From NCBI GenBank assembly GCA_003990705.1, contig AP018318.1:930001-994000 (forward strand): 64,000 nucleotides of DNA, read 5' to 3'. The stretch's first letter is position 1. Each line of letters begins with the position of its first letter. The DNA is from Nostoc sp. HK-01. GTDB lineage: Bacteria; Cyanobacteriota; Cyanobacteriia; Cyanobacteriales; Nostocaceae. The notes under the pieces were generated by a model that was not told where the DNA came from, searched no databases, and was given only the letters and a program-made list of their open reading frames with translations. Below, piece after piece: positions 1 through 64,000 of the stretch. The translations under genes and the position numbers were made by a program.

Positions 1-306
1 AGGAAAGCCTGGAGGTAAAGTCACAATTCCTTTGGCAACAAGCTGTCTAAATTGGTTGATCAGGTCTGCTTGTCTTAATATGCGAGTAACATATTTAGGT
101 CGCATACGAAAGTCAGTTCCCCAGTCCTTAACAGTTTTTGGGCTAGTACCTGTGACTTGGGCGATCGCATTAATGCAAGCTTTTCGATAATTGCGACCTG
201 GTTCTGGAATAACCCAACGACGACAATACTCCATCGGTTCAAGGGGCAACTGACGGAGCATATCAATTGGATGATTATTCTGATGGGAGTTTCTCCCAGT
301 CTGCAT
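1..306 (-). CDS. Small helix-turn-helix protein, partial (runs off left edge)
   Basis: An open frame starts at ATG 306-304 and has no stop to base 1 (102 residues visible). It contains PLEPMEYCRRWV, then a helix-turn-helix-like stretch (YRKACINAIAQVTGTSPKTV, DWG) and a second half with RMRPKYV. The start is preceded by a GA-rich stretch but no strong Shine-Dalgarno. The next gene to the right, split by an insertion sequence, is a clear paralog with the same order of motifs, which supports this frame over the overlapping frame at 75-335. The family looks like a small cyanobacterial DNA-binding protein. I do not recognise a specific function; a regulator of neighbouring cargo is only an inference. 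Confidence 0.65.
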   Translation of the reverse strand, partial: MQTGRNSHQNNHPIDMLRQLPLEPMEYCRRWVIPEPGRNYRKACINAIAQVTGTSPKTVKDWGTDFRMRPKYVTRILRQADLINQFRQLVAKGIVTLPPGFP

Positions 307-445
307 TTTGCATCTTTGTGAGTCAGATTAAGCAAGCAGAGATAGGGAGTATTTAAAAGCCCCTGAGCTAACCAGTTACTCTCAAGAATCCTATGCTTAC
401 TGAACCCAACTTAAAAAATCTCAGCTTACATTACAAGTATTTTAG

Positions 446-458
446 TCACGAATCACGA
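446..458. promoter_or_regulatory. Repeated TCACGA motif in spacer of the HTH genes
   Basis: TCACGA-A-TCACGA is a direct repeat 140 bp upstream of the partial HTH gene. The second HTH paralog has the same half-site as an inverted repeat just upstream of its start (2415-2427). Shared half-sites next to two paralogous HTH genes suggest an operator; this is inference. Confidence 0.3.
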
Positions 459-463
459 CTAAA

Positions 464-579
464 TTATTTTTGCGGATAATCAGGAGGTAAGACTATTTTT
501 CTAATTTGATTAAGCATATCTGCCATGCGTAATATATGCACTACATAATTAGGTCTCCTCTCAAAGTTTTGTCCCCAAT
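464..579 (-). pseudogene. C-terminal part of IS-split HTH gene
   Basis: Read on the minus strand, this gives a short frame with DWGQNFERRPNYV followed by ILRMADMLNQIRK and a TAA stop at 466-464. It aligns with the second half of the neighbouring HTH gene (DWGTDFRMRPKYV, ILRQADLINQFRQ). It is separated from its N-terminal half (2198-2405) by the insertion sequence at 580-2197. Removing that element and one copy of the 9-bp duplication joins both parts in frame into a protein of about 104 residues. In its present state it has no start and is presumably not expressed. Confidence 0.75.
571..579. repeat. Target-site duplication, left copy (GTCCCCAAT)
   Basis: GTCCCCAAT directly abuts the left end of the insertion sequence and recurs at 2198-2206 directly after its right end. 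Nine base pairs fits the duplication size seen in part of the IS4 family. Confidence 0.8.
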
Positions 580-667
580 CATTCGGAACAAGTTAGAAGA
601 GAAAGAATTTTGTCAATAAGTCTTTGAGAATAAATATAGGTGCATAAGAATGATAATTGTAATGAAG

Positions 668-700
668 GTGGAGAGGGCGAGCTTCCCTCGCCCTCTCCAC
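668..700. terminator. 14-bp hairpin upstream of transposase
   Basis: A perfect 14-bp stem (668-681 with 687-700) surrounds a 5-base loop, built on GTGGAGAGGGCGAG. It lies between the IS left end and the transposase start. Such hairpins in IS elements can block read-in transcription or sequester the transposase start region; which applies here is inference. Confidence 0.6.
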
Positions 701-810
701 TACTCCTGTTTTTGATTATCATTATCATACGGGTCTGAGAGAATGATTTGCTCTGTTCAAAATCATGGCAAACTCAATTAATACAAGTAATTGAGCGATT
801 GTAAAAAACC

Positions 811-2184
811 ATGAGTAGCAGTCGTAAAACCAATCGAGATCATGCTAAAAAGAAGCAACGCCCAATGATGGAAGACGAAGTAATTGCTTCTCAACTTGAG
901 CAGTTACTTACACCAGCAATCACTTCACAAGAAAATTACTACCGTCAACTGGGATTAAGAGACAGGATTCTCAACTTACCATTAATGGTAGCGGCAGTGC
1001 TAACTCTACTGTGGCGAGACGTGGCGGGAGCCACAGAATTAACCAGAATGTTAGCACGAGAAGGGTTTCTGTGGTGTAAACCTCTTGAGGTGAGCCAACA
1101 AGCAATATCGCAGAGATTTCTGACATTCCCAGCGCAATTATTTGAAAGAGTTTTTAAAGATTTAGTCCCAAAATTACAAGATTCTTGGCAAAGAAGAAGT
1201 AGGCGAAAAGTCCCCCAAAGTGTTCAATTCACTAAGTCAAAATTTGAAAAAATTTGGATAGTAGATTGTTCAATTTTGGAAGCTTTATTTCAGAAGCTTG
1301 ACAGTTTAAAAGATGCTCCGCCTGGTAAATTAGCTGGAAAAATTTGTACAGTTATAGATTTAGTCAATTTTTTACCTGTAGAAATTTGGTTTAATGAGAA
1401 TGCCAGAAGTGCAGATACAAATTTTGAATCAGATATTTTAAAGTCAGCAGATCCCCATACCTTACTTTTATTAGATAGAGGATTTTATCATTTTAACTTC
1501 TGGCTACAACTAATTGCACAAAAAGTGAATTTTATTACTCGGTTAAAAAAGGGAGCAGCAATTCATGTCGAGCAGGTATTTACAGATAGCTTTTCTTTAC
1601 GTGACCGTCTGATACGTCTTGGCTCTGGCACTAAGAAAACTCCGTTTATTACTTTACGTCTGGTCGAAGTTCGTTCAGCTAAGACCTGGCATTCTTATTT
1701 AACAAGTGTGCTTGAACCTACAGTTTTACCACCATACGTTGTGGCTGATTTGTACCGTCGAAGATGGAGAATTGAAGATGCTTTTAATACTGTAAAGCGG
1801 CTCTTAGGTTTAAGTTATTTATGGACTGGTTCTGTTAATGGTGTTCAATTGCAGATTTGGGGTACTTGGTTATTTTATGCTGTGTTAGTTGATTTAGGTG
1901 ATGCTGTCGCCGACGAACTTTCTCTACCTTTTGACTCCATTTCTCTAGAGATGATTTATCGCGGTCTTTATCATTTTTATGTTGCTCATCAAAAAGGTAA
2001 GGCAACTGACCCTATCAAATACTTTGCTGCACCAGAAAATCAAGATTTAGGCATTGTTAAACGACAACGAAAACCAAACATGTTGCTCATCGTTGCTCCT
2101 TTCCCTGATCAACAACGAGGCACACCTGAATTTTTCTTTCAGCCACCTTCTCAAATCCCCTTGACAACTGCCTCACAACCTTAA
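811..2184 (+). CDS. IS4-family DDE transposase
   Basis: This 457-residue protein is encoded by the insertion sequence at 580-2197 and would cut and rejoin its ends. Candidate catalytic residues are Asp at about 152 (WIVDCSILEAL), Asp at about 222 (LLLLDRGFYHF) and the Glu near 322 in YRRRWRIEDAFNTVKRLLG, which matches the Y-x2-R-x3-E-x6-K signature of IS4 transposases. The N-terminal 35 residues are basic and polar; the region at 50-120 looks like the family's DNA-binding part (RDILNL-like, then ATELTRMLAREGF). The ATG at 811 begins a frame with no obvious decay, so the enzyme appears intact. The stop codon lies within the right inverted repeat, which is common in compact IS elements. Confidence 0.9.
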   Translation: MSSSRKTNRDHAKKKQRPMMEDEVIASQLEQLLTPAITSQENYYRQLGLRDRILNLPLMVAAVLTLLWRDVAGATELTRMLAREGFLWCKPLEVSQQAISQRFLTFPAQLFERVFKDLVPKLQDSWQRRSRRKVPQSVQFTKSKFEKIWIVDCSILEALFQKLDSLKDAPPGKLAGKICTVIDLVNFLPVEIWFNENARSADTNFESDILKSADPHTLLLLDRGFYHFNFWLQLIAQKVNFITRLKKGAAIHVEQVFTDSFSLRDRLIRLGSGTKKTPFITLRLVEVRSAKTWHSYLTSVLEPTVLPPYVVADLYRRRWRIEDAFNTVKRLLGLSYLWTGSVNGVQLQIWGTWLFYAVLVDLGDAVADELSLPFDSISLEMIYRGLYHFYVAHQKGKATDPIKYFAAPENQDLGIVKRQRKPNMLLIVAPFPDQQRGTPEFFFQPPSQIPLTTASQP

Positions 2185-2197
2185 CTTGTGACCAATG

Positions 2198-2206
2198 GTC
2201 CCCAAT
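2198..2206. repeat. Target-site duplication, right copy (GTCCCCAAT)
   Basis: Second copy of the 9-bp duplication, directly after the right inverted repeat of the insertion sequence ending at 2197. Confidence 0.8.
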
Positions 2207-2405
2207 TACCTATAGTCCTTTCACTGAGTCCAGTTGCTTCTGCTAAAGCGGCAACGCAAGCTTTCCTATACCCCCGCTCATCAGGAGGCATATCAACCCA
2301 TCGTTTGCAATATTCCAAAGGCTCCAAAGGCAAATCACTGAGCGCATCGATTCTATATTGAGTTGTCTGAGGATTACTGTCTATTGCCCAGTTTGTTCTT
2401 AGCAA
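2198..2405 (-). pseudogene. N-terminal part of IS-split HTH gene
   Basis: The frame starts at ATG 2405-2403 and runs through PLEPLEYCKRWVDM, YRKACVAALAEATGLSERTI and NWG before entering the insertion sequence, where it reads a few foreign residues to a stop at 2181. The motif order matches the partial HTH gene at 1-306 (PLEPMEYCRRWV, YRKACINAIAQVTG). Its C-terminal half survives at 464-579. Joining both across the 9-bp duplication restores a frame of about 104 codons, so the disruption is recent and due only to the insertion. A truncated 74-residue protein with the HTH could still be made. Confidence 0.75.
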
Positions 2406-2752
2406 CCTTTAAACTCACGAATCGTGACTTTTATATTAACAGACATCATGACTGATGATAAGTTGTGCTAAATATACTGTTGTATGGCTCTGTTCTCTGG
2501 CGATCGCATCCTTTAATTTATGAGAAGAAAGCAATTAAATTTTTTGTTATACTTAATTATAAATAGTACAAAAATACTATTTTGCCGTTGAAATGATAGT
2601 TATTTATCTTCAGTTTATCTATAGGCTAGAAGTCTAGTATTTACTCGGTAACACCTCAGCAGATTCCGAATTAAAACAGTGTTGATTAGCACTTAACTAG
2701 AGTAGATAGTGGGAAATCAACTCTCCTGTCTACTCTTCAATACAGGGAAACG
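2406..2752. other. Spacer between split HTH gene and helicase operon
   Basis: This AT-rich, 347-bp divergent spacer must carry the promoter of the helicase/methylase operon and that of the HTH gene. It holds a perfect 13-bp inverted repeat, TCACGA-A-TCGTGA at 2415-2427, ten bases upstream of the HTH start, and one HIP1 core near 2500. I see no RNA gene or further ORF. Confidence 0.5.
2415..2427. promoter_or_regulatory. Palindrome TCACGAATCGTGA, candidate HTH operator
   Basis: A perfect inverted repeat of TCACGA with one central base sits immediately upstream of the HTH start codon at 2405. The same half-site is repeated directly at 446-458 in front of the paralogous gene. Autoregulation by the HTH protein is plausible but not shown. 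Confidence 0.4.
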
Positions 2753-5590
2753 ATGACGGAAATTTTGAACCCCACTCCAGGCTCTATAGTGAGTTGTCGT
2801 AATCGGCAGTGGGTTGTATTACCTGCGGAAAATGAGGATGTTATTCGCTTGCGTCCCATTTCAGGAAACGAAGAGGAAATAGCTGGAATTTACCAGAAGC
2901 TTCAGGAGTTAGGCATAGAAACTCTTGAATCAGCAACCTTTCCGTTACCTAGCTCTATCAGTATTAAAGACCATACAGCAGCAGTTTTACTGATGGATGC
3001 AGCACGTCATTTGCTGCGAAGTGGAGCAGGGCCATTTCGGTGTTTGGGACGTTTATCATTGCGTCCTCGTCCCTATCAGTTAGTACCTTTATTGATGGCG
3101 TTGCGATTAGAAACAGTGCGCCTGCTCATAGCTGACGACGTGGGAATAGGAAAAACCATCGAAGCTGGGCTAATTGCGCGTGAACTTTTAGATAGAGGTG
3201 AAATTAAGCGGATAGCTGTCCTTTGTCCTCCTCATTTATGCGACCAGTGGCAGCAGGAATTACGCGAAAAGTTTCATATTGATGCGGTGGTAGTACGTTC
3301 TGGAACAGCTTCTAAATTAGAACGAGCGATCGCAAATGGCACTCATATATTTAGTTACTATCGACACATTATTGTTAGCCTAGACTATGCCAAGGCAGAA
3401 CGCCGTCGTGCAAGTTTTATTACACACTGCCCTGATTTTGTAATTGTGGATGAGGCGCATACTTGTACGCGTCCTAGTAGCAAGAGTACATCTCAGCAAC
3501 AACGCCACCAATTAATTCAGCAGATTGCCGAAAAAAGCGATCGCCATTTATTATTACTTTCTGCTACTCCTCATAGTGGTATTGAAGAGTCCTTTTTATC
3601 ACTGCTAGGATTGCTTCAACCGGAATTTGAACAATTAACCTTAGACCGCCTAACAGAGAAACAGCGAGACAAACTAGCAAGCCATTTTATTCAGCGTCGG
3701 CGGGCAGATGTTAAACAGTGGTTGGGCAATGAAACACCTTTTCCTGAAAGGGATTCGGAAGAAAAGCCTTACAAGTTATCTAAGGAATATAAACAATTAT
3801 TCGATGATGTCTACAACTTTGCTCGTGGGCTAGTAAAAACTACCACAAACGAAATGAGCTATGCCCAGCGTCGGGGACGTTATTGGTCAGCATTGGCGTT
3901 GATTCGTTGTGTAATGTCTTCCCCAGCCGCAGCAGTAGCAACATTAAACCGTCAGGTGAGTAAATCAGGCGACGATAGTTTACTTGCTGATTTAGACGAA
4001 GACTTAATGAGTTCTTACGTTTACGACCCTACAGACCAGGAGCAAGCTGTTGATGCAACTCCGACTGTAGTTGTAGAACAAGGACAGCAAAGCTATGGCG
4101 ATACAGATAAACGCAAACTCCGAGCTTTTGTGCAAGCAGCCCAAAAGTTACAGGGTGATAAAGACCAAAAATTACAATCATGTATTGCTTCCGTACAAAC
4201 CCTGCTTTCAGAAGGTTTTAACCCGATTATTTGGTGTCGCTATATTGCCACAGCAAATTATGTTGCTGATGCTCTCAAGCAAAAACTAGAAAAGAAAGGC
4301 AGTCAAATTCGAGTCATTGGTATTACTGGGGAACTTTCAGAGGATGAACGAGAAATTCGCCTGCAAGAGTTAAAGTCATATCCTCAAAGAGTTTTAGTAG
4401 CTACCGATTGTTTAAGTGAAGGGGTAAACCTGCAATCTCACTTCAGTGCAGTGATTCACTACGATTTGCCCTGGAACCCCAATCGCTTGGAGCAACGGGA
4501 AGGTCGTATTGACCGTTATGGTCAAACTGCAAGCCAGGTTAAGACCTTGTTGCTTTACGGTTCAGATAATCCGGTGGATGGTGCAGTTTTGGACGTGCTA
4601 ATTCGTAAGGCTGTACAAATTCACAAGACCTTGGGAATTACTGTTCCCGTACCAATGGACAGCACCACAGTGTCGGAAGCTGTTTTTAAATCTTTGTTTG
4701 ACCGCGCTCATGATGCGGTGCAATTGTCTTTGTTGGATTTGCTAGATGAACAAGAATCTGCTGTTGAGCAAGTTCATAAAAATTGGGACAAAGCAGTAGA
4801 GCGAGAAAAGATTAGCCGTACCCGCTTTGCTCAACGCTCAATCAAACCTGCGGAAGTAGAGCAAGAACTAATTGAATCTGAGCAAATTCTAGGTAGTGAA
4901 CACGATGTGCAACGGTTCGTGTTGTCAGCCGCAAATCGCTTATCTTGTTCGTTAACCAAGAAAAAACAGGGTTGGTTACTGTCTACAATTCCTAATTTTC
5001 TCCAGCCTTCACTGGGGGATAAGCCGCGCTTGTTTACCTTTACAACCCCTGCACCAGAAGGGGTGGAATATGTAGGGCGGAATCACCCATTAGTAGAAGG
5101 TTTAGCACGTCACATTATTGAAGATGCGCTCTCAAATAATCAAGACCCTGTAGCAGCACGCTGTGGTTTCACTACGACCGATACTGTCACCAAACGCACG
5201 ACTTTACTGTTAGTGCGGCTACGGCATTTGTTAAACAGCCCCAAACACCAAAGTTTGCTGGCGGAAGAGTGTGCAGTAGTTGGATTTACTGGCCCACCAT
5301 CTAATCCTATTTGGCTGACACCAGAGGAAGCAAAATCTCTGCTGGAACAAGCTAACCCTGTAGGCGATGCGCCTCCAGGTATCAAACAAGCAGAAATTGA
5401 AGAGTTGCTCAGTCAAATCACAGAGATTGAGTCTGACTTAGAACTATTTGCTAGAGAACGATCGCATTCTCTTTCCCAATCCCATCGGCGAGTCAGAGCC
5501 ATCACCCAAGAAGGGCAGATTCAGATTAAACCCCAGCTACCGATGGATATTCTAGGCGTTTACATTCTTCAGCCTGGGAAAAGAAAGTAG
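2753..5590 (+). CDS. drmD: SNF2-family helicase, DrmD-like
   Basis: A superfamily-2 SNF2/HepA-type ATPase of 945 residues, expected to translocate on DNA. Visible motifs: motif I DDVGIGKTIEAG at about 128-139; DEAH box in VIVDEAHTC at about 233-236; motif III SATPHSG at about 270-276; and the C-terminal helicase lobe with ATDCLSEGVNLQ and LEQREGRIDRYGQ near residues 555-600. The combination SATPHSG plus a large C-terminal extension is typical of DrmD, the helicase of class 1 DISARM defence. A methylase follows after 62 bp and a DUF1998 helicase follows that, all on the same strand, which supports an operon. The ATG at 2753 is preceded by AGGGAAACG. The family call is strong. Assignment to DISARM rests on the neighbours, and the core gene arrangement here is not canonical. 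Confidence 0.85.
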   Translation: MTEILNPTPGSIVSCRNRQWVVLPAENEDVIRLRPISGNEEEIAGIYQKLQELGIETLESATFPLPSSISIKDHTAAVLLMDAARHLLRSGAGPFRCLGRLSLRPRPYQLVPLLMALRLETVRLLIADDVGIGKTIEAGLIARELLDRGEIKRIAVLCPPHLCDQWQQELREKFHIDAVVVRSGTASKLERAIANGTHIFSYYRHIIVSLDYAKAERRRASFITHCPDFVIVDEAHTCTRPSSKSTSQQQRHQLIQQIAEKSDRHLLLLSATPHSGIEESFLSLLGLLQPEFEQLTLDRLTEKQRDKLASHFIQRRRADVKQWLGNETPFPERDSEEKPYKLSKEYKQLFDDVYNFARGLVKTTTNEMSYAQRRGRYWSALALIRCVMSSPAAAVATLNRQVSKSGDDSLLADLDEDLMSSYVYDPTDQEQAVDATPTVVVEQGQQSYGDTDKRKLRAFVQAAQKLQGDKDQKLQSCIASVQTLLSEGFNPIIWCRYIATANYVADALKQKLEKKGSQIRVIGITGELSEDEREIRLQELKSYPQRVLVATDCLSEGVNLQSHFSAVIHYDLPWNPNRLEQREGRIDRYGQTASQVKTLLLYGSDNPVDGAVLDVLIRKAVQIHKTLGITVPVPMDSTTVSEAVFKSLFDRAHDAVQLSLLDLLDEQESAVEQVHKNWDKAVEREKISRTRFAQRSIKPAEVEQELIESEQILGSEHDVQRFVLSAANRLSCSLTKKKQGWLLSTIPNFLQPSLGDKPRLFTFTTPAPEGVEYVGRNHPLVEGLARHIIEDALSNNQDPVAARCGFTTTDTVTKRTTLLLVRLRHLLNSPKHQSLLAEECAVVGFTGPPSNPIWLTPEEAKSLLEQANPVGDAPPGIKQAEIEELLSQITEIESDLELFARERSHSLSQSHRRVRAITQEGQIQIKPQLPMDILGVYILQPGKRK

Positions 5591-5652
5591 AGTTAGTCCG
5601 TCCGCTTAATTTTTATTTGTATTTTTTATTTTTGATATTAGGTGTGTGAGAG

Positions 5653-8600
5653 ATGAGTGTAGCAGGGATTACATTAACAGGCGTTCAGATTGAAGGTAAT
5701 TTGTTAGCAGCAGATATGACTGCTGAATTGCTGGCGGGTAATCTGAAAGGGCAAGCACCAGAAGATTTTGGTTTTAGTAAAAGCGACAAACTAGCAGATG
5801 AAATTGCGATCGCTTGGGGTGATGCTAAAGCTTATTGGGCAGCATTTCAACGGCAACTAGACAGGTTAGATGCTGATGACACCGCCACCAGTGTTACCCG
5901 CGAACTGTGGGTAGTTCCCTTGCTACGAAGTCTCGGATATGACCCTGTTTATACAGCAAAAGCCGAAGTGGTGGAAAGAGAAACTTATGCGATTTCCCAT
6001 CGTGCAGAACCGGGGGAGAATAAACCACCTATTCACATTATTGGTTGTCGTATCAAGGTAGATCATCGTCCTCCCAGTGGCACACCCAGGTTATCAGCAC
6101 ACGCACTGGTGCAGGAGTATCTTAACAAGACAGAACATCTGTGGGCGATCGCAACTAACGGTTTTCGCTGGCGGTTACTGCGTGACTCTTCGTTAATGAC
6201 TCGTCTTACCTATATCGAGTTTGACTTAGAACAGATTCTCAACGGTGAGAACTTTGCAGAATTTGGGCTATTTTATCGGTTGTTCCACCGTTCCCGCTTG
6301 CCTGAAGGTGTGGATGATGCGGATAAGTGCTTGCTGGAATATTACCACCAAGAAGCACTGCAACAGGGCGGACGGGTACGCGACAGACTCCGAGATGGGG
6401 TAGAAAAAGCACTAATACAGCTAGGCACAGGTTTTCTCCAACATCCAAGTAATGACAATTTGCGGCAGAAGTTAACTGCTGGTAAAGAATTAACTGATAT
6501 CGGATATTATCGCCAACTGTTGCGGCTGATTTATCGTCTGCTGTTTTTAATGGTGGCAGAATCCCGCAATTTATTATTAACTGGTGAGGATGTCGAGAAA
6601 GCCCGAATCTACCGGGAATATTACAGCATTGAGCGACTGCGAGAGTTAGCCGAGCGTCCCCATTGGCGGCGGGAAGGCTTTCAAGATTTATGGCAAAGTT
6701 TGCGCGTGACATTCCTGCTGTTTGATGAGAACTGGCGAGGAAGATACTTAGGATTGTCACCACTAAATGGTGATTTATTTGGTTCCTATACTCTGCCTGC
6801 TTTAGATGATTGTGCTATTGATAATTACGATTTACTTGTAGCGATTAAGCACTTGTCTCTGTATCAAGAAAAAGGACAGGTACGGCGGGTAAATTATGCT
6901 GGGTTAGACATTGAAGAATTAGGAAGCGTGTATGAAAGTTTATTAGATTTTCATCCAGAGGTCACTCCTAAAAATTACGAATTACAAATTACGAATTACG
7001 AATTCAAACTGGTGTTTGGTAGTGAGAGGAAAACTACTGGCTCTTACTATACACCACCCCAGTTAGTAGGACAACTAATAAAAACAGCTTTAGAACCTGT
7101 AATAGAAGAAAAACTTCGCAGTACAAAAGAAAAACTTCGGAACACAGAAAGCAATTCCCTATTAGAAAAAGTACTTCTCGACCTTAAAATTGTAGACCCT
7201 GCCTGTGGTTTTGGTCATTTTCTCTTAGCCGCAGCACGTCGAGTAGGAAAGGAATTAGCTAAAATTCGTACTGGGGAAGCTGAACCAGGTAGTGAACCTT
7301 TAAAGTTAGCGATTCGAGATGTAATTCAAAATTGTATTTATGGGGTGGACATTAACCCTTTGGCTATTGATTTGTGCAAAGTCGCCTTATGGATTGAAGG
7401 CTTTTCTCGCGGCTTACCTCTTAACTTTTTAGATCATAGGATTAAGTGCGGCAATTCCCTTGTTGGTGTGATGGATTTAAGTTGTCTAGATGAAGGAATA
7501 CCGGATGAAGCGTTTAAACCAGTCACGAGTGATGATAAAGCTTTAGCAAGCCGTCGTAAAAAGGAGAATAAAAACCAACGTGAGACAGATTTACAAGGAC
7601 AGTTATCACTGTTTAATCATTTAGAATTACAACGTATTCAATATATTGAAGATTTTCGAGACTTAGGAGAAATTCCTGAAACTTCACCTCAACAAGTAAG
7701 AGATAAACAAGTGAAGTATCAGCAAAGTCGTAAAAATATGGGTTGGTGGCGAGACTATTCAGCGTGTAATTTATGGACTGCGGCCTTTTTCATGCCATTA
7801 ACTGAAGAGAATTTACAGCTATTACCAACTACAGCAGCTTTATCTCAGCTATTAAAAGGAAATATGCCAACGCAAAAAGTTGTAGATGCAGCAAATAAGT
7901 TGGCTGAAGAAAAGCAGTTTTTTCATTGGTGTTTAGAGTTTCCTGAAGTATTTGAAAAAGGTGGATTTAATTGTGTGTTGGGAAATCCACCGTGGGAACG
8001 AATTAAGTTGCAAGAGAAAGAATTTTTTGCTTCTCAAAGTGCGGAAATTGCTAATGCTGTGAATAAAGCTGCACGGGAGAAGTTAATTAAGGAATTACCC
8101 CAAAAAAATCCTAATTTAGCACAAGCATTTGAAAGAGCGAAGCATGATGCCGAAGCACAAAGTAAATTTATACGCGAGTCCAGTAGATTTAGTTTGACTG
8201 CGGTAGGTGATATTAATACTTATGCTGTGTTTGCGGAGACTACAAGAAGGTTAATTTCATCTGATGGAAGAGTTGGGATAATTGTTCCTACAGGAATTGC
8301 AACAGATGACACTTATAAAAAGTTTTTTGGAGATTTAACACAAAAGCAAGCTTTAGTAAGCCTATATGATTTTGAAAATAGAGAGCATTTATTTACTGAT
8401 CTTCACACTAAAACTAAATTTTGTTTACTAACATTCTCTAATAGCGTAAACAAAAATATTGATTTTTCATTCATGTGTACTAGACTTAATGATTTGAAAG
8501 ACTCTAGGAAGGTTTTTAATCTTGCTTTAAAAGATATATTATTATTTAGTCCTAATACAGGTAACTGTCCGCTCTTCAGAAGCAGTACTGATGCAGAAAT

Positions 8601-9522
8601 AACTAAAAAAATCTATCACCATGTTCCAGTTTTGGAAAATGATTGTACGGGTTATAATCCGTGGGGTGTATCATTTATGGCTATGTTTCATATGTCAAAT
8701 GATAGCGCTTTATTCAAGGATGATGTATCTGATGCTTTTGTTCCTTTATATGAAGCGAAGATGTTTTATCACTTCGATCATAGATGGGCAACTTATCATA
8801 ATAAAGAAGTAAAAAATTTCACGGATATAGATAAGACTAATCCCAATAGTTTTGTAACGCCTCGCTACTGGATTAGTCAGAGAGAAGTCGAAAATCGTTT
8901 AGCAAATAAATGGGATAGAGAATGGTTAATATCTCTTCGGGATATTACTGATTCTAGAAATGAACGTACTGCGATTTTTACGATATTACCTAAAGTTGGT
9001 ACTGCTAACCCTGCAAATACTTTATTTATTGAATCCAGCCATTATAAGAAAGTTTCTTGTTTAATAGGCAACTTCAATAGTTTGATTTTTGATTTTGTAG
9101 CTAAACAGAAAGTTGGTGGTACTCATCTAGCTTTTTATATTCTCAAGCAACTTCCCGTCCTTCCTCCAGAATTATACACCCCAGAACATATCAAATTTAT
9201 CAGCACCCATGTACTCGAATTAGTTTACACCTCATGGGATATGCAACCCTTCGCCAAAGATATGGGATACGACGGCGAACCCTTCATTTGGAATCCCAAC
9301 AGACGCGCATTATTAAGAGCAGAACTAGACGCATATTACGCCAAACTCTACGGACTCACCCGTGATGAACTGCGATATATTCTCGACCCTGGTGATGTCT
9401 ATGGCGAAGACTTCCCCAGCGAAACATTCCGTGTTCTAAAAAATAATGAAATTAAGCAGTTTGGTGAATATCGCACACAAAGACTGGTATTAGAAGCATG
9501 GGACAGAATGTTTGGCTCTTAG
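5653..9522 (+). CDS. Large N6-adenine DNA methylase (DrmMI/Eco57I-like)
   Basis: A 1289-residue class-1 (gamma) adenine methyltransferase that would use S-adenosylmethionine to mark host DNA. The N-terminal 400 residues resemble the non-catalytic or nuclease-like part of type IIG/ISP enzymes (RELWVVPLLRSLGYDP at 83-98; LWAIATNGFRWRLL at 163-176). RKTTGSYYTP at about 459-468 introduces the methylase domain. Motif I is VDPACGFGHFL at about 514-524 and catalytic motif IV is GNPPW at about 777-781. The remaining 500 residues should hold target recognition. It lies between the DrmD-like helicase and the DUF1998 helicase (47 bp to the next start), the place of drmMI in class 1 DISARM. A degenerate heptamer repeat, in frame at about residues 440-451, has been absorbed just before the catalytic domain. 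Confidence 0.88.
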   Translation: MSVAGITLTGVQIEGNLLAADMTAELLAGNLKGQAPEDFGFSKSDKLADEIAIAWGDAKAYWAAFQRQLDRLDADDTATSVTRELWVVPLLRSLGYDPVYTAKAEVVERETYAISHRAEPGENKPPIHIIGCRIKVDHRPPSGTPRLSAHALVQEYLNKTEHLWAIATNGFRWRLLRDSSLMTRLTYIEFDLEQILNGENFAEFGLFYRLFHRSRLPEGVDDADKCLLEYYHQEALQQGGRVRDRLRDGVEKALIQLGTGFLQHPSNDNLRQKLTAGKELTDIGYYRQLLRLIYRLLFLMVAESRNLLLTGEDVEKARIYREYYSIERLRELAERPHWRREGFQDLWQSLRVTFLLFDENWRGRYLGLSPLNGDLFGSYTLPALDDCAIDNYDLLVAIKHLSLYQEKGQVRRVNYAGLDIEELGSVYESLLDFHPEVTPKNYELQITNYEFKLVFGSERKTTGSYYTPPQLVGQLIKTALEPVIEEKLRSTKEKLRNTESNSLLEKVLLDLKIVDPACGFGHFLLAAARRVGKELAKIRTGEAEPGSEPLKLAIRDVIQNCIYGVDINPLAIDLCKVALWIEGFSRGLPLNFLDHRIKCGNSLVGVMDLSCLDEGIPDEAFKPVTSDDKALASRRKKENKNQRETDLQGQLSLFNHLELQRIQYIEDFRDLGEIPETSPQQVRDKQVKYQQSRKNMGWWRDYSACNLWTAAFFMPLTEENLQLLPTTAALSQLLKGNMPTQKVVDAANKLAEEKQFFHWCLEFPEVFEKGGFNCVLGNPPWERIKLQEKEFFASQSAEIANAVNKAAREKLIKELPQKNPNLAQAFERAKHDAEAQSKFIRESSRFSLTAVGDINTYAVFAETTRRLISSDGRVGIIVPTGIATDDTYKKFFGDLTQKQALVSLYDFENREHLFTDLHTKTKFCLLTFSNSVNKNIDFSFMCTRLNDLKDSRKVFNLALKDILLFSPNTGNCPLFRSSTDAEITKKIYHHVPVLENDCTGYNPWGVSFMAMFHMSNDSALFKDDVSDAFVPLYEAKMFYHFDHRWATYHNKEVKNFTDIDKTNPNSFVTPRYWISQREVENRLANKWDREWLISLRDITDSRNERTAIFTILPKVGTANPANTLFIESSHYKKVSCLIGNFNSLIFDFVAKQKVGGTHLAFYILKQLPVLPPELYTPEHIKFISTHVLELVYTSWDMQPFAKDMGYDGEPFIWNPNRRALLRAELDAYYAKLYGLTRDELRYILDPGDVYGEDFPSETFRVLKNNEIKQFGEYRTQRLVLEAWDRMFGS
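6971..7005. repeat. Short tandem repeat (AATTACG type) inside methylase gene
   Basis: Four tandem 7-8-base units of the type AAATTACGAATTAC lie in the coding frame and encode NYELQITNYEF. The same kind of repeat is dispersed in Nostoc-type genomes, mostly in spacers. Here it keeps the frame and sits in the linker before the RKTTGSYYTP motif. Confidence 0.6.
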
Positions 9523-9569
9523 ACAACAAACCTAAACCTTAAAACTTATCAATTTTAATAACTTAAAAT

Positions 9570-12500
9570 ATGGCTTTTACTGTAAAACTACAAGAATTAT
9601 TACAGCAACCTGAAAATGCAATTTTACCTATTAGTAATTTATTAGGACAAAAATTAGCATCGCTAGATTGTACAGGAGTGGTAGCTGTTACATCAGAGCA
9701 ATTAACTTTGCTATTTACAGGTATCCCTCAAGATTGGGCTATACAAGAAATTCAAGAAATCTTCGACTTTTCTACCATTACCCAAACCTTTAACTACCAA
9801 CTTCGAGAATGGATTGACCAACGCTTAGGTCGAACAAATAATCAAGTACCAGCAAAGAGTAATTCATCCTCTCCCGCCAATTCTCAGTTCCTTGATATTT
9901 TCAATTTCCGCAACGAAGTAATTGGCGACTACCGCCGCTATATTGAAAGCTTCCTTAAAATCCGTGACGAAAAAGTAAAAACCTTTGTCGATAGCGAGTT
10001 AGAAAAAGGTCAACTCTGGACTGACCCTTTAGTGCAACTTAATCCTAAATATCGTCCAGGCGCATCTGTCGCCACATTAGTACAACAACGAGTTCTCCAT
10101 CCAGACTGTAAACGCTATTTCTCAAACGATGGTGAACCTTTTACCTTCCACTACCACCAAAAACAAGCCTTTGAAACTGCACAACGTCAAGATCACTACG
10201 TTGTCACCACAGGAACGGGTTCCGGTAAAAGCCTAACTTATGTTGTCCCCATTATTAATGATTTACTTCACCATCCCGAAATTAAAGGAGTTAGGGCTAT
10301 TTTGGTTTATCCCATGAATGCCCTAATTAATTCTCAGGAAGAAGAATTAAGAAAATTTCTCAAACAAGTACCTAACACCCACATTAGAGTTGAAAAGTAC
10401 ACTGGGCAAGAAAAACGAGAGAAGAAAGTCGAAATTCAAAACAACCCGCCTCAAATCTTACTAACAAATTACGTAATGCTAGAGTTAATGCTCTCTCGCA
10501 CTCACGAAGATAAATTAGTAGAATCTCCCGATTTAAAATTCCTCGTACTAGATGAACTGCATACTTACAGAGGACGGCAAGGTGCAGATGTCAGCATCTT
10601 AATTCGCAAACTTCGGCAACGCTGCGGCCAGAAACTTTTGTGCATTGGTACTAGTGCCACCATGTCTTCCGAAGGTTCCCGCCAACAACGCCGTCAGGTA
10701 GTCGCAGATGTTGCTAGTAAATTATTTGGTGTGGAAATTAAATCCAGCAACGTCATTGATGAAACTTTAGAACGTTCCATCCAAAGTGCTGCACCCACCA
10801 CAGAAAAATTGCGTGAAAGCATTATCCAAGGTTTACGGCCAAAGTCCGAACAAACCTTAGAGGCTTTTCAACAGCATCCCTTAAGCCACTGGGTAGAGAT
10901 GAACTTTGGTTTGGAAGAAAAAGAAGGTCATCTCGTCCGCCGCACACCCATCACCCTAGAAGTAGGTGCAGAACAACTCGCAAATCAAACCCAACTGGAC
11001 GAGGAAACTTGCTTAAATATCCTCAAGCAGATATTTCTCTGGGGCAGCAAAACTAAGGGGTTGGCATTCCGCTTGCATCAGTTTATTTCCCAAGGAGGTA
11101 GCGTTTACGCCACCATTGAAAATCGCAACCAACGACTTCTCACCCTCGAAGGTCAGTACACAACCACCGAAAACCGCCTGCTTTATCCCCTCGTCTTTTG
11201 TCGGGAATGCGGACATGACTATTATGTAGTGCGCTACGATGCGGAAAAAGACATTGTACTACCTCAATTACCCACAGCCTTAGATAGCCTTGACAATGAA
11301 GACATCAAGGAAGGCTACTTAACCCTTGATGAACCAGGACTTTGGGATAAAGAAGACGAAGAGAGACTTCCTGACTCATGGTTTAAAGAAACTAAAAAGC
11401 AAGGGCGTATTCCTGACAAAAAATATGCAGCTTTTATTCCTCGCAAATTGCAAGTTCTCCCCAACGGTAAAGTTATAAACTCTGTATTAGAGGGAACAAC
11501 TTGTTGGTTTATTCCCAAACCTTTTCTTACCTGTCTTCACTGCGGTGTATTGTACGACCAAAAGAAAAACGAATTTACCAAACTCTCTCGTCTGAGTAGT
11601 GAAGGACGTAGTACCGCAACCACCCTACTTTGTCTTTCTAGCGTCAGTCGCCTCAAGCAAGTTTTCACTGACGATAAAGCCAAAGCCGCAAAAATCCTCA
11701 GCTTTACCGATAACCGTCAGGATGCTTCATTACAAGCAGGACATTTCAATGATTTTGTCCAAACCAGTTTCTTGCGGGCAGCTTTGAATAGTGCCATGCA
11801 GGAAAATCAACAATTAACTCACAAAGCACTGGCGGCAGAAGTTGTCAAAAAAATGGGTTTATCCCAAGCAGACTATGCCCGTCAAGTTGCCGAATTTGGC
11901 ATTGGTAAACGCAAAAATGAAGAAGCTTTTAGCAACTTAATTGAATATCGGCTATACGAAGATTTACGTCGCGGTTGGCGAATTGTTCAACCTAATCTAG
12001 AACAGTGCGGTTTACTAACCATAGAATACGCTGAACTATTAGCAACTTGTGAAAATACTCAACTTTGGCAAAAATACCGCCATCCCATTTTACTGCAAGC
12101 CTCACCTGCACAAAGATATTTTGTCATCAAAACCTTTCTTGACCACCTGCGGAAGAAATTGGTTATCGATGCCGAAATTTTACAAAAAAATGGCATAGAA
12201 CAACTACGCAAGGAAGTATCCCAAGCACTAAAAGACCCTTGGACAATTGATGCTTTTGAATATTTACACGAAGCTGCTTGGGCAAGCCTCAGCCCCACAG
12301 AGAAGAAAGGTAAATCAAGAACAATTAGGCTAACATTTCGTGGCGAAATCGGACGTTTTCTGCGTTCTAGTCGAGCATGGGACTGGTTGCATAAACCTTT
12401 ATCAGAAGCAGATTATAACGAATTAATTAATGCTCTAGTCCATGCTTTAGCAGATGCAGGTTACTTATACAAGAAGCAAGAAGAAGTCCAGCTAAAAATT

Positions 12501-14918
12501 AATTCAATGGTCTGGGTCGCCTCAAAATTAAGTGAGATTCCCCCCGACCCTTTAAATTCCCGTCGTTTACAAGGTAGCGAAAGAAATACTTCTGTCAACC
12601 AATTTTTTCAAGATTTCTACCAAACTAACGCTCATCAAATTAAAGCACTAGAAGGGCGAGAACATACAGGACAGGTCAAAAACGAAAAACGTCAGCAACG
12701 AGAAGATGACTTTCGTCATGGCAAATTAGCGGCTTTATTTTGTTCCCCAACAATGGAATTGGGGATAGACATTTCCGACCTCAGCGTTGTTCATCTGCGA
12801 AACGTTCCCCCCAGCCCAGCCAATTATGCCCAACGTAGTGGTCGCGCAGGAAGAAGCGGACAGGAAGCTTTAGTAATTACTTATGCTTCCATTGGTAGCG
12901 GTCACGACCAATATTTCTTTAAACGTCAAAGTCAAATGGTGGCTGGTGTCGTCGCCCCGCCCAAATTAGAACTAGCCAACCAGGATTTAATTACATCTCA
13001 TGTGTATTCAATTTGGCTGGCACACACTGGCTTAAACTGGGAAAATTCCATGAATCAAATTCTGGAATTAGATTCGCCAGACTGTCCGCTAAAACAAGAT
13101 GTGACTGAGAAAATCAAGCTGAGTCAGGAAAAATTAGCCAAATGTCTGGCAGCTACAAAACTAATTTTATCTGATATGTTCTGCCAAGAAGACCTGAATA
13201 AAACCTCTTGGTATTCAGAAAATTGGTTACAATTCACCCTAGAAAATGCACATAATGCCTTTAATCAAGCTTGCGATCGCTGGCGTAGATTATACAAAGA
13301 CGCACAAGAACAATTAGAAACAGCCCGCGACAGCATGAGTCGTTACACTAGAGGCTACGCTACTCAAGAAGAACGGGATATTGCTAAAGCCCAAGAGAAA
13401 GAAGCACTACGGCAAATCGACCTGCTAGTGGGACAAGTCGAAAGCAACAGCAATAATCAGTTTGAATTTTACCCTTATCGCTACTTTGCTGCCGAAGGAT
13501 TTTTACCAGGGTTTAACTTCCCTCGCTTACCAGTCCGGGCATTTATTCCTACAGACGAAGGAGGCGAATTTATTTCCCGCCCCCGCAGCGTTGCTTTAAG
13601 AGAATTTGCACCAAGTAATATTATTTACTACGAAGGCAGTAAATTTATGGTGGCTAAAACCAAAATGCCTGTTGGTGGTGCTGATTATCAACGAGTAAAT
13701 GTCTGCTTTAAATGTGGTTATTTCCATGAAGGGATAGCCAGTAGCCGCGACACCTGTGAGAACTGCGGCGCAAAACTTGCCGATAGTAAAAACAATAAGG
13801 CTTTACTTACTCGCTTATTATCAATGGAAACTGCGATCGCCTGGAGGCGAGAACGCATTACCTGTGATGAAGAAGAACGCCTGAAGTACGGTTACAACGT
13901 CACCACCCACTTCCGTTACGATAAGCAAAAACGCCAATCAGCCACAGTAAAAACTGCCAATGGCACAGAATTACTCCGATTAAAGTACAGTGCTACAGCA
14001 GACATCTGGCATATTAATCGCGGACTTAACAAGAAGAAAAGCGAAGAAAAAGGATTTAAACTCGATATCAAAACTGGTATTTGGGGCGAATCCAAAAATG
14101 ACTCGGCAAAAGATAGTATTCACACCGACGTTAACTTAATGGTGAACAACACCTGCAATATCCTAGTTGTGGAACCATTAAATGTCCCCACAGACAACAG
14201 AGAAGCTTTTATTACCACCCTACAGTACGCTTTAGAAACTGCCATCCAAGCAGTGTACAAATTAGAAGCCGACGAACTCGACTCCGAACGCTTAGGAGAT
14301 GGTAAATATTTGCTGTTCTGGGAGGCTGCGGAAGGCGGTGCTGGTGTCCTTTCTCAACTATTAGAAAAACCCGAAGCTTTTCAAAAAATCGCCGATGCAG
14401 CTTTAGATATTTGCCATTTTCAAGAAGCGAAAGATAGCTGTGTTCAAGCTTGCTATGAATGCTTGCTTTCTTACCGCAACCAATTCGACCATGCTTTGAT
14501 AAATCGTCATCTCATCAAACCCTTACTTGACGAACTGCAAAACAGTACAGTGCAGATAGAAGGGATATGTCGTGATGAACAGTATCAACATCTGTTACAA
14601 CAAACAGATCCAAATTCCCAATTTGAGCGCATAGTTTTAACAGCAATTTATCAAATAGGATATAAATTACCTGATACTGCACAAGAATTAATTTTAGAGG
14701 CAAACTGTAAGCCAGATTTTCTTTATAAAGAAGATGGCATTGCTGTTTTCTGTGACGGTTCAGTTCATGACAGCCCTGAGAAACGCAGACAAGACAAAAT
14801 TGAGCGAGATAATCTCAAGTACAACACGAGTTACACTGTCATAACGCTGCGGCATGATGAAGATTGGGCAGCGAAGTTGAGTGCCTTGGAGGGTTTGTCA
14901 ATGATTAGGAAATTCTAA
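9570..14918 (+). CDS. DEAD-box helicase/DUF1998 fusion with C-terminal nuclease-like domain
   Basis: A 1782-residue superfamily-2 helicase. The N-terminal lobe has Walker A TGTGSGKS at about 214-221, a DEAD-type box LVLDELHTYRGRQG at about 326-338 and CIGTSATM. The C-terminal lobe has SPTMELGIDISDL and QRSGRAGRSGQ near 1060-1100. Zinc-ribbon cysteines occur as CRECG, as CFKCG with CENCG, and as CYECL. AAEGGAGVL near 1580 and CVQACYECLLSY near 1623 mark the DUF1998 domain. The last 100 residues (FERIVLTAIYQIGY, then CKPDFLYKEDGIAVFCDG and a later KRRQDKIERDNL) look like a PD-(D/E)xK or Vsr/DUF559-type nuclease. In DISARM the helicase (DrmA) and the DUF1998 protein (DrmB) are separate and a phospholipase-D nuclease (DrmC) follows; here one chain seems to combine all these roles. 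DruE of Druantia and MrfA-type helicases are alternative relatives. Confidence 0.85.
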   Translation: MAFTVKLQELLQQPENAILPISNLLGQKLASLDCTGVVAVTSEQLTLLFTGIPQDWAIQEIQEIFDFSTITQTFNYQLREWIDQRLGRTNNQVPAKSNSSSPANSQFLDIFNFRNEVIGDYRRYIESFLKIRDEKVKTFVDSELEKGQLWTDPLVQLNPKYRPGASVATLVQQRVLHPDCKRYFSNDGEPFTFHYHQKQAFETAQRQDHYVVTTGTGSGKSLTYVVPIINDLLHHPEIKGVRAILVYPMNALINSQEEELRKFLKQVPNTHIRVEKYTGQEKREKKVEIQNNPPQILLTNYVMLELMLSRTHEDKLVESPDLKFLVLDELHTYRGRQGADVSILIRKLRQRCGQKLLCIGTSATMSSEGSRQQRRQVVADVASKLFGVEIKSSNVIDETLERSIQSAAPTTEKLRESIIQGLRPKSEQTLEAFQQHPLSHWVEMNFGLEEKEGHLVRRTPITLEVGAEQLANQTQLDEETCLNILKQIFLWGSKTKGLAFRLHQFISQGGSVYATIENRNQRLLTLEGQYTTTENRLLYPLVFCRECGHDYYVVRYDAEKDIVLPQLPTALDSLDNEDIKEGYLTLDEPGLWDKEDEERLPDSWFKETKKQGRIPDKKYAAFIPRKLQVLPNGKVINSVLEGTTCWFIPKPFLTCLHCGVLYDQKKNEFTKLSRLSSEGRSTATTLLCLSSVSRLKQVFTDDKAKAAKILSFTDNRQDASLQAGHFNDFVQTSFLRAALNSAMQENQQLTHKALAAEVVKKMGLSQADYARQVAEFGIGKRKNEEAFSNLIEYRLYEDLRRGWRIVQPNLEQCGLLTIEYAELLATCENTQLWQKYRHPILLQASPAQRYFVIKTFLDHLRKKLVIDAEILQKNGIEQLRKEVSQALKDPWTIDAFEYLHEAAWASLSPTEKKGKSRTIRLTFRGEIGRFLRSSRAWDWLHKPLSEADYNELINALVHALADAGYLYKKQEEVQLKINSMVWVASKLSEIPPDPLNSRRLQGSERNTSVNQFFQDFYQTNAHQIKALEGREHTGQVKNEKRQQREDDFRHGKLAALFCSPTMELGIDISDLSVVHLRNVPPSPANYAQRSGRAGRSGQEALVITYASIGSGHDQYFFKRQSQMVAGVVAPPKLELANQDLITSHVYSIWLAHTGLNWENSMNQILELDSPDCPLKQDVTEKIKLSQEKLAKCLAATKLILSDMFCQEDLNKTSWYSENWLQFTLENAHNAFNQACDRWRRLYKDAQEQLETARDSMSRYTRGYATQEERDIAKAQEKEALRQIDLLVGQVESNSNNQFEFYPYRYFAAEGFLPGFNFPRLPVRAFIPTDEGGEFISRPRSVALREFAPSNIIYYEGSKFMVAKTKMPVGGADYQRVNVCFKCGYFHEGIASSRDTCENCGAKLADSKNNKALLTRLLSMETAIAWRRERITCDEEERLKYGYNVTTHFRYDKQKRQSATVKTANGTELLRLKYSATADIWHINRGLNKKKSEEKGFKLDIKTGIWGESKNDSAKDSIHTDVNLMVNNTCNILVVEPLNVPTDNREAFITTLQYALETAIQAVYKLEADELDSERLGDGKYLLFWEAAEGGAGVLSQLLEKPEAFQKIADAALDICHFQEAKDSCVQACYECLLSYRNQFDHALINRHLIKPLLDELQNSTVQIEGICRDEQYQHLLQQTDPNSQFERIVLTAIYQIGYKLPDTAQELILEANCKPDFLYKEDGIAVFCDGSVHDSPEKRRQDKIERDNLKYNTSYTVITLRHDEDWAAKLSALEGLSMIRKF

Positions 14919-14996
14919 CCCCTTCTTGAACAGAGATTAGCGTCATTTCTACCTAATAAACACTAAAATATTTGAAATCATTGTTGTGGAATGTAA

Positions 14997-15503
14997 CTAA
15001 GCTGGTAAAACTTTGGCTCTTTGCTCAAAGCTTTTGAAGTCTATTACTTTCGAGTGTCTAGCAGCTTCCCAAATTTCATTCACAATCTCTGTTAGTGAAG
15101 GTATCACAAGTAGAACGTACTGCCCTACTTGCTTATTACTTTTGTCTGCTACTTTCATAGCTGTAGGTAAATTTTCGCCAAAGTCTGACCAATCTTGCTG
15201 AACCCAAAAGACTTCTTCACCAATAACGACTAACTGCTTATCCCTCAAACCGTTATCATAACCGCTGTCATCTAAAAACTTTATTATTTTTCTGACTGTT
15301 TGTAGAGATACATTTTTTCTTAAATTTTTGATAGCTCGTATTTCTAGAAGTTGCTCCCAGCTAAAAATTACAGTTGGTCTTGCGTTACTCCCAAATCTGT
15401 AAGGAATGACTAGACCTACTTTCTCCAGATAGGCGAGTCGGCTGGAAGTACAACCTGCCAGATGTATTGTCTCTTGCCTTGTAAAACCTGACATCTGGTT
15501 CAT
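14997..15503 (-). CDS. MerR-like helix-turn-helix regulator
   Basis: A 168-residue protein. Its N-terminal 70 residues fit a MerR-type winged helix: FTRQETIHLAGCTSSRLAYLE, then KVGLVIPY, then a wing and SWEQLLEIRAIKNLRK. The middle part resembles the DUF433/antitoxin-like region found behind such domains (VSLQTVRKIIKFLDDSGYDN, LVVIGEEVFWVQQ). It is encoded opposite to the two defence modules on either side and its 3' end converges on the helicase stop 78 bp away. Its start faces a 448-bp divergent spacer that carries a long dyad. It is therefore the likely regulator of the methylase/MBL module, or an antitoxin-like guard. M4 could be the start instead of M1. Confidence 0.7.
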   Translation of the reverse strand: MNQMSGFTRQETIHLAGCTSSRLAYLEKVGLVIPYRFGSNARPTVIFSWEQLLEIRAIKNLRKNVSLQTVRKIIKFLDDSGYDNGLRDKQLVVIGEEVFWVQQDWSDFGENLPTAMKVADKSNKQVGQYVLLVIPSLTEIVNEIWEAARHSKVIDFKSFEQRAKVLPA

Positions 15504-15951
15504 GCTTGTTACCTTATCTACTTACGTACTTCTTTTTCGGCTTTAGTCTCAAAGAGCTAGAGTTTGCGTTGAATTATATCAAAACTGCTTATAGCTACGA
15601 TTTAGTATCAATGAAGATGTTATTACAAAACTTTGTTACACAAAAAACTTATTTTGTAGAACAAAGTGATAATATTAAGCAATATTAATATAAAAAAGCT
15701 TAATCTGGATTGTAGACGTTAAGTTATGTCTTACTTACTAAGCCAAGTAAATACAAGCCACAGCTAGTTTTACTCATGGATTTATAACCCATTGCATTAG
15801 TTGGCTTAAGCAACTTTTGTTATCTGTAGCAATTCCAAGCGATCGCTTTTTTGGTTGATTTTCACCATAGTGGTGACAAGTTGATGCCAGATTGGTAATC
15901 TAAAACACATCACTAGATAATTATTATTTTTGTAGTAAATTTGATTTTAAA
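15504..15951. other. Divergent spacer between regulator and second methylase
   Basis: 448 bp with no credible ORF. It contains an imperfect 16-bp inverted repeat at 15630-15667 and one HIP1 octamer core near 15840, and is otherwise AT-rich. Promoters for the regulator and the methylase must lie here, but none can be fixed by eye. Confidence 0.5.
15630..15667. promoter_or_regulatory. Long dyad, candidate operator of MerR-like regulator
   Basis: The arm ACTTTGTTACACAAAA (15630-15645) and the arm TTTTGTAGAACAAAGT (15652-15667) match in 14 of 16 positions as an inverted repeat around a 6-base centre. The dyad lies 127 bp upstream of the regulator start and 285 bp upstream of the methylase. It could be an operator or an RNA hairpin; a MerR-type site is an inference. 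Confidence 0.45.
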
Positions 15952-18714
15952 ATGGCTGGACAGGGACTTACTTATGTAATTGAAACAGCACGGCGGGTGT
16001 GGAACATGAAGCCACATCTTGATGTGCGTATTCCCCCAGCCCTAGATAGTGACCGCGAACCAATACCGATTGATGCCTTATGGACTGATTATGCGCTTCG
16101 TCCTAATGTAAAAAATTTAGCCTTTATTGTGCAATCAGTTTCGCAGGCAAATATTGAACAATGGAAGCAAAGGCTGTCTCTTTACCCCATTCGTGCTGGG
16201 TTGTTAGTATCAGATGAAGTTTACATTCTTCAGTATCAAGATACTTCAGGTAGGTTCGAGCAACGGGAAATAGAGCCTGATTCCCTTGCGGTGGAGCTTG
16301 CCGAACCAAGAAGTAAATTATTTTCACCAAAAGCTCTAGCAGAATTTCGGACGGGTCAGCTAACGCTTGCAGATTTAGAAGAATCCCTCACAGCGCGGAG
16401 TTTATCTTTTCTACTTCGGCAAAGAGCAGAACTGGATCGAGCATTTCAAACAGCTATTAAAGGAGTGCTTGAATATGTTGGTTTACCTAATCAACAAACA
16501 AACCCACAAAGTTACCTATCCTCACGTACAGAAATAGCAGGTCATGGAATTCGTGTTGCGATCGCATTTATGGCAGCAAGAATTTTACAAGACAAAGGTT
16601 TTTTTGGTTCTGACTCTATCCCAACTAACGATCCCCAGGCATTGTTGCATCTAACTGTACCTCGTGCCAATGGTTTTTTTAGAAAAGCACTTGAAGAGTC
16701 AATACCTAATTTAACCGATCAAGTTTTGCAGCATTTAGGCGCTCACTTAGGTAGTCAAGTAAGCTTTGCTTTAGTAGATCATAGAGATGTGGGGCTATTA
16801 TACGAACGTGCCATTAAAGAATTACCAGACTATGTAAGTGGGAAAAAATGGACTGACTTACAGCGACACTATACTCCAGTTGCGATCGCTGAACGTATGC
16901 TTGAACTACTTCCTTTAGAAAAGTTACGTCCAGAGGAGCGAGTAATTTTTGATCCAGCAGCAGGTTCAGGTAGTCTGTTGTTAGCTGCTACATCTCGTCT
17001 TGCAGGAATGTCTGATATTCCAGTAGATATTGAAAATCGAGGTCTTTATCTTGCACAACACGTTGCAGGTAATGATTTAGATCAATACGCTGATTTAGTA
17101 ACACAACTTCGATACACTTTAGCAAGAGAGTCACTGGGTCAGGATGTCCCGTTTCCCTTTCCTTCTCACTTTTCTCATGAAGACTATGAAAACTTAACTA
17201 AAGAAAATATAGGCATTAAGCCGCGTGTTATTGTTGCAAACCCTCCTTTTGCAGAAGATGGCAATACTCAAAGAGCAGTAACATTTATAGAAAAAGTTTT
17301 AAGTTGGTTAGATAAAGATTCTCAATTTGCTTTTATTCTGCCTCAATCTTTTTTAACAGCTTCAACTCATGGCATACCAAATGTAAGAAGTTTACTAGCT
17401 GAAAAATGCCACATATTTGAAGTATGGCAATGTCCTGAAAAAACTGTCGGGATTGATGCCGAACAGGATGTTTGTATTGTATTAGGAAGTATAGGCAAAC
17501 CTCGAATAATAACTCCTACTACTGCAAGAGCAGTATTTTCCAGAGTCAAAGACTCAGTATCCAATATTCGTGATAATGGTTTTTTAGGAAAAACTTGGCT
17601 CACAAGATTCAATTCTTATAATTGGAATTCTGTTACAGCACCACCTGTTTCTATTAAAGTTCCTACAATCTTGCTAGGAAAACTTTTTTATGTATTTAAT
17701 GGAGTTAATCCTGGAACACCAGGTAGGCAATACAAACCTATTAAGGAATGCCCTCCAGGAGTAGAATGCAAACTTCACTGGGGTTTGAGATGGCGTAATT
17801 CAAATACACTTTGGGCTGATCCAAATAGAGTACCCGAAGATAAACGTTGGATTAGGTATGGAAGAGAATATCTTGAAGGCCCTAGATTAGAAAATGCTCA
17901 ACTTTTTGATTTACCAAAAATCTTAGTTGGCCGTAAAGTTAATCGTGGTTCTTCATATCCTCTTGCATCACAGTTAGATACTACAGGGCTTTGCCCTGAT
18001 AATAATATATTTTGTGTTCTTCCTGCAAAACAGGTAGGAAAATATGTGTCAGGTTATGAAAATACAGAAACTTTTGAGGAGTGGGATAAACTGAATTATG
18101 AAGAGCAAAGATTATGGCTTTTGGGTATCCTGGTTTCGAGGATAGCAAATGCACTATCTCTTATTGGACGTAAAACACATGAGATAACAACAGATGAATT
18201 ATGTAAACTTCAGTTGCCTAAAACAATAGATTTACGCATTATTGAAATAACTCGTCAAATTGTTGAACGGGATAAAAATAATCTACCAATAACTCAACCA
18301 AATAAATTACGGGAACAGTTAGACATATTAGTTGAGGAATCTTATGGTAATCCTAGCTGGATTGAAATAGCTCGTACAGGCATTCCCCCAGAATTGGAAG
18401 ATTGGAAATCGGAACTCACAAAATCTACATTTATAGTTCGTGGTCAAATTTTAGAAATATCCGAAGATAATAGTCAAATGCGCTTATATCTAAGTGGACT
18501 AATGGATGATAATCGGGAAGAGTGGCTACCGATTTTACCAGAGATTCCCGGTTGGGCCCTTGATGGTACAGTGTTTGAAGCAGAACTCAGTGAAGATGTA
18601 GAGACTTTTGCAGAACTTGCTCAACGTCCTTGGGCAATTAGGCGCTTTCGCCACACCCCTCGTCCCTACTTAACTGACGAAGAACTAACTGAGGAACTAG
18701 GGATAGAGACGTAA
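15952..18714 (+). CDS. Second N6-adenine DNA methylase (HsdM/type II-like)
   Basis: A 920-residue methyltransferase. Residues 1-300 form an N-terminal part with a possible type I or IIG nuclease-like fold (VRIPPALDSDREPIPIDALW, GLLVSDEVYILQY). The methylase part begins with HYTPVAIAERMLELLP near 308; motif I is FDPAAGSGSLLL at about 332-343 and motif IV is VIVANPPFAEDG at about 424-435. The C-terminal 350 residues would hold target recognition (LVGRKVNRGSSYPLAS). It is unlike the first methylase in the operon upstream: it has NPPF instead of NPPW and a different N-terminus. An MBL-fold gene starts 8 bp after its stop, so both are almost certainly co-transcribed. The partner nuclease is not obvious; the N-terminal region or the MBL protein are the candidates. 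Confidence 0.85.
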   Translation: MAGQGLTYVIETARRVWNMKPHLDVRIPPALDSDREPIPIDALWTDYALRPNVKNLAFIVQSVSQANIEQWKQRLSLYPIRAGLLVSDEVYILQYQDTSGRFEQREIEPDSLAVELAEPRSKLFSPKALAEFRTGQLTLADLEESLTARSLSFLLRQRAELDRAFQTAIKGVLEYVGLPNQQTNPQSYLSSRTEIAGHGIRVAIAFMAARILQDKGFFGSDSIPTNDPQALLHLTVPRANGFFRKALEESIPNLTDQVLQHLGAHLGSQVSFALVDHRDVGLLYERAIKELPDYVSGKKWTDLQRHYTPVAIAERMLELLPLEKLRPEERVIFDPAAGSGSLLLAATSRLAGMSDIPVDIENRGLYLAQHVAGNDLDQYADLVTQLRYTLARESLGQDVPFPFPSHFSHEDYENLTKENIGIKPRVIVANPPFAEDGNTQRAVTFIEKVLSWLDKDSQFAFILPQSFLTASTHGIPNVRSLLAEKCHIFEVWQCPEKTVGIDAEQDVCIVLGSIGKPRIITPTTARAVFSRVKDSVSNIRDNGFLGKTWLTRFNSYNWNSVTAPPVSIKVPTILLGKLFYVFNGVNPGTPGRQYKPIKECPPGVECKLHWGLRWRNSNTLWADPNRVPEDKRWIRYGREYLEGPRLENAQLFDLPKILVGRKVNRGSSYPLASQLDTTGLCPDNNIFCVLPAKQVGKYVSGYENTETFEEWDKLNYEEQRLWLLGILVSRIANALSLIGRKTHEITTDELCKLQLPKTIDLRIIEITRQIVERDKNNLPITQPNKLREQLDILVEESYGNPSWIEIARTGIPPELEDWKSELTKSTFIVRGQILEISEDNSQMRLYLSGLMDDNREEWLPILPEIPGWALDGTVFEAELSEDVETFAELAQRPWAIRRFRHTPRPYLTDEELTEELGIET

Positions 18715-18722
18715 AAATTTTT

Positions 18723-19778
18723 ATGACTTGCGAGTTAGCTTTTTTACCTGTAGGAAATGCTGATACCATCGTTATACGTGCTGATGGTGGTTCTGTTGTT
18801 ATCGTTGATTTACACAAAATACCTATTCTTCTTAAGTGGTTACAGAGTAATAAAGCAACCGCTATTACCAGAATTTATATAACTCACGAACATCGAGACC
18901 ATTTTCCGTCTATTGAGGATTTGGTGACGTTTCTTGATAATTGGCTGAAACGTGGTGGAACAATAGAAACCCTTTGCCTTCCTTACGAGGTTTATAAGGA
19001 AGCAAAAAGAAAAGTAGCTGCTAACAGAACTGTTAATAAAAGACTTGAAGATGCCCTGCTACGCCTCAGACAATGGGAAAAGAACAATATTGTCAGCTTT
19101 ATAGAAGCTACTCGTGGTTCTAATCACTATTGCCAAGAAGGGCTAGAAATTCAAATTTTACACCCAGGGCTTCTGTACGCTCAAGAACATCTTGTTGATA
19201 TTAAAGGTAAAGATAACGAAATATCTGTTGTCCTGCGTGTCACTTACGGCAATTTTGCAGCCTTGCTACTTGCAGATATTGAAGGCGAGGGGCTTAAGGA
19301 ATGTATTGATATTTGCCGACCTAATGAACTGAGTGCTAACATTGTTAAAATTCCTCATCACGGGGCATACCCCAAGAATGGAGATGAACTCAGGCAATTA
19401 TTAGAGGCTATTGATGCAGAAATAGCAGTTTTATCTGTTGGTAGTAACAATAATTATGGCCACGTTGTGCCAGAACTTTTCAACTTACTTTCGAGCCTAA
19501 AAAACGATACATCTAAACGACTGGGAAAATTTATCTGCACAGAAGTTACTCGTTCATGTGTTCACTCAACTGGCGAAATCGTCTTAATGGGTAAATCAGG
19601 ATTGCCAAAACAGCAATTATGTGCAGGAGAAATTACTATTCTTGGAGAAACTTCCGGTACATGGCAGCTAAAAACAGAGACAGAACATAAAAGTGTAATC
19701 TCAACACTTCAATACCCTGCCTGCCAAGCTATTATTACACCTAATTTGAAAGCTGTCTCTGACGCTTTACCATCATAG
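18723..19778 (+). CDS. Metallo-beta-lactamase-fold hydrolase (ComEC-like)
   Basis: 351 residues with the metal-binding motif THEHRDHFPS at about 54-63, a central LLLADIEGEG, and IPHHGAYPKNG near 209-219, the same arrangement as the C-terminal MBL domain of ComEC/Rec2 proteins and of MBL nucleases. No signal peptide or membrane segment is visible, so it is likely cytosolic. It follows the second methylase by 8 bp, suggesting joint function; a nuclease or nucleotidase in a restriction-like system is inferred from the fold and the context. Its last 38 bases overlap the 3' end of tniQ on the other strand. Confidence 0.82.
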   Translation: MTCELAFLPVGNADTIVIRADGGSVVIVDLHKIPILLKWLQSNKATAITRIYITHEHRDHFPSIEDLVTFLDNWLKRGGTIETLCLPYEVYKEAKRKVAANRTVNKRLEDALLRLRQWEKNNIVSFIEATRGSNHYCQEGLEIQILHPGLLYAQEHLVDIKGKDNEISVVLRVTYGNFAALLLADIEGEGLKECIDICRPNELSANIVKIPHHGAYPKNGDELRQLLEAIDAEIAVLSVGSNNNYGHVVPELFNLLSSLKNDTSKRLGKFICTEVTRSCVHSTGEIVLMGKSGLPKQQLCAGEITILGETSGTWQLKTETEHKSVISTLQYPACQAIITPNLKAVSDALPS

Positions 19779-20301
19779 GAAAAGGCAAAAAACAGTGAGG
19801 ACATTCACCTTGTACCCAATCTGCGGGAATAGGGAAAGTAGTTTCACAGTTAGTACATTTGGTTAACAAGCGTAAATTGTGGCGATCGCATTTCATTTTA
19901 TCCTTGTACTGCCACTCAATTCGATGACAAGGTACTTCTGCATAGCAAGCAGCACATAATCGAATTGGTCTAGGTTTCATCGTTACGCCTTTGGGTGGCA
20001 GCATCTCATATATTCTATTGGTTGGTAGACAAATAAGCTTGCCCAAAGCTTCTAATTCTTTATTACTAGGAAATGGATTGAAATAAAGCTTCTCCCACCG
20101 CGTAGTCACAGCACCAATACCAGCAATCTTTCCTAAAGAGTAGCCAGAAGGAAGACTGTTAGCCTTGAATCGGCGCAAACGCCCCAAGTAATGACTAATG
20201 CTTTCTCCTTCGTATGGATCAACATAGCCCAACCTGAGCAAAGCTTCATGATTGTCATGAATTCTTATTTCTATTTTCGGGGGGAATGTATCTCTTGCCA
20301 T
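19741..20301 (-). CDS. tniQ: TniQ-family transposon target-selection protein
   Basis: 186 residues, the short TniQ form also found in type V-K CAST (about 170 residues). It has the family start YVDPYEGESISHYLGRLRR, a helical middle, and a zinc-binding C-terminus: CAACY, then MKCDRHN, KCTNC and GECPHC. TniQ links target choice to the TnsC filament. The ATG at 20301 overlaps the end of tnsC by 47 bp in another frame, typical of translational coupling. Its 3' end overlaps the MBL gene by 38 bp in convergent orientation. Confidence 0.88.
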   Translation of the reverse strand: MARDTFPPKIEIRIHDNHEALLRLGYVDPYEGESISHYLGRLRRFKANSLPSGYSLGKIAGIGAVTTRWEKLYFNPFPSNKELEALGKLICLPTNRIYEMLPPKGVTMKPRPIRLCAACYAEVPCHRIEWQYKDKMKCDRHNLRLLTKCTNCETTFPIPADWVQGECPHCFLPFPMMVKRQRQLSN

Positions 20302-21109
20302 ATCGATTAGCGATTTTTTCTAAAATGCCTTGATCAACTCTGCCAAAGCCATTTTTGAGAGAATGTAACACTGCTTTCGTTAATATCTTCACCAGCAATC
20401 CCATTCGCCCACCTGTAGTTTCTGCTAAAATCTCAAATGTAATTCCTTTACATAAATTTGAAGCTTCAGGTAAAGCCAGAACATCAAATTCAATAGTGCT
20501 GAGTGTCTTTAGAAAATCATCCTGTTCTAAGCGATCAAACTCATAAAGTGTTGGAAAGCTAGTTAACAAATCAAAATCATATAAAATTTTATCTAGCTCT
20601 TGCCCTCCAACTAAGACAACAGAAACATTAGATTCGTCAAAAAGTTGCTTGAGGTCTAATAATGCCTCTCTTTGGAGATTGTCGGCATTGTCAACAATAA
20701 CTTGTTCTATCCCAAATAATTCTAGACTACCAGCTAATCTGGGACGTAAATCTTCTCGTTTACCTGTTGGTGCTGCGTGGTTAATATCTTTAAGAATTTG
20801 CGAAAACAGACGCTTAGAACTTGATGCTGACCAAGCTCTTACATACGATACTTTCTTCCTATCCTCTTCCCGATAATGAACCGATGTTCGGCTTTTCCCA
20901 ACATCTCTTGGCCCAACTACTCGACCGCATTGTTTTAATATTCGCAACTCATCTAGCCATCTGAAATATTCTGAAGCCCGATCAGTGGGTATAAAGCAAT
21001 TACTGAATATCTCTTCAATTTCAATGACTTTAGCAAGTTGATTATTTAAATCTAGTTGAGGAGCTAAGACTTCGACATTAGGCTGAATTGCAAGTTGTGA
21101 TTGTGCCAT
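20255..21109 (-). CDS. tnsC: TnsC/TniB AAA+ ATPase of transposon
   Basis: 284 residues, close to CAST TnsC length. It would form ATP-dependent filaments on target DNA that recruit TnsB. Walker A is VVGPRDVGKS at about 64-73. At the Walker B position the sequence reads VIVDNADNL (about 137-145), so the usual acidic pair Asp-Glu is Asp-Asn. VVLVGGQELD fits sensor 1. The gene starts 3 bp after the tnsB stop and overlaps tniQ, so the three form one operon. The altered Walker B could reduce ATP hydrolysis or be a lineage trait. Confidence 0.88.
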   Translation of the reverse strand: MAQSQLAIQPNVEVLAPQLDLNNQLAKVIEIEEIFSNCFIPTDRASEYFRWLDELRILKQCGRVVGPRDVGKSRTSVHYREEDRKKVSYVRAWSASSSKRLFSQILKDINHAAPTGKREDLRPRLAGSLELFGIEQVIVDNADNLQREALLDLKQLFDESNVSVVLVGGQELDKILYDFDLLTSFPTLYEFDRLEQDDFLKTLSTIEFDVLALPEASNLCKGITFEILAETTGGRMGLLVKILTKAVLHSLKNGFGRVDQGILEKIANRYGKRYIPPENRNKNS

Positions 21110-21112
21110 ACA

Positions 21113-22969
21113 TCACCAAATATTCTTTAAATTTTGTTTGCGCCTAGAAATAACTAACTGATGCCTTTCCTGTTTTAAATTATCAGCTTGCTCAGATACT
21201 TCTATTTGCACCTCAGTTTTTTGAACCTGTATTTCTTCTCTGGAAACTCTTTCTGGTAATACTTCAATTGGCTCATTATTCCTTAAATAATTCTTAGCTC
21301 TACTTTTTCTTAATTCAACAACATTTGAGTTTTTCTTAGAACCAGAACGTAAGCGTTGTTGTTCTGCTTGTCTTATTTCTTTCTTTTCCTGTTTACGCTC
21401 TTTTACAAGCTCCTTACGCTTACCTAATGCTAATAGGGCATCATAATTACAATGCTCTCTAAGAGCTTTGTTACGCTCCTTATTAAGACTTTTCAATTCT
21501 TCTAAACTCAATTCTTGAGTATCCATGTTTACTGCATGAACGTACCCTAAGAAATCTCCTAGATCATCATTTGCATCACAACTGTAGACATATAATGTCA
21601 GAATATGGTCTGGGTCATATCTCAGCGTCACATATTCACCTTTATAAGCCCTGAGTGATTCTCCTCGATAAACCAAGTTCTCGAACTGGATAGAACCATG
21701 AGCTTGAACAACTCGTTGAGTTTCTTTCATTAAACAAATATCCAATTCTCGCTCATCCAAAGGCTCAGGTAGTTTTCCTCCCATTCCCTTGAACCATCTT
21801 TCAAATCTTGTGTCGCGGGGATCTTTGGGATAAGGTTCATGGTTATAAATGTCGCAAAAGAAACCAGCCAAAACCTTGTCTATATCCTGTATGGTCAAAC
21901 AAGCTTCTTTTTCTGCATTTTCAGGACGTTCCTGAACATTAGATCCTGTGTAACCGGGTAAGTCTTTCAGGGCTTGAGTATTGATTGTTTTAAAAATCCG
22001 TTCTACAATACCACCTTGGTTGGGGCGATCGCGCAATTCGCATTGAAATCCCAGTTTCTTGCCAATGGCTTTAAGGTGTTTAGAGCGAAAATCTTTGCCG
22101 CCATCAGTAAAAAAGTATTGAAAAGGAGGGCCATAACCCCAAGGTTTACTCAGTTCATAGTCATGGGAATACTGCTTGGGTAATATAGAATGTCTTAAAG
22201 CAAGAGCCACTTCAGCAGACCCAGGTTGTTTTATCCACAAGTGGAAACCTAAAACATAACTGGAGAAAGTATCAACAACAGTAGTTAACCAAGGTCGCTC
22301 AGGTAACAACACACCGTTATTATCAACTATCCGAATATCAAGTTCTGTATGGTCACATTGAATAATTTGGTTGCTAAACTCAGCTTTTAGTTGCTTGCCG
22401 TCTCGTGTTTCCACCGTCAACCAAGACCCAGAACCTGGATTTCTAATTTTTTTCTTCAGTTTTTGTTGCTCAATTAACGGATTTAAAATTCGATAAACAG
22501 TAGCTGGATGAGGATAGTCTCCTTGTTCAAGCCCAAGGTCAACGATTGCGTGTCGCTTCACTTCACGAACCACAGATGCTGGCGACATTGGATGTTTTTC
22601 TTTCAGGCTATTTTCGTAAGTCGTTTTTATATATTCTTGCCAGTATTCGCTAACTCGATATTGTCCCTTGTCTGAGCGTTGTACTCCGGCTGTCTCATTT
22701 AATCTGTCTTCATTATATTCTTTGAGAAGACGCTCCACCTGCCGAGTAGAAACACCAAGGGTGTCTGCAACTGCCTGTTTTCTTTGAGACTTAATCTGTC
22801 GATTCGGTGATTCAGCAAGCCATTGGATGAGATGAAATTTGAGTTTCTGGCTATCTGAGGATTCCAGAATAATGTGTAATGGATCGACCACAAAATTACT
22901 TTCACCAAGGAAAATAGCTTCCGTAACTTGTGTCAATTCTCCGGTTAATCCAAATTCTTTGTCTGGCAT
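21113..22969 (-). CDS. tnsB: TnsB/Mu-type DDE transposase of the transposon
   Basis: 618 residues. The N-terminus carries HTH domains that bind the transposon ends (AVADTLGVSTRQVERLLKEY at about 66-85). The catalytic RNase H-like core has Asp at about 206 in IIQCDHTELD, Asp at about 289 in FFTDGGKDFRS and Glu at about 323 in QGGIVERIFKTIN. WLTTVVDTFS, LPGYTGSNVQERPE and DICLMKETQRVVQ closely resemble the TnsB of cyanobacterial type V-K CAST. The C-terminal 130 residues are charged and helical (EELKSLNKERNKALREH, then a Lys/Arg-rich tail), the part that contacts TnsC in the family. All three catalytic residues are present, so the transposase looks active. The gene begins about 260 bp inside the TGTACA end. 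Confidence 0.93.
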   Translation of the reverse strand: MPDKEFGLTGELTQVTEAIFLGESNFVVDPLHIILESSDSQKLKFHLIQWLAESPNRQIKSQRKQAVADTLGVSTRQVERLLKEYNEDRLNETAGVQRSDKGQYRVSEYWQEYIKTTYENSLKEKHPMSPASVVREVKRHAIVDLGLEQGDYPHPATVYRILNPLIEQQKLKKKIRNPGSGSWLTVETRDGKQLKAEFSNQIIQCDHTELDIRIVDNNGVLLPERPWLTTVVDTFSSYVLGFHLWIKQPGSAEVALALRHSILPKQYSHDYELSKPWGYGPPFQYFFTDGGKDFRSKHLKAIGKKLGFQCELRDRPNQGGIVERIFKTINTQALKDLPGYTGSNVQERPENAEKEACLTIQDIDKVLAGFFCDIYNHEPYPKDPRDTRFERWFKGMGGKLPEPLDERELDICLMKETQRVVQAHGSIQFENLVYRGESLRAYKGEYVTLRYDPDHILTLYVYSCDANDDLGDFLGYVHAVNMDTQELSLEELKSLNKERNKALREHCNYDALLALGKRKELVKERKQEKKEIRQAEQQRLRSGSKKNSNVVELRKSRAKNYLRNNEPIEVLPERVSREEIQVQKTEVQIEVSEQADNLKQERHQLVISRRKQNLKNIW

Positions 22970-23026
22970 TTAAGCAAGGAGAATGTAGTTATTGGTAGTA
23001 TTAATGTACCATTAACTAAAGAAAAT

Positions 23027-23232
23027 GCGACATTGAATTTGCAATGTGGCAAAATTTAAATAAACGACATTAATTTGCAAATTTCAGTTCTAACGACATT
23101 TAATGTGCGAATTAAGGAATTTTGTATTTTTAGTCAACAATGTCCTGAAAGCTTTATATGATAAGCGTTTTAGATGATAAAGACGCTCATGTCGTTTTTT
23201 GCGAATTGCGACATATAATGTGCGAATGTACA
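23027..23232. repeat. Transposon left end with TnsB-site repeats
   Basis: Four directly repeated sites of the form CGACATTTAATGTGCGAAT are seen at 23027-23047, 23064-23083, 23093-23113 and 23208-23232. The terminal site ends in TGTACA, the outermost six bases. A partial site in the other orientation lies near 23189-23206. This matches the end structure of Tn7-like and V-K elements. The outer gap between sites three and four is much longer than the others. Confidence 0.8.
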
Positions 23233-23245
23233 CGTTAATTAAGAA

Positions 23246-25903
23246 TTAATCTAAGTTAGCCAAAATTTGCCTGATCGCATTTAGCAATTGTGGTTGTTCA
23301 ACAGGTTTAATTAAGTGAATTTGAAACCCAGCGGCTAAAGCCTGTTGTTGATTTATCTCACCTGCGTAGGCTGTCAGGGCGATCGCGGGTATTTGTCCGC
23401 CTTGTTCGGGTGGGAGGGCGCGAATCAGACGTATTAGCATATATCCGTCAATTCCTGGCATACCGATATCACTTAAAAGTATATCTGCTTTACTGGTTGC
23501 AAGAAATTCTAACGCTTGGCTACCAGATGCGATCGCTGTTACTTTAGCACCCAATTGTTCTAATACCACAGTTAAAAACTTTCCCGTATCTAAATCATCA
23601 TCTACTACCAAAATATGTAAACCTGTTAAATTTAAAGCCTCATCAACGGTTACAGTATTTTTGTTTTGCGGAATAAAATCCAGCATCAAGGGTAATTTAA
23701 CTGTAAATTTTGCACCCATTCCTTCTCCCAGACTTTCGGCTTGTACAGTTCCACCATGTAGTTCTGTGAGATGGCGCACAATTGCTAAACCTAATCCTAA
23801 GCCACCAAATTGACGGGTAATTGTGCCATCAGCTTGCCGAAAATAATCAAATACGAATGGTAAAAACTCTGAACTAATACCCTTACCATTGTCTTGAATT
23901 TGAATTTCAGCAAAGGTATCAACTCGTTTTAAAATAATTTCTACTTTACCAGCAGTGGGGGTAAATTTGATGGCGTTGGAAAGTAAATTACAGACTATCT
24001 GCTGTAGGCGTTCAGCATCACCTTTAACCCATGCTGTATCAAGATACAATATTTTTTGTACTTGCAGATTCTTAGCTTCGATAGCTAAAGCAACAGTATC
24101 TAGAGACGCATGTAAAATCTCAGTTAAATTAACAGGCTGAAGATTTAAAATTATTTTTCTTTGTTGAATCCGAGAAACATCTAATAAGTCTTCAATCAGT
24201 TGAATTTGTAATTTAGCATTACGCTCAATGGTTTCTAGTCCATGCGTTAGTTTATCATCTTCATAATTGCGTCTTCTGAGTAGTGTTACCCAACCTAAAA
24301 TAGGATTAAGGGGAGTCCGCAATTCATGAGAAAGAACGGCAATAAACTCGTCTTTTATTCTATTGGCTTTTTCAGCTTCAGTGCGGGCAGATTGCTCTCT
24401 TGCTAAAAGATTTTCTCGTTCTACTTCTGCTTGTTTGCGCTGAGTAATATCCCGAAAGAATATACCCAGTCCATCTTCAAAAGGGTAAGCATGAATTTCT
24501 AACCACATATTTTTCGGCATATATAATGCTTCAAAATGCACAGGTATTGATTCTGCGATCGCCCGACAGTATTCACGCTCAAATTCTTGACCTTGCATTC
24601 CTGGCCATTGCTCCCAATAATTTTGAGCAACTATAGTTTCTGGTTTTACACCTTTAATATTTGCAGCTTGTTGATTAATGTATGTTATTTGCCAATCTTG
24701 ATTAACTGCAATAAAAGCATCTGTCATACTTTCTAAAATATTGCTGAGGCGAGTCCGTAGAGCTTTTTCGGCTTTTAATAATTTATCTTTTTCTCGATTG
24801 GAGTCTTCTAAACGAACATTCGTTTCCACTAGGGAATCATTGAGTTGAATGAGTTTTTCTGATAATTCAGCGCGAGCTTGATATTCTCCTATCCTGAATT
24901 TTTCTATCGCCAGTTCTACTTGAACTTTTGCTCTTTCTGTAATGGCAACTCCCACTAATAAAGTCACCATAGATTGTACTAAGAGACTTAATTTGTGAAC
25001 ATGTAAAACTTCTGGTTGTACTGGAAAACGCGGTAATAATATAGCATTAGGATATATTAATAAATAAGAGAACAGCGTTATTAGTATTGAAAATGTAGAT
25101 ATGAGCATCCCCGTAGATACTCCGAAGCGAGTAGCAGCCCACATTACGGGAATAAAGCTCAAAAAAGATAACTGTTGAAACCGAAAATCTGTGTCGCTAT
25201 TGGCTGAAACTTCCGAAACAGTTACAGATGCAATGCTAATGCACAGAAATAAGATAGTGCTGACTTCCAGTAAGAGAGGACGACAAGCTGGAAATCTGAA
25301 ACTCGGTGAGGCATAATCTGATACTTTAGAACGAGATAACCAACCCCACGATTGCAGATAAGGAGTTAATACTAGCAAAATTGTCGGTGTAATCCCCATA
25401 ATCCCGATCGCATTTCCTAACCACCAATGAGTAATACTGTTAGTTAGGTTAGTAACAGGCATTTTGCCTATGGCTACCCAAGTTAAACTGCCGACTACAG
25501 CTAAACTAGTGCTGGCTATTAAAGGTACACTCAAGGTAAAAATAGCTGCATCTTTGAGGCTATTAAAGATGAGAGAACCTTTCCAAAGACGACAGTAAAG
25601 TAACCAAGCAACTAAAGGCTCTACAACATCGGTGAAACCAATAAATTGCTCCCAACCATGCAATCCCCAAAAAGGAGACATGAGGAAAGATGCAAGACCT
25701 GTGAGGATGATACCATCTATGCCAAACCAGAAACTGAGGGCGATCGCTACCCCAGATGGCGGAAACCATAATGACACTCCTGGCTGAATACGGTAGATCA
25801 GCGCCATTCCATGAGCAGCAACCAAAGCTAATAGCCCTAGTGATAAAATCAAAAGCCGTCGATGTCTGGGCGCGACCCTAGCAAATTGCGACAAACGTTG
25901 CAT
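23246..25903 (-). CDS. MASE1 hybrid sensor histidine kinase
   Basis: 885 residues. The N-terminal 320 residues are a MASE1 sensor with about eight membrane helices (IYRIQPGVSLWFPPSGVAIA near 36-55). A PAS domain follows (MTDAFIAVNQDWQITYINQQ, about 390-500), then HisKA with the phosphorylated His in FIAVLSHELRTPLNP at about 526, HATPase with DNGKGI and GGLGLGLAIV, and a receiver domain with the phospho-acceptor Asp in ILLSDIGMPGIDGY near 811 and the conserved Lys in HLIKPV. It is a membrane sensor with an attached receiver, so it probably signals through a phosphorelay. It is outside the transposon: its stop lies only 14 bp from the TGTACA terminus. Confidence 0.92.
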   Translation of the reverse strand: MQRLSQFARVAPRHRRLLILSLGLLALVAAHGMALIYRIQPGVSLWFPPSGVAIALSFWFGIDGIILTGLASFLMSPFWGLHGWEQFIGFTDVVEPLVAWLLYCRLWKGSLIFNSLKDAAIFTLSVPLIASTSLAVVGSLTWVAIGKMPVTNLTNSITHWWLGNAIGIMGITPTILLVLTPYLQSWGWLSRSKVSDYASPSFRFPACRPLLLEVSTILFLCISIASVTVSEVSANSDTDFRFQQLSFLSFIPVMWAATRFGVSTGMLISTFSILITLFSYLLIYPNAILLPRFPVQPEVLHVHKLSLLVQSMVTLLVGVAITERAKVQVELAIEKFRIGEYQARAELSEKLIQLNDSLVETNVRLEDSNREKDKLLKAEKALRTRLSNILESMTDAFIAVNQDWQITYINQQAANIKGVKPETIVAQNYWEQWPGMQGQEFEREYCRAIAESIPVHFEALYMPKNMWLEIHAYPFEDGLGIFFRDITQRKQAEVERENLLAREQSARTEAEKANRIKDEFIAVLSHELRTPLNPILGWVTLLRRRNYEDDKLTHGLETIERNAKLQIQLIEDLLDVSRIQQRKIILNLQPVNLTEILHASLDTVALAIEAKNLQVQKILYLDTAWVKGDAERLQQIVCNLLSNAIKFTPTAGKVEIILKRVDTFAEIQIQDNGKGISSEFLPFVFDYFRQADGTITRQFGGLGLGLAIVRHLTELHGGTVQAESLGEGMGAKFTVKLPLMLDFIPQNKNTVTVDEALNLTGLHILVVDDDLDTGKFLTVVLEQLGAKVTAIASGSQALEFLATSKADILLSDIGMPGIDGYMLIRLIRALPPEQGGQIPAIALTAYAGEINQQQALAAGFQIHLIKPVEQPQLLNAIRQILANLD

Positions 25904-26131
25904 AATTGCAAAGAAATGTAGATTGATCAGCCTACCAATATTAGTGCTACTAGTAATACATCTATAGCTTGACTTGTAGCCCTAGATGTTCCTTCATTTT
26001 GAATGAAAGGAATGGTAGACACTTCTGGTTTACCAAATATTGTTTTAATTAGGTGAGTTCACACTACTATTGCGGCTTAATTTTTTTATAAATTTAAGAT
26101 AGTTCAGTTTACAACTAAGATTTCAGCATAG

Positions 26132-26713
26132 TTAATTAGTGCCAACACCTTGAATTATCAGTTCTAGAGTCTGGCGCATATAGGTGGCTAATGGTTCTGG
26201 TGTCGGTTTAAAGACGAGTGCGTAATAGATTGATCCACTCACAAGGTCAATAATTAAGTCAATGTTAGCATCAGCTTGAATTTCTCCTCTGGACTTAGCA
26301 CGTTCCATGACTTGTGCAAAGGCATCTCGTCGCGGTTTGGTATATTTTTTCCAATAGACTTGGGCAAACTGCGGATTGCTAGATGCTGTACTGATAATTA
26401 AGGCGAGTGTCTGGCGGCCTAGGGGACTCTGAATTCTTGTTGCTGCATTATCGATCACAATATCCATATCTCCCCAAAAACTGCCAGTATCCGGTATTAA
26501 TACATCTTCTCTGAGATTTTCGATCGCATCTGCCACTAATTCTTCTTTAGAAGAATAACGCCGATAAATTGTCGTTTTGCCAACACCTGCACGGGAGGCG
26601 ATCGCTTCTATACTCATACTTTGATATCCAATTTCTGCGAGTAAATCTAGGGTCGCTTGCAGAATTGCTTGGTCTACTTGGCTACTACGTGGTCTACCTA
26701 AAGGGTTGTTCAT
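26132..26713 (-). CDS. TetR-family repressor
   Basis: 193 residues. The HTH is near the N-terminus: ATLDLLAEIGYQSMSIEAIA, then SRAGVGKTTIYRRYSSKEEL, the standard TetR signature. The C-terminal part is a ligand and dimer domain of the TetR_C_11/16 type (HLASY-like helices, TLALIISTASSNPQFAQVYW). It is divergent from a DHA2-type multidrug transporter, the classical arrangement of a local efflux repressor. A perfect 17-bp palindrome lies in the spacer. The inducer is unknown. Confidence 0.9.
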   Translation of the reverse strand: MNNPLGRPRSSQVDQAILQATLDLLAEIGYQSMSIEAIASRAGVGKTTIYRRYSSKEELVADAIENLREDVLIPDTGSFWGDMDIVIDNAATRIQSPLGRQTLALIISTASSNPQFAQVYWKKYTKPRRDAFAQVMERAKSRGEIQADANIDLIIDLVSGSIYYALVFKPTPEPLATYMRQTLELIIQGVGTN

Positions 26714-26897
26714 AGAGAGTTAGGAATAGGGATATGAAGCATGTTTGTCTATAGGGTGACATCAAACTTCCTAATCGCATCAGCTATACCCTAGTATCTA
26801 GCCTGTCGTGAGGAAAGTTATACCAGCTATTTTCTCTATCTTTAGATAGTCTTTTTCTAGTTTGAGTGAATCCACCGTTGACCTTTCTTAATATGAT

Positions 26898-26914
26898 ACG
26901 CTACCGTAGCGTAA
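26898..26914. promoter_or_regulatory. TetR operator palindrome
   Basis: TACGCTAC-C-GTAGCGTA is a perfect 8-bp inverted repeat around one base, in the divergent spacer between the repressor and the transporter genes, 86 bp from the transporter start. Its size and place fit a TetR-family operator. Confidence 0.7.
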
Positions 26915-26999
26915 TATATTGATAAGCAAAATTATGCCCTAAGCTTTTAGGGCATTTTCTAGAAATTTGCCAGTTTTAAGATGATGACTATGTAGAAAA

Positions 27000-28583
27000 A
27001 TGGCTGTTACTCAAAGTTCTAGTGTTAACCAAGCTGGTTATGTACAGGGGCCGTTAAAGTGGGCGATCGCGTTCTCTGCTGCTCTAGGCGCGATTCTCGA
27101 AGTAATTGATACAAGTATTGTCAACGTTGCTCTAACCCCGATGCAAGCCAGTTTAGGAGCAACTGTGAGTGAAATAGGCTGGGTAGTGACGGGATATGCG
27201 ATCGCTAACGTCGTGTTAATTCCTTTATCTGCTTGGTTAGGAGATTATTTCGGTAAAAAAACATACTTCATATTTTCGCTGATTGGCTTTACTATTGCCT
27301 CAGTTGTCTGTGGGTTGTCAATTAACCTACCAATGCTGATAATTTCGCGTATCGCCCAGGGATTATTTGGTGGGGGATTGTTAGCCAAAGCCCAAGCCAT
27401 TTTATTTGAAACCTTTCCCCCAGCCGAGCAAGGTTTAGCGCAAGCAGTATTTGGTGTGGGAGTGATTTCTGGCCCAGCAATTGGCCCTACATTGGGAGGT
27501 TATCTGACCGACGCTTTAGGCTGGCGCTGGATTTTCTTTATTAACATCCCCTTTGGGATTTTAGCAGTATTCATGTCTTGGACGTTTCTGCCGAAGGATA
27601 ACAGTAACAAGACCAAGAACCAAGGTGTTGACTGGTTAGGGATTGGGCTTTTAGTAATTGCGATCGGCTGTATGCAAATTGTCTTAGAAGAAGGCGAGAA
27701 AGAAGACTGGTTTTCTTCTGGGTTTATTACCAGTTTGGCTGTCGCTAGTGTTTTAGGGTTGGGACTATTTATTTGGTGGGAACTGAAAACCACTCATCCC
27801 GCCGTTGCATTGAGAGTTTTGCGCCACCGTTCTTTAGCTGCGGGAAGTTTTTTATCTGCAATTGTGGGGATGGGATTGTATGGTGCGCTGTTTGCTGTGC
27901 CGATTTTCGCCCAAAGTATCCTGCACTTTACAGCCACACAGACAGGATTATTGTTAGCGCCTGGTGCTTTAGCCTCAGCGGTTGTGATGATTATGCTAGG
28001 GAAATTGTCTACCAAAATCGATGCCAGATTATTAATTGCGATCGGTGGTGTAGGAACCGCCTTTGTCATGTTTGACTTGTCCAATCTGACTGTGCAAACT
28101 GGTACAGATGATTTATTTTGGCCTTTGGTCTGGCGGGGAGCCTTTACAGTATTGATGTTTTTACCCTTGAGTTTGGCAACTTTAGGGCCTTTACCCAAGC
28201 AAGATGTTTCTGCTGGTTCCGGCTTTTACAACCTCACCCGACAACTAGGGGGTAGTGTGGGTATTGCCATCCTCACCACTTTGTTAGATAAACGCGAAGC
28301 CTTTCATCGCGCGATTTTATCAACTAACCTGACTCCTTATGATTTTGAAACCAATCAGCGCCTCAATTTGCTCACTGGCGCAATGCAAAGCCAGGGAATG
28401 GATGCAACAACTGCTCAACAACAAGCTTTAGCTTTACTTCAGCAAACAATTAATACTCAAGCGGCTGTTTTATCATTTGCAGATATCTTTCGAGTTGTCG
28501 GAGTAGCGTTTCTTTGCTCATTACCGTTGCTGTTATTTTTAGGTAAAGGCGGTGCAGGCGCGAAAGCCCCAGTCGGACATTAG
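27000..28583 (+). CDS. DHA2-family (EmrB/QacA) drug efflux transporter
   Basis: 527 residues with about 14 membrane helices, the size and layout of DHA2 major facilitators that export drugs by proton antiport. Motif C is seen in GVGVISGPAIGPTLGGYL near residue 155 and motif A in WLGDYFGKKTYF near 79. The first helix carries ILEVIDTSIVNVALTPM, a DHA2 hallmark. No membrane-fusion (EmrA-like) gene is next to it. It should be controlled by the divergent TetR gene. Confidence 0.92.
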   Translation: MAVTQSSSVNQAGYVQGPLKWAIAFSAALGAILEVIDTSIVNVALTPMQASLGATVSEIGWVVTGYAIANVVLIPLSAWLGDYFGKKTYFIFSLIGFTIASVVCGLSINLPMLIISRIAQGLFGGGLLAKAQAILFETFPPAEQGLAQAVFGVGVISGPAIGPTLGGYLTDALGWRWIFFINIPFGILAVFMSWTFLPKDNSNKTKNQGVDWLGIGLLVIAIGCMQIVLEEGEKEDWFSSGFITSLAVASVLGLGLFIWWELKTTHPAVALRVLRHRSLAAGSFLSAIVGMGLYGALFAVPIFAQSILHFTATQTGLLLAPGALASAVVMIMLGKLSTKIDARLLIAIGGVGTAFVMFDLSNLTVQTGTDDLFWPLVWRGAFTVLMFLPLSLATLGPLPKQDVSAGSGFYNLTRQLGGSVGIAILTTLLDKREAFHRAILSTNLTPYDFETNQRLNLLTGAMQSQGMDATTAQQQALALLQQTINTQAAVLSFADIFRVVGVAFLCSLPLLLFLGKGGAGAKAPVGH

Positions 28584-28722
28584 GATCACACCTCACCTCT
28601 GATGATTTGCACCATTATCTTTCCAGTTTGGTAGAACAATCAACAGTTCTAAGTTCGCCAAACTTAACATTTGTGAGAACTCTAGGTAGAATACATAAGC
28701 CTTTTCCTTTTTCCTCACAATC

Positions 28723-29811
28723 ATGGGCAATACTTTTGGGCATCTATTTCGCATCACTACTTTTGGTGAATCCCACGGCGGCGGGGTGGGAGTTGTAATT
28801 GATGGTTGTCCGCCGCAACTGCAAATCACCGCAGAAGAAATTCAGTTTGAGTTAGATAGAAGGCGACCAGGGCAAAGTAAAATTACCACGCCGCGCAAGG
28901 AAGCAGACACCTGTGAGATTTTGTCTGGGGTGTTTGAGGGAAAAACTCTGGGGACACCGATTTCGATTTTGGTGCGGAATAAAGATACCCGTCCGCAAGA
29001 CTATGACGAGATGGCGGTGAAATATCGCCCTTCCCATGCGGATGCGACCTATGATGCTAAATATGGAATTCGGAATTGGCAAGGGGGCGGTCGGTCTTCG
29101 GCACGGGAGACAATTGGTAGAGTGGCTGCAGGTGCGATCGCTAAAAAAATTCTCCGACAAGTTGCTAATGTAGAAGTGATTAGTTATGTCAAACGCATCA
29201 AAGATTTAGAAGGCATAATTGACCCTAATACCGTTACTTTAGAACAAGTAGAAAGCAACATTGTCCGCTGTCCTGATGATGAATGCGCCAATCGGATGAT
29301 TGAATTAATTGAGCAAACTGGTAGACAAGGTGATTCTATAGGTGGTGTGGTGGAATGTGTCGCCAGAAATGTGCCGAAAGGTTTGGGTGAACCAGTATTT
29401 GATAAGTTAGAAGCTGATATTGCCAAAGCTGTGATGTCGCTTCCTGCTAGTAAAGGTTTTGAAATTGGTTCCGGTTTCGCTGGAACACTGTTAACAGGAA
29501 TTGAACATAACGACGAATTTTATATTGATGAAAATGGGGAAATCCGCACTGTAACCAACCGTTCTGGTGGTATTCAAGGCGGTATTTCCAATGGCGAAAA
29601 TATCATTTTACGAGTGGCTTTTAAACCAACAGCTACTATTAGAAAAGAACAAAAAACAGTTACGCGTGAGGGTGAAGAAACACTATTAGCTGCAAAAGGT
29701 AGACATGATCCCTGTGTGTTACCCCGTGCAGTTCCAATGGTAGAAGCTATGGTGGCGCTGGTTTTGTGTGACCATTTATTGCGGCATCACGGTCAGTGTC
29801 AGGTGTTGTAG
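28723..29811 (+). CDS. aroC: Chorismate synthase
   Basis: 362 residues, full length. It converts EPSP to chorismate using reduced FMN, the last step of the shikimate pathway. The signatures are clear: [20 protein letters not shown] at the N-terminus, [22 protein letters not shown] near 108-129, and [17 protein letters not shown] near the C-terminus. The ATG at 28723 gives the canonical MGNTFG start. It stands alone on this strand, 139 bp after the transporter. Confidence 0.97.
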
Positions 29812-29909
29812 TCAGTTTAATCAGTTTAAGGTTGCCAATCACCGGAAACACATAGCTTTTGTCAGCTAACTAACTCAACAACTGCTTAACTTCCGGTAGA
29901 TTGGGATTT

Positions 29910-30503
29910 TTAGACAGAGGTCTTCGAGTATTTTCGCCGACCAAGCATAAATCCAAAAATTACCAGCCCAAGTATCAACGTTAATAATAATGAAACCGTC
30001 CCTATTGTGTTTGCGTATGGTTTAATAAAATCCAACAATACAATCAGAACAAAAATTATCCATGATAATACAAATAAAATCGGAAAACTGGAAAATGGAA
30101 GCATCCTTAATAACCAGTTAGGAGGGGTGCCAGATATAGGTGGATGATTCTTGTAGCGCTCTCCTATCCGTTCCACCCACCAGCCGCGCAAAATTTCTGT
30201 TTGAATTTCCGCAGCGCGAAGAGCAAGCCGTAAATAGAGACTTACGAAAATACCAGTGGCTGCTAATCCAGAAAGAAGATATTGATAAAATGCTCTCAAC
30301 TCATATTGAACATCTGTTTTTGTAGAAGCTTGAAAAACTAAAGCAAAAGCCGCAAAAAGAAATCCTTGAGAAGTTAGCATCCATGTAACACGATGGTTAG
30401 TTAATTGGTCTTCATGCTCAATGGCAGAGCGAACACGTTTCCAATCCACAATCTCATCATCATGAAATTCATTCCATTGAACTCCATTGGGAAGTTTTCT
30501 CAT
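29910..30503 (-). CDS. Unknown membrane protein with four helices
   Basis: 197 residues. A polar N-terminus (WNEFHDDEIVDWKRVRSAIEHEDQL) is followed by two membrane helices (WMLTSQGFLFAAFALVFQ; YLLSGLAATGIFVSLYLRLAL), a cytosolic loop with WWVERIGERYK, and two more helices near the C-terminus. The two-hairpin layout with HED near the first helix recalls small SLATT/RipA-like cyanobacterial membrane proteins, but I cannot name a family. It is convergent with aroC. Confidence 0.75.
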   Translation of the reverse strand: MRKLPNGVQWNEFHDDEIVDWKRVRSAIEHEDQLTNHRVTWMLTSQGFLFAAFALVFQASTKTDVQYELRAFYQYLLSGLAATGIFVSLYLRLALRAAEIQTEILRGWWVERIGERYKNHPPISGTPPNWLLRMLPFSSFPILFVLSWIIFVLIVLLDFIKPYANTIGTVSLLLTLILGLVIFGFMLGRRKYSKTSV

Positions 30504-30769
30504 ACTAAATTTTCTCTCTAATCTCCAAAAATCAAGCTTTGTCTAGACCAGTAATGTTTTTGCTTAAATACCTAATTATATAGAGATTTTTCCTCTTTAC
30601 TTAAATTGACTTTGTTTAAGTAGCTGATTATCTTGGTCAATATTAAGTAGGGTGTATCACGGCTTTAGATCTAAAAACACCCAAAAGCATGAATAACTGA
30701 GATTTTGCAATATTAATCTATGTTAATATATGTTCGTCGCATATCATTGACTGCTATTAGTCAAATCTA

Positions 30770-31030
30770 ATGGATTTTTTGACAATTTTAGGATTAGTAG
30801 CTGGGGCATTAACTACCATTGCATTTTTGCCCCAGATGTTTAAAACCTGGAAAAGCAAATCAGCTAAAGATGTTTCTTTTGTGATGCTGATTACATTTAT
30901 GAGTGGATTGTTATTATGGTTAGTTTATGGTATTGCTTTACAAGCTTTACCAATTATTCTTGCGAACGCCATATCATTTATTTTTAACTTGATAATTTTA
31001 TGCTTGAAAATCAGATATAAATCAAATTAA
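30770..31030 (+). CDS. SemiSWEET sugar transporter (MtN3/PQ-loop)
   Basis: 86 residues with three membrane helices, the normal SemiSWEET size; two chains form a sugar uniporter. The first helix has the PQ-loop TTIAFLPQMFKTWKSKSAKD and helix 2 reads MLITFMSGLLLWLVYGI. It stands alone, downstream of a 266-bp AT-rich spacer in which I see nothing else. Confidence 0.88.
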   Translation: MDFLTILGLVAGALTTIAFLPQMFKTWKSKSAKDVSFVMLITFMSGLLLWLVYGIALQALPIILANAISFIFNLIILCLKIRYKSN

Positions 31031-31186
31031 ATTATATAAATTAATCTGAATATAGCAGTTTTTATCTATATGAGCTACGACTAAAGTCAGGTGGGCAATG
31101 CGAAAAATTCGTTTTCTACCTGTTGAAAAAAACGTAAGTTTGATGGATGTTAAACACTGCTCTCTTTGTGAGGTAGAGGTTTTGAA

Positions 31187-31197
31187 ACCTTGATTAT
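31187..31197. repeat. Target-site duplication, left copy (ACCTTGATTAT)
   Basis: An 11-bp direct duplication, recurring at 32538-32548 on the other side of the insertion sequence. Confidence 0.85.
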
Positions 31198-32537
31198 TCA
31201 AGGGGCGACAAGCCAGTTAAAGAGCTTGCTGTATAAGCTTCATAGCCCTTAAACCTCGCTGATAATATGCTTGCTTATTGCGACTGAAACCGGCCAGTTC
31301 CTCGACCCATGCTTGACACTCATGCCAAGCAACTATCCAATTTTGACCATATAAACCTATCCAGAAATTACTGTGACGTTTCTCATTTCTATTTTTTTCT
31401 TGGCTACGACAAATATATGATTCTTGTTTTTGAAATTTAGTCCTTTGTCCATGTAACCAAGCACTGGTCATAGCTAAAGCAATTAAGAATATTAAACGTA
31501 CAAGTCTATCAGGATTAGCTTGAGAACTTTCCAAATTGTAACCGCCAGTTTTACAATCTTTGAACATGGCTTCAATCCCAAAGCGTTGAGTATATATTTT
31601 GAGGGCAGTATTTAAATCAGGCAAATTAGTTAATAAATACCAAGCTTCCTTTTCTTGTTTACTTCTATACTTTCTTTTCCAGTAGACTGCTAAATTAAAC
31701 CGACCAAAACCTTTTTTCTGAGTCAACTTAACATTGGGATAAAATTGACGAATACCAGGGTAAATCTCAATGCTACTTAAAGACTGAAATTTTTGTCTTT
31801 TTTCTTGAAAAGTCGTATCCTTTTTTTGACGAAATACAAAACTCTGGTTCTGCTTGTGGAGCCAATGCGCCAGTTCTACGCTATGAAATTCTCTATCCCC
31901 GATAATCACTAATTTATACTTTTTTAATAAACGGATTACTGGGCGTAATACTTTTTGCTGTTCTTCTAAGTTACTGCTACCATCTTTTTCTAATAAGCAC
32001 CAATATATTGGCCATGCTCTTTTTTGGTAAATCACACTTACCATCAATATATTATTTTCTTTCCACTGTGTTCTATCCATCGCAATTGTTAACTGTGACC
32101 CTACTTTAAAATTTTGGTTAATTATTGCTTCAATGATAGGGAACCACAACAAGACTACACTCAAAGCATTTAGTGTTAAAAACCTTTGTAAATGCCGCCT
32201 ACGACTATTTTGTTGTATAGGTAAAGGTAGTGTTGCTGCTAATCTTTCTATCCTGACCTGTTTCTGATTTTGTAACAACCACACCAACATCTTCAGAGTG
32301 ATTAGCTGTGCTTTATTTAGGTATTTTTCTAAGAAGTTTTGGTAGAATGATGCCAGCATTATGACGACGGTCTTGGTCAAATTACGAGACCGTTCTTTTT
32401 TACCACGAAACTGATCTCCACAGAAGAGTCTACTACCCCTATACAGTTCATTCTCAATAAGCATCTAATTTTTTCAAGGAGTCTGTGCCTCCCAAACCTT
32501 TATCTGTCCTGATTTAGAGGCGATTGTCGCCCCTTGA
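31198..32537 (-). mobile_element. Complete IS4-family insertion sequence, 1340 bp
   Basis: Both ends carry the perfect 14-bp inverted repeat TCAAGGGGCGACAA and are flanked by the 11-bp duplication ACCTTGATTAT. This fits the IS4 family, where 10-13-bp duplications are common. One transposase gene fills it. It differs in ends and transposase from the element at 580-2197. It lies between the SemiSWEET and prmA genes and breaks no recognisable gene. Confidence 0.9.
31217..32464 (-). CDS. IS4-family transposase
   Basis: 415 residues, encoded within the insertion sequence at 31198-32537. DDE residues are seen as Asp in TIAMDRTQWKENN, Asp in VIIGDREFHSVELAHWL and Glu in YTQRFGIEAMFKDCKTGGY, which also gives the IS4 Y-x2-R-x3-E-x6-K signature. 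The usual family start would be the internal MLASFYQNFLEKYL at about residue 36, so the ATG at 32464 may be too early. The frame is intact. Confidence 0.9.
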   Translation of the reverse strand: MLIENELYRGSRLFCGDQFRGKKERSRNLTKTVVIMLASFYQNFLEKYLNKAQLITLKMLVWLLQNQKQVRIERLAATLPLPIQQNSRRRHLQRFLTLNALSVVLLWFPIIEAIINQNFKVGSQLTIAMDRTQWKENNILMVSVIYQKRAWPIYWCLLEKDGSSNLEEQQKVLRPVIRLLKKYKLVIIGDREFHSVELAHWLHKQNQSFVFRQKKDTTFQEKRQKFQSLSSIEIYPGIRQFYPNVKLTQKKGFGRFNLAVYWKRKYRSKQEKEAWYLLTNLPDLNTALKIYTQRFGIEAMFKDCKTGGYNLESSQANPDRLVRLIFLIALAMTSAWLHGQRTKFQKQESYICRSQEKNRNEKRHSNFWIGLYGQNWIVAWHECQAWVEELAGFSRNKQAYYQRGLRAMKLIQQAL

Positions 32538-32548
32538 ACCTTGATTAT
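32538..32548. repeat. Target-site duplication, right copy (ACCTTGATTAT)
   Basis: Right copy of the 11-bp duplication, directly after the IS end at 32537. Confidence 0.85.
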
Positions 32549-32638
32549 TTGGTTCAAAACTACGAAGATTTATGCCCCGTATTGCGTCGGAGAGAAGTGG
32601 AGGGCGGTTGAGAGAACTCACGTTAAACAAAACAAATA

Positions 32639-32663
32639 ACCCCACTTTTTAAGTAAGCGGGGT
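32639..32663 (-). terminator. Rho-independent terminator of prmA
   Basis: On the minus strand, downstream of prmA, ACCCC pairs with GGGGT around CTT/AAG, followed in that direction by a T-rich run (TTATTTGTTTTG). Confidence 0.55.
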
Positions 32664-32692
32664 GTTCTAGGATGACTAGAGTTTTTTTTAAA

Positions 32693-33607
32693 TCAGGAAC
32701 GGCGCACATTTAAACAGCACCATTCTTTCTTCTTCCAAAGTGCAGCAACAACCCAACCATGTTTTTCTAATACATCTGCAACAGATTTTGATTGCTCTAA
32801 TAAAATGCCACTAAAGATAGCCCAAGTGCTAGGTTTGGCGATCGCAGTCATTTCGGGAACCAATTGAATAATCACGTCAGCTAAGATATTACAGACGATG
32901 CCATCTACTGGTTTCTCGATGATTTTGCTCAAAACGTCTACACTACCTTCGGCGGGAATCAGGCGTTCTAGGCTCACGTTATTGAGAGCGCAGTTGCTAA
33001 AAGTTGATTGCACCGCTAGGGGATCATTATCCACCGCATAGACTTTTTCGGCACCTAGCAAAATTGCACCGATGGATAAAATACCAGAACCGCAACCGAT
33101 ATCTGCAATTATCACTGGTTCTCTTTCTTGATTCCCCACAAACGATTGGGGAACCTCACTCAAGCGCATTTCTAGAGCTTCTAAACAAAGTTGAGTTGTC
33201 GCATGATTCCCCGTGCCAAAAGCCACACCGGGATCAAGGAGAATCACTAATCTGTCTGTTTCTGGCATTGGTAGCCATGCAGGGTTAATCAAAAAGCGAT
33301 CGCCAATTTCCTGGGGTTGCCAATATTGCTTCCAGCTACTCGCCCAATCTTCTTCATCTATTAATTGCCAATGCAAGCTAGGCGCAGACATTCCTACACA
33401 CAAAGCATCTTGGCGCAACCGCAACGCCAATGCGGCCAAATCTAATAACTGCGCTTGAAATTGCGGTAAGTAAGCCTTGACTAACGAAGAATTTCCTTTG
33501 CGTTCACTTGCTGTCCCCCGACTACCAAAATCTTCCAGTCGCCAAAAGATAGAATCTTCTAGCTCTGGTTCACATAAAATTTGCAGTTCCCACCAAGTGT
33601 TTGCCAT
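32693..33607 (-). CDS. prmA: Ribosomal protein L11 methyltransferase
   Basis: 304 residues, normal length. It trimethylates ribosomal protein L11 using S-adenosylmethionine. The N-terminus [20 protein letters not shown] is the L11-binding domain. The catalytic domain has [20 protein letters not shown] near residue 125, motif [16 protein letters not shown] near 165, and VCNILADVI near 240. It is transcribed in the same direction as serA, 74 bp behind it, with a repeat-rich spacer between. Confidence 0.95.
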
Positions 33608-33619
33608 AAAAAAGTTAAA

Positions 33620-33681
33620 AGTTTAAAGGCAAAAGGCAAAAGAAAGAGAGTTCTTTTTACTTTTGCCCTTTTACTTTTGCC
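33620..33681. repeat. AAAAGGC/GCCTTTT inverted repeats between serA and prmA
   Basis: Copies of AAAGGCAAAAGG face copies of CTTTTGCCCTTTTAC, so the spacer can fold into a long AT-rich hairpin. Such degenerate repeats are common in Nostoc-type spacers. It may end serA transcripts, since it begins right after the serA stop. Confidence 0.5.
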
Positions 33682-35262
33682 TTATAAAGTTACTGTATAC
33701 GCGTCTCGAATTCCCTGTACTTTGGTGATTTCAGCCAAAATGCCATCGGGTAAGGGGTCATCAATACTCAAAGCCATTACCGCATCACCCCGGACGATTT
33801 TCCGTCCTACCTGCATACTAGCAATGTTGACGTTAAAACTACCGAGGAGAGAGCCGAGTTTACCGATAATCCCTGGCATATCACGGTGTAAGGTAAACAC
33901 CATGTGTTTACTGGGTGGAACGTTAATTGGGAAGCCATCAACGTCTGTTAAGTGAATTTCTTTTTCACCTAACAAAGCACCTGTAACTGAGTGAGTACCT
34001 AAAGTACCTGTGGCTTCCAAACGCAGAGAACCAGCGTAGTCGCGCACAGAAGCATCTCTGGTTTCAATGACGCGAATTCCCCGTTCTTTGGCTTCGATGT
34101 TGGCGTTGACGTAGTTGACCCGTTCTCGCAGAGCTTGGTGAAGTAGACCTTTTAAGGATGCTACTACTAAGGGTTGACTTTTATTAGTTGCGAGTTCGCC
34201 TTGCAGTCTGACGGTTAGTGTTTCGACTCGACCACCAGCTAACTGACCGACTAAGTTACCCAAGGTTTCCGCCAGCTGCATGTAGGGTTTGAGTTCTTCT
34301 AAGACATCGGGGCCAAGTCCGGGAATGTTGACTGCGGAACGTGCAGGGAGTCCCAAAAGTACATCACGGATTTGTTCAGCCACATCAATTGCTACGTTGA
34401 CTTGGGCTTCTGTGGTGGAGGCTCCTAGGTGGGGGGTGAGGATAGCTTCTTTACCGAGCGATCGCAAATCCGATTCACCCAGAGGTTCTGACTCGAACAC
34501 ATCCAAGGCTGCACCAGCAATTTTACCTTCTTTGATGGCTGCGGCTAAAGCTGCTTCATCAATAATTCCACCGCGAGCGCAGTTAATAATCCGCGCGGTG
34601 GGCTTCATTTTTGCCAGAGTTTTGGCATTGATTAAATGGGTAGTTTCTGGGGTTTTGGGAATGTGGAGTGTGATGTAGTCAGCTTGCTGCATGAGCAAAT
34701 CCAAGTCTACTAACTGACAGCCAATTTGCTCGGCTCTCTCGTTAGAGATAAAGGGATCATAAGCGAGTAATTTCATCCCCATTGCTTTAGCCACAGCCGC
34801 CACATGGGAGCCAATTTTACCTAACCCGACAATACCGATAGTCTTTTTGTAAACTTCTGCACCTACAAAAGTTTTACGATCCCATTCACCACGTTTAACA
34901 GAAGCGTTAGCATCAGGAATGTGGCGAGATAAAGACAACATCATTGCCAGTGCGTGTTCTGCCGCTGCGATCGTATTCCCTTCAGGAGAATTAACTACCA
35001 CAATTCCTTTGCGTGTAGCAGCAGGCACATCAACATTATCCACGCCAACACCAGCACGACCAATAATTTTTAACTGTGTGCCGGCTTCAATAATTTCTTC
35101 TGTTACCCTTGTACCAGAACGAATCATTAGCGCATCGTAATCACCAATAATTTCAATTAATTCTGCGGATTTTAGACCAGTTTTGACATCAACAGTAGCA
35201 ACTTGGGATAAGATGTCAATCCCAGCTTGGTCAATAGGATCGGAGACGAGAACCTTGGACAT
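33682..35262 (-). CDS. serA: D-3-phosphoglycerate dehydrogenase
   Basis: 526 residues, the long SerA form. It oxidises 3-phosphoglycerate with NAD, the first step of serine synthesis. Visible parts: the substrate domain start KVLVSDPIDQAGIDIL; the Rossmann motif GIVGLGKIGSHVA near 144-156; catalytic Arg in NCARGGIIDE, Glu in LDVFESEPL and His in TPHLGAST; an intervening domain; and a C-terminal ACT domain (HMVFTLHRDMPGIIGKLGSL) that normally senses serine. Confidence 0.96.
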   Translation of the reverse strand: MSKVLVSDPIDQAGIDILSQVATVDVKTGLKSAELIEIIGDYDALMIRSGTRVTEEIIEAGTQLKIIGRAGVGVDNVDVPAATRKGIVVVNSPEGNTIAAAEHALAMMLSLSRHIPDANASVKRGEWDRKTFVGAEVYKKTIGIVGLGKIGSHVAAVAKAMGMKLLAYDPFISNERAEQIGCQLVDLDLLMQQADYITLHIPKTPETTHLINAKTLAKMKPTARIINCARGGIIDEAALAAAIKEGKIAGAALDVFESEPLGESDLRSLGKEAILTPHLGASTTEAQVNVAIDVAEQIRDVLLGLPARSAVNIPGLGPDVLEELKPYMQLAETLGNLVGQLAGGRVETLTVRLQGELATNKSQPLVVASLKGLLHQALRERVNYVNANIEAKERGIRVIETRDASVRDYAGSLRLEATGTLGTHSVTGALLGEKEIHLTDVDGFPINVPPSKHMVFTLHRDMPGIIGKLGSLLGSFNVNIASMQVGRKIVRGDAVMALSIDDPLPDGILAEITKVQGIRDAYTVTL

Positions 35263-35810
35263 GATTACTTCATTTAAATCTATAGGTTTTGCTGCACAAG
35301 ACTTTTTAGTTTAGTCTTTATCCGCTGCAATTCAGCAAAAATATTCGCTTACTATCAACTTAGATTGCCATCAACTTAGATTGCCTAGTTTGTGCTGTTG
35401 ATATTAGAGTGTCAGGTAAAACAAGAAAGCGACTGGCGCAGGCGGGGGGATCAGAATAAATATTTTGATACTTCTTAGACATCTTCTGAAAACAACGTCT
35501 ATGGAGCAATCCAAAATCCAAAATTTCAAATCTAAAATCGTCTGAAGCTGCCTCCTAGTCTCTGAAAATCAATGGCTGTTATTACATCCTCTGGTAAATA
35601 TAAACCAATAAGAGAGCCAAAAAACTAATATATTTATTAATCGTTAAGACTTATGGATACAAGGGAGTAGGAAGTATAAAACGTTCCGCCTGTAAGCTAT
35701 AACCTGTAAGCTATAACCTGTTAATCCGAAATCGCTATAATTTTGGTGAGGATATTGGCGTGGATTCATCGAGTAAAGCCCAGTGTCCGTAAGTTTTGGG
35801 GAAACCAGCT
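35263..35810. other. Repeat-bearing spacer between serA and Uma2 gene
   Basis: 548 bp without a credible ORF. It holds a perfect 16-bp tandem duplication (ATCAACTTAGATTGCC, 35354-35385), two 14-bp copies of CCTGTAAGCTATAA (35689-35716) plus a partial third, and a degenerate CAAAATCCAAAATT-type repeat near 35510. It must include the serA promoter. Confidence 0.5.
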
Positions 35811-36530
35811 ATGTTAGAGTACAACTTGCCGAAGTACTTGCCCTCTGCTGAAGAACTACCAGATTCTGATGAAACTCCTGTGGATAATGAACTGCAAGAA
35901 TTAATACCAGGGTTACTCAAGGCGATTCTGTTAATACTTTGGTCTGAAAGGATGGACTGGTTATTTGGCATAGATATGGGTATTTATTATGACCCTGATG
36001 AACCACCAATTGTCCCAGATGGATTTTTGAGTTTGGGTGTAGAACGGTTCTATGATGAAGAACTGCGTCCCAGTTATGTGCTTTGGGATGAAAACGTTCT
36101 GCCAATTTTGGCTTTAGAAGTAGTTTCGCAAAATTATCGTAAAGAATACACCGATAAATTAAATAAATACCAGGATTTAGGTGTACTTTATTATGTGATT
36201 TATTCTCCTCGTCGTCGCCGCAAACCTCGTTTAGAAGTACATAAGTTAGTTAATGGTAAGTATCAATTACAACCAGGAAATCTTGTTTGGTTAGCAGAAA
36301 TTGGCTTGGGAATTGGTTGTGAACGAGGAAATTACTGTGGCTTAACTAGAGAATGGCTTTATTGGTATAACGAAGCCGGGAACAGATATCCGACACCAGA
36401 AGAACAAATTAAACAAGCACAAAAACGTGCGGAATTAGCAGAACAACAAGCTCAACAAGCAACAAGACGCGCTCAACAACTAGCAGAAAAATTAAGAGCC
36501 TTGGGGATAGATCCAGATACTCTGGATTAA
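35811..36530 (+). CDS. Uma2-family nuclease-like protein
   Basis: About 239 residues from ATG 35811; a TTG 15 bp upstream is a weaker start. The Uma2 (DUF820) fold is of the PD-(D/E)xK type; many copies occur in cyanobacteria and their function is unknown. Visible are the family start YLPSAEELPDSDETPVDNEL, the active-site Asp in VPDGFLSLGV, the Glu in PILALEVVSQNY and the Lys in KEYTDKLNKYQDLG. The C-terminal 45 residues form a Gln/Ala-rich coiled coil (RAELAEQQAQQATRRAQQL) common in this family. Confidence 0.85.
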   Translation: MLEYNLPKYLPSAEELPDSDETPVDNELQELIPGLLKAILLILWSERMDWLFGIDMGIYYDPDEPPIVPDGFLSLGVERFYDEELRPSYVLWDENVLPILALEVVSQNYRKEYTDKLNKYQDLGVLYYVIYSPRRRRKPRLEVHKLVNGKYQLQPGNLVWLAEIGLGIGCERGNYCGLTREWLYWYNEAGNRYPTPEEQIKQAQKRAELAEQQAQQATRRAQQLAEKLRALGIDPDTLD

Positions 36531-36574
36531 GAGTTGGTTGAGAGCATAATTAATCGATATTCATAATATTTAAT

Positions 36575-37201
36575 ATGGTTCAAGTTATCCAATCTGAAAA
36601 TATCGGACTTGCTTATTTAGCGGAAAGATTTAGTCTACAACTTTCAGAAGATGAAAGATTATTCACAGAATGGATAGAGAATTTACCGGAAGTTACAAAT
36701 TTAGATACACAATATTTAGATAGGGTCAAAGCTAATTTTTTAAGTTTAGTTAAGCGCCCGCCAATCTTAGAAAATGCTGTCAAAATGGTGATACTATCCC
36801 CACTATTAGATTTGGCGGGATTTTATCGTGAACCATTTGCGATCGCCACTGAAGAATCGATAGAAATTACAGTTGAAGATGCAGAAGAAATTATTAGAGG
36901 CAGAATCGATGTCTTAGTTATTCAAGAAGAATTTTGGCTATTGGTAATTGAATCTAAAAGGGCCAGTTTATCTCTTTTGGAAGCAATTCCCCAGGCGTTA
37001 GTTTATATGCTGGCTAGTCCCAATATAGATAAGCCTGTATATGGATTTGTGACTAATGGAGAAGATTTTCAATTTATCAAGCTAATCAAGCAAGATAACC
37101 CCCAATATGCTTTGTCTGATAAATTTACTTTATCCAGGCGAGAAAATGAATTATATAAAGTTCTGCAAATATTAAAAAAGCTTAGTCAAGTTTTAACTTA
37201 A
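36575..37201 (+). CDS. PD-(D/E)xK-like protein (HsdR N-terminal type)
   Basis: 208 residues. The middle part has RGRIDVLVIQEEFWLLVIES followed by KR, i.e. an Asp and an E-x-K spaced as in PD-(D/E)xK nucleases and in the N-terminal domain of type I restriction subunits. VYGFVTNGEDFQFIKL near the end is also typical of that domain. No methylase or helicase is next to it. It starts 44 bp after the Uma2 gene and its stop lies 3 bp before the cysteine desulfurase start. It is probably an orphan restriction-like domain. Confidence 0.75.
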   Translation: MVQVIQSENIGLAYLAERFSLQLSEDERLFTEWIENLPEVTNLDTQYLDRVKANFLSLVKRPPILENAVKMVILSPLLDLAGFYREPFAIATEESIEITVEDAEEIIRGRIDVLVIQEEFWLLVIESKRASLSLLEAIPQALVYMLASPNIDKPVYGFVTNGEDFQFIKLIKQDNPQYALSDKFTLSRRENELYKVLQILKKLSQVLT

Positions 37202-37204
37202 TTT

Positions 37205-38371
37205 ATGTCTAATCGTCCGATTTATCTTGATTGTCATGCTACTACACCTGTAGATGAAAGAGTATTAGCAGCAATGTTGCCGTATTTCACCGAAAAATTT
37301 GGCAATCCTGCGAGTATTAATCATGTTTATGGTTGGGAAGCCGAAGCGGCTGTGAAAAAAACGCGAGAAATATTAGCAGCAGCAATTAACGCCACACCCG
37401 AAGAAATTGTCTTTACCAGCGGTGCAACAGAAGCGAATAATTTAGCCGTTAAAGGTATAGCAGAAGCTTACTTTCAAAAAGGTCAGCATATTATTACTGT
37501 TGCAACAGAACATAAAGCAGTTTTAGACCCTTGCGAGTATCTCAAAAGTCTGGGTTTTGAAATTACAATTTTGCCAGTTCAAAAAGATGGACTGATTGAT
37601 TTAAATCAATTAGAAACAGCCTGTCGTCCAGAAACAATTTTGGTATCTGTGATGACGGCGAATAACGAAATTGGCGTATTGCAGCCTTTAGCAGACATTG
37701 GCAAAATTTGCCGCGATCGCAATATTATTTTCCATACAGATGCCGCCCAAGCTATTGGTAAAATACCTTTAGATGTGCAGGCAATGAACATCGAATTAAT
37801 GTCGTTAACTGCTCATAAAGTATACGGGCCAAAAGGTATCGGTGCATTGTATGTCCGTAGACGCAACCCTAGAGTGCAACTTGCACCCCAGCAGCATGGC
37901 GGCGGACATGAAAGAGGAATGCGTTCGGGAACATTGTACACACCACAAATAGTTGGTTTTGGCAAAGCGGTAGAAATTGCTTTAGCAGAACAAGCAACAG
38001 AAACTGCACGCCTGACGCAATTAAGAGAAAGTTTATGGTTACAACTGTCGCAGTTAGAAGGACTTCACCTCAACGGACATCCCACCCAGCGGTTAGCAGG
38101 AAACCTGAATATCAGCGTGGCGGGAGTTGATGGTGCTGCACTTTCTTTAGGATTGCAACCAATCATGGCAGTGTCTTCCGGTTCGGCTTGTTCTTCGGCA
38201 GTTACCGCACCTTCTTATGTTCTCACAGCCTTGGGGAATTCTGAGCAACTAGCTTATGCTTCTGTGCGGTTTGGCATTGGCAGATTTAACACTGCCGAGG
38301 AAATTGATATAGTAGCCAAATGTGCGATCGCCACCATTCAAAGTTTACGCAAACAAAAAACCTTGGTGTAA
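37205..38371 (+). CDS. Cysteine desulfurase (NifS/IscS family)
   Basis: 388 residues, full length. A PLP enzyme that takes sulfur from cysteine for Fe-S clusters and thio-modifications. Signatures: YLDCHATTPVDERVL at the N-terminus, SGATEANNLAVKG, the PLP lysine in LTAHKVYGPKGIGALY near 206, and the sulfur-carrying Cys in SSGSACSSAVTAPS near 325. It is class I (NifS/IscS type). No iscU or nif gene is adjacent. It is translated just after the restriction-like gene, three bases apart, so both share an mRNA. Confidence 0.93.
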   Translation: MSNRPIYLDCHATTPVDERVLAAMLPYFTEKFGNPASINHVYGWEAEAAVKKTREILAAAINATPEEIVFTSGATEANNLAVKGIAEAYFQKGQHIITVATEHKAVLDPCEYLKSLGFEITILPVQKDGLIDLNQLETACRPETILVSVMTANNEIGVLQPLADIGKICRDRNIIFHTDAAQAIGKIPLDVQAMNIELMSLTAHKVYGPKGIGALYVRRRNPRVQLAPQQHGGGHERGMRSGTLYTPQIVGFGKAVEIALAEQATETARLTQLRESLWLQLSQLEGLHLNGHPTQRLAGNLNISVAGVDGAALSLGLQPIMAVSSGSACSSAVTAPSYVLTALGNSEQLAYASVRFGIGRFNTAEEIDIVAKCAIATIQSLRKQKTLV

Positions 38372-38598
38372 TGAGATCGCCTAATCTAAAGCACTTACTC
38401 AGACTTTACATCATCTACTTGCCAGACCCTAAAAGCCTATGTTATTAAAAAGGAGGCACAATACTCAAAATTAACCCGTTGTTTTCCCCATAGTTCTGGG
38501 AAAATAACCCCTAAAAATACTTGAGACGCGGCTGCTGAACCCATGTCTCTGCAATCAATTTAAAACAAGGGTCTTTTTTTAGACTCTTATGGAGTTTC

Positions 38599-40038
38599 AT
38601 GCAGCCCAAAAATCTTCAACGTCTCCTGCGTGCTTTATCACGACAAGGGTTAGATGTCAATTATCTCAATGGGATTTATTCTGTCCGTTTAACTAATTCT
38701 CCCGATGCACCAGCGGCAGAAGTGCTATTACCAGAAGGCTTTCCTGTCGAAGCTAAGGCACTTAAGCAACTAGCTAATTTAGCAAATGTGCGCCACCCTA
38801 ATGGCGGATGTGTCTGTCGTGCCTGTGCTACACCTGATTTTCACCCTGGTGATGCGGGTATTGCCATTGGTTCTGTAGTCGAAACTGTTGGTCAAGTTAT
38901 CCCCGCTGCTGTGGGTTCTGACATTAACTGTGGAATGCGGCTGCACGTTGCCGATTTAACCATTGATCAATTTCTCTCCCAGCGGAACTCATTCGTAGAA
39001 CGGATGAAGGGGGATTACTTCTTTGGTACAAGGGATGTCACCATGACGGCGCAAACTATGAAAGCCTTGTTTCAGTATGGTGTTCTTGGTTGGTTGGATG
39101 CTATGTTGAATCAGCCGACAGGTAGTTTCGTCAAGTCAGACTTGGAGCAAATTTCCCAGGAAAGCGATCGCATTTTTTTAGGTGGTGCAATGGATGGTGA
39201 GTGGAATTTAGCACCAGAAGAATTAGTTCCCGATACTGGACTAGTAAGGGATGGAGGACTCGCAACCATTGGTTCTGGCAACCATTTTGTCGAAGTGCAG
39301 CAAGTTGAGCGAATCGAAAATCGCGCTCTGGCTTATGCTTGGGGAATCAGAGAGGGACAATTAGCCTTTATGATTCACTCTGGTTCGCGCAATGTGGGTA
39401 AGTACATTGGCGGAATGTGGCGAGACCGGACTAAAGCAATTTGGCCGAAAGGTTTGAAGTATCCAGAATCTCAGATTTTTCCTTTGTCTGTGCATTCCCA
39501 CCCAGAACTAGTTGCTAGTTATCTCAAAGCCGAGGCGACTGCTGCTAATTACGGCTTTATCAATCGCCTGTTATTAGCAGAACTGCTACGTCTGCGGTTG
39601 CGCGAAGTTTACGGTGATGTGGAAGCGCCGTTAATTTACGACTTACCTCACAATATTACCTTACCCGAAAGTCAAGGATGGGTAACGCGCAAAGGTGCTT
39701 GTCCCGCTTATCCAGGACAACCCGTAATTATTCCTGGTTCAATGGGCGCTTACTCTTATCTGATGGTAGGAAAAGGCAATCCAGCTTTTTGTAATTCAGC
39801 CTCGCATGGTGCTGGCAGACTACGCAGCCGATTTGACCTGAGTCGCCAAGGTGCATCTCAAACCGAGTCAGAACTGGGATTAACTGGTGTAGACTGCATT
39901 ACCTTGCGTGAAGAACGCCGAATAGAAGAAGCACCCGCAGCCTATAAGCCAATTCAGTCAGTGATTGATGTGCAGGTAGAGGAGGGAATGGTAGATGTCG
40001 TAGCAAGATTGAGTCCAGTGTTGACTTTTAAAGCATAA
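38599..40038 (+). CDS. rtcB: RtcB-family RNA ligase
   Basis: 479 residues. RtcB joins RNA 2',3'-cyclic phosphate or 3'-phosphate ends to 5'-OH ends, using GTP and manganese. Metal and guanylate sites appear as GSDINCGMRLHV, GSGNHFVEVQ, MIHSGSRNVG and NSASHGAGR. YDLPHNI supplies another metal-binding His. The ATG at 38599 is preceded by GGAG 10 bp upstream. It stands alone. Confidence 0.9.
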   Translation: MQPKNLQRLLRALSRQGLDVNYLNGIYSVRLTNSPDAPAAEVLLPEGFPVEAKALKQLANLANVRHPNGGCVCRACATPDFHPGDAGIAIGSVVETVGQVIPAAVGSDINCGMRLHVADLTIDQFLSQRNSFVERMKGDYFFGTRDVTMTAQTMKALFQYGVLGWLDAMLNQPTGSFVKSDLEQISQESDRIFLGGAMDGEWNLAPEELVPDTGLVRDGGLATIGSGNHFVEVQQVERIENRALAYAWGIREGQLAFMIHSGSRNVGKYIGGMWRDRTKAIWPKGLKYPESQIFPLSVHSHPELVASYLKAEATAANYGFINRLLLAELLRLRLREVYGDVEAPLIYDLPHNITLPESQGWVTRKGACPAYPGQPVIIPGSMGAYSYLMVGKGNPAFCNSASHGAGRLRSRFDLSRQGASQTESELGLTGVDCITLREERRIEEAPAAYKPIQSVIDVQVEEGMVDVVARLSPVLTFKA

Positions 40039-40075
40039 GTGCGTAGGTATAGCCCGCCACAGGCACAGCAAAGTT

Positions 40076-40822
40076 CTATGTTTCTAGTTCAGATACACTC
40101 AAACCTGTTAACCTAGCTACTTGTTCTACTGTCATCCCAGTTTCCAGTAAGTTACGCGCAGTTTGGAGTAACTGGGATTCTGCTTTCTCTGCGCGTTGGC
40201 GTTCTTTTTCTTCAGGAGTTGGTAATAATTCTCCGCCCAAACTTGCCCAGCGCAACCAAATAGCATCAATACCTTTATAATTTCCTTGCCACAATTGCAA
40301 TGCTAAACCTAAAGATTGACTCACCAACTGGTTTTGACGATTGATTGTAATGGGTTGATAAACACCTTTTTCGTTCGAGAAACCTGCCAAATCATCAGGG
40401 TTAAAAGGGTCATACCAGAAATATTCTGGGACACGCATTTGATTTTGATAAATCAGTTTTTTCTCATTTTTGTCTGCTTGTGCTGTGCTGTCAGAAAGTA
40501 ACTCAATTACGACATCTGGTGCTTTACCTTCTTCCCAAACTACCCAACTGCGACGTTCACCTTTTGGAACTCCCAACACAGCAAAAAAATCTGGCCCTTT
40601 AAAATCTTTGTTTCGCACCTGTGCCAGACTGTAATAAACAAACATATTTCCGCCAACAAACCCATCCTCTCTTTGTTCCAACCAAGGAATTAAAGCATCT
40701 ATCAGCAAATCCATTTGGGTTTTATGCCGCGCACTTTCCATTGGTACACCGTCATCATAGGGAAGTTCTGCTTGAGTAGGTGGAAGTTGAATATCTGGTG
40801 TAGCTAGGGTAGTGTCTGACAT
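40076..40822 (-). CDS. Uma2-family nuclease-like protein (second copy)
   Basis: 248 residues. It has the Uma2 core: QAELPYDDGVPMESARHK at the start, GPDFFAVLGV with the active Asp, VVWEEGKAPDVVIELLSDST with the Glu, and KNEKKLIYQNQMRVPEYFWY with the Lys. The C-terminal RAEKAESQLLQTARNLLETG ends in a small HTH-like stretch, VEQVARLTGLSVSELE. It belongs to a different subgroup from the Uma2 gene at 35811. It is convergent with rtcB. Confidence 0.87.
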   Translation of the reverse strand: MSDTTLATPDIQLPPTQAELPYDDGVPMESARHKTQMDLLIDALIPWLEQREDGFVGGNMFVYYSLAQVRNKDFKGPDFFAVLGVPKGERRSWVVWEEGKAPDVVIELLSDSTAQADKNEKKLIYQNQMRVPEYFWYDPFNPDDLAGFSNEKGVYQPITINRQNQLVSQSLGLALQLWQGNYKGIDAIWLRWASLGGELLPTPEEKERQRAEKAESQLLQTARNLLETGMTVEQVARLTGLSVSELET

Positions 40823-40910
40823 AGCTTTTCACCGATGAGTAATTGTTGCGGGTATTTTTATATTAATTGATGGTCAAAATTTTTCGATCGCGATCGCACT
40901 TTCCCAAATC

Positions 40911-40936
40911 AAAAAGGGTGGGACTCTCCCCACCCC
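40911..40936 (-). terminator. Rho-independent terminator of glgB
   Basis: Reading the minus strand after glgB, GGGTGGG pairs with CCCACCC around a 6-base loop and is followed at once by TTTTT. Confidence 0.85.
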
Positions 40937-40941
40937 GACGA

Positions 40942-43236
40942 TTAATAACCTAAAGCCTCAGCCGTTTTCTCTTTATCCAATTTGAACATCAGCACACCCA
41001 AAGGTGGTAGACACAAATCTAGAGAATAAGGACGATTGTGCATTGACCAATCATCTGTCCACTTACCACCTAAGTTGCCCATATTACTACCACCATACTG
41101 ACGAGCATCACTATTAAACAACTCGGTATAAAATCCTTTTTCTGGGACACCGATGCGGTAATGCGAATGAGGTTGGGGTGTAAAGTTACAAATCACCACG
41201 ATAAAATTGTCAGAATCTTTGTCGCGGCGGATGAAGGAAACCACGCTGTGACGGTTGTCGCTACAATCAATCCAGTCAAACCCTTCTCTGGCAAAATCTT
41301 GGGTGTATAAAGATGGTTCAGAACGGTAGAGTTGGTTGAGTTCTTTAAAGAATTGCTTTAATTGTTGATGTGGCTCAAATTGTAGCAATTGCCATTCCAA
41401 ATCAGCCCAGACATTCCACTCACTCCATTGTCCAAATTCCATGCTCATAAACATGGTTTTCTTACCTGGGTGAGCAAACATATAGGTAAATAAACAACGC
41501 ACATTGGCCATTTTCTGCCATCTATCACCAGGCATTTTACCAATCATGTTGCTCTTACCATGCACCACTTCATCGTGAGACAAGGCCAACATGAAGTTCT
41601 CGCTGTGGTTATACCACATACTAAAGGTGATGTTATTTTGGTGGAATTGGCGGAACCAAGGATCCATGCTGAAGTAATCCAGCATATCGTGCATCCAACC
41701 CATATTCCATTTCAAGTTAAAACCTAGACCGCCTGTGTAGGTTGGCCAAGAAACCATTGGCCAAGACGTTGATTCTTCTGCAATGGAAAGCACGCCTGGA
41801 AAATAACTAAAAATTAGGTGATTTACTTGACGTAAAAAATCCGCCGCTTCTAAGTTTTCTCGACCACCGTATTGGTTAGTTACCCATTCACCCTCTTTAC
41901 GGCAATAGTCGAGATATAGCATAGAAGCCACAGCATCCACACGAATACCATCTATGTGATATCTATCGAACCAAAACAGGGCATTTGCGGCTAAGAAATT
42001 CCTGACTTCGTTGCGGTTGTAGTTGAAAACCAGAGTTCCCCACTCTTTATGTTCACCTTTGCGGGGGTCTGCGTGTTCATATAAGTGAGTCCCATCAAAA
42101 AAAGCTAAACCATGTCCATCTTTGGGGAAGTGTCCAGGAACCCAATCAACAATTACTCCAATCCCATTTTGATGACATTGGTCAACAAAATACATAAAAT
42201 CTTCCGCACTACCAAACCGGGAAGTAGGTGCATAATAACCAGTAACTTGATAACCCCAAGACCCATCAAAAGGATGTTCGGCAATGGGTAATAGTTCGAC
42301 ATGGGTATATCCCAAATCCTTAACGTAGGGGATAAGTCGGTCTGCTAATTCTCGATAAGTTAAAAATCGCGCACCTGGCTTGAGTTCCGAAACAATAACT
42401 ACAGGCTCAGTTTCACCGTTTGGCAGTGTAGGTGGTTCAGCACTAGAAGCGTGTAACCAAGAACCTAAGTGGAGTTCGTAAACAGAGACAGGTTGGGTTA
42501 AGGGATCAGCGTGACGACGCTTTTCTATCCAGTCTTCGTCATTCCATTGATATGAACTTAAATCAGTAACGATCGATGCTGTTTTTGGGCGGGGTTCTTG
42601 CTGAAAAGCAAAAGGATCAGATTTTTCGTAAATGTGTCCTTCAAAATTTTTAATTTCATATTTGTAATGTGCCCCTACCCCGATTTCGGGAATGAATAAT
42701 TCCCAAACCCCTGTAGAGCCTTTACGCATTTGATGTTTGCGTCCATCCCACAGGTTGAAATCTCCCAGCAAAGAAACGTTACGGGCGTTAGGGGCCCAAA
42801 CAGCAAAATAAACACCTTTCACACCGTCGATTTCGGTGGCGTGCGCTCCTAATTTTTCATAAATTCTATGATGGTTGCCTTCTGCAAATAAATGCAGGTC
42901 AAATTCGGTCAAGCCCGGAGAACGAAAAGCGTAGGGATCGTAAGTGACTCGCTCATGTTCCCCTTCTTGAATGCGTAACTGGTAGTTGGCGAGTTCTGGG
43001 GTTTCAATCGTACATTCAAAAAAATGGGGATGATGTACGGGTTGCATTGGGTATTCTTGGCGTTCTTGGGGAACGATTACCCAGGCTGCACTTGCGTTTG
43101 GTAAGTAGGCGCGTACAGCCCATACTTTTTTACCATTTTGTTCTATGGCATGAGAACCGAGTATTTCAAACGGATCGTGATGTTGATTCCAAACAATGCG
43201 GTTAACCTGTTCCTGAGCGATCGTGGCTATGGACAT
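40942..43236 (-). CDS. glgB: 1,4-alpha-glucan branching enzyme
   Basis: 764 residues, the normal length of GlgB. It makes alpha-1,6 branches in glycogen. An N-terminal extra domain (HHDPFEILGSH) and a CBM48 domain (GVYFAVWAPNARNVSLLGDF near 138-157) precede the GH13 barrel. The catalytic nucleophile Asp is in DGIRVDAVASMLYLDY, the acid Glu in IAEESTSWP, and the transition-state Asp in LALSHDEVVHGK. A clear terminator follows. Confidence 0.97.
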   Translation of the reverse strand: MSIATIAQEQVNRIVWNQHHDPFEILGSHAIEQNGKKVWAVRAYLPNASAAWVIVPQERQEYPMQPVHHPHFFECTIETPELANYQLRIQEGEHERVTYDPYAFRSPGLTEFDLHLFAEGNHHRIYEKLGAHATEIDGVKGVYFAVWAPNARNVSLLGDFNLWDGRKHQMRKGSTGVWELFIPEIGVGAHYKYEIKNFEGHIYEKSDPFAFQQEPRPKTASIVTDLSSYQWNDEDWIEKRRHADPLTQPVSVYELHLGSWLHASSAEPPTLPNGETEPVVIVSELKPGARFLTYRELADRLIPYVKDLGYTHVELLPIAEHPFDGSWGYQVTGYYAPTSRFGSAEDFMYFVDQCHQNGIGVIVDWVPGHFPKDGHGLAFFDGTHLYEHADPRKGEHKEWGTLVFNYNRNEVRNFLAANALFWFDRYHIDGIRVDAVASMLYLDYCRKEGEWVTNQYGGRENLEAADFLRQVNHLIFSYFPGVLSIAEESTSWPMVSWPTYTGGLGFNLKWNMGWMHDMLDYFSMDPWFRQFHQNNITFSMWYNHSENFMLALSHDEVVHGKSNMIGKMPGDRWQKMANVRCLFTYMFAHPGKKTMFMSMEFGQWSEWNVWADLEWQLLQFEPHQQLKQFFKELNQLYRSEPSLYTQDFAREGFDWIDCSDNRHSVVSFIRRDKDSDNFIVVICNFTPQPHSHYRIGVPEKGFYTELFNSDARQYGGSNMGNLGGKWTDDWSMHNRPYSLDLCLPPLGVLMFKLDKEKTAEALGY

Positions 43237-43595
43237 GAAGCTACCTGTGTTGAATAAAGTGATTAACTAAAGCTACTTTTTTAATATCTATATATATTCT
43301 TTACATTTATTTGCAATTTATCGCCACCGTTATAGTACATCAGATAGGCACAAGGGGGATAAGGGGTGATCACGTTCAGTCTCAGAAAATATCTGTTGAG
43401 CTAGGGAAAGATAAAAGATAGAGATTTTGACATTGTGTACTTAAAACTATGGTTTTCAGTTACAAGCTAGGAAAAGTACCAGAAATGATGATTATTTACG
43501 TAAATTAATAGTTATAACGCTGTATTGTCTCTCAAACTTTTGGAAAATATCTGTAAGATATTGATTACACCGCTACTTACGAGTAGGTGTATGTA
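43237..43595. other. Divergent spacer glgB / S8 protease
   Basis: 359 bp, AT-rich. It must contain both promoters. I see no repeat, RNA gene or regulatory motif that I would defend. Confidence 0.4.
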
Positions 43596-45791
43596 ATGAG
43601 CAAGGAACAGCAGGTACAACTACCGTCGAAAATCTACGCTGAAGCGATTGTTCGTTCAGTCAGTGGGGAATCGTTGTTAAATTCTTCAAGCCGCGTCACT
43701 AGTGAGAATGTGGCTCAATTTTATGCGGAACCAAACCGACTTAATGCAGCAGTGCAACGCTTACAGACAGCAGGCTTTGAGATTTTAGATGTGGGAAAAA
43801 CATCAATCAGTATAGCTGCCGATGCCGAGGTTTATGAGCGATCGCTCCAGACAACTCTAGAGACAGTGGAAGTTCCCGTAATCAAAGAGATAGTTGGAGA
43901 AACAACAGCTACATTTATCAATGCGCTCGATGATAAGCCCTTTGGTGAAATTGATACATCACAAACCAGTTGGGATCATCTATTAGACGGAATTGCCATC
44001 AATGAACCAGTTTTTTACTTTCGACCCCCGACTCCTGCGGAGTCTCCACCAGAAACAACTACAAAATATTTGCGTGTACCAGAAGACATAGCTCAAGGAT
44101 TAAATGCCAGTGTAGCCCATCAACAAGGCATCACAGGTAGAGGTGTCAAGGTGGTCATGCTTGATACTGGGTGGTATCGTCATCCATTTTTTAACAGGTA
44201 TAACTACCAAGTCAATGTTGTTCTTGCGCCTGGTGCATCGGCTCCTTTGGCAGATGAGAATGGTCATGGCACTGGGGAATCTGCCAATCTGCTGGCGGTG
44301 GCTCCTGATGTTGAGTTAACGATGGTTAAAGCTGATGTTTTCACAGCCCCAGGCAAAGTAAAGAACGTCAACGCTGTTGCTGCTTTTAAGAAAGCTGTTG
44401 CCCTACGACCAGATATTATTACTTGCAGTTGGGGCTGTGATCTGAGCGATCGCAAATTTTCTCCCTTTAATCAAGCCTTAGCTGTAGCCATTGCTGATGC
44501 CGTGCGTCGCGGAATTATCGTCATTTTCGCGGCGGGGAATGGTCAATGGAGCTTTCCATCTCAGCACCCAGATGTGATTGCAGCAGGAGGTGTTTATCTG
44601 CATCTAGATGGACTGTTGCAAGGCAAGTTAGAAGCAAGCAATTACGCCAGCAGTTTTATCAGTCCGATTTATCCAGGGCGAAGGGTTCCCGATGTCTGTG
44701 GGTTGGTTGGGCAGCGTCCCTATGGAGCCTATATTATGTTACCTGTTCCGCCTGGGAGCGAGAAAGATCAGGTACGTTCTTTATTTGATGATGGTACTAA
44801 ATCTAGTGATGGCTGGGCTGCATTTAGCGGGACTTCAGCAGCAGCACCGCAGTTAGCTGGTGTTTGCGCCTTGATGAAACAGCTTGATTCTGGTTTATCT
44901 CCAGCAAAAGTCAAAGAAATTTTACAGCAAACAGCCCGCGATGTTGTGGAAGGTTATGGTCATCCAAGAACGGGAGGAAATCGGGCGCGTGCAGGCCCAG
45001 ACTTAGCCACAGGTTACGGATTAGCTGATGCTGATGCTGCGATAAAAGCAGTGAAAAATACAGTCCTCAAGATGAGCTTGTATGACGCTGAATTACCGTT
45101 AGTCAATTCTCAGAATTCAGAAATAGAAAACTGGCAAAATATTCCCACAATCACAAGGAGCAGAACAATGTCTTCAGATTTTCCTAAACTCAAAGCAAAA
45201 CTCGATGAAATATTGTGGGAAATTGAGCAGGTTCTAGAAAGGGCAATTAAAAATCGTGAGATTGAAGATGTTGAAATTAGAATTAGCGAAATAAATTTTG
45301 TGCCTCGTTCAGTAAAAGCGAAATTAACTTCTTCTCTGCGAAAATCTTTAGAAGATTGCTGGAAGACAGAAGCAAAAAACATCAGAGGTCAAGTAATAGA
45401 AGTGCAGAAAACATTGGATGTTTCTAAAATAGATGCTAAACATATTTCTGTAGCCCAAGGTTTAATCAAATTTGGTAAATATCAGGAAACAGCACTCCAA
45501 GTTTTAACTGAAGCTTTGCAGAGTAATGATGATGCTGTTAGAGATGCAGCTATCAAAGCTTTGTCAGAATGTGTTTCTGATATTAGTAATTTTGATAGTG
45601 CCAGCAAAGATGATATTTCTGAAGACAAATTTGGAATGTATGATGATCCAGGAATTAGGCTTTGCGATCATCAAGGAAATAAAAGATGTAAGTATTTTTA
45701 TGATAACGGGAAAACTACTGTAGAATGTATTGACAATGGCAATACTTACACATACGATCAATATAATCCAGATAAAAAATGCTGGAAATAA
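43596..45791 (+). CDS. Subtilisin-like (S8) protease with long C-terminal extension
   Basis: About 731 residues from ATG 43596; a GTG lies 9 bp upstream. The N-terminal 150 residues look like a propeptide-type domain (LNAAVQRLQTAGFEILDVGK). The S8 domain has Asp in VVMLDTGWY at about 190, His in ENGHGTGES at about 224, the oxyanion region VIFAAGNGQWSFPS, and Ser in FSGTSAAAPQLAG at about 412. After residue 490 follow a helical, charged segment (KAKLDEILWEIEQVLERAI), a HEAT-like repeat (ETALQVLTEALQSNDDAVRD) and a short tail with four cysteines. No signal peptide is seen, so a cytosolic role is likely. It converges on a STAND ATPase gene 59 bp away, and a linked regulated-proteolysis role is possible. 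Confidence 0.85.
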   Translation: MSKEQQVQLPSKIYAEAIVRSVSGESLLNSSSRVTSENVAQFYAEPNRLNAAVQRLQTAGFEILDVGKTSISIAADAEVYERSLQTTLETVEVPVIKEIVGETTATFINALDDKPFGEIDTSQTSWDHLLDGIAINEPVFYFRPPTPAESPPETTTKYLRVPEDIAQGLNASVAHQQGITGRGVKVVMLDTGWYRHPFFNRYNYQVNVVLAPGASAPLADENGHGTGESANLLAVAPDVELTMVKADVFTAPGKVKNVNAVAAFKKAVALRPDIITCSWGCDLSDRKFSPFNQALAVAIADAVRRGIIVIFAAGNGQWSFPSQHPDVIAAGGVYLHLDGLLQGKLEASNYASSFISPIYPGRRVPDVCGLVGQRPYGAYIMLPVPPGSEKDQVRSLFDDGTKSSDGWAAFSGTSAAAPQLAGVCALMKQLDSGLSPAKVKEILQQTARDVVEGYGHPRTGGNRARAGPDLATGYGLADADAAIKAVKNTVLKMSLYDAELPLVNSQNSEIENWQNIPTITRSRTMSSDFPKLKAKLDEILWEIEQVLERAIKNREIEDVEIRISEINFVPRSVKAKLTSSLRKSLEDCWKTEAKNIRGQVIEVQKTLDVSKIDAKHISVAQGLIKFGKYQETALQVLTEALQSNDDAVRDAAIKALSECVSDISNFDSASKDDISEDKFGMYDDPGIRLCDHQGNKRCKYFYDNGKTTVECIDNGNTYTYDQYNPDKKCWK

Positions 45792-45850
45792 ATATTATTT
45801 AATAATTTATTAAACAATATTAGCAATCTTTTACTGTTGTTAAAAAATAA

Positions 45851-48076
45851 TTAATATGCACATTTTTGATTTATTTTCTCAGGGATGAGATTTATAGAAA
45901 TATTATTAGGCAGTTTAGTTCGACAAATAACCTTAGCATGACTGATTTGTTCTTGAGTAAGCCCTTTACTATATCTAAAATCAGCATCTGTCAGAGTGGT
46001 ATTTTTGAAATCAGCTCCAGAAAGATTAGCTCCAGAAAGATTAGCTCCAGAAAGATCAGCTCCTAAAAGATTAGCTCCTAAAAGATTAGCTCCTAAAAGG
46101 TGAGAATTTTGAAGCTGTGCAGATTTCATAACGCTACCTCGGAGATTAGCCTGCACAAGCCAAGCACCTTGTAACTGACTTTTTAGCAGAAAAGTTTCCT
46201 GAAGGTTAGCACTATTAAGACGTACATTCTGTAAGTTAGAATCAGAAAGATCAGCACCTGGAAGATAAACTCCATTCAGATTTTCCCCACAAAAGTTTCT
46301 TCTTTGTAAGTTGTCCTTATAACCTATCAACCACATATATTGAACCAGAAACTGAAGCTCAGAATTAGGGTTACAATCCTGTTTATTTAGTATCTCTCCT
46401 GCTCTGTAAAGGAATTGCCAATGTAAATTGATTGTAACATTAATGATCAGCGTTCCTATTAATGGAAAAGCGATAAAAAATCCAATACTTTTCCAACGAT
46501 CGCTTCTTTGTTTCCTCCAACTTGCCATCACAAAATCCTTTGCCAAACTTGAGAGTGCAGTTTCCCGATAATCTTTTTGGGCTTGCATAAACTCTCTCGC
46601 ATCGCGCAGTGGACGACCTTGAAGAACATATTCTTGAGATTTATCCTTATCTATCCAGTCTTCCGCAGCTTGCTCGATTTTGCGTTTCTTGCGAAGATGT
46701 TCTTGGCATTCAGTTAACCATTCTTGTAGTTGTCCCCAATTGCGAATCATCACTTCATGGGCAACTTCAATCATTTCACCAGACTGTTCATCAAAGAAGG
46801 TGGCTAAGAAACGCACTCCAGGCGCAGCAAAACGATTAATAATAGCCCGAACAGTTGTGGCTTCTTTTTCATCTGCAATCAGTTCTGATAAAGCAGCACG
46901 GCGACGTGTGTTTTTTGTACCTTCCCCTATTTGTACCAATGCAAGAAAAATCCGTCGAGCGATCGCTTGCTCTTCCGCATTCAAAGATTTATACAGGCGT
47001 TGTGCTTCTTCGGCCAGTGCGCCACCTACACCACCAATATTTTCTAGAGTTTCGGCTGGGTCAACATCGTTTTGCAAGCCTTCCCAAATCCGCGTCAGGG
47101 TAAACTGTAATAAAGGTAAAGCCTCTCGCCCTTCGGTTTGTTCTACTAGAAGTTGAACAACTGCACTGTTTAACTGATATCCAGCTTGTGCAGCTGGTCT
47201 GACAATAGCAGCTTCTAAATCTTCTGGCTGCATAATTGGCACGAGAAACCCTTGCTCTGAGAAGAGTTTGTTGAGGCGTGGGTGTTGTTGGGTTTCGCCT
47301 AAAAAGTCACTCCGTAATGTCAAAATCACAGATACTCGTTTTGAAGGTTCTGCTGCTGCACACAGCAAGTTTCCGACAAAGGCATCCCGTTCTGCTTTAT
47401 CTTTACAAAGTGTGTAAACTTCCTCAAACTGATCGACTAAAACAATTAAGGGAGAGACAACAATATCAGGAAAGACATCAGCAATGCGGCGTAAGCCATC
47501 ATATTCTTGATGATTGTTTTGCTGGGTAAGTTCTTGGGCAAATTCCCGCGTCTTACTCACTGGGGTGGGATCATTAGTTGTAACCCTCGCCAACATAGCG
47601 GCGAGAGACTCAAGGGGGTGGCTTCCTGGTACGAGTACCACCAACCGCGCCTGATTACTTCCTGGTAATGGTTTAGCCCCCAATTTAGGGATTAGCCCAG
47701 CTAAGGCTAGTGAAGATTTTCCTGAACCTGATGGGCCATATATAGGTAGCACCCGCACCGCAGATTCATTGTCATGCAACTCACGAAATCTCTGCCATAG
47801 TTGCTCAATTTGCTTGTCTCGTCCGAAAAAGCGATCGCCATCCGTTTCTCGAAATGCTAATAAACCTTGATAGGGATTTGCACCAAGCTTATTTGCAGGC
47901 GGTTGGGAAGTTTCTAACTCAGTTCGGACTTGCGAAAGATAGACTGTGAGTTGACCGATGGCCATTCCACCAATCATCTGCGCGATCGCTTGTCCAGAAT
48001 TACTGCCAAAATCCTGCTGAATTTGATTAGTGGAGTTAGAAGGGGAAAGTACATCACTATCTGAATGATTTTCCAT
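45851..48076 (-). CDS. STAND ATPase (nSTAND1) with pentapeptide repeats
   Basis: 741 residues. The NTPase starts with NPYQGLLAFRETDGDRFFGR and has Walker A GPSGSGKSSLALAGL near 115-129 and Walker B VLVDQFEEVYTL near 213-224, the nSTAND1 type that couples ligand sensing to oligomerisation. One membrane helix (SIGFFIAFPLIGTLIINVTI) lies near 525-545. The C-terminal 150 residues are pentapeptide repeats (A-x-L-x-x units such as LLGANLLGADLSGANLSGA). The N-terminus has GQAIAQMIGGMAIGQL, resembling the end of the small protein encoded 28 bp upstream. It is a probable signal-transduction or conflict-system ATPase; its trigger and effector are unknown. Confidence 0.85.
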   Translation of the reverse strand: MENHSDSDVLSPSNSTNQIQQDFGSNSGQAIAQMIGGMAIGQLTVYLSQVRTELETSQPPANKLGANPYQGLLAFRETDGDRFFGRDKQIEQLWQRFRELHDNESAVRVLPIYGPSGSGKSSLALAGLIPKLGAKPLPGSNQARLVVLVPGSHPLESLAAMLARVTTNDPTPVSKTREFAQELTQQNNHQEYDGLRRIADVFPDIVVSPLIVLVDQFEEVYTLCKDKAERDAFVGNLLCAAAEPSKRVSVILTLRSDFLGETQQHPRLNKLFSEQGFLVPIMQPEDLEAAIVRPAAQAGYQLNSAVVQLLVEQTEGREALPLLQFTLTRIWEGLQNDVDPAETLENIGGVGGALAEEAQRLYKSLNAEEQAIARRIFLALVQIGEGTKNTRRRAALSELIADEKEATTVRAIINRFAAPGVRFLATFFDEQSGEMIEVAHEVMIRNWGQLQEWLTECQEHLRKKRKIEQAAEDWIDKDKSQEYVLQGRPLRDAREFMQAQKDYRETALSSLAKDFVMASWRKQRSDRWKSIGFFIAFPLIGTLIINVTINLHWQFLYRAGEILNKQDCNPNSELQFLVQYMWLIGYKDNLQRRNFCGENLNGVYLPGADLSDSNLQNVRLNSANLQETFLLKSQLQGAWLVQANLRGSVMKSAQLQNSHLLGANLLGANLLGADLSGANLSGANLSGADFKNTTLTDADFRYSKGLTQEQISHAKVICRTKLPNNISINLIPEKINQKCAY
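46017..46098. repeat. 15-bp tandem repeats coding pentapeptide units
   Basis: Near-identical 15-bp units, AGAAAGATTAGCTCC and AAAAGATTAGCTCCT, are repeated about five times. They encode the LSGAN/LLGAN pentapeptides at the C-terminus of the STAND protein. The near identity suggests recent expansion by slippage. Confidence 0.75.
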
Positions 48077-48104
48077 AGTGCGATCGCACTCAATTTATTT
48101 TTGA

Positions 48105-48506
48105 TTAAAAATTCACTCCACCCTGAATATTGCCGTCAATCCTACCAATCGCCTTACTATCAACCATTTGTCCAATTGCCTGTCCTTCATTATGGGTAAC
48201 GGTTTGATTGATTTGAACTCCTGATGCTGTTGGCTGTTCTTCTTGCAAGATTTTGCCGATTTCCTCAGCCAAATTTGGATTTTCTTTCAACAAGATTTCT
48301 AGTTCTTCTTGAAAGACGGCTTGACGGGCTGAACTTTCAGGTTTGGCGGCTACTTGCTCGGCTGCTACCTTTAATTCGTCTTTGGATTCAACTTTAGTGC
48401 CTAGTTTCGACCAAACTTTCTTGGCCTTTTCCCAGATATCGGGAGCAATATTCTCTGCTGCTTTTTCTGCGGTTTTTTCGGCTGCTATCCCACCTAATTT
48501 CAGCAA
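48105..48506 (-). CDS. Small protein paired with STAND ATPase
   Basis: 133 residues if started at TTG 48506. In-frame coding continues upstream to a stop near 48557 and reads LTKLLAPCLPYLLKL before the conserved GGIAAEKTAEKAAE, so the true start may be a rare codon such as ATT at 48548. The protein is amphipathic and helical (PDIWEKAKKVWSKLGTKV, LLKENPNLAEEIGKIL) and ends in a glycine-rich segment with GQAIGQMVDSKAIGRI. The latter matches GQAIAQMIGGMAIGQL in the ATPase encoded 28 bp downstream, so the two proteins probably share a docking element. No enzyme motif is visible. Confidence 0.7.
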   Translation of the reverse strand: MLKLGGIAAEKTAEKAAENIAPDIWEKAKKVWSKLGTKVESKDELKVAAEQVAAKPESSARQAVFQEELEILLKENPNLAEEIGKILQEEQPTASGVQINQTVTHNEGQAIGQMVDSKAIGRIDGNIQGGVNF

Positions 48507-48769
48507 ATAGGGTAAGCAGGGAGCTAGTAATTTAGTCAGAAATACAATATCCTTCTATGCACCTCATCTAATATCCGAATCCGCAATGTTGTCACGTTTG
48601 GCAGTCAAATTAGTTTGTTATCTATATAAGAATTCAGCTACTCGTCAAAGTTTTATGCAGTACCATTGCCATTTTCTCTAATTGGGCGATCGCTAGTACA
48701 AGCTCATGGTATCAGTATAATCAACAGTATTAGGATATCAAGTTTGTATCCCAGTTAGATAGTCAATAA

Positions 48770-49102
48770 CTACAAATCTAAAAATGGGAATAACTGAAGC
48801 AAAGCATTACGTATCCGCAGCAGAAAGACTGTTTGCCGCAGATTGGTGCTTAATTTTGGCGGTGGAACTTTTTGAAGTTGTGCTTGTAGTTCTATGTATT
48901 CGGCAGCACTTACGGGTTTGCCATCAATGGGCGATCGCGCCTCTATAATAATTTCTGTGCGTAATATCTCTTCTGGAATGTCTTCCGGTGGTGGTAAGGC
49001 CATAACGGCTGATCCCCAATGGCTGATTAACCACACACCCACACTAGAGGTAATACTCAAAATTCCCAATATTATTCGCTTGGTAGATTTTACTTTTCCC
49101 AT
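48770..49102 (-). CDS. Small exported protein of unknown function
   Basis: 110 residues. A basic start (MGKVKSTKR) and a hydrophobic segment (IILGILSITSSVGVWLI) with ALPPPEDIPEE after it suggest a signal peptide or anchor, with a periplasmic remainder. EEILRTEIIIEARSPIDGKP and AAEYIELQAQL look conserved rather than random. I do not recognise a named family. It lies apart from the STAND operon by about 260 bp. Confidence 0.6.
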   Translation of the reverse strand: MGKVKSTKRIILGILSITSSVGVWLISHWGSAVMALPPPEDIPEEILRTEIIIEARSPIDGKPVSAAEYIELQAQLQKVPPPKLSTNLRQTVFLLRIRNALLQLFPFLDL

Positions 49103-49156
49103 CTCATCACCCTAAAGTCAAAATCAAGCCGCTAAAGAAAAGAAATACTAAGTGAA

Positions 49157-49318
49157 CTACCTACACTGACCTGACGGTAAAATGTAGGCTTCCAACTTCG
49201 CAGAAGATTGCCGCATCTTAGATTTACGTCCGCGAATTGGTCTTACATCCTCTCCATTGGCGTTAGCCTCCCCCGTCCCAGAGGAGGACAGCATTCTGAT
49301 ACCCTCTGCTCTAATATT
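49157..49318 (-). pseudogene. TnpB (IS200/IS605) C-terminal remnant
   Basis: The minus strand reads NIRAEGIRMLSSSGTGEANA, then GRKSKMRQSSAKLEAYILPS and a TAG stop at 49159-49157. This is the usual C-terminus of IS200/IS605 TnpB after the NIR motif. A TAG lies in frame immediately upstream (49321-49319), and the rest of the gene, including the catalytic and zinc parts, is missing. It cannot be functional. Confidence 0.7.
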
Positions 49319-49340
49319 CTACTTGTGTGTACACCGTAGC

Positions 49341-49375
49341 CCTCTCTACGAGACGCTACGCGAACGCCTTACGGC
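49341..49375. repeat. Dispersed repeat (ACGAGACGCTACGCGAACGC type)
   Basis: CTCTCTACGAGACGCTACGC followed by GAACGCC is a repeat that I know from many places in Nostoc-type genomes. Here it sits just upstream of the broken TnpB remnant and probably marks the break. Confidence 0.5.
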
Positions 49376-49929
49376 ATTGGTCGGAGATACAATCGTTGTC
49401 GCCCGCCTTATATCCTGCCACTGATTCGGAGTACCGAATGAGCGTGGGGGACTTACGGCGTTTGAGTTAAATCTTGCCATTTAATTTTAATTTCTTGTTT
49501 TTTTGGCTTTGACTCATCTATGTTTTTGAATACTAGTCGTGATGATTGATGCAATTTTTACCCCAAAAATCGGAAATCTAGCTTTCCGGGTTTACATAAC
49601 AGCGCAGAGATGAACCAGACGCTAACATATAGCAGGGGACAGGTAATCGGTGACAGGTGACAGAGTTAAAAGCTTTATGGTGTCTAAGTTTTATTATTTG
49701 TCGATGTCCTAACCAACTTGGCTACTGCTATATCTCAATTTAGAGTCACAAGCTCACGCCAAAAATTTAAATGGACACCGGTTTGTGGTGTTAACCAACA
49801 TTACCAATGTCCAATAATTACTGTCTTAGCTGAACAGATGTATGAAATTTATTTGAGTTGGGTATCCACTCTTTGAGAAATACTAAAACTCATGCACTTG
49901 TCTGAGAAACTAAAATCTTAGACAAAGAA

Positions 49930-50148
49930 CTAAGGTCTTGTAGTAGGACTTGCTGTGGGGGAAGCAGTAGCAGTAGGAGTAGTAGTCGCAGCGGGGGAAT
50001 TAGTAGGTGTAGACCCAGTATCGGAGGGTTCACCTGTAGTGGCTGGTGTAGTTGTAGCACTAGGTGTTGTATTGTTACCACCTTCACATGCTCCTAAAAC
50101 TGCCGCCAAACTTAATATTACAGCTAAACCAAAGATTTTTGTTTTCAT
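49930..50148 (-). CDS. Small Thr/Pro-rich lipoprotein
   Basis: 72 residues from ATG 50148, preceded by AGAGGAG; a frame with 9 more residues exists upstream but lacks a ribosome site. It has a lipoprotein signal with lipobox AVLGAC, then a low-complexity Thr/Pro/Ala/Ser tail (TTTPATTGEPSDTGSTPT). It is probably anchored in a membrane with a flexible, perhaps glycosylated tail. The function is unknown. Confidence 0.75.
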   Translation of the reverse strand: MKTKIFGLAVILSLAAVLGACEGGNNTTPSATTTPATTGEPSDTGSTPTNSPAATTTPTATASPTASPTTRP

Positions 50149-50710
50149 AACTCCTCTTTCACCAAATTGTGGCATTCAAATGTTTGTGCCTTTTGACTAC
50201 GATAACCTATTTATTGGTAATTGTTAAAATCCCTGTCTATGAGATATTTAAAAACACTACTTAGGGCTGATTATTGGTGCTTAAGTTACTATGCTAAAGA
50301 CGGATGAGGATATCTAATTGGGAGATTAAGTGATTATCCTAAATATGTTCAGGCGATCGCAAACAGTAGTTTCTTTTTGTCTTGTATTGCCATACTGAGA
50401 TGCACTACTTAAAATATCAAGTTATCCAATGGCTCGTCCTTGATTATAAATATGGGAATAGCTCAAGTCAGGCAAACATCCTCTTAGATAGACAATTATA
50501 TTTGATTGCTGAACTACTTGTGAAGGGACAGAACAGATACCATAGAACAAATTTTTGTGCAACTTCTCAACGGATGGCTATATCTCAAAAACATCTAAAC
50601 ATGGTCTATAGTTAGCGCTATACTCATTCAGATCCCAAAAAAAGCTATCTTAACCTGAGCAAAACTAAATAAACAGACTAGAATACATTATTTCCTATCT
50701 AAGAAAATTT
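50149..50710. other. Spacer upstream of ftsL-like gene
   Basis: 562 bp, AT-rich, with one HIP1 core near 50354. A 77-codon frame at 50382-50615 has no family resemblance and no ribosome site. Nothing else is seen. Confidence 0.4.
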
Positions 50711-51328
50711 ATGGCTGCTGTTCGTAAATCAGCTGTGTCTGCACCTAATCCCTGGTTCTGGCAAAATTCCAAACCAACTGCACCAAGACGGCGCTCCCCT
50801 GGTAATGGGTCAGCCATGAGCAGTGCATCCCCACTTCCAGATCAATCTCCAGTCGCATCGCCTAAACGCCGTCGGCGTGCTGCGAAAAGTTTATCGGCTC
50901 CTGCTACCAAAGGTTTACAAGAATTCACGCCATCAAAAGTTTCTCATGTTCCCACTGCTGAAGTTTTACCCAGTTGGTTGCTACGGTTGTACACTGTTCA
51001 TCGTTACTCGTCTGTGGTGACGTTTTTATTAGTTGCAGTGGCTCTGGTTGTTTATGGTTGGACAGTCTATTCTCAAGAGCTTTGGAATCAAGAGTTTCGC
51101 CGCTTACAAAATCTGCAACGCAATGAGCGACAATTAACTACAACTAACGCCATGTTAAAAAACAAAATGGCTGAAGATGCCGAAAACCCCAGTGCAGGAT
51201 TAGTTTCACCAACGCCAGATAAAACTATTTTCTTACCTTCAGCATCTGATAGTGCCAGTTCTTTGCCGTCTAATAAAACTTCTAATTCTCCTATACAACA
51301 GCCAACTTCCTCACCGTTGGGATATTAA
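50711..51328 (+). CDS. FtsL-like cell-division protein
   Basis: 205 residues. A basic, proline- and serine-rich cytosolic N-terminus of about 100 residues precedes one membrane helix (VVTFLLVAVALVVYGWTVYS, near 107-126), a short coiled coil (EFRRLQNLQRNERQLTTTNA) and a Ser/Pro/Thr-rich tail. Single-pass topology with a periplasmic coiled coil, directly before the ftsI homologue, is the arrangement of FtsL in the divisome. Sequence identity with FtsL is low, so the call rests on topology and position. Confidence 0.7.
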   Translation: MAAVRKSAVSAPNPWFWQNSKPTAPRRRSPGNGSAMSSASPLPDQSPVASPKRRRRAAKSLSAPATKGLQEFTPSKVSHVPTAEVLPSWLLRLYTVHRYSSVVTFLLVAVALVVYGWTVYSQELWNQEFRRLQNLQRNERQLTTTNAMLKNKMAEDAENPSAGLVSPTPDKTIFLPSASDSASSLPSNKTSNSPIQQPTSSPLGY

Positions 51329-51462
51329 AAAATTCGTAATTCGTCATTAAAAACTGTTGCGGGAGGACATTTAAACCCAGGTTGAAACAAGGCTGCGTAT
51401 AGACGTTGCCGTAGAGTAGGGGAATAAAACCCAAAAATTACGAACTAATAACTTAGTTAAAG

Positions 51463-51505
51463 GCAATAGTCATTAGTCATTTTTGACAGACAAATGACAA
51501 ATAAT
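51463..51505. repeat. GTCATTAGTCATT-type short repeats
   Basis: GTCATTAGTCATTTTTGAC followed by CAAATGACAAATAATC forms direct and inverted heptamer-like repeats in the 191-bp spacer before ftsI. The same spacer has AATTCGTAATTCGTC near 51335. Both are typical of Nostoc-type spacers. Confidence 0.5.
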
Positions 51506-51519
51506 CAAGGACGAAGCCG

Positions 51520-53358
51520 ATGCAGAAGTCATCCAGTAGATTAAAATTTAGAAATTCTCGGAATCAAGCAGTTTCAAAGCGGCAAAAAATTTCCCGACAA
51601 AGGTTAATGGGAAATTTCACTCCCAACATTCAAGAACCTGTACAAAGTAGCAAAGTCAGGCTTTTGGTAGTATGGGCTATTTTATTAGCCGCAGGATTAG
51701 GTTTGGCTTTTAACTTATATAATTTACAAATTCTGCAAGGAAAAAAACTAACGCAAAAGGCACGCAATCAACAAATGGTGAGTTTGCGACCTTTTATGCC
51801 TCGTCGTTTAGTTGTCGATCGCAATACCAATGTTTTGGCGGTTGATCGTCCTGTATATACTGTTTATGCTCATCCGAAGCTATTTGATAAATCTAATGAA
51901 GAAATCGCCCAAAAGATAGCACCTATCATTGATAAAGATGCGGCTGATTTAGTCATAACTTTTCAAAGTCGCAAAAGTGGGATCATTCTGATGCCAGCAT
52001 TACCCGAAGAAGTTGCCGATCGCGTAATTGCACTACGCTTAAATGGCTTAGAATTTATTCCCAAATACTCCCGTTTATATCCGCAAGCAGATGTTGCATC
52101 TGATGTAGTAGGTTATGTTGACCTGGAACGTCGCGGTCAAGCTGGTGTGGAATATAGCCAAGAAAAACTGCTAGAACGTTCTGTGCAGAAGGTACGGTTA
52201 ATGCAGTCTGGTAACGGCGAGTTAAAGCCAGATCATGCACCAGAAGGTTTTCTCCATGCTGATGACCTGAAATTGCAACTAACTATTGATACACGCTTAC
52301 AACGGGCTGCTCGCTCGGCGCTAAAAGCACAGGTAGAAAAGTTCCATGCAAAACGTGGAGCCGTAATTGTGATGGATGCGTTAGATGGTTCTTTACTAGC
52401 ATTAGTATCTCAACCTACATATAACCCAAATGACTATGGCAAAGCGAAAATTGATTTATTCAAAAACTGGACGGTAGCTGATCTTTATGAACCTGGTTCA
52501 ACTTTTAAACCATTAAATGTGGCGATCGCATTAGAAAATGGTGTGATTCAACCAAATGATACTTTTAATGATCCTGGTTATATTAAAGTCGCTGACCGTG
52601 TAATTAAAAATGCTCAACACAATGGTTATGGGCGGATTAATATTGCCCAAATTCTCCAAAATTCCAGCAACATCGGGATGGTGCAAATTATTCAAAAAAT
52701 GCGCCCCTCGGTTTACTACACCTGGTTAGAACGTCTGGGTTTAGGGCAACCTTTAGAAACTGATTTGCCTTTTGGAGTTAGCGGTTCACTAAAAAGTCAA
52801 CCAAGATTTATTTCTTCACCTATTGAACCAGCCACTGCATCTTTTGGACAAGGTTTTTCGCTGACTCCTTTACAATTAGTACAACTGCACGGCGCTTTAG
52901 CTAATGGCGGAAAATTGGTCACACCCCATGTAGTTCGAGGATTAGTTGATAGCAATGGCAAAATGCACTATTCACCCACACTCCCTACGCCAAGGCAAAT
53001 TTTTTCTGCTAAAACTGCCCAACAAGTTGTAGAAATGATGGAAACTGTGGTTTCGGAAGGTACTGGTAAACCTTCTAAAATTGCCGGATATCGCATTGGC
53101 GGGAAAACAGGTACAGCCCAAAAAGCTAGTCCCAACGGTGGCTATATCCCTGGTGCTAGAATCACCAGCTTTGTCGCAGTTTTGCCAGTGGAAGCCCCCC
53201 GCTATGTAATTTTGGCCATTGTCGATGAGCCGAAGGGCGAAAACGCCTATGGTTCGACTGTGGCTGCACCAATTGTCAAATCGGTGATGGAAACATTAAT
53301 TCCTCTAGAACATCTACCACCACAACAGTTAAATTCCCCAGCAGAAACACCAAGATGA
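51520..53358 (+). CDS. ftsI: Division-specific transpeptidase (penicillin-binding protein, FtsI type)
   Basis: 612 residues, class B PBP. One N-terminal membrane helix (VVWAILLAAGLGLAFNLYNL, near 50-69) follows a basic cytosolic tail. A dimerisation domain (RGQAGVEYSQEKLLERSV) comes before the transpeptidase. The active-site serine is in GSTFKPLN near 326, SxN in NSSNIGM near 381 and KTG in GGKTGTAQ near 527. It makes septal peptidoglycan cross-links. The preceding FtsL-like gene supports the division role over an elongation PBP2. Confidence 0.92.
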   Translation: MQKSSSRLKFRNSRNQAVSKRQKISRQRLMGNFTPNIQEPVQSSKVRLLVVWAILLAAGLGLAFNLYNLQILQGKKLTQKARNQQMVSLRPFMPRRLVVDRNTNVLAVDRPVYTVYAHPKLFDKSNEEIAQKIAPIIDKDAADLVITFQSRKSGIILMPALPEEVADRVIALRLNGLEFIPKYSRLYPQADVASDVVGYVDLERRGQAGVEYSQEKLLERSVQKVRLMQSGNGELKPDHAPEGFLHADDLKLQLTIDTRLQRAARSALKAQVEKFHAKRGAVIVMDALDGSLLALVSQPTYNPNDYGKAKIDLFKNWTVADLYEPGSTFKPLNVAIALENGVIQPNDTFNDPGYIKVADRVIKNAQHNGYGRINIAQILQNSSNIGMVQIIQKMRPSVYYTWLERLGLGQPLETDLPFGVSGSLKSQPRFISSPIEPATASFGQGFSLTPLQLVQLHGALANGGKLVTPHVVRGLVDSNGKMHYSPTLPTPRQIFSAKTAQQVVEMMETVVSEGTGKPSKIAGYRIGGKTGTAQKASPNGGYIPGARITSFVAVLPVEAPRYVILAIVDEPKGENAYGSTVAAPIVKSVMETLIPLEHLPPQQLNSPAETPR

Positions 53359-53363
53359 AAGTT

Positions 53364-54014
53364 TTAAGGTGTATTAGTCGGACTTGGGCTACTAGTTGAA
53401 GTTCCCGTATTAACACCAGCATTAACAATAGAACGAGCCTGTTGTAAGTGTTCTTCAAGGGTTGGTAGTGTTTGTGAGGCAAATGCCTTCACATCTGGAT
53501 CTTGCCCCTGTTGTGCTTCAGTTTGAAATGCAGAAACATCCTTTTGATGATCTTGAACCATGTGAGTCATATATTCGCGGTCAAAATTAGCACCAGAAAG
53601 CTTAGATAAGCGTTGCTGGAGTTGCTGATTTTCTCTGTTGAGAGTAGTTGGTAGTTTTACACCTTTTCGAGCTGCTAACTGTTTGAGTTGAGTATTCACT
53701 TGCGTATGATCTTTTACCATACGCAGCCCAAATTGTTTTACTGCATTGTTAGCTGCGCGTTGTGATGCTAGTTGTCCTAGTTGGACTTCTGCTAAACCAC
53801 CTTGCGCGGCTTCATTGATAAACTGTCTGTCTGAAGAACTTAGATTATTTGGTGCTGCTGTTGGCGATGGACTCTCAGTTAGCTGTACTGGTTGTGTTGT
53901 ACCAGACGGAGCTTCAGAGGTGTTCTGATTTTGTTGGGGAGTTGTTGTACAACCAGTGACTAGAGATAAAGCGATCGCCACTAAACTAGTAGAAAATAAT
54001 TTTAAATTAGACAT
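53364..54014 (-). CDS. DUF4142 lipoprotein
   Basis: 216 residues. Lipoprotein signal with lipobox SLVTGC at about 16-21, a Thr/Pro/Gln-rich linker, then a helical ferritin-like DUF4142 domain: DRQFINEAAQGGLAEVQLGQ, VKQFGLRMVKDHTQVNTQL and FDREYMTHMVQDHQKDVSAF. Conserved His and acidic residues on the helices are present. It starts with ATG after a strong AGGAGG. It converges with ftsI with only 5 bp between the stops. Confidence 0.9.
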   Translation of the reverse strand: MSNLKLFSTSLVAIALSLVTGCTTTPQQNQNTSEAPSGTTQPVQLTESPSPTAAPNNLSSSDRQFINEAAQGGLAEVQLGQLASQRAANNAVKQFGLRMVKDHTQVNTQLKQLAARKGVKLPTTLNRENQQLQQRLSKLSGANFDREYMTHMVQDHQKDVSAFQTEAQQGQDPDVKAFASQTLPTLEEHLQQARSIVNAGVNTGTSTSSPSPTNTP

Positions 54015-54400
54015 AATAATTCCTCCTTTTTTCCCAAAAGCTCACAATTACAGCGATTTAGAATCATCAAAATAATAATTAACCTTTTTCTTCTAAATCA
54101 AAAATATGCAAGTTAAATGTCTAATGGCTTGTCTATATTGTTAAATTTGTCGGTTTAGCTTGAATGTAGAAAAAATATTCTCAAAAAATACCTACCCGCA
54201 GATATACCTCACCCGCGCAAGTGTGTTCATTTGCCAAATCTATCGTCTGTTACCTGTACCTATCTCTTGCTGTAATTCTGTGTCTCTAGAGTTAATATTT
54301 GTTTATAACTGACGAAAGAGGTTAAGAAAGCTTAACTGTGGAACCTTAGATATTAGAGATGAAACTACTTTCACTCTTTGGCAAAGGTATCTAAGATTTC
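54015..54400. other. Divergent spacer DUF4142 / diiron protein
   Basis: 386 bp, AT-rich, with no repeat, RNA gene or ORF that I can support; it must hold the promoters of both neighbours. Confidence 0.4.
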
Positions 54401-55519
54401 ATGCAAAGCTATTTATTGACATTCCCTAACTTTGAGGCTGTAGCTAAGAGTTCACAACCCGAAGCAAAGATAGAGCCTCAGTATCATCGGGCTGAACAAT
54501 TATTTTTAGAATTACTGACTATTGATGATCTAGACAATCAACTGCATCAGGTAGCAGGGAAAATCAGAGAGTTTGAACAAACGCTCTCTATAGCAATGGA
54601 GGCGGCTTATCAAAATGGTAGTGGAGATCATCGCGCTCACCTATTTCTTCAGCGAATTTTATATTGGATTAATCGCTTGAAGTTATTTTGGTATGACAAT
54701 TTGCGCCATTATACAAATGAGCGATCGCTTTATTTGAGTTGTTGTCTTCATCAAATTGAAGCGGCTTGGCAAGCTTGGGAACTAGCTCAAATTGATGTAG
54801 CTGCATTACAAAAATTAAATGTCAAACAAGCACTAATTGAACGCGCTACCGCCGATTTAGATCCGCCTTTATCACCAGAGAGTCGCTATATCCGAGAACA
54901 AATGAGTGAGATTGGCTATTGTCATTTACTGGCGATCGCTTCATTTGATGGTTTAGTTGAAGGTAGTCGTCTATCGCGGATTTTAGGTGGTGCGGCGAAT
55001 GAGGTGCAATGTACTTTGGTGCGAGTACTTTTAGAAGAATACGGTAATGGGCGCTTATCTCGCAAGCACTCTACATTTTTTGCTCAAATGTTAGCTGAGT
55101 TTGATATGAACACTGAACCAGAGGGTTACTTTGATTTAGTCCCTTGGGAAGTGTTGGCTTGTGCTAATCAAAACTTTTTAACAACAGAACGCAAACGTTA
55201 TTTTCTGCGTTACAGTGGTGCGTTAACTTATTTTGAAGTAGCTGGCCCGGCAACTTACAGAAATTATCTGACAGCCGCCCAACGATTGCACCTTTCAGAT
55301 GCAGCAATGGGTTATTGGGAACTGCATATCAAAGAAGATGAACGCCACGGTCAATGGATGTTAGACAGTGTGGCTTTACCTTTAGCAGAACAATATCCCC
55401 ATGATGGGTGGGAATTAATTTTGGGATACGACCAAGAAAAATTAATGGGCGATCGCGCTGCTCAAGCTGTTGTCCTTTCTATTCGTGCAGCCGAACAAGC
55501 AAGTTTACCCATCAGATAA
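54401..55519 (+). CDS. Heme-oxygenase-like diiron protein
   Basis: 372 residues of the 'iron-containing redox enzyme' family, helical with a heme-oxygenase-like fold. The likely metal residues are in EVQCTLVRVLLEEYGNGRLS followed by RKHSTFF, and in YWELHIKEDERHGQWML near 306-322, i.e. Glu and His patterns of HDO-type diiron oxidases. The first 150 residues (LTIDDLDNQLHQVAGKIREF, an all-helical part) are specific to the cyanobacterial subgroup. The substrate is unknown. It may be transcribed with the methyltransferase gene that follows. Confidence 0.85.
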   Translation: MQSYLLTFPNFEAVAKSSQPEAKIEPQYHRAEQLFLELLTIDDLDNQLHQVAGKIREFEQTLSIAMEAAYQNGSGDHRAHLFLQRILYWINRLKLFWYDNLRHYTNERSLYLSCCLHQIEAAWQAWELAQIDVAALQKLNVKQALIERATADLDPPLSPESRYIREQMSEIGYCHLLAIASFDGLVEGSRLSRILGGAANEVQCTLVRVLLEEYGNGRLSRKHSTFFAQMLAEFDMNTEPEGYFDLVPWEVLACANQNFLTTERKRYFLRYSGALTYFEVAGPATYRNYLTAAQRLHLSDAAMGYWELHIKEDERHGQWMLDSVALPLAEQYPHDGWELILGYDQEKLMGDRAAQAVVLSIRAAEQASLPIR

Positions 55520-55576
55520 ATACCCAAAAATTGCTACTTTCATTGCATTTTTAATTGCTTTGTAACCTAGTTCTGT

Positions 55577-56356
55577 TTGAGTAACAAATTGCTCAAAACA
55601 GCTAATTTGATTCGGCTTGATGTCAGCAAAACTCTTACTTTAAGGAAGTATTTCAATCAAATGAAAGACATATTTTTCTGCCCGGAAGAATCTAATTTTT
55701 ATTCTAATTGTTTAGAAAATTTTGTCATGAGAGATTGTCAAAATCCGGCATCTATTGTTGAATTTGGTTCTGGTGATGGCAGTCCTGTTATCAACTCACT
55801 ACTAAGAAATAAGTTTGAAGGATTAATTCAAGGCTATGAACTTAATACTTCTGCCTGGAAAGCTGCAAATTTAACTATAGATGAATACAATCTTACAAGT
55901 AAATATATTATTCATAACTCTTGTTTGTTTGACTCTGATAAACCTCAAGCTAATTATCTTGTTGCTAATCCGCCATATTTACCAGCCCCAGATGATGATA
56001 TTTATATGCCATTATTATTTGGCGGTGTAGATGGCGCATCAATTACCAACGAGCTTTTATCTTTAGATTATGCAAATGTCTTGGTTTTAATTTCTAGCTA
56101 TTCTAACCCAATCAGTACTTTAAAAACAGCAACAGAAAATGGCTATAGTGTGAATAAATTTGTCGTTTTACCTTTGCAGTTTGGTTATTATAGTTCTGAA
56201 CAAAAAGTAAAAAAACATATAGAATCCTTAAAAGAAAATCATAAAGCATTTTACTCTGGAGATTATTATTTTTTGGCTGGCGTTCTATTTAAAAAATCGC
56301 AGGAATCAGCCATTGATTTATCTCATGAATTAGCTCAAGTTATGACAAGCTTATAA
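55577..56356 (+). CDS. Methyltransferase-like protein with NPPY motif
   Basis: 259 residues from a TTG; ATG 55661 would give 231. Motif I-like IVEFGSGDGSPVINSLL and motif IV VANPPYLPAPDDDIY are class-I methyltransferase features of the HemK/Trm5-like type that modify polar N atoms. GGVDGASITNELLSL and FVVLPLQFGYYSSEQKV follow. The weak start and low GC suggest an accessory gene. The substrate (protein glutamine, RNA or DNA) cannot be told. Confidence 0.75.
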   Translation: MSNKLLKTANLIRLDVSKTLTLRKYFNQMKDIFFCPEESNFYSNCLENFVMRDCQNPASIVEFGSGDGSPVINSLLRNKFEGLIQGYELNTSAWKAANLTIDEYNLTSKYIIHNSCLFDSDKPQANYLVANPPYLPAPDDDIYMPLLFGGVDGASITNELLSLDYANVLVLISSYSNPISTLKTATENGYSVNKFVVLPLQFGYYSSEQKVKKHIESLKENHKAFYSGDYYFLAGVLFKKSQESAIDLSHELAQVMTSL

Positions 56357-56418
56357 ACTACAGTATTCAATAATACCCTTTTTCAAAGGCATTATCATAG
56401 TTTTTTTATGGGTTTTGT

Positions 56419-57828
56419 CTAAACAGATTGTAAACAAATAGTAGGTAGTAGTTTTTGAAAATAAACGCGATAGAGTTTACAACGGGGTAAAATGCGATCG
56501 CCATCAAAGCAAATCAAGCCTAAACTTTCTAGCTGATAAGCATCCACAGGATCAATTACCAGACCTTGTTTTGTTTTGATAAGTTCAGCATATATTTTGC
56601 TCAAATGAGGATAGCTTTGCAGTTTTAAGCTGTGTCGCCATAAGTGATGACGGTATATACTGCCATTAGCGATCGCTTCTTCGATCAAATCTTGTAAATT
56701 AATCTTGCGGGAGACAAGATGAAATAAAGTTAGTTGAATTAACGCCGGATGACCACCAACTAAAGACATGATTTGAGCAGATTCTTGACCGGAATTCCAG
56801 TTTAGCTCATATCTTCTGGCTAAATCTTCGACTTGGCTTTGAGTAAATTCAGTTAGATGAATAGGTAAACCGATATTAAATGGTGAACGATTAATATCTA
56901 GAGAGATATATTGTTCTGTAGAGTAGACCACTACTAATCGCAGTTTTTGCCAATTGTAATTTTGTCGTGCTTCTTCACACCAAGAACGTAACAAAGCAAA
57001 AAATTCCTGAGCAATGTGCGGATATTCAAAAAAGCGATCAACATCGCTCAAAACCAGCACTATGGGACTACTGCTCTGTTTAAAAATATACTTTTGCAAG
57101 TAGAAGCTACAGGCTAACTTATAGCCAACTTCTTCATCCCATATATCATCAAGGTTAGGCTCAATTTCTAACTGTTGGGCAATTTGCCAACAAAGACAAC
57201 GCAAAAGCTTATTTAAATCAGTCAAACAAGTGTCATCAATTTGGTAGCAATTGACGTTAACAGGGCGATATCCTTGCTGATGAGAAAAGGCTAAAATACG
57301 TAGCACTAAAGAAGTTTTTCCCATCTGTCTGGGAGAGCGAATCCGAATTACACAGCCTGGGCGAGTAATTTCTCGATACACTATTTCTTCGATTGGGGGA
57401 CGGTCGATATATAAAGGAGAATCTAGACCTACAGGCCCATCTGGATATGGCCAACGATGTTCTATTTCGTAATTAGATAACCGAGTCAGATGATTTTTCT
57501 GTTGATATGAACTTTTGGGAAAGAATTCTATGATTTCGCCTTCATCCTCACCACTCGATACTGTGTAATCTTCTTCTTGTAATTTGAGGTTAAAGGCACT
57601 AAAGCACAATTTAAGAGTTTTTTGATCTACGCCTTTACTCAAAGACCATAATCGACTCAGAGTTTTAGTCGAAATACTAATCTGGGTGCTGAGTTCTTGC
57701 AGAGTTAAGCGATCGCCTTTATTTCTAGCAATCTCCCAAGATAAAATCGCTTCATGTAAGCGTTGTAGCCCTGACGGAGTTAGTACAACGCCTCGTTTTC
57801 TTTTGCTTTTAGTTTGTTTCACTTGCAT
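56419..57828 (-). CDS. AAA-like ATPase with N-terminal HTH
   Basis: 469 residues from ATG 57828; a TTG 33 bp upstream is less likely. The N-terminal 90 residues contain an HTH (RLTLQELSTQISISTKTLSR) that would bind DNA or a partner. Then follows the AAA-like domain of the AAA_35 type: the conserved SPLYIDRPPIEEIVYREI, Walker A IRSPRQMGKTSLVLRI, and Walker B SPIVLVLSDVDRFFEYP, where Ser-Asp-Val-Asp replaces the more usual Asp-Glu. C-terminal winged-helix parts end at QLESLGLICFDGDRILP. Such proteins are numerous in filamentous cyanobacteria with no known role. Confidence 0.85.
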   Translation of the reverse strand: MQVKQTKSKRKRGVVLTPSGLQRLHEAILSWEIARNKGDRLTLQELSTQISISTKTLSRLWSLSKGVDQKTLKLCFSAFNLKLQEEDYTVSSGEDEGEIIEFFPKSSYQQKNHLTRLSNYEIEHRWPYPDGPVGLDSPLYIDRPPIEEIVYREITRPGCVIRIRSPRQMGKTSLVLRILAFSHQQGYRPVNVNCYQIDDTCLTDLNKLLRCLCWQIAQQLEIEPNLDDIWDEEVGYKLACSFYLQKYIFKQSSSPIVLVLSDVDRFFEYPHIAQEFFALLRSWCEEARQNYNWQKLRLVVVYSTEQYISLDINRSPFNIGLPIHLTEFTQSQVEDLARRYELNWNSGQESAQIMSLVGGHPALIQLTLFHLVSRKINLQDLIEEAIANGSIYRHHLWRHSLKLQSYPHLSKIYAELIKTKQGLVIDPVDAYQLESLGLICFDGDRILPRCKLYRVYFQKLLPTICLQSV

Positions 57829-58651
57829 AGGCTGTGTTCCAACAATTGTTTGTGGACACAAAATCTACTTAAAACTTCTTGCATCAACAATTTTTAGCCT
57901 CAGACAGTGCGTTGATTTGCTACAACTACTGTGCAGAAGCACACAAATTATGAATTTTGCCAGAGGTTATTTGTAGAGTCTGATGATCCAACTACTCGAA
58001 GAATTTAAACAGCGTAAAACATTCCGAATTTTGAGTTTTAACGGAAGTCGAAACCACCAACAAAAGCATTGTATAAAAAATGAATTTTTTTGCTCCGTTT
58101 TTTTACTTAATTTGCTAGTAAAAATTATTAAAAATTAATGAGCTTATTTACCATTCATTAACGGATTGCTATGGCTGCAAATTCAATTTGTTGCAGAATA
58201 AGCTAGAAAGCTTAAGTTCAGAACAAACTAGTACTTTAGTCAAATTAAAATGCCTAAAACACAGTAAATGCTGACTTTTAAGCTATTTCAGGCTGTATTC
58301 AGCCCCAAACTTGTTATTTTAGGTTGGTTAACTGACATTCTACTGCAATTCCAACGCTTGTGTTATCTTTTGCGGTTTTTATAAACTTGTGTATGTAAAC
58401 TATTGATTTTTCTGAGTAAATCCTCTAAATTAACCTACAACATATTAACATCATAATAAATGTATTAAGTAAATACACTAGATTTTAGCCAGACTCATGA
58501 TTAATAATGCGATCGCACCTCATCAGTTCAGGTATCTTAGGCGACAGCTAGAAGATATAGATATGCTCAATCATCTGTAAACGGCAATATCCCCAAATTA
58601 TTCAATAATTTGGGGATTTCTACCATCTAGTCCAGCTAAATCAGCTTGATG
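57829..58651. other. Long AT-rich spacer
   Basis: 823 bp between the AAA-like gene and the substrate-binding gene. It has the hairpin at 58589-58617 and one HIP1 core near 58509. I see no ORF, tRNA or repeat array. Confidence 0.4.
58589..58617 (-). terminator. 14-bp perfect palindrome downstream of ssuA-like gene
   Basis: ATCCCCAAATTATT pairs with AATAATTTGGGGAT with one central base. It lies 35 bp beyond the stop of the minus-strand gene. It is probably a terminator without a strong T-run. Confidence 0.55.
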
Positions 58652-59740
58652 TTATTTTTGACTGATTGTGGGTGGAGTAATCGCTGCATATTGCTCAGGT
58701 GTTAACATTGCTTCTCGAACATTCACAGGTTTGGGAAGCAACCCATTTTTATAGAAGTAATCTGCAACTCGCTGTTGTTCTTGAACTAAATCTGTAGATA
58801 TAGCTCTTAGTCCATAGCTGCGACGGCTAATTACCAAGTCCATCACATCGGGTGGTAATTTCTGATAAGGTGCGATTAGTTGTGCAGTTTCTTTGGGATG
58901 CGCCTCAGCCCAACGCTGAATTTTATCAATCTCCTCAATGACTATTCGCAGCAATTCTGGATTATCAATGGCAAACTGTTTTCCTCCGATATAATATCCC
59001 CCAGGAGAGTCCAGTCCTTGAGAATCTCTGAGAATCCTAACTTTATTTAATTTTTCGGCTCTAGCTAGATGCGGATCACCTGTCACCCAAACCGAAATTT
59101 TCCCTTCTAAAAAGGCACTACTCGCTTCTACGTTGGGGATACTCAAAACTTTAATATCGCTATATTTCAAACCTACATCTTCTAAAGCTCTGAGAATAAA
59201 ATAGTGAGATGCAGATGCTTTTTGAAAGACGACTTTTTGTCCTTTGATATCTTTTAAAGTTTTAATGGGAGAATTTGGTGGTACTGCGATCGCACTACCT
59301 TTACCACTATTTTCGGTACGTCGTGAACCAACGACATACACAATCTGCGCCCCAGCAGCTTGAGCAAAGATGGGTGGAGTTTCACCCACAGAACCCAAAT
59401 CTATTTTGCCCACGTTCATAGCTTCCATTAGTTGTGGCCCTTGGGCAAATTGCGCCCATTCCACCTTTACACCTAAAGGTTCCAGCCGCTTTTCTAAAAC
59501 TTTTGTTACCCTAACCAAATCACCAGCTTGTTGATACCCCATACGCAGTACTTTGGTTTTGATACCCACTGACTTGGTATCAGATACATTATTAGCTGTA
59601 GATGAGGTTTCTGCTGTTGGGGTTGGTTGTGTGCAACTAACCAATGTGAATGAAGTGGCGACGCTGATCAACCCTGGAACGAAGAACCGGGTAACACGAT
59701 GAAAAATGTTTATATACTGAGGTTTAACTGTTGCGACCAT
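58652..59740 (-). CDS. ssuA: Sulfonate-type ABC substrate-binding lipoprotein
   Basis: 362 residues. A lipoprotein signal with lipobox TLVSC (about 31-35) anchors it outside the inner membrane. The SsuA-type fold shows in VLRMGYQQAGDLVRVTKVLE, LGVKVEWAQFAQGPQLMEAM, DLGSVGETPPIFAQAAGAQI, and VFQKASASHYFILRALEDVG. These are the substrate-cleft motifs of aliphatic sulfonate binding proteins. The permease (SsuC) and ATPase (SsuB) genes are not in the neighbourhood, so it either works with distant subunits or binds another small organic acid. No regulator site was identified. Confidence 0.85.
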   Translation of the reverse strand: MVATVKPQYINIFHRVTRFFVPGLISVATSFTLVSCTQPTPTAETSSTANNVSDTKSVGIKTKVLRMGYQQAGDLVRVTKVLEKRLEPLGVKVEWAQFAQGPQLMEAMNVGKIDLGSVGETPPIFAQAAGAQIVYVVGSRRTENSGKGSAIAVPPNSPIKTLKDIKGQKVVFQKASASHYFILRALEDVGLKYSDIKVLSIPNVEASSAFLEGKISVWVTGDPHLARAEKLNKVRILRDSQGLDSPGGYYIGGKQFAIDNPELLRIVIEEIDKIQRWAEAHPKETAQLIAPYQKLPPDVMDLVISRRSYGLRAISTDLVQEQQRVADYFYKNGLLPKPVNVREAMLTPEQYAAITPPTISQK

Positions 59741-59802
59741 AATTTTTTGTACGGCTAGATTGAAACTTATTTCCAGACAATTGATAACTAAGCGGTAATT
59801 GT

Positions 59803-60459
59803 TTACCTGGCTCTATTCGCAATCCCAGAAAACACAAAAAACTGTTCCTCTTTGGGTTCAGCCACGCTTTCACCAAGGTAGCGATGAATACCTACACCCA
59901 TATCTCCCGTTGCTGTCAGCTGAAAGTTAACTTCTGCAAATCCAGCTTTTTGCAGAGATTGACGGACTGTTTCAGAGTGAGGAATATTATGAGAATGTCC
60001 ACGAGTCCAAATTACAAATGCACCTGGTTTACTAAGAAAACTCAGGTTTCTTAATAAGCGATTTAGTTCATTTTCATCAGCAAGATTACCAAAAACACCA
60101 CAGACAATCACAATATCTGCTGGTACTGCTCCTAAATAGTTAGAGGCGATAGTTGCATCGCCATTAATAAACTCAATTTGTTTGGTCAAACCTAACGATT
60201 CTATAGTTGCTTGTCCACGTTCTACGAGTTGTGGATTTAGCTCAACCAGTCGTACATAAACATCTTGAGCGCGTGGGTGATTTGCTAAAGTACCTAGTAA
60301 ATCTCGTCCATCACCAGCGCAAACACTCACTACCCGAATTACTCCTGGTGAGGAAAAATTTAAGCTGTGGGCAATATATTCTCGTACTATTTCTAAGCGT
60401 TGCTGCAACCTCTGGTCAGTTTTGTAGAGGTCGTGCCATTCAAACCAGTCTTTTGGCAT
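59803..60459 (-). CDS. Class I SAM-dependent methyltransferase
   Basis: 218 residues. Motif I reads IRVVSVCAGDGRDLLGTLAN near 40-59, followed by VRLVELNPQLVERGQATIES and IEFINGDATIASNY, then DIVIVCGVFGNL. The fold is that of a small-molecule or protein methyltransferase; LVELNP rather than LEIG is unusual but consistent in the group. The substrate is unknown. It is followed after 62 bp by the ssuA-like gene on the same strand and could be co-transcribed with it. Confidence 0.85.
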   Translation of the reverse strand: MPKDWFEWHDLYKTDQRLQQRLEIVREYIAHSLNFSSPGVIRVVSVCAGDGRDLLGTLANHPRAQDVYVRLVELNPQLVERGQATIESLGLTKQIEFINGDATIASNYLGAVPADIVIVCGVFGNLADENELNRLLRNLSFLSKPGAFVIWTRGHSHNIPHSETVRQSLQKAGFAEVNFQLTATGDMGVGIHRYLGESVAEPKEEQFFVFSGIANRAR

Positions 60460-61064
60460 AAGGGGTTATTTCCGTTTCTGCAAACTATGGCTTTGCACCA
60501 TGACTAAACTACGGTAAATCTATCGATTAACAGTATTTTAGAGTAAAAGCAGGCTATCACAGAAATTCCAGCAAAATCAAGTCTGATGGCAAAGTGGTAA
60601 ATACGAGTATTGGAAATTACAAAGATTTAATTGGCGGTGTAATTAATGGTCGAGCGATCGCTAAAGATATTGTATTTTTAGCTACATAAATATCATCGTA
60701 TTTGCTTAACATCCGGTCTAAGACTGATATGTGTAAGATATGGTTTTATTTTCCGGGTACTGGATAAATTAACAGAAAATGTAAGTAACGAAAAAGAAAA
60801 ATTAAATACTCGCTCACCAGTTGCTCAGACAAATAACAATAGTACTTTAGTAATCTGATGTGATGTCTGAAATTATCTTTGTAGGGAGGTAACACGAAAG
60901 GAGAAGGGATAGGGAATAAAAAAAGCTCTGTAAGTATTACTGAATTTTTTCAAAAGTCAACTATGAATCTTATGTGTTCCAGATAAACTAACTGCTTATA
61001 TCTAATTAAATAAAACAAAGATTGCATAGCATCAAAAACTTACACTGAGAACAGAAATTAAACC
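60460..61064. other. 605-bp leader region of HetC-like gene
   Basis: Between the methyltransferase and the exporter. It contains an NtcA-type promoter (60672-60712), one HIP1 core at about 60655, and a long AT-rich 5' leader of about 340 bases. I find no ORF. Long leaders upstream of hetC are known from Anabaena. Confidence 0.55.
60672..60712 (+). promoter_or_regulatory. NtcA-activated promoter (GTAN8TAC + TAN3T)
   Basis: GTA-TTTTTAGC-TAC at 60672-60685 is a perfect NtcA box. TAACAT at 60707-60712 is a TAN3T -10 box 21 bases downstream, the spacing of class II NtcA-dependent promoters. Transcription would start near 60719, about 345 bases before the exporter's ATG. Confidence 0.7.
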
Positions 61065-64000
61065 ATGAACCCCTCTTCTTCGTTCAGAGTTCAAGAAGAA
61101 TTAAACTCTAGCGCCCAACAGCAATTGATGACTCCAGAAGCAACCATTCTTAAACTGTTGAGCATAGTTGCAGGGGATACAAATTTAGCATCAGAATTTA
61201 GCCAGTCTTGGACAATTAATAAGTTTCAGATTGGTGATAATTTAACAAACTATACTGATAGTAGTATTTCTGAAGATAAAAGCCATTTTTTTTACTTAGT
61301 TTGCCAAGGACGAGTGCGTTTGCTAAGTTCTGATGCAACTCTTGGACGAGAAGTTTCTACGCAGTTGTTATTAGCAGAGCAAACATTTGGCGCAGATGAT
61401 TTATTTTGTGATCGCCCTTTATCATACCGGGCGATTGGTGCTAGTCCGGGTTTTGTGGCGCAAATCACAATTGCGGATTTACAAGTTTGGTTGCAACGCT
61501 TACCAAATTTAGCGCAGCACTGGCAAAAATTAGCATCTGAGCGCCAAGCACTAATTTTTTTTAAAAGTTATAGCGAATTGCGATCGCTCAATAGTGCAAC
61601 TTTAAAGCAATTCTTATCTTATATAATTACTACAAAAATTTCTGCTGGTTCATCTTTAACAACCGCCGCACCAGCAACGGCGGGGCGTTTTTGGTTAGCA
61701 GGTGGCACAACAACCTCATTATTATTAGGCGATAGCTGGGGTTATCCTGATGTCACATCCCCAGATGCAATTGCAGAAACAGATTTATTCATTTACCACC
61801 TACCCATTGAGCAGTGGGAATCAGCCCAAGCATTTGCACCGCAACTATTTACCAGTCAGGACACACAGCAGGAACTAACTGTTGTTCATTCAGAAATTAC
61901 CCAACTCCCCCTTCCCAAACCAGAATACTCCCAACCAGAGATTCCCTCAGTATCAGAGATTGATTTTCCGCCTCAGCCAAAAGCTAAGTCACGGCGAAAA
62001 TATCCCTTCATTCCTCAACAAAGTTCATCAGATTGTGGTGCGGCTTGTTTAGCCATGATTAGCGAGTATTGGGGTAAACGCTTTAGTCTCAATACTTTGC
62101 GTAACTTAGCAGCAGTAGACCGAACAGGTGCATCTTTGGCGGGTTTAGCCAGTGCAGCCCAAGCCTTAGAATACGAAGCGCTACAAGTGCGGGCGAGTTT
62201 AACTAAGTTGGAATCACAGGGAATTCCTTGGATTGCTCATTGGCAAGGCAATCATTATATAGTTGTTTGGCAAGTCAAAGGCGATCGCATTTTAATTGCT
62301 GATCCGGCGATGGGACAAAAATGGCTGTCGCGTTGTGATTTTGCAGCTAGTTGGACAGGATACGCTCTTTTATTAAACCCCACAGCAAATTTTCACGCTC
62401 TCAACAGCGAAAAGCTTTCTTTAAGTCGCTATTGGCAGACATTACAGCCTTACCACCAACTAATTCAGCACATTATTCTCGTCTCCATAGTTATCCAAAT
62501 ATTTGGGTTAGCGACTCCCTTACTTACCCAAGCCATCCTCGACCAAATACTATTGCTGAAAAATTTTTCCACATTGAATGCTTTTGCACTCGGTTTTTTG
62601 TGCTTGGGTGTTTGGCGCATTGTTTTAACCGCACAGCGACAATATCTCCTCGACTATTTTGCCAATCGCATCGATATTAATTTAATTGGTGGTTTCGTTA
62701 AACATACCTTGCAGCTACCATTGCAGTTTTTTACTTCCCGCCGCGTTGAAGATATTCTCAGCCGTGTGCAAGAAAACCGCAAAATTCAACAATTCATCAC
62801 CCGTCGCGCCATCACCAGCATAGTAGATGCTTTGATGATCATTGTCTATCTAGGGGTGATGGTTTATTTCAACCTGCGACTGACTTTGTTGGTGATGTGT
62901 GGAATTGTCCCTGTTGTACTTTTGACTTTAGTGGCAAATTCTTTCCTTAAACAAATATCGCGGGAAATATCGCAAACATCAGCCAACCAAAATTCTGCCA
63001 CAGTGGAGATTATCACTGGAATTGTTACAGTCAAAACCGCCGCCGCTGAACGTGCAGTGCAGACATATTGGCAAGAGGGTTTGCTGAAAATGCTCAAAGT
63101 GCAGTTACGGGGACAGAAGTTAACCAATGTCTTACAAATGCTGCGGAATTTAATTAGTCACGTTGCAACAACAGTTGTGTTGTGGTGTGGGTTGCAACTG
63201 GTGATTACTGGGGATATGTCACTGGGTAAATTTGTCGCGTTCAATATGCTAATTAGTAATTTGACAAATCCTGTGTTGGCGTTGGTGGGTTTATGGGATG
63301 AATTACCCGCAGTACTCATGGCGGCGGAGCAAGTTAATCATGTATTAGAATCTCAGCCAGAAGAAAATTCTCAACAACCGTTACAGGTAATGCCAACAAT
63401 TCGCGGTGAAGTGCGGTTTGAGAATGTGTTTTTCCGCTATTATCCTTATGACCAGCGTCATGTTTTGCAAAATGTCTCTTTTCGGGTGAGACCACAACAA
63501 ACTATCGGGATTATTGGTCAGAGTGGTTGTGCTAAAAGCACTTTAGTCAATTTGTTGGCTGGTTTATATCGTCCCGAAAGTGGGAAAATTTTAATTGATG
63601 GAGTAGATATTGCGGCGGTATCTCCATCATCGTTACGTAATCAAATCGGGTTTATTGCCCAGGATAATTTTCTGTTTTCGGGAACGATTTTAGAAAATAT
63701 TACCCTTTACAATCAAGATTTTAACCATGAACAGGCGATCGCCGCCGCCAAGTTAGCCGAAGCCCACAGTTTTATCCGTGAACTGCCTTTAGGATACAAC
63801 ACCCCAGTCGGGGAGAGGGGTTTGCGACTTTCTGGTGGTCAGAGACAAAAAATTGCGATCGCTCGTGCATTGATTACCCACCCGAAAATTTTAATTTTGG
63901 ACGAAGCCACAAGCGCTCTAGACCCTGAATCTGAGCGTTGTCTGTACCAAAAATTAGCTCGTTTGAGCCAGTATCACACCACTTTTATCATCTCCCATCG
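61065..64000 (+). CDS. hetC: HetC-like peptidase/ABC exporter, partial (runs off right edge)
   Basis: At least 978 residues from ATG 61065; the rest lies outside. The first 280 residues contain a degenerate cyclic-nucleotide-binding-like domain (FFYLVCQGRVRLLSSDATLG). A C39 peptidase follows, with Cys in SSDCGAACLAMI, His in GNHYIVVW and Asp in LIADPAMG. Then come a six-helix export domain and the ATPase: Walker A GQSGCAKST near 822, Q-loop FIAQDNFLF, signature LSGGQRQKIAIARAL, Walker B ILILDEATSAL and H-loop IISHR. Domain order, an expected total near 1040 residues and the NtcA promoter suggest HetC, needed for heterocyst development; another C39 exporter is possible. Walker A has Ala where Gly precedes the Lys, which is unusual. 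Confidence 0.8.
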   Translation, partial: MNPSSSFRVQEELNSSAQQQLMTPEATILKLLSIVAGDTNLASEFSQSWTINKFQIGDNLTNYTDSSISEDKSHFFYLVCQGRVRLLSSDATLGREVSTQLLLAEQTFGADDLFCDRPLSYRAIGASPGFVAQITIADLQVWLQRLPNLAQHWQKLASERQALIFFKSYSELRSLNSATLKQFLSYIITTKISAGSSLTTAAPATAGRFWLAGGTTTSLLLGDSWGYPDVTSPDAIAETDLFIYHLPIEQWESAQAFAPQLFTSQDTQQELTVVHSEITQLPLPKPEYSQPEIPSVSEIDFPPQPKAKSRRKYPFIPQQSSSDCGAACLAMISEYWGKRFSLNTLRNLAAVDRTGASLAGLASAAQALEYEALQVRASLTKLESQGIPWIAHWQGNHYIVVWQVKGDRILIADPAMGQKWLSRCDFAASWTGYALLLNPTANFHALNSEKLSLSRYWQTLQPYHQLIQHIILVSIVIQIFGLATPLLTQAILDQILLLKNFSTLNAFALGFLCLGVWRIVLTAQRQYLLDYFANRIDINLIGGFVKHTLQLPLQFFTSRRVEDILSRVQENRKIQQFITRRAITSIVDALMIIVYLGVMVYFNLRLTLLVMCGIVPVVLLTLVANSFLKQISREISQTSANQNSATVEIITGIVTVKTAAAERAVQTYWQEGLLKMLKVQLRGQKLTNVLQMLRNLISHVATTVVLWCGLQLVITGDMSLGKFVAFNMLISNLTNPVLALVGLWDELPAVLMAAEQVNHVLESQPEENSQQPLQVMPTIRGEVRFENVFFRYYPYDQRHVLQNVSFRVRPQQTIGIIGQSGCAKSTLVNLLAGLYRPESGKILIDGVDIAAVSPSSLRNQIGFIAQDNFLFSGTILENITLYNQDFNHEQAIAAAKLAEAHSFIRELPLGYNTPVGERGLRLSGGQRQKIAIARALITHPKILILDEATSALDPESERCLYQKLARLSQYHTTFIISH

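Follow-up and report, generated by a model that had tools for sequence, protein, structure and literature searches.

Does the three-gene cassette that opens this stretch of the Nostoc sp. HK-01 genome represent a DISARM system with fused core genes, as the original prediction held, or another defense family, and what carries it? The window, that is, the whole stretch of DNA analyzed, spans 64,000 nt (AP018318.1, 930,001-994,000, forward strand; GCA_003990705.1). Our analyses make it highly probable that the cassette is an ARMADA Type I system in armA-armB-armC order, carried as cargo of a type V-K CRISPR-associated transposon (CAST) in a Nostoc-like cyanobacterium and acting by the mechanism proposed below. 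The features of the cassette are as follows, with the evidence in brackets.

2753..5590, + strand: armA-like SNF2/RapA (BrxHII-like) helicase, 945 aa (profiles, motifs, identity to Type I loci)
5653..9522, + strand: armB-like PglX/Eco57I N6-adenine methylase, 1289 aa, motif I DPACGFG (profiles, motifs, comparisons)
9523..9569, no strand: ArmB-ArmC junction, 47 bases, empty here and a variable accessory slot in relatives
9570..14918, + strand: armC-like YprA-family helicase, 1782 aa (profiles, tree, motifs, PDB search)
14220..14465, + strand: zinc-binding MZB (DUF1998) domain, ArmC residues 1551-1632 (PF09369, E 9.4e-8)
14532..14915, + strand: ArmC C-terminal segment resembling Vsr/DUF559, residues 1655-1782, including E1686, D1716, D1729 and H1733 (sequence comparison)

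The three proteins are encoded close together on one strand, as first described, in reading frames that are free of internal stops and separated by 62 and 47 bases. Pfam assigned SNF2-rel_dom and Helicase_C to the 945-aa protein, Eco57I/N6_Mtase to the 1289-aa protein, and DEAD, Helicase_C and MZB (PF09369, formerly DUF1998 according to PMC12458937) to the 1782-aa protein. Characteristic motifs were present in ArmA (DDVGIGKT at 128, DEAH at 233), ArmB (DPACGFG at 515, NPPW at 778) and ArmC (GTGSGK at 215, DELH at 328, QRSGRAGR at 1088, cysteines C1624/C1628/C1631). The description of one protein uniting a helicase, DUF1998 and a C-terminal segment that resembles Vsr by sequence is borne out. 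No D...ExK signature was visible by eye in the aligned ArmB N-terminus. Among the matches listed, residues 1-107 of ArmC matched cyanobacterial proteins only, joined from residue 31 by one Thermus protein; the viral contigs scanned with the ArmC helicase gave no match, nor did Rfam at gathering thresholds within the window.

We considered whether the cassette might be a mere passenger, its frames open and its activity lost, as an altered methylase motif I, the lack of ArmD and an upstream IS4 element could imply. Across the 19 sites compared (L018 and L019 yielded none), the window and L002 have GFG in motif I, L001 has GYG and the remaining 16 have GSG, and in E. coli a change to ArmB motif I caused only partial loss of activity (PMC12458937, in the text available to us). 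The accessory slot between ArmB and ArmC is empty, no ArmD follows ArmC, and the whole genome holds only two short, weak matches to it. Two relatives of the same transposon lineage are also damaged: in L005 ArmA was not found and the first 138 residues of Cas12k are missing, and in L014 both ArmB and ArmC are shortened. Against this, all three long frames remain open in the window and the other motifs checked are kept, and we regard loss of activity as unlikely.

The original prediction was of a condensed DISARM, in which drmA and drmB are fused and drmC is replaced by a C-terminal nuclease. The cassette does share DrmD- and DrmMI-like partners with class 1 DISARM (350 and 257 bits; DrmD 390 bits in a second search), but the SNF2 protein, at 389.8 bits, falls below the curated DrmD cut-off of 610. 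ArmC is also far from DrmA, scoring 315, 291 and 259 bits with DruE models versus 49 with the best DrmA model; DruE was its top-scoring family in the 2023 PADLOC library, the very result that the prediction had named as counting against a condensed DISARM. Among PDB chains, the best match to ArmC was 9tu7 (E 2.9e-44), a 2108-residue DEAD/DEAH helicase that, from its length, is probably DruE, followed by MrfA/YprA (6znp, E 3.7e-24), and no entry named DrmA appeared at E<=0.001. Separate drmB (DUF1998) and drmC (PLD) genes were not found at the cassette. In the portion of PMC12458937 consulted, the DUF1998 module is described as typically joined to the helicase and consistently split in the DISARM branch. 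On these grounds a fused DISARM is very unlikely.

Assignment to ARMADA Type I accounts for these features. In a tree of 33 helicases built by a quick method, with long branches flagged by the program, ARMADA Type I, Type II and DruE III occupied separate branches (SH-aLRT 99-100), and the window ArmC fell within the Type I branch (27 rows including the window, apart from three Type II and three DruE III rows); DISARM (DrmA), Dpd, BRIGADE, TALON and Druantia I/II lay outside the sampling of this tree. Among the sets compared, Type I sets supplied the best partners of all three genes: ArmA shared 39-53% identity with its SNF2 counterparts in five Type I loci, compared with 30% for Haloquadratum and 27-29% for three Type II loci. 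Like ARMADA Type I, the cassette comprises three genes, with a YprA-like SF2 helicase that bears MZB/DUF1998 and a fused Vsr-like nuclease segment, in the A-B-C order that PMC12458937, as far as its text was available, gives for many cyanobacteria.

ARMADA Type II (E. coli 17MR471, L029) has the same gene order, but the window lacks armD, its ArmC lies outside the Type II branch, and Type II methylases share only 25-30% identity with ArmB over part of its length. Druantia III (DruE/DruH; L029, L036, L037) provides the best-scoring helicase family and probably the nearest solved structure. We nevertheless rejected Druantia membership: neither DruH nor any other Dru partner was found among the element ORFs scanned, ArmC branches apart from DruE in a tree whose Druantia rows are of Type III only, and the C-terminal domain differs from that of ArmC (nuclease types as given in the part of PMC12458937 seen). 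The proposal of a DISARM-Druantia intermediate survives insofar as DISARM-type partners (SNF2, PglX-like methylase) accompany a Druantia-type helicase; such a link had already been proposed under the name ARMADA (Bell et al. 2025 preprint, PMC12458937, in the text consulted).

A housekeeping repair set of MrfA-like type, caught inside the transposon by chance, would agree with MrfA/YprA (6znp) being the second-best solved relative and with a Thermus record (L033) whose examined stretch has neither an SNF2 nor a methylase partner annotated. We consider this improbable in the extreme, given that the SNF2 helicase and methylase are linked in seven other genera (Deinococcus, Rhodococcus, Caballeronia, Haloquadratum, Chlorohelix, Paracoccus and Mesorhizobium) and that the cassette is patchily distributed (35 of 145 family genomes). 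Least probable of all is a Dpd- or BRIGADE-like DNA-modification system, an idea that arises because the best PADLOC model for the SNF2 protein bears the name DpdE (PDLC02853, 710 bits) but may have been built on ARMADA-type proteins. The NCBIfam DpdE model, whose cut-off is 500 bits, gives only 217; of the 25 models listed, the remaining DpdE ones reach at most 162 bits, and the scanned ORFs of the element, small ones left out, include no 7-deazapurine gene.

At the level of sequence, ArmC carries a putative Vsr-type C-terminal nuclease with its catalytic residues, E1686, P-D1716-F and C-D1729-G-x-x-H1733. When the C-termini of 20 relatives were scanned singly against Pfam at E up to 1, MTES_1575 matched 10 (best E 6e-6), DUF559 nine (best E 2.5e-4) and Vsr two (best E 0.11), and a profile of all 20 matched PDB 3r3p (E 1e-4, 48 positions). 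The window segment taken by itself would not pass as a nuclease match, its sole Pfam hit being MTES_1575 (E 0.0033; 17.9 bits, cut-off 38.2). Since the nuclease residues are missing from four of the 20 aligned relatives (L031, L032, L034, L035), cutting by ArmC may not be essential. We also sought the expected folds: nuclease, canopy, BrxA-like, beta-barrel zinc and MarR-like inserts, and a coiled-coil finger after RecA2. Only CxxC pairs in the sequence at 544 and 655 and long helices around 1217-1287 agree with these expectations; the two AlphaFold models had confidence too low to be usable (mean pLDDT 47 for that of ArmC and 34 for the other) and did not confirm the nuclease fold.

By analogy with E. 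coli ARMADA II and Druantia III, we infer a mechanism in which ArmB would set or read a self mark through adenine methylation, while ArmA, a RapA-like translocase, and ArmC would load onto foreign DNA and unwind it. ArmC would act as an SF2 helicase gripping single strands beneath its zinc canopy, and its Vsr-like tail would cut the foreign DNA without killing the cell. The transposon, guided by RNA to a tRNA gene, would be the vehicle that carries the cassette between sites. According to the available text of PMC12458937, E. coli ARMADA II depends on all four genes, on the Walker motifs in both ArmA and ArmC and on NPPW in ArmB, and its protection involves no growth arrest; DruE is described in the part of PMC13192584 seen as a helicase-nuclease that prefers 3′-tailed DNA. 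The activity tests found in the literature concern Type II ARMADA, with none for Type I.

The cassette lies within an element, absent from the original prediction, whose features are these.

1..23232 (window part), no strand: V-K CAST, 28,795 bp (G000 C1:924438-953232), its first 5,563 bases left of the window (L020 12438-18000)
811..2184, + strand: IS4-family transposase, separating the cassette from the Cas12k side (profile matches)
14997..15503, - strand: cargo, MerR-type regulator, 168 aa (21.3 bits, just under the cut-off of 21.6)
15952..18714, + strand: cargo, second N6 methylase, 920 aa (profile matches)
18723..19778, + strand: cargo, MBL-fold protein, 351 aa (6A-MBL-like, below cut-off)
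19741..20301, - strand: type V-K tniQ (306 bits)
20255..21109, - strand: type V-K tnsC (425 bits)
21113..22969, - strand: type V-K tnsB (1023 bits)
23209..23232, - strand: transposon tip, tnsB side, its 24 bases all matching the CRISPR-side tip at L020 12438

V-K type Cas12k (1182 bits), TnsB, TnsC and TniQ are all present, a small Arc-like regulator (53 aa) adjoins cas12k, and the terminal inverted repeats match over 24 identical bases at the tips. A CRISPR array is accompanied by a truncated anchor repeat-spacer that matches tRNA-Ala at 16 of 17 positions, with a GTA PAM and 59 bases from protospacer to tip; the part of PMC9938897 consulted gives a 17-nt anchor, a GTN PAM and 46-82 nt for V-K elements. 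The succession of tRNA, CRISPR-side end, anchor spacer, array, cas12k with its Arc-like regulator, cargo, TniQ/TnsC/TnsB and other end is that of cyanobacterial V-K CASTs as described in the sections of PMC9938897 and PMC11406308 seen, from which this element differs in its ARMADA cargo and in that the 5-bp target-site duplication was not found (TGTAC versus CGTTA at the flanks). The two flanks are rearranged, not being adjacent to each other in relatives, and a search for a second copy of the transposon ends on the other side of the apparent inversion found none.

ARMADA itself was already known; its transposon carrier is unexpected. The carriers described in the text of PMC12458937 that we consulted are phage-satellite-like, with integrases, in contrast to the RNA-guided transposon here, and the words 'Tn7' and 'transposon' are absent from its main text. 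In our literature searches, no text located ARMADA or DISARM within a V-K CAST; PMC9938897 and PMC8649781 may list such a case in their supplementary cargo tables. We compared seven relatives of 90-92% identity: transposon genes or fragments lie no more than 10 kb away in five and slightly farther off in a sixth, and in two of the seven the left end lies at tRNA-Gly with a different anchor guide. There is an even chance, in our judgment, that a V-K CAST lineage took up ARMADA Type I once and then spread it among Nostoc by RNA guidance, re-homing between tRNA-Ala and tRNA-Gly through exchange of the 17-nt anchor. If so, ARMADA would travel on an RNA-programmed vehicle very different from the phage-satellite carriers reported in E. 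coli.

ARMADA is the proposed missing link from DISARM to Druantia. The locus studied here combines a compact Type I system of three genes with a natural, programmable carrier, so that whether Type I works without ArmD, and whether defense systems can be delivered by CASTs, can be tested directly. The locus also suggests that V-K CASTs can carry multi-gene helicase-methylase systems as cargo.

Three long genes on one strand, as the original prediction described them, are borne out: the frames are open, domain searches assign all three, every motif looked for in the proteins is present, and the intergenic gaps are 62 and 47 bases.

2753-5590, + strand: armA, SNF2/RapA-type helicase
5653-9522, + strand: armB, Eco57I-type N6-adenine methylase
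9570-14918, + strand: armC, 1782-residue helicase with DEAD-box, Helicase_C and MZB (former DUF1998) domains

The accompanying reading of these genes as a condensed DISARM, with drmA and drmB fused and the drmC role moved to a C-terminal nuclease, is rejected. In PADLOC the helicase scores 315 bits against DruE versus 49 against DrmA, ArmA reaches 390 bits versus the 610 required for DrmD, and no separate DrmB or DrmC gene was found at the cassette. Among solved structures, ArmC matches 9tu7, a 2108-residue DEAD/DEAH helicase that we infer to be DruE (E 2.9e-44), and MrfA/YprA (E 3.7e-24); no DrmA-named entry appeared at E≤0.001. By the standard that the original prediction set for itself, these results refute the DISARM reading.

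By its sequence, the cassette is assigned to ARMADA Type I. A 2025 preprint presents ARMADA as a missing link from DISARM to Druantia, made up of a YprA helicase that is closest to the Druantia one and carries a Vsr nuclease at its C-terminus, together with two partners that DISARM also has, and describes a Type I order of SNF2, methylase and helicase in many cyanobacteria (PMC12458937); the make-up and gene order of the window cassette match. A quick maximum-likelihood helicase tree of 33 rows, with long branches flagged and without rows for DISARM, Dpd, BRIGADE, TALON or Druantia I/II, separated three Druantia III, three ARMADA II and 27 Type I-like proteins, the window's among the last. Identities of the partners agree with this placement: for ArmA, identity is 39-53% with homologs from Chlorohelix, Caballeronia, Deinococcus, Rhodococcus and Mesorhizobium, 30% with the one from Haloquadratum and 27-29% with those of three Type II sets; for ArmB it is 35-60% with eight Type I sets beyond Nostocales and 25-30%, over partial length only, with Type II methylases. 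The full set is not seen in all distant relatives: no SNF2 or methylase partner is annotated in the stretch retrieved around the Thermus helicase L033, and the sequence from Hydrogenimonas stops short of any possible methylase position. In Deinococcus radiodurans MP1 (L023), two consecutive annotated methyltransferase genes occupy the methylase position (16946-20497). The helicase (E≤1e-150) is present in 35 of 145 sampled genomes of the window's family, its own included, and this genome holds a second ARMADA cassette on contig C3 (L021:14980-20000 and L022:1-8350) whose ArmC is 72% identical.

The final 128 residues of ArmC contain E1686, PD1716F and CD1729GxxH1733. A profile built from the C-termini of 20 relatives matches 3r3p, a mobile intron protein and Vsr-like nuclease, at E 1e-4, and single scans of these C-termini (E up to 1) returned MTES_1575 nuclease for 10, DUF559 for nine and Vsr for two. 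The window's own segment gave a sub-threshold match only, and the AlphaFold model of residues 1150-1782 (mean pLDDT 47) is too poor for fold confirmation. Because the nuclease residues are absent from four of the 20 C-termini, all from Type I helicases (Chlorohelix L031, Hydrogenimonas L032, Paracoccus L034 and Mesorhizobium L035), DNA cutting by ArmC may be dispensable or carried out elsewhere.

E. coli ARMADA II reportedly depends on each of its four genes, on the Walker motifs in ArmA and ArmC and on the NPPW motif of ArmB, loses only part of its activity when the SAM-binding motif is altered, and protects without growth arrest (PMC12458937); a Druantia III study describes DruE as loading on 3′ single-stranded DNA and becoming nuclease-competent upon assembly (PMC13192584). 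By analogy, ArmB of the window cassette would mark or read adenines, ArmA and ArmC would engage DNA without the mark, and the ArmC tail would cut this unmarked DNA; what the window itself contributes is open genes and motifs. This scheme is weakened by the lack of an ArmD, by the Type I relatives that have no nuclease residues and by the GFG in ArmB motif I (DPACGFG, 7195-7221); among the 19 sites found, L002 shares this GFG, L001 has GYG and the other 16 have GSG.

The junction between armB and armC is a variable accessory slot in relatives. It is empty in the window, L006 and L011; it holds a whole or fragmentary DUF2887 gene in L001-L005, L012 and L016. L007 and L013 have a radical-SAM gene there, L008 and L018 have other or unassigned ORFs, and the C3 copy has an unassigned 414-aa gene; four cyanobacterial loci carry a UvrD/GajB-type helicase, with a remnant in L019.

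L010, 7852-9969: ArmD-like (UvrD/GajB) gene
L009, 8140-9954: ArmD-like gene
L015, 7745-9863: ArmD-like gene, in two pieces
L030 (Pseudanabaena), 6476-8893: ArmD-like gene

E. coli ArmD and the L010 protein can be aligned over their whole lengths (E 4e-44, 25% over 740 columns), and the N-terminus of the L010 protein, like that of L030, is related to ArmD's; in Thermus L028 an ArmD-like gene follows armC. Since the available text of PMC12458937 links ArmD to Type II, an ArmD-like gene within Type I loci may be new. A search of the window's genome for such a protein gave two short weak matches only.

By the surrounding sequence, the cassette is cargo of a 28,795-bp type V-K CRISPR-associated transposon (CAST).

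C1:924358-924430, left of the window (L020): tRNA-Ala(CGC)
C1:924438, left of the window (L020): CAST left tip
L020:16010-17890, left of the window: GmrSD/DUF262-type restriction gene, possible defence cargo
Window 15952-19778: N6 methylase then MBL-fold protein, together similar to the 6A-MBL defence pair
Window 23232: CAST right tip, 24 bases identical to the left tip

Left of the window, a truncated repeat is accompanied by an anchor spacer of 17 nt, and this spacer matches the tRNA-Ala at 16 of 17 positions; the matched stretch is preceded by a GTA PAM and lies 59 bases from the tip. The part left of the window also carries a CRISPR array and the gene for Cas12k (692 aa, 1182 bits), with a 53-aa ribbon-helix-helix protein encoded next to its start, and V-K type TniQ, TnsC and TnsB lie beyond the ARMADA genes. 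This layout of tRNA, tip, anchor guide, array, Cas12k and ribbon-helix-helix protein is that of the cyanobacterial CASTs in PMC9938897. Further cargo includes an IS4 transposase and a MerR-type regulator (weak match); the MBL-fold protein, at 33 bits, stays below its cut-off of 220.

No 5-bp target duplication was found at the CAST ends. The sequences flanking the CAST lie ~0.9 and 3.2 Mb apart in the single-contig relatives G026 and G125, the sequence downstream of the sister's tRNA-Ala is inverted and ~50 kb away in the window's genome (C1:1003668-1005414) with no transposon end found beside it, and the sequence that adjoins the right flank (window 23233 onward) in the sister is at yet another place. 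The separated flanks and inverted neighbour point to a rearrangement of the right end after insertion, with its breakpoint at the transposon end.

A contig scan, which detects close relatives only, found 19 related loci, seven of them (L001-L005, L012 and L014) with an ArmC at least 90% identical to the window's. All seven were searched in their fetched flanks (up to 10 kb) and also beyond them. Within the flanks, five have CAST proteins or pieces: L003, L005 and L014 have Cas12k, the last two also the three Tns proteins, L001 has TniQ and TnsB pieces, and L002 has a TniQ piece of 46 residues adjoining a more distant Tn7-like set. L004 has a 79-residue Cas12k piece just beyond the locus, and a contig end interrupts the upstream side of L012. 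The other 12 loci (68-73% identity), searched within their flanks only and some on short contigs, gave no CAST match. In L005 and L014 the left ends lie at tRNA-Gly(CCC), which the anchor spacer matches at 16 of 17 positions; judged by sequence, these transposons belong to the window's CAST lineage at another address. L005 has a shortened Cas12k and no ArmA was found there, and L014 has shortened ArmB and ArmC; among these eight loci, whole CAST and whole cassette were found together only in the window.

Across the family sample, at the thresholds used, ArmC occurs in 35 genomes and Cas12k in 66, the two within 30 kb of each other in only two, the window's own and G033, where the helicase matches in two parts only; ARMADA is thus a rare CAST cargo in this family sample. 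On the window and its seven relatives, all named Nostoc, the chances are about even that this CAST lineage serves as a vehicle for ARMADA.
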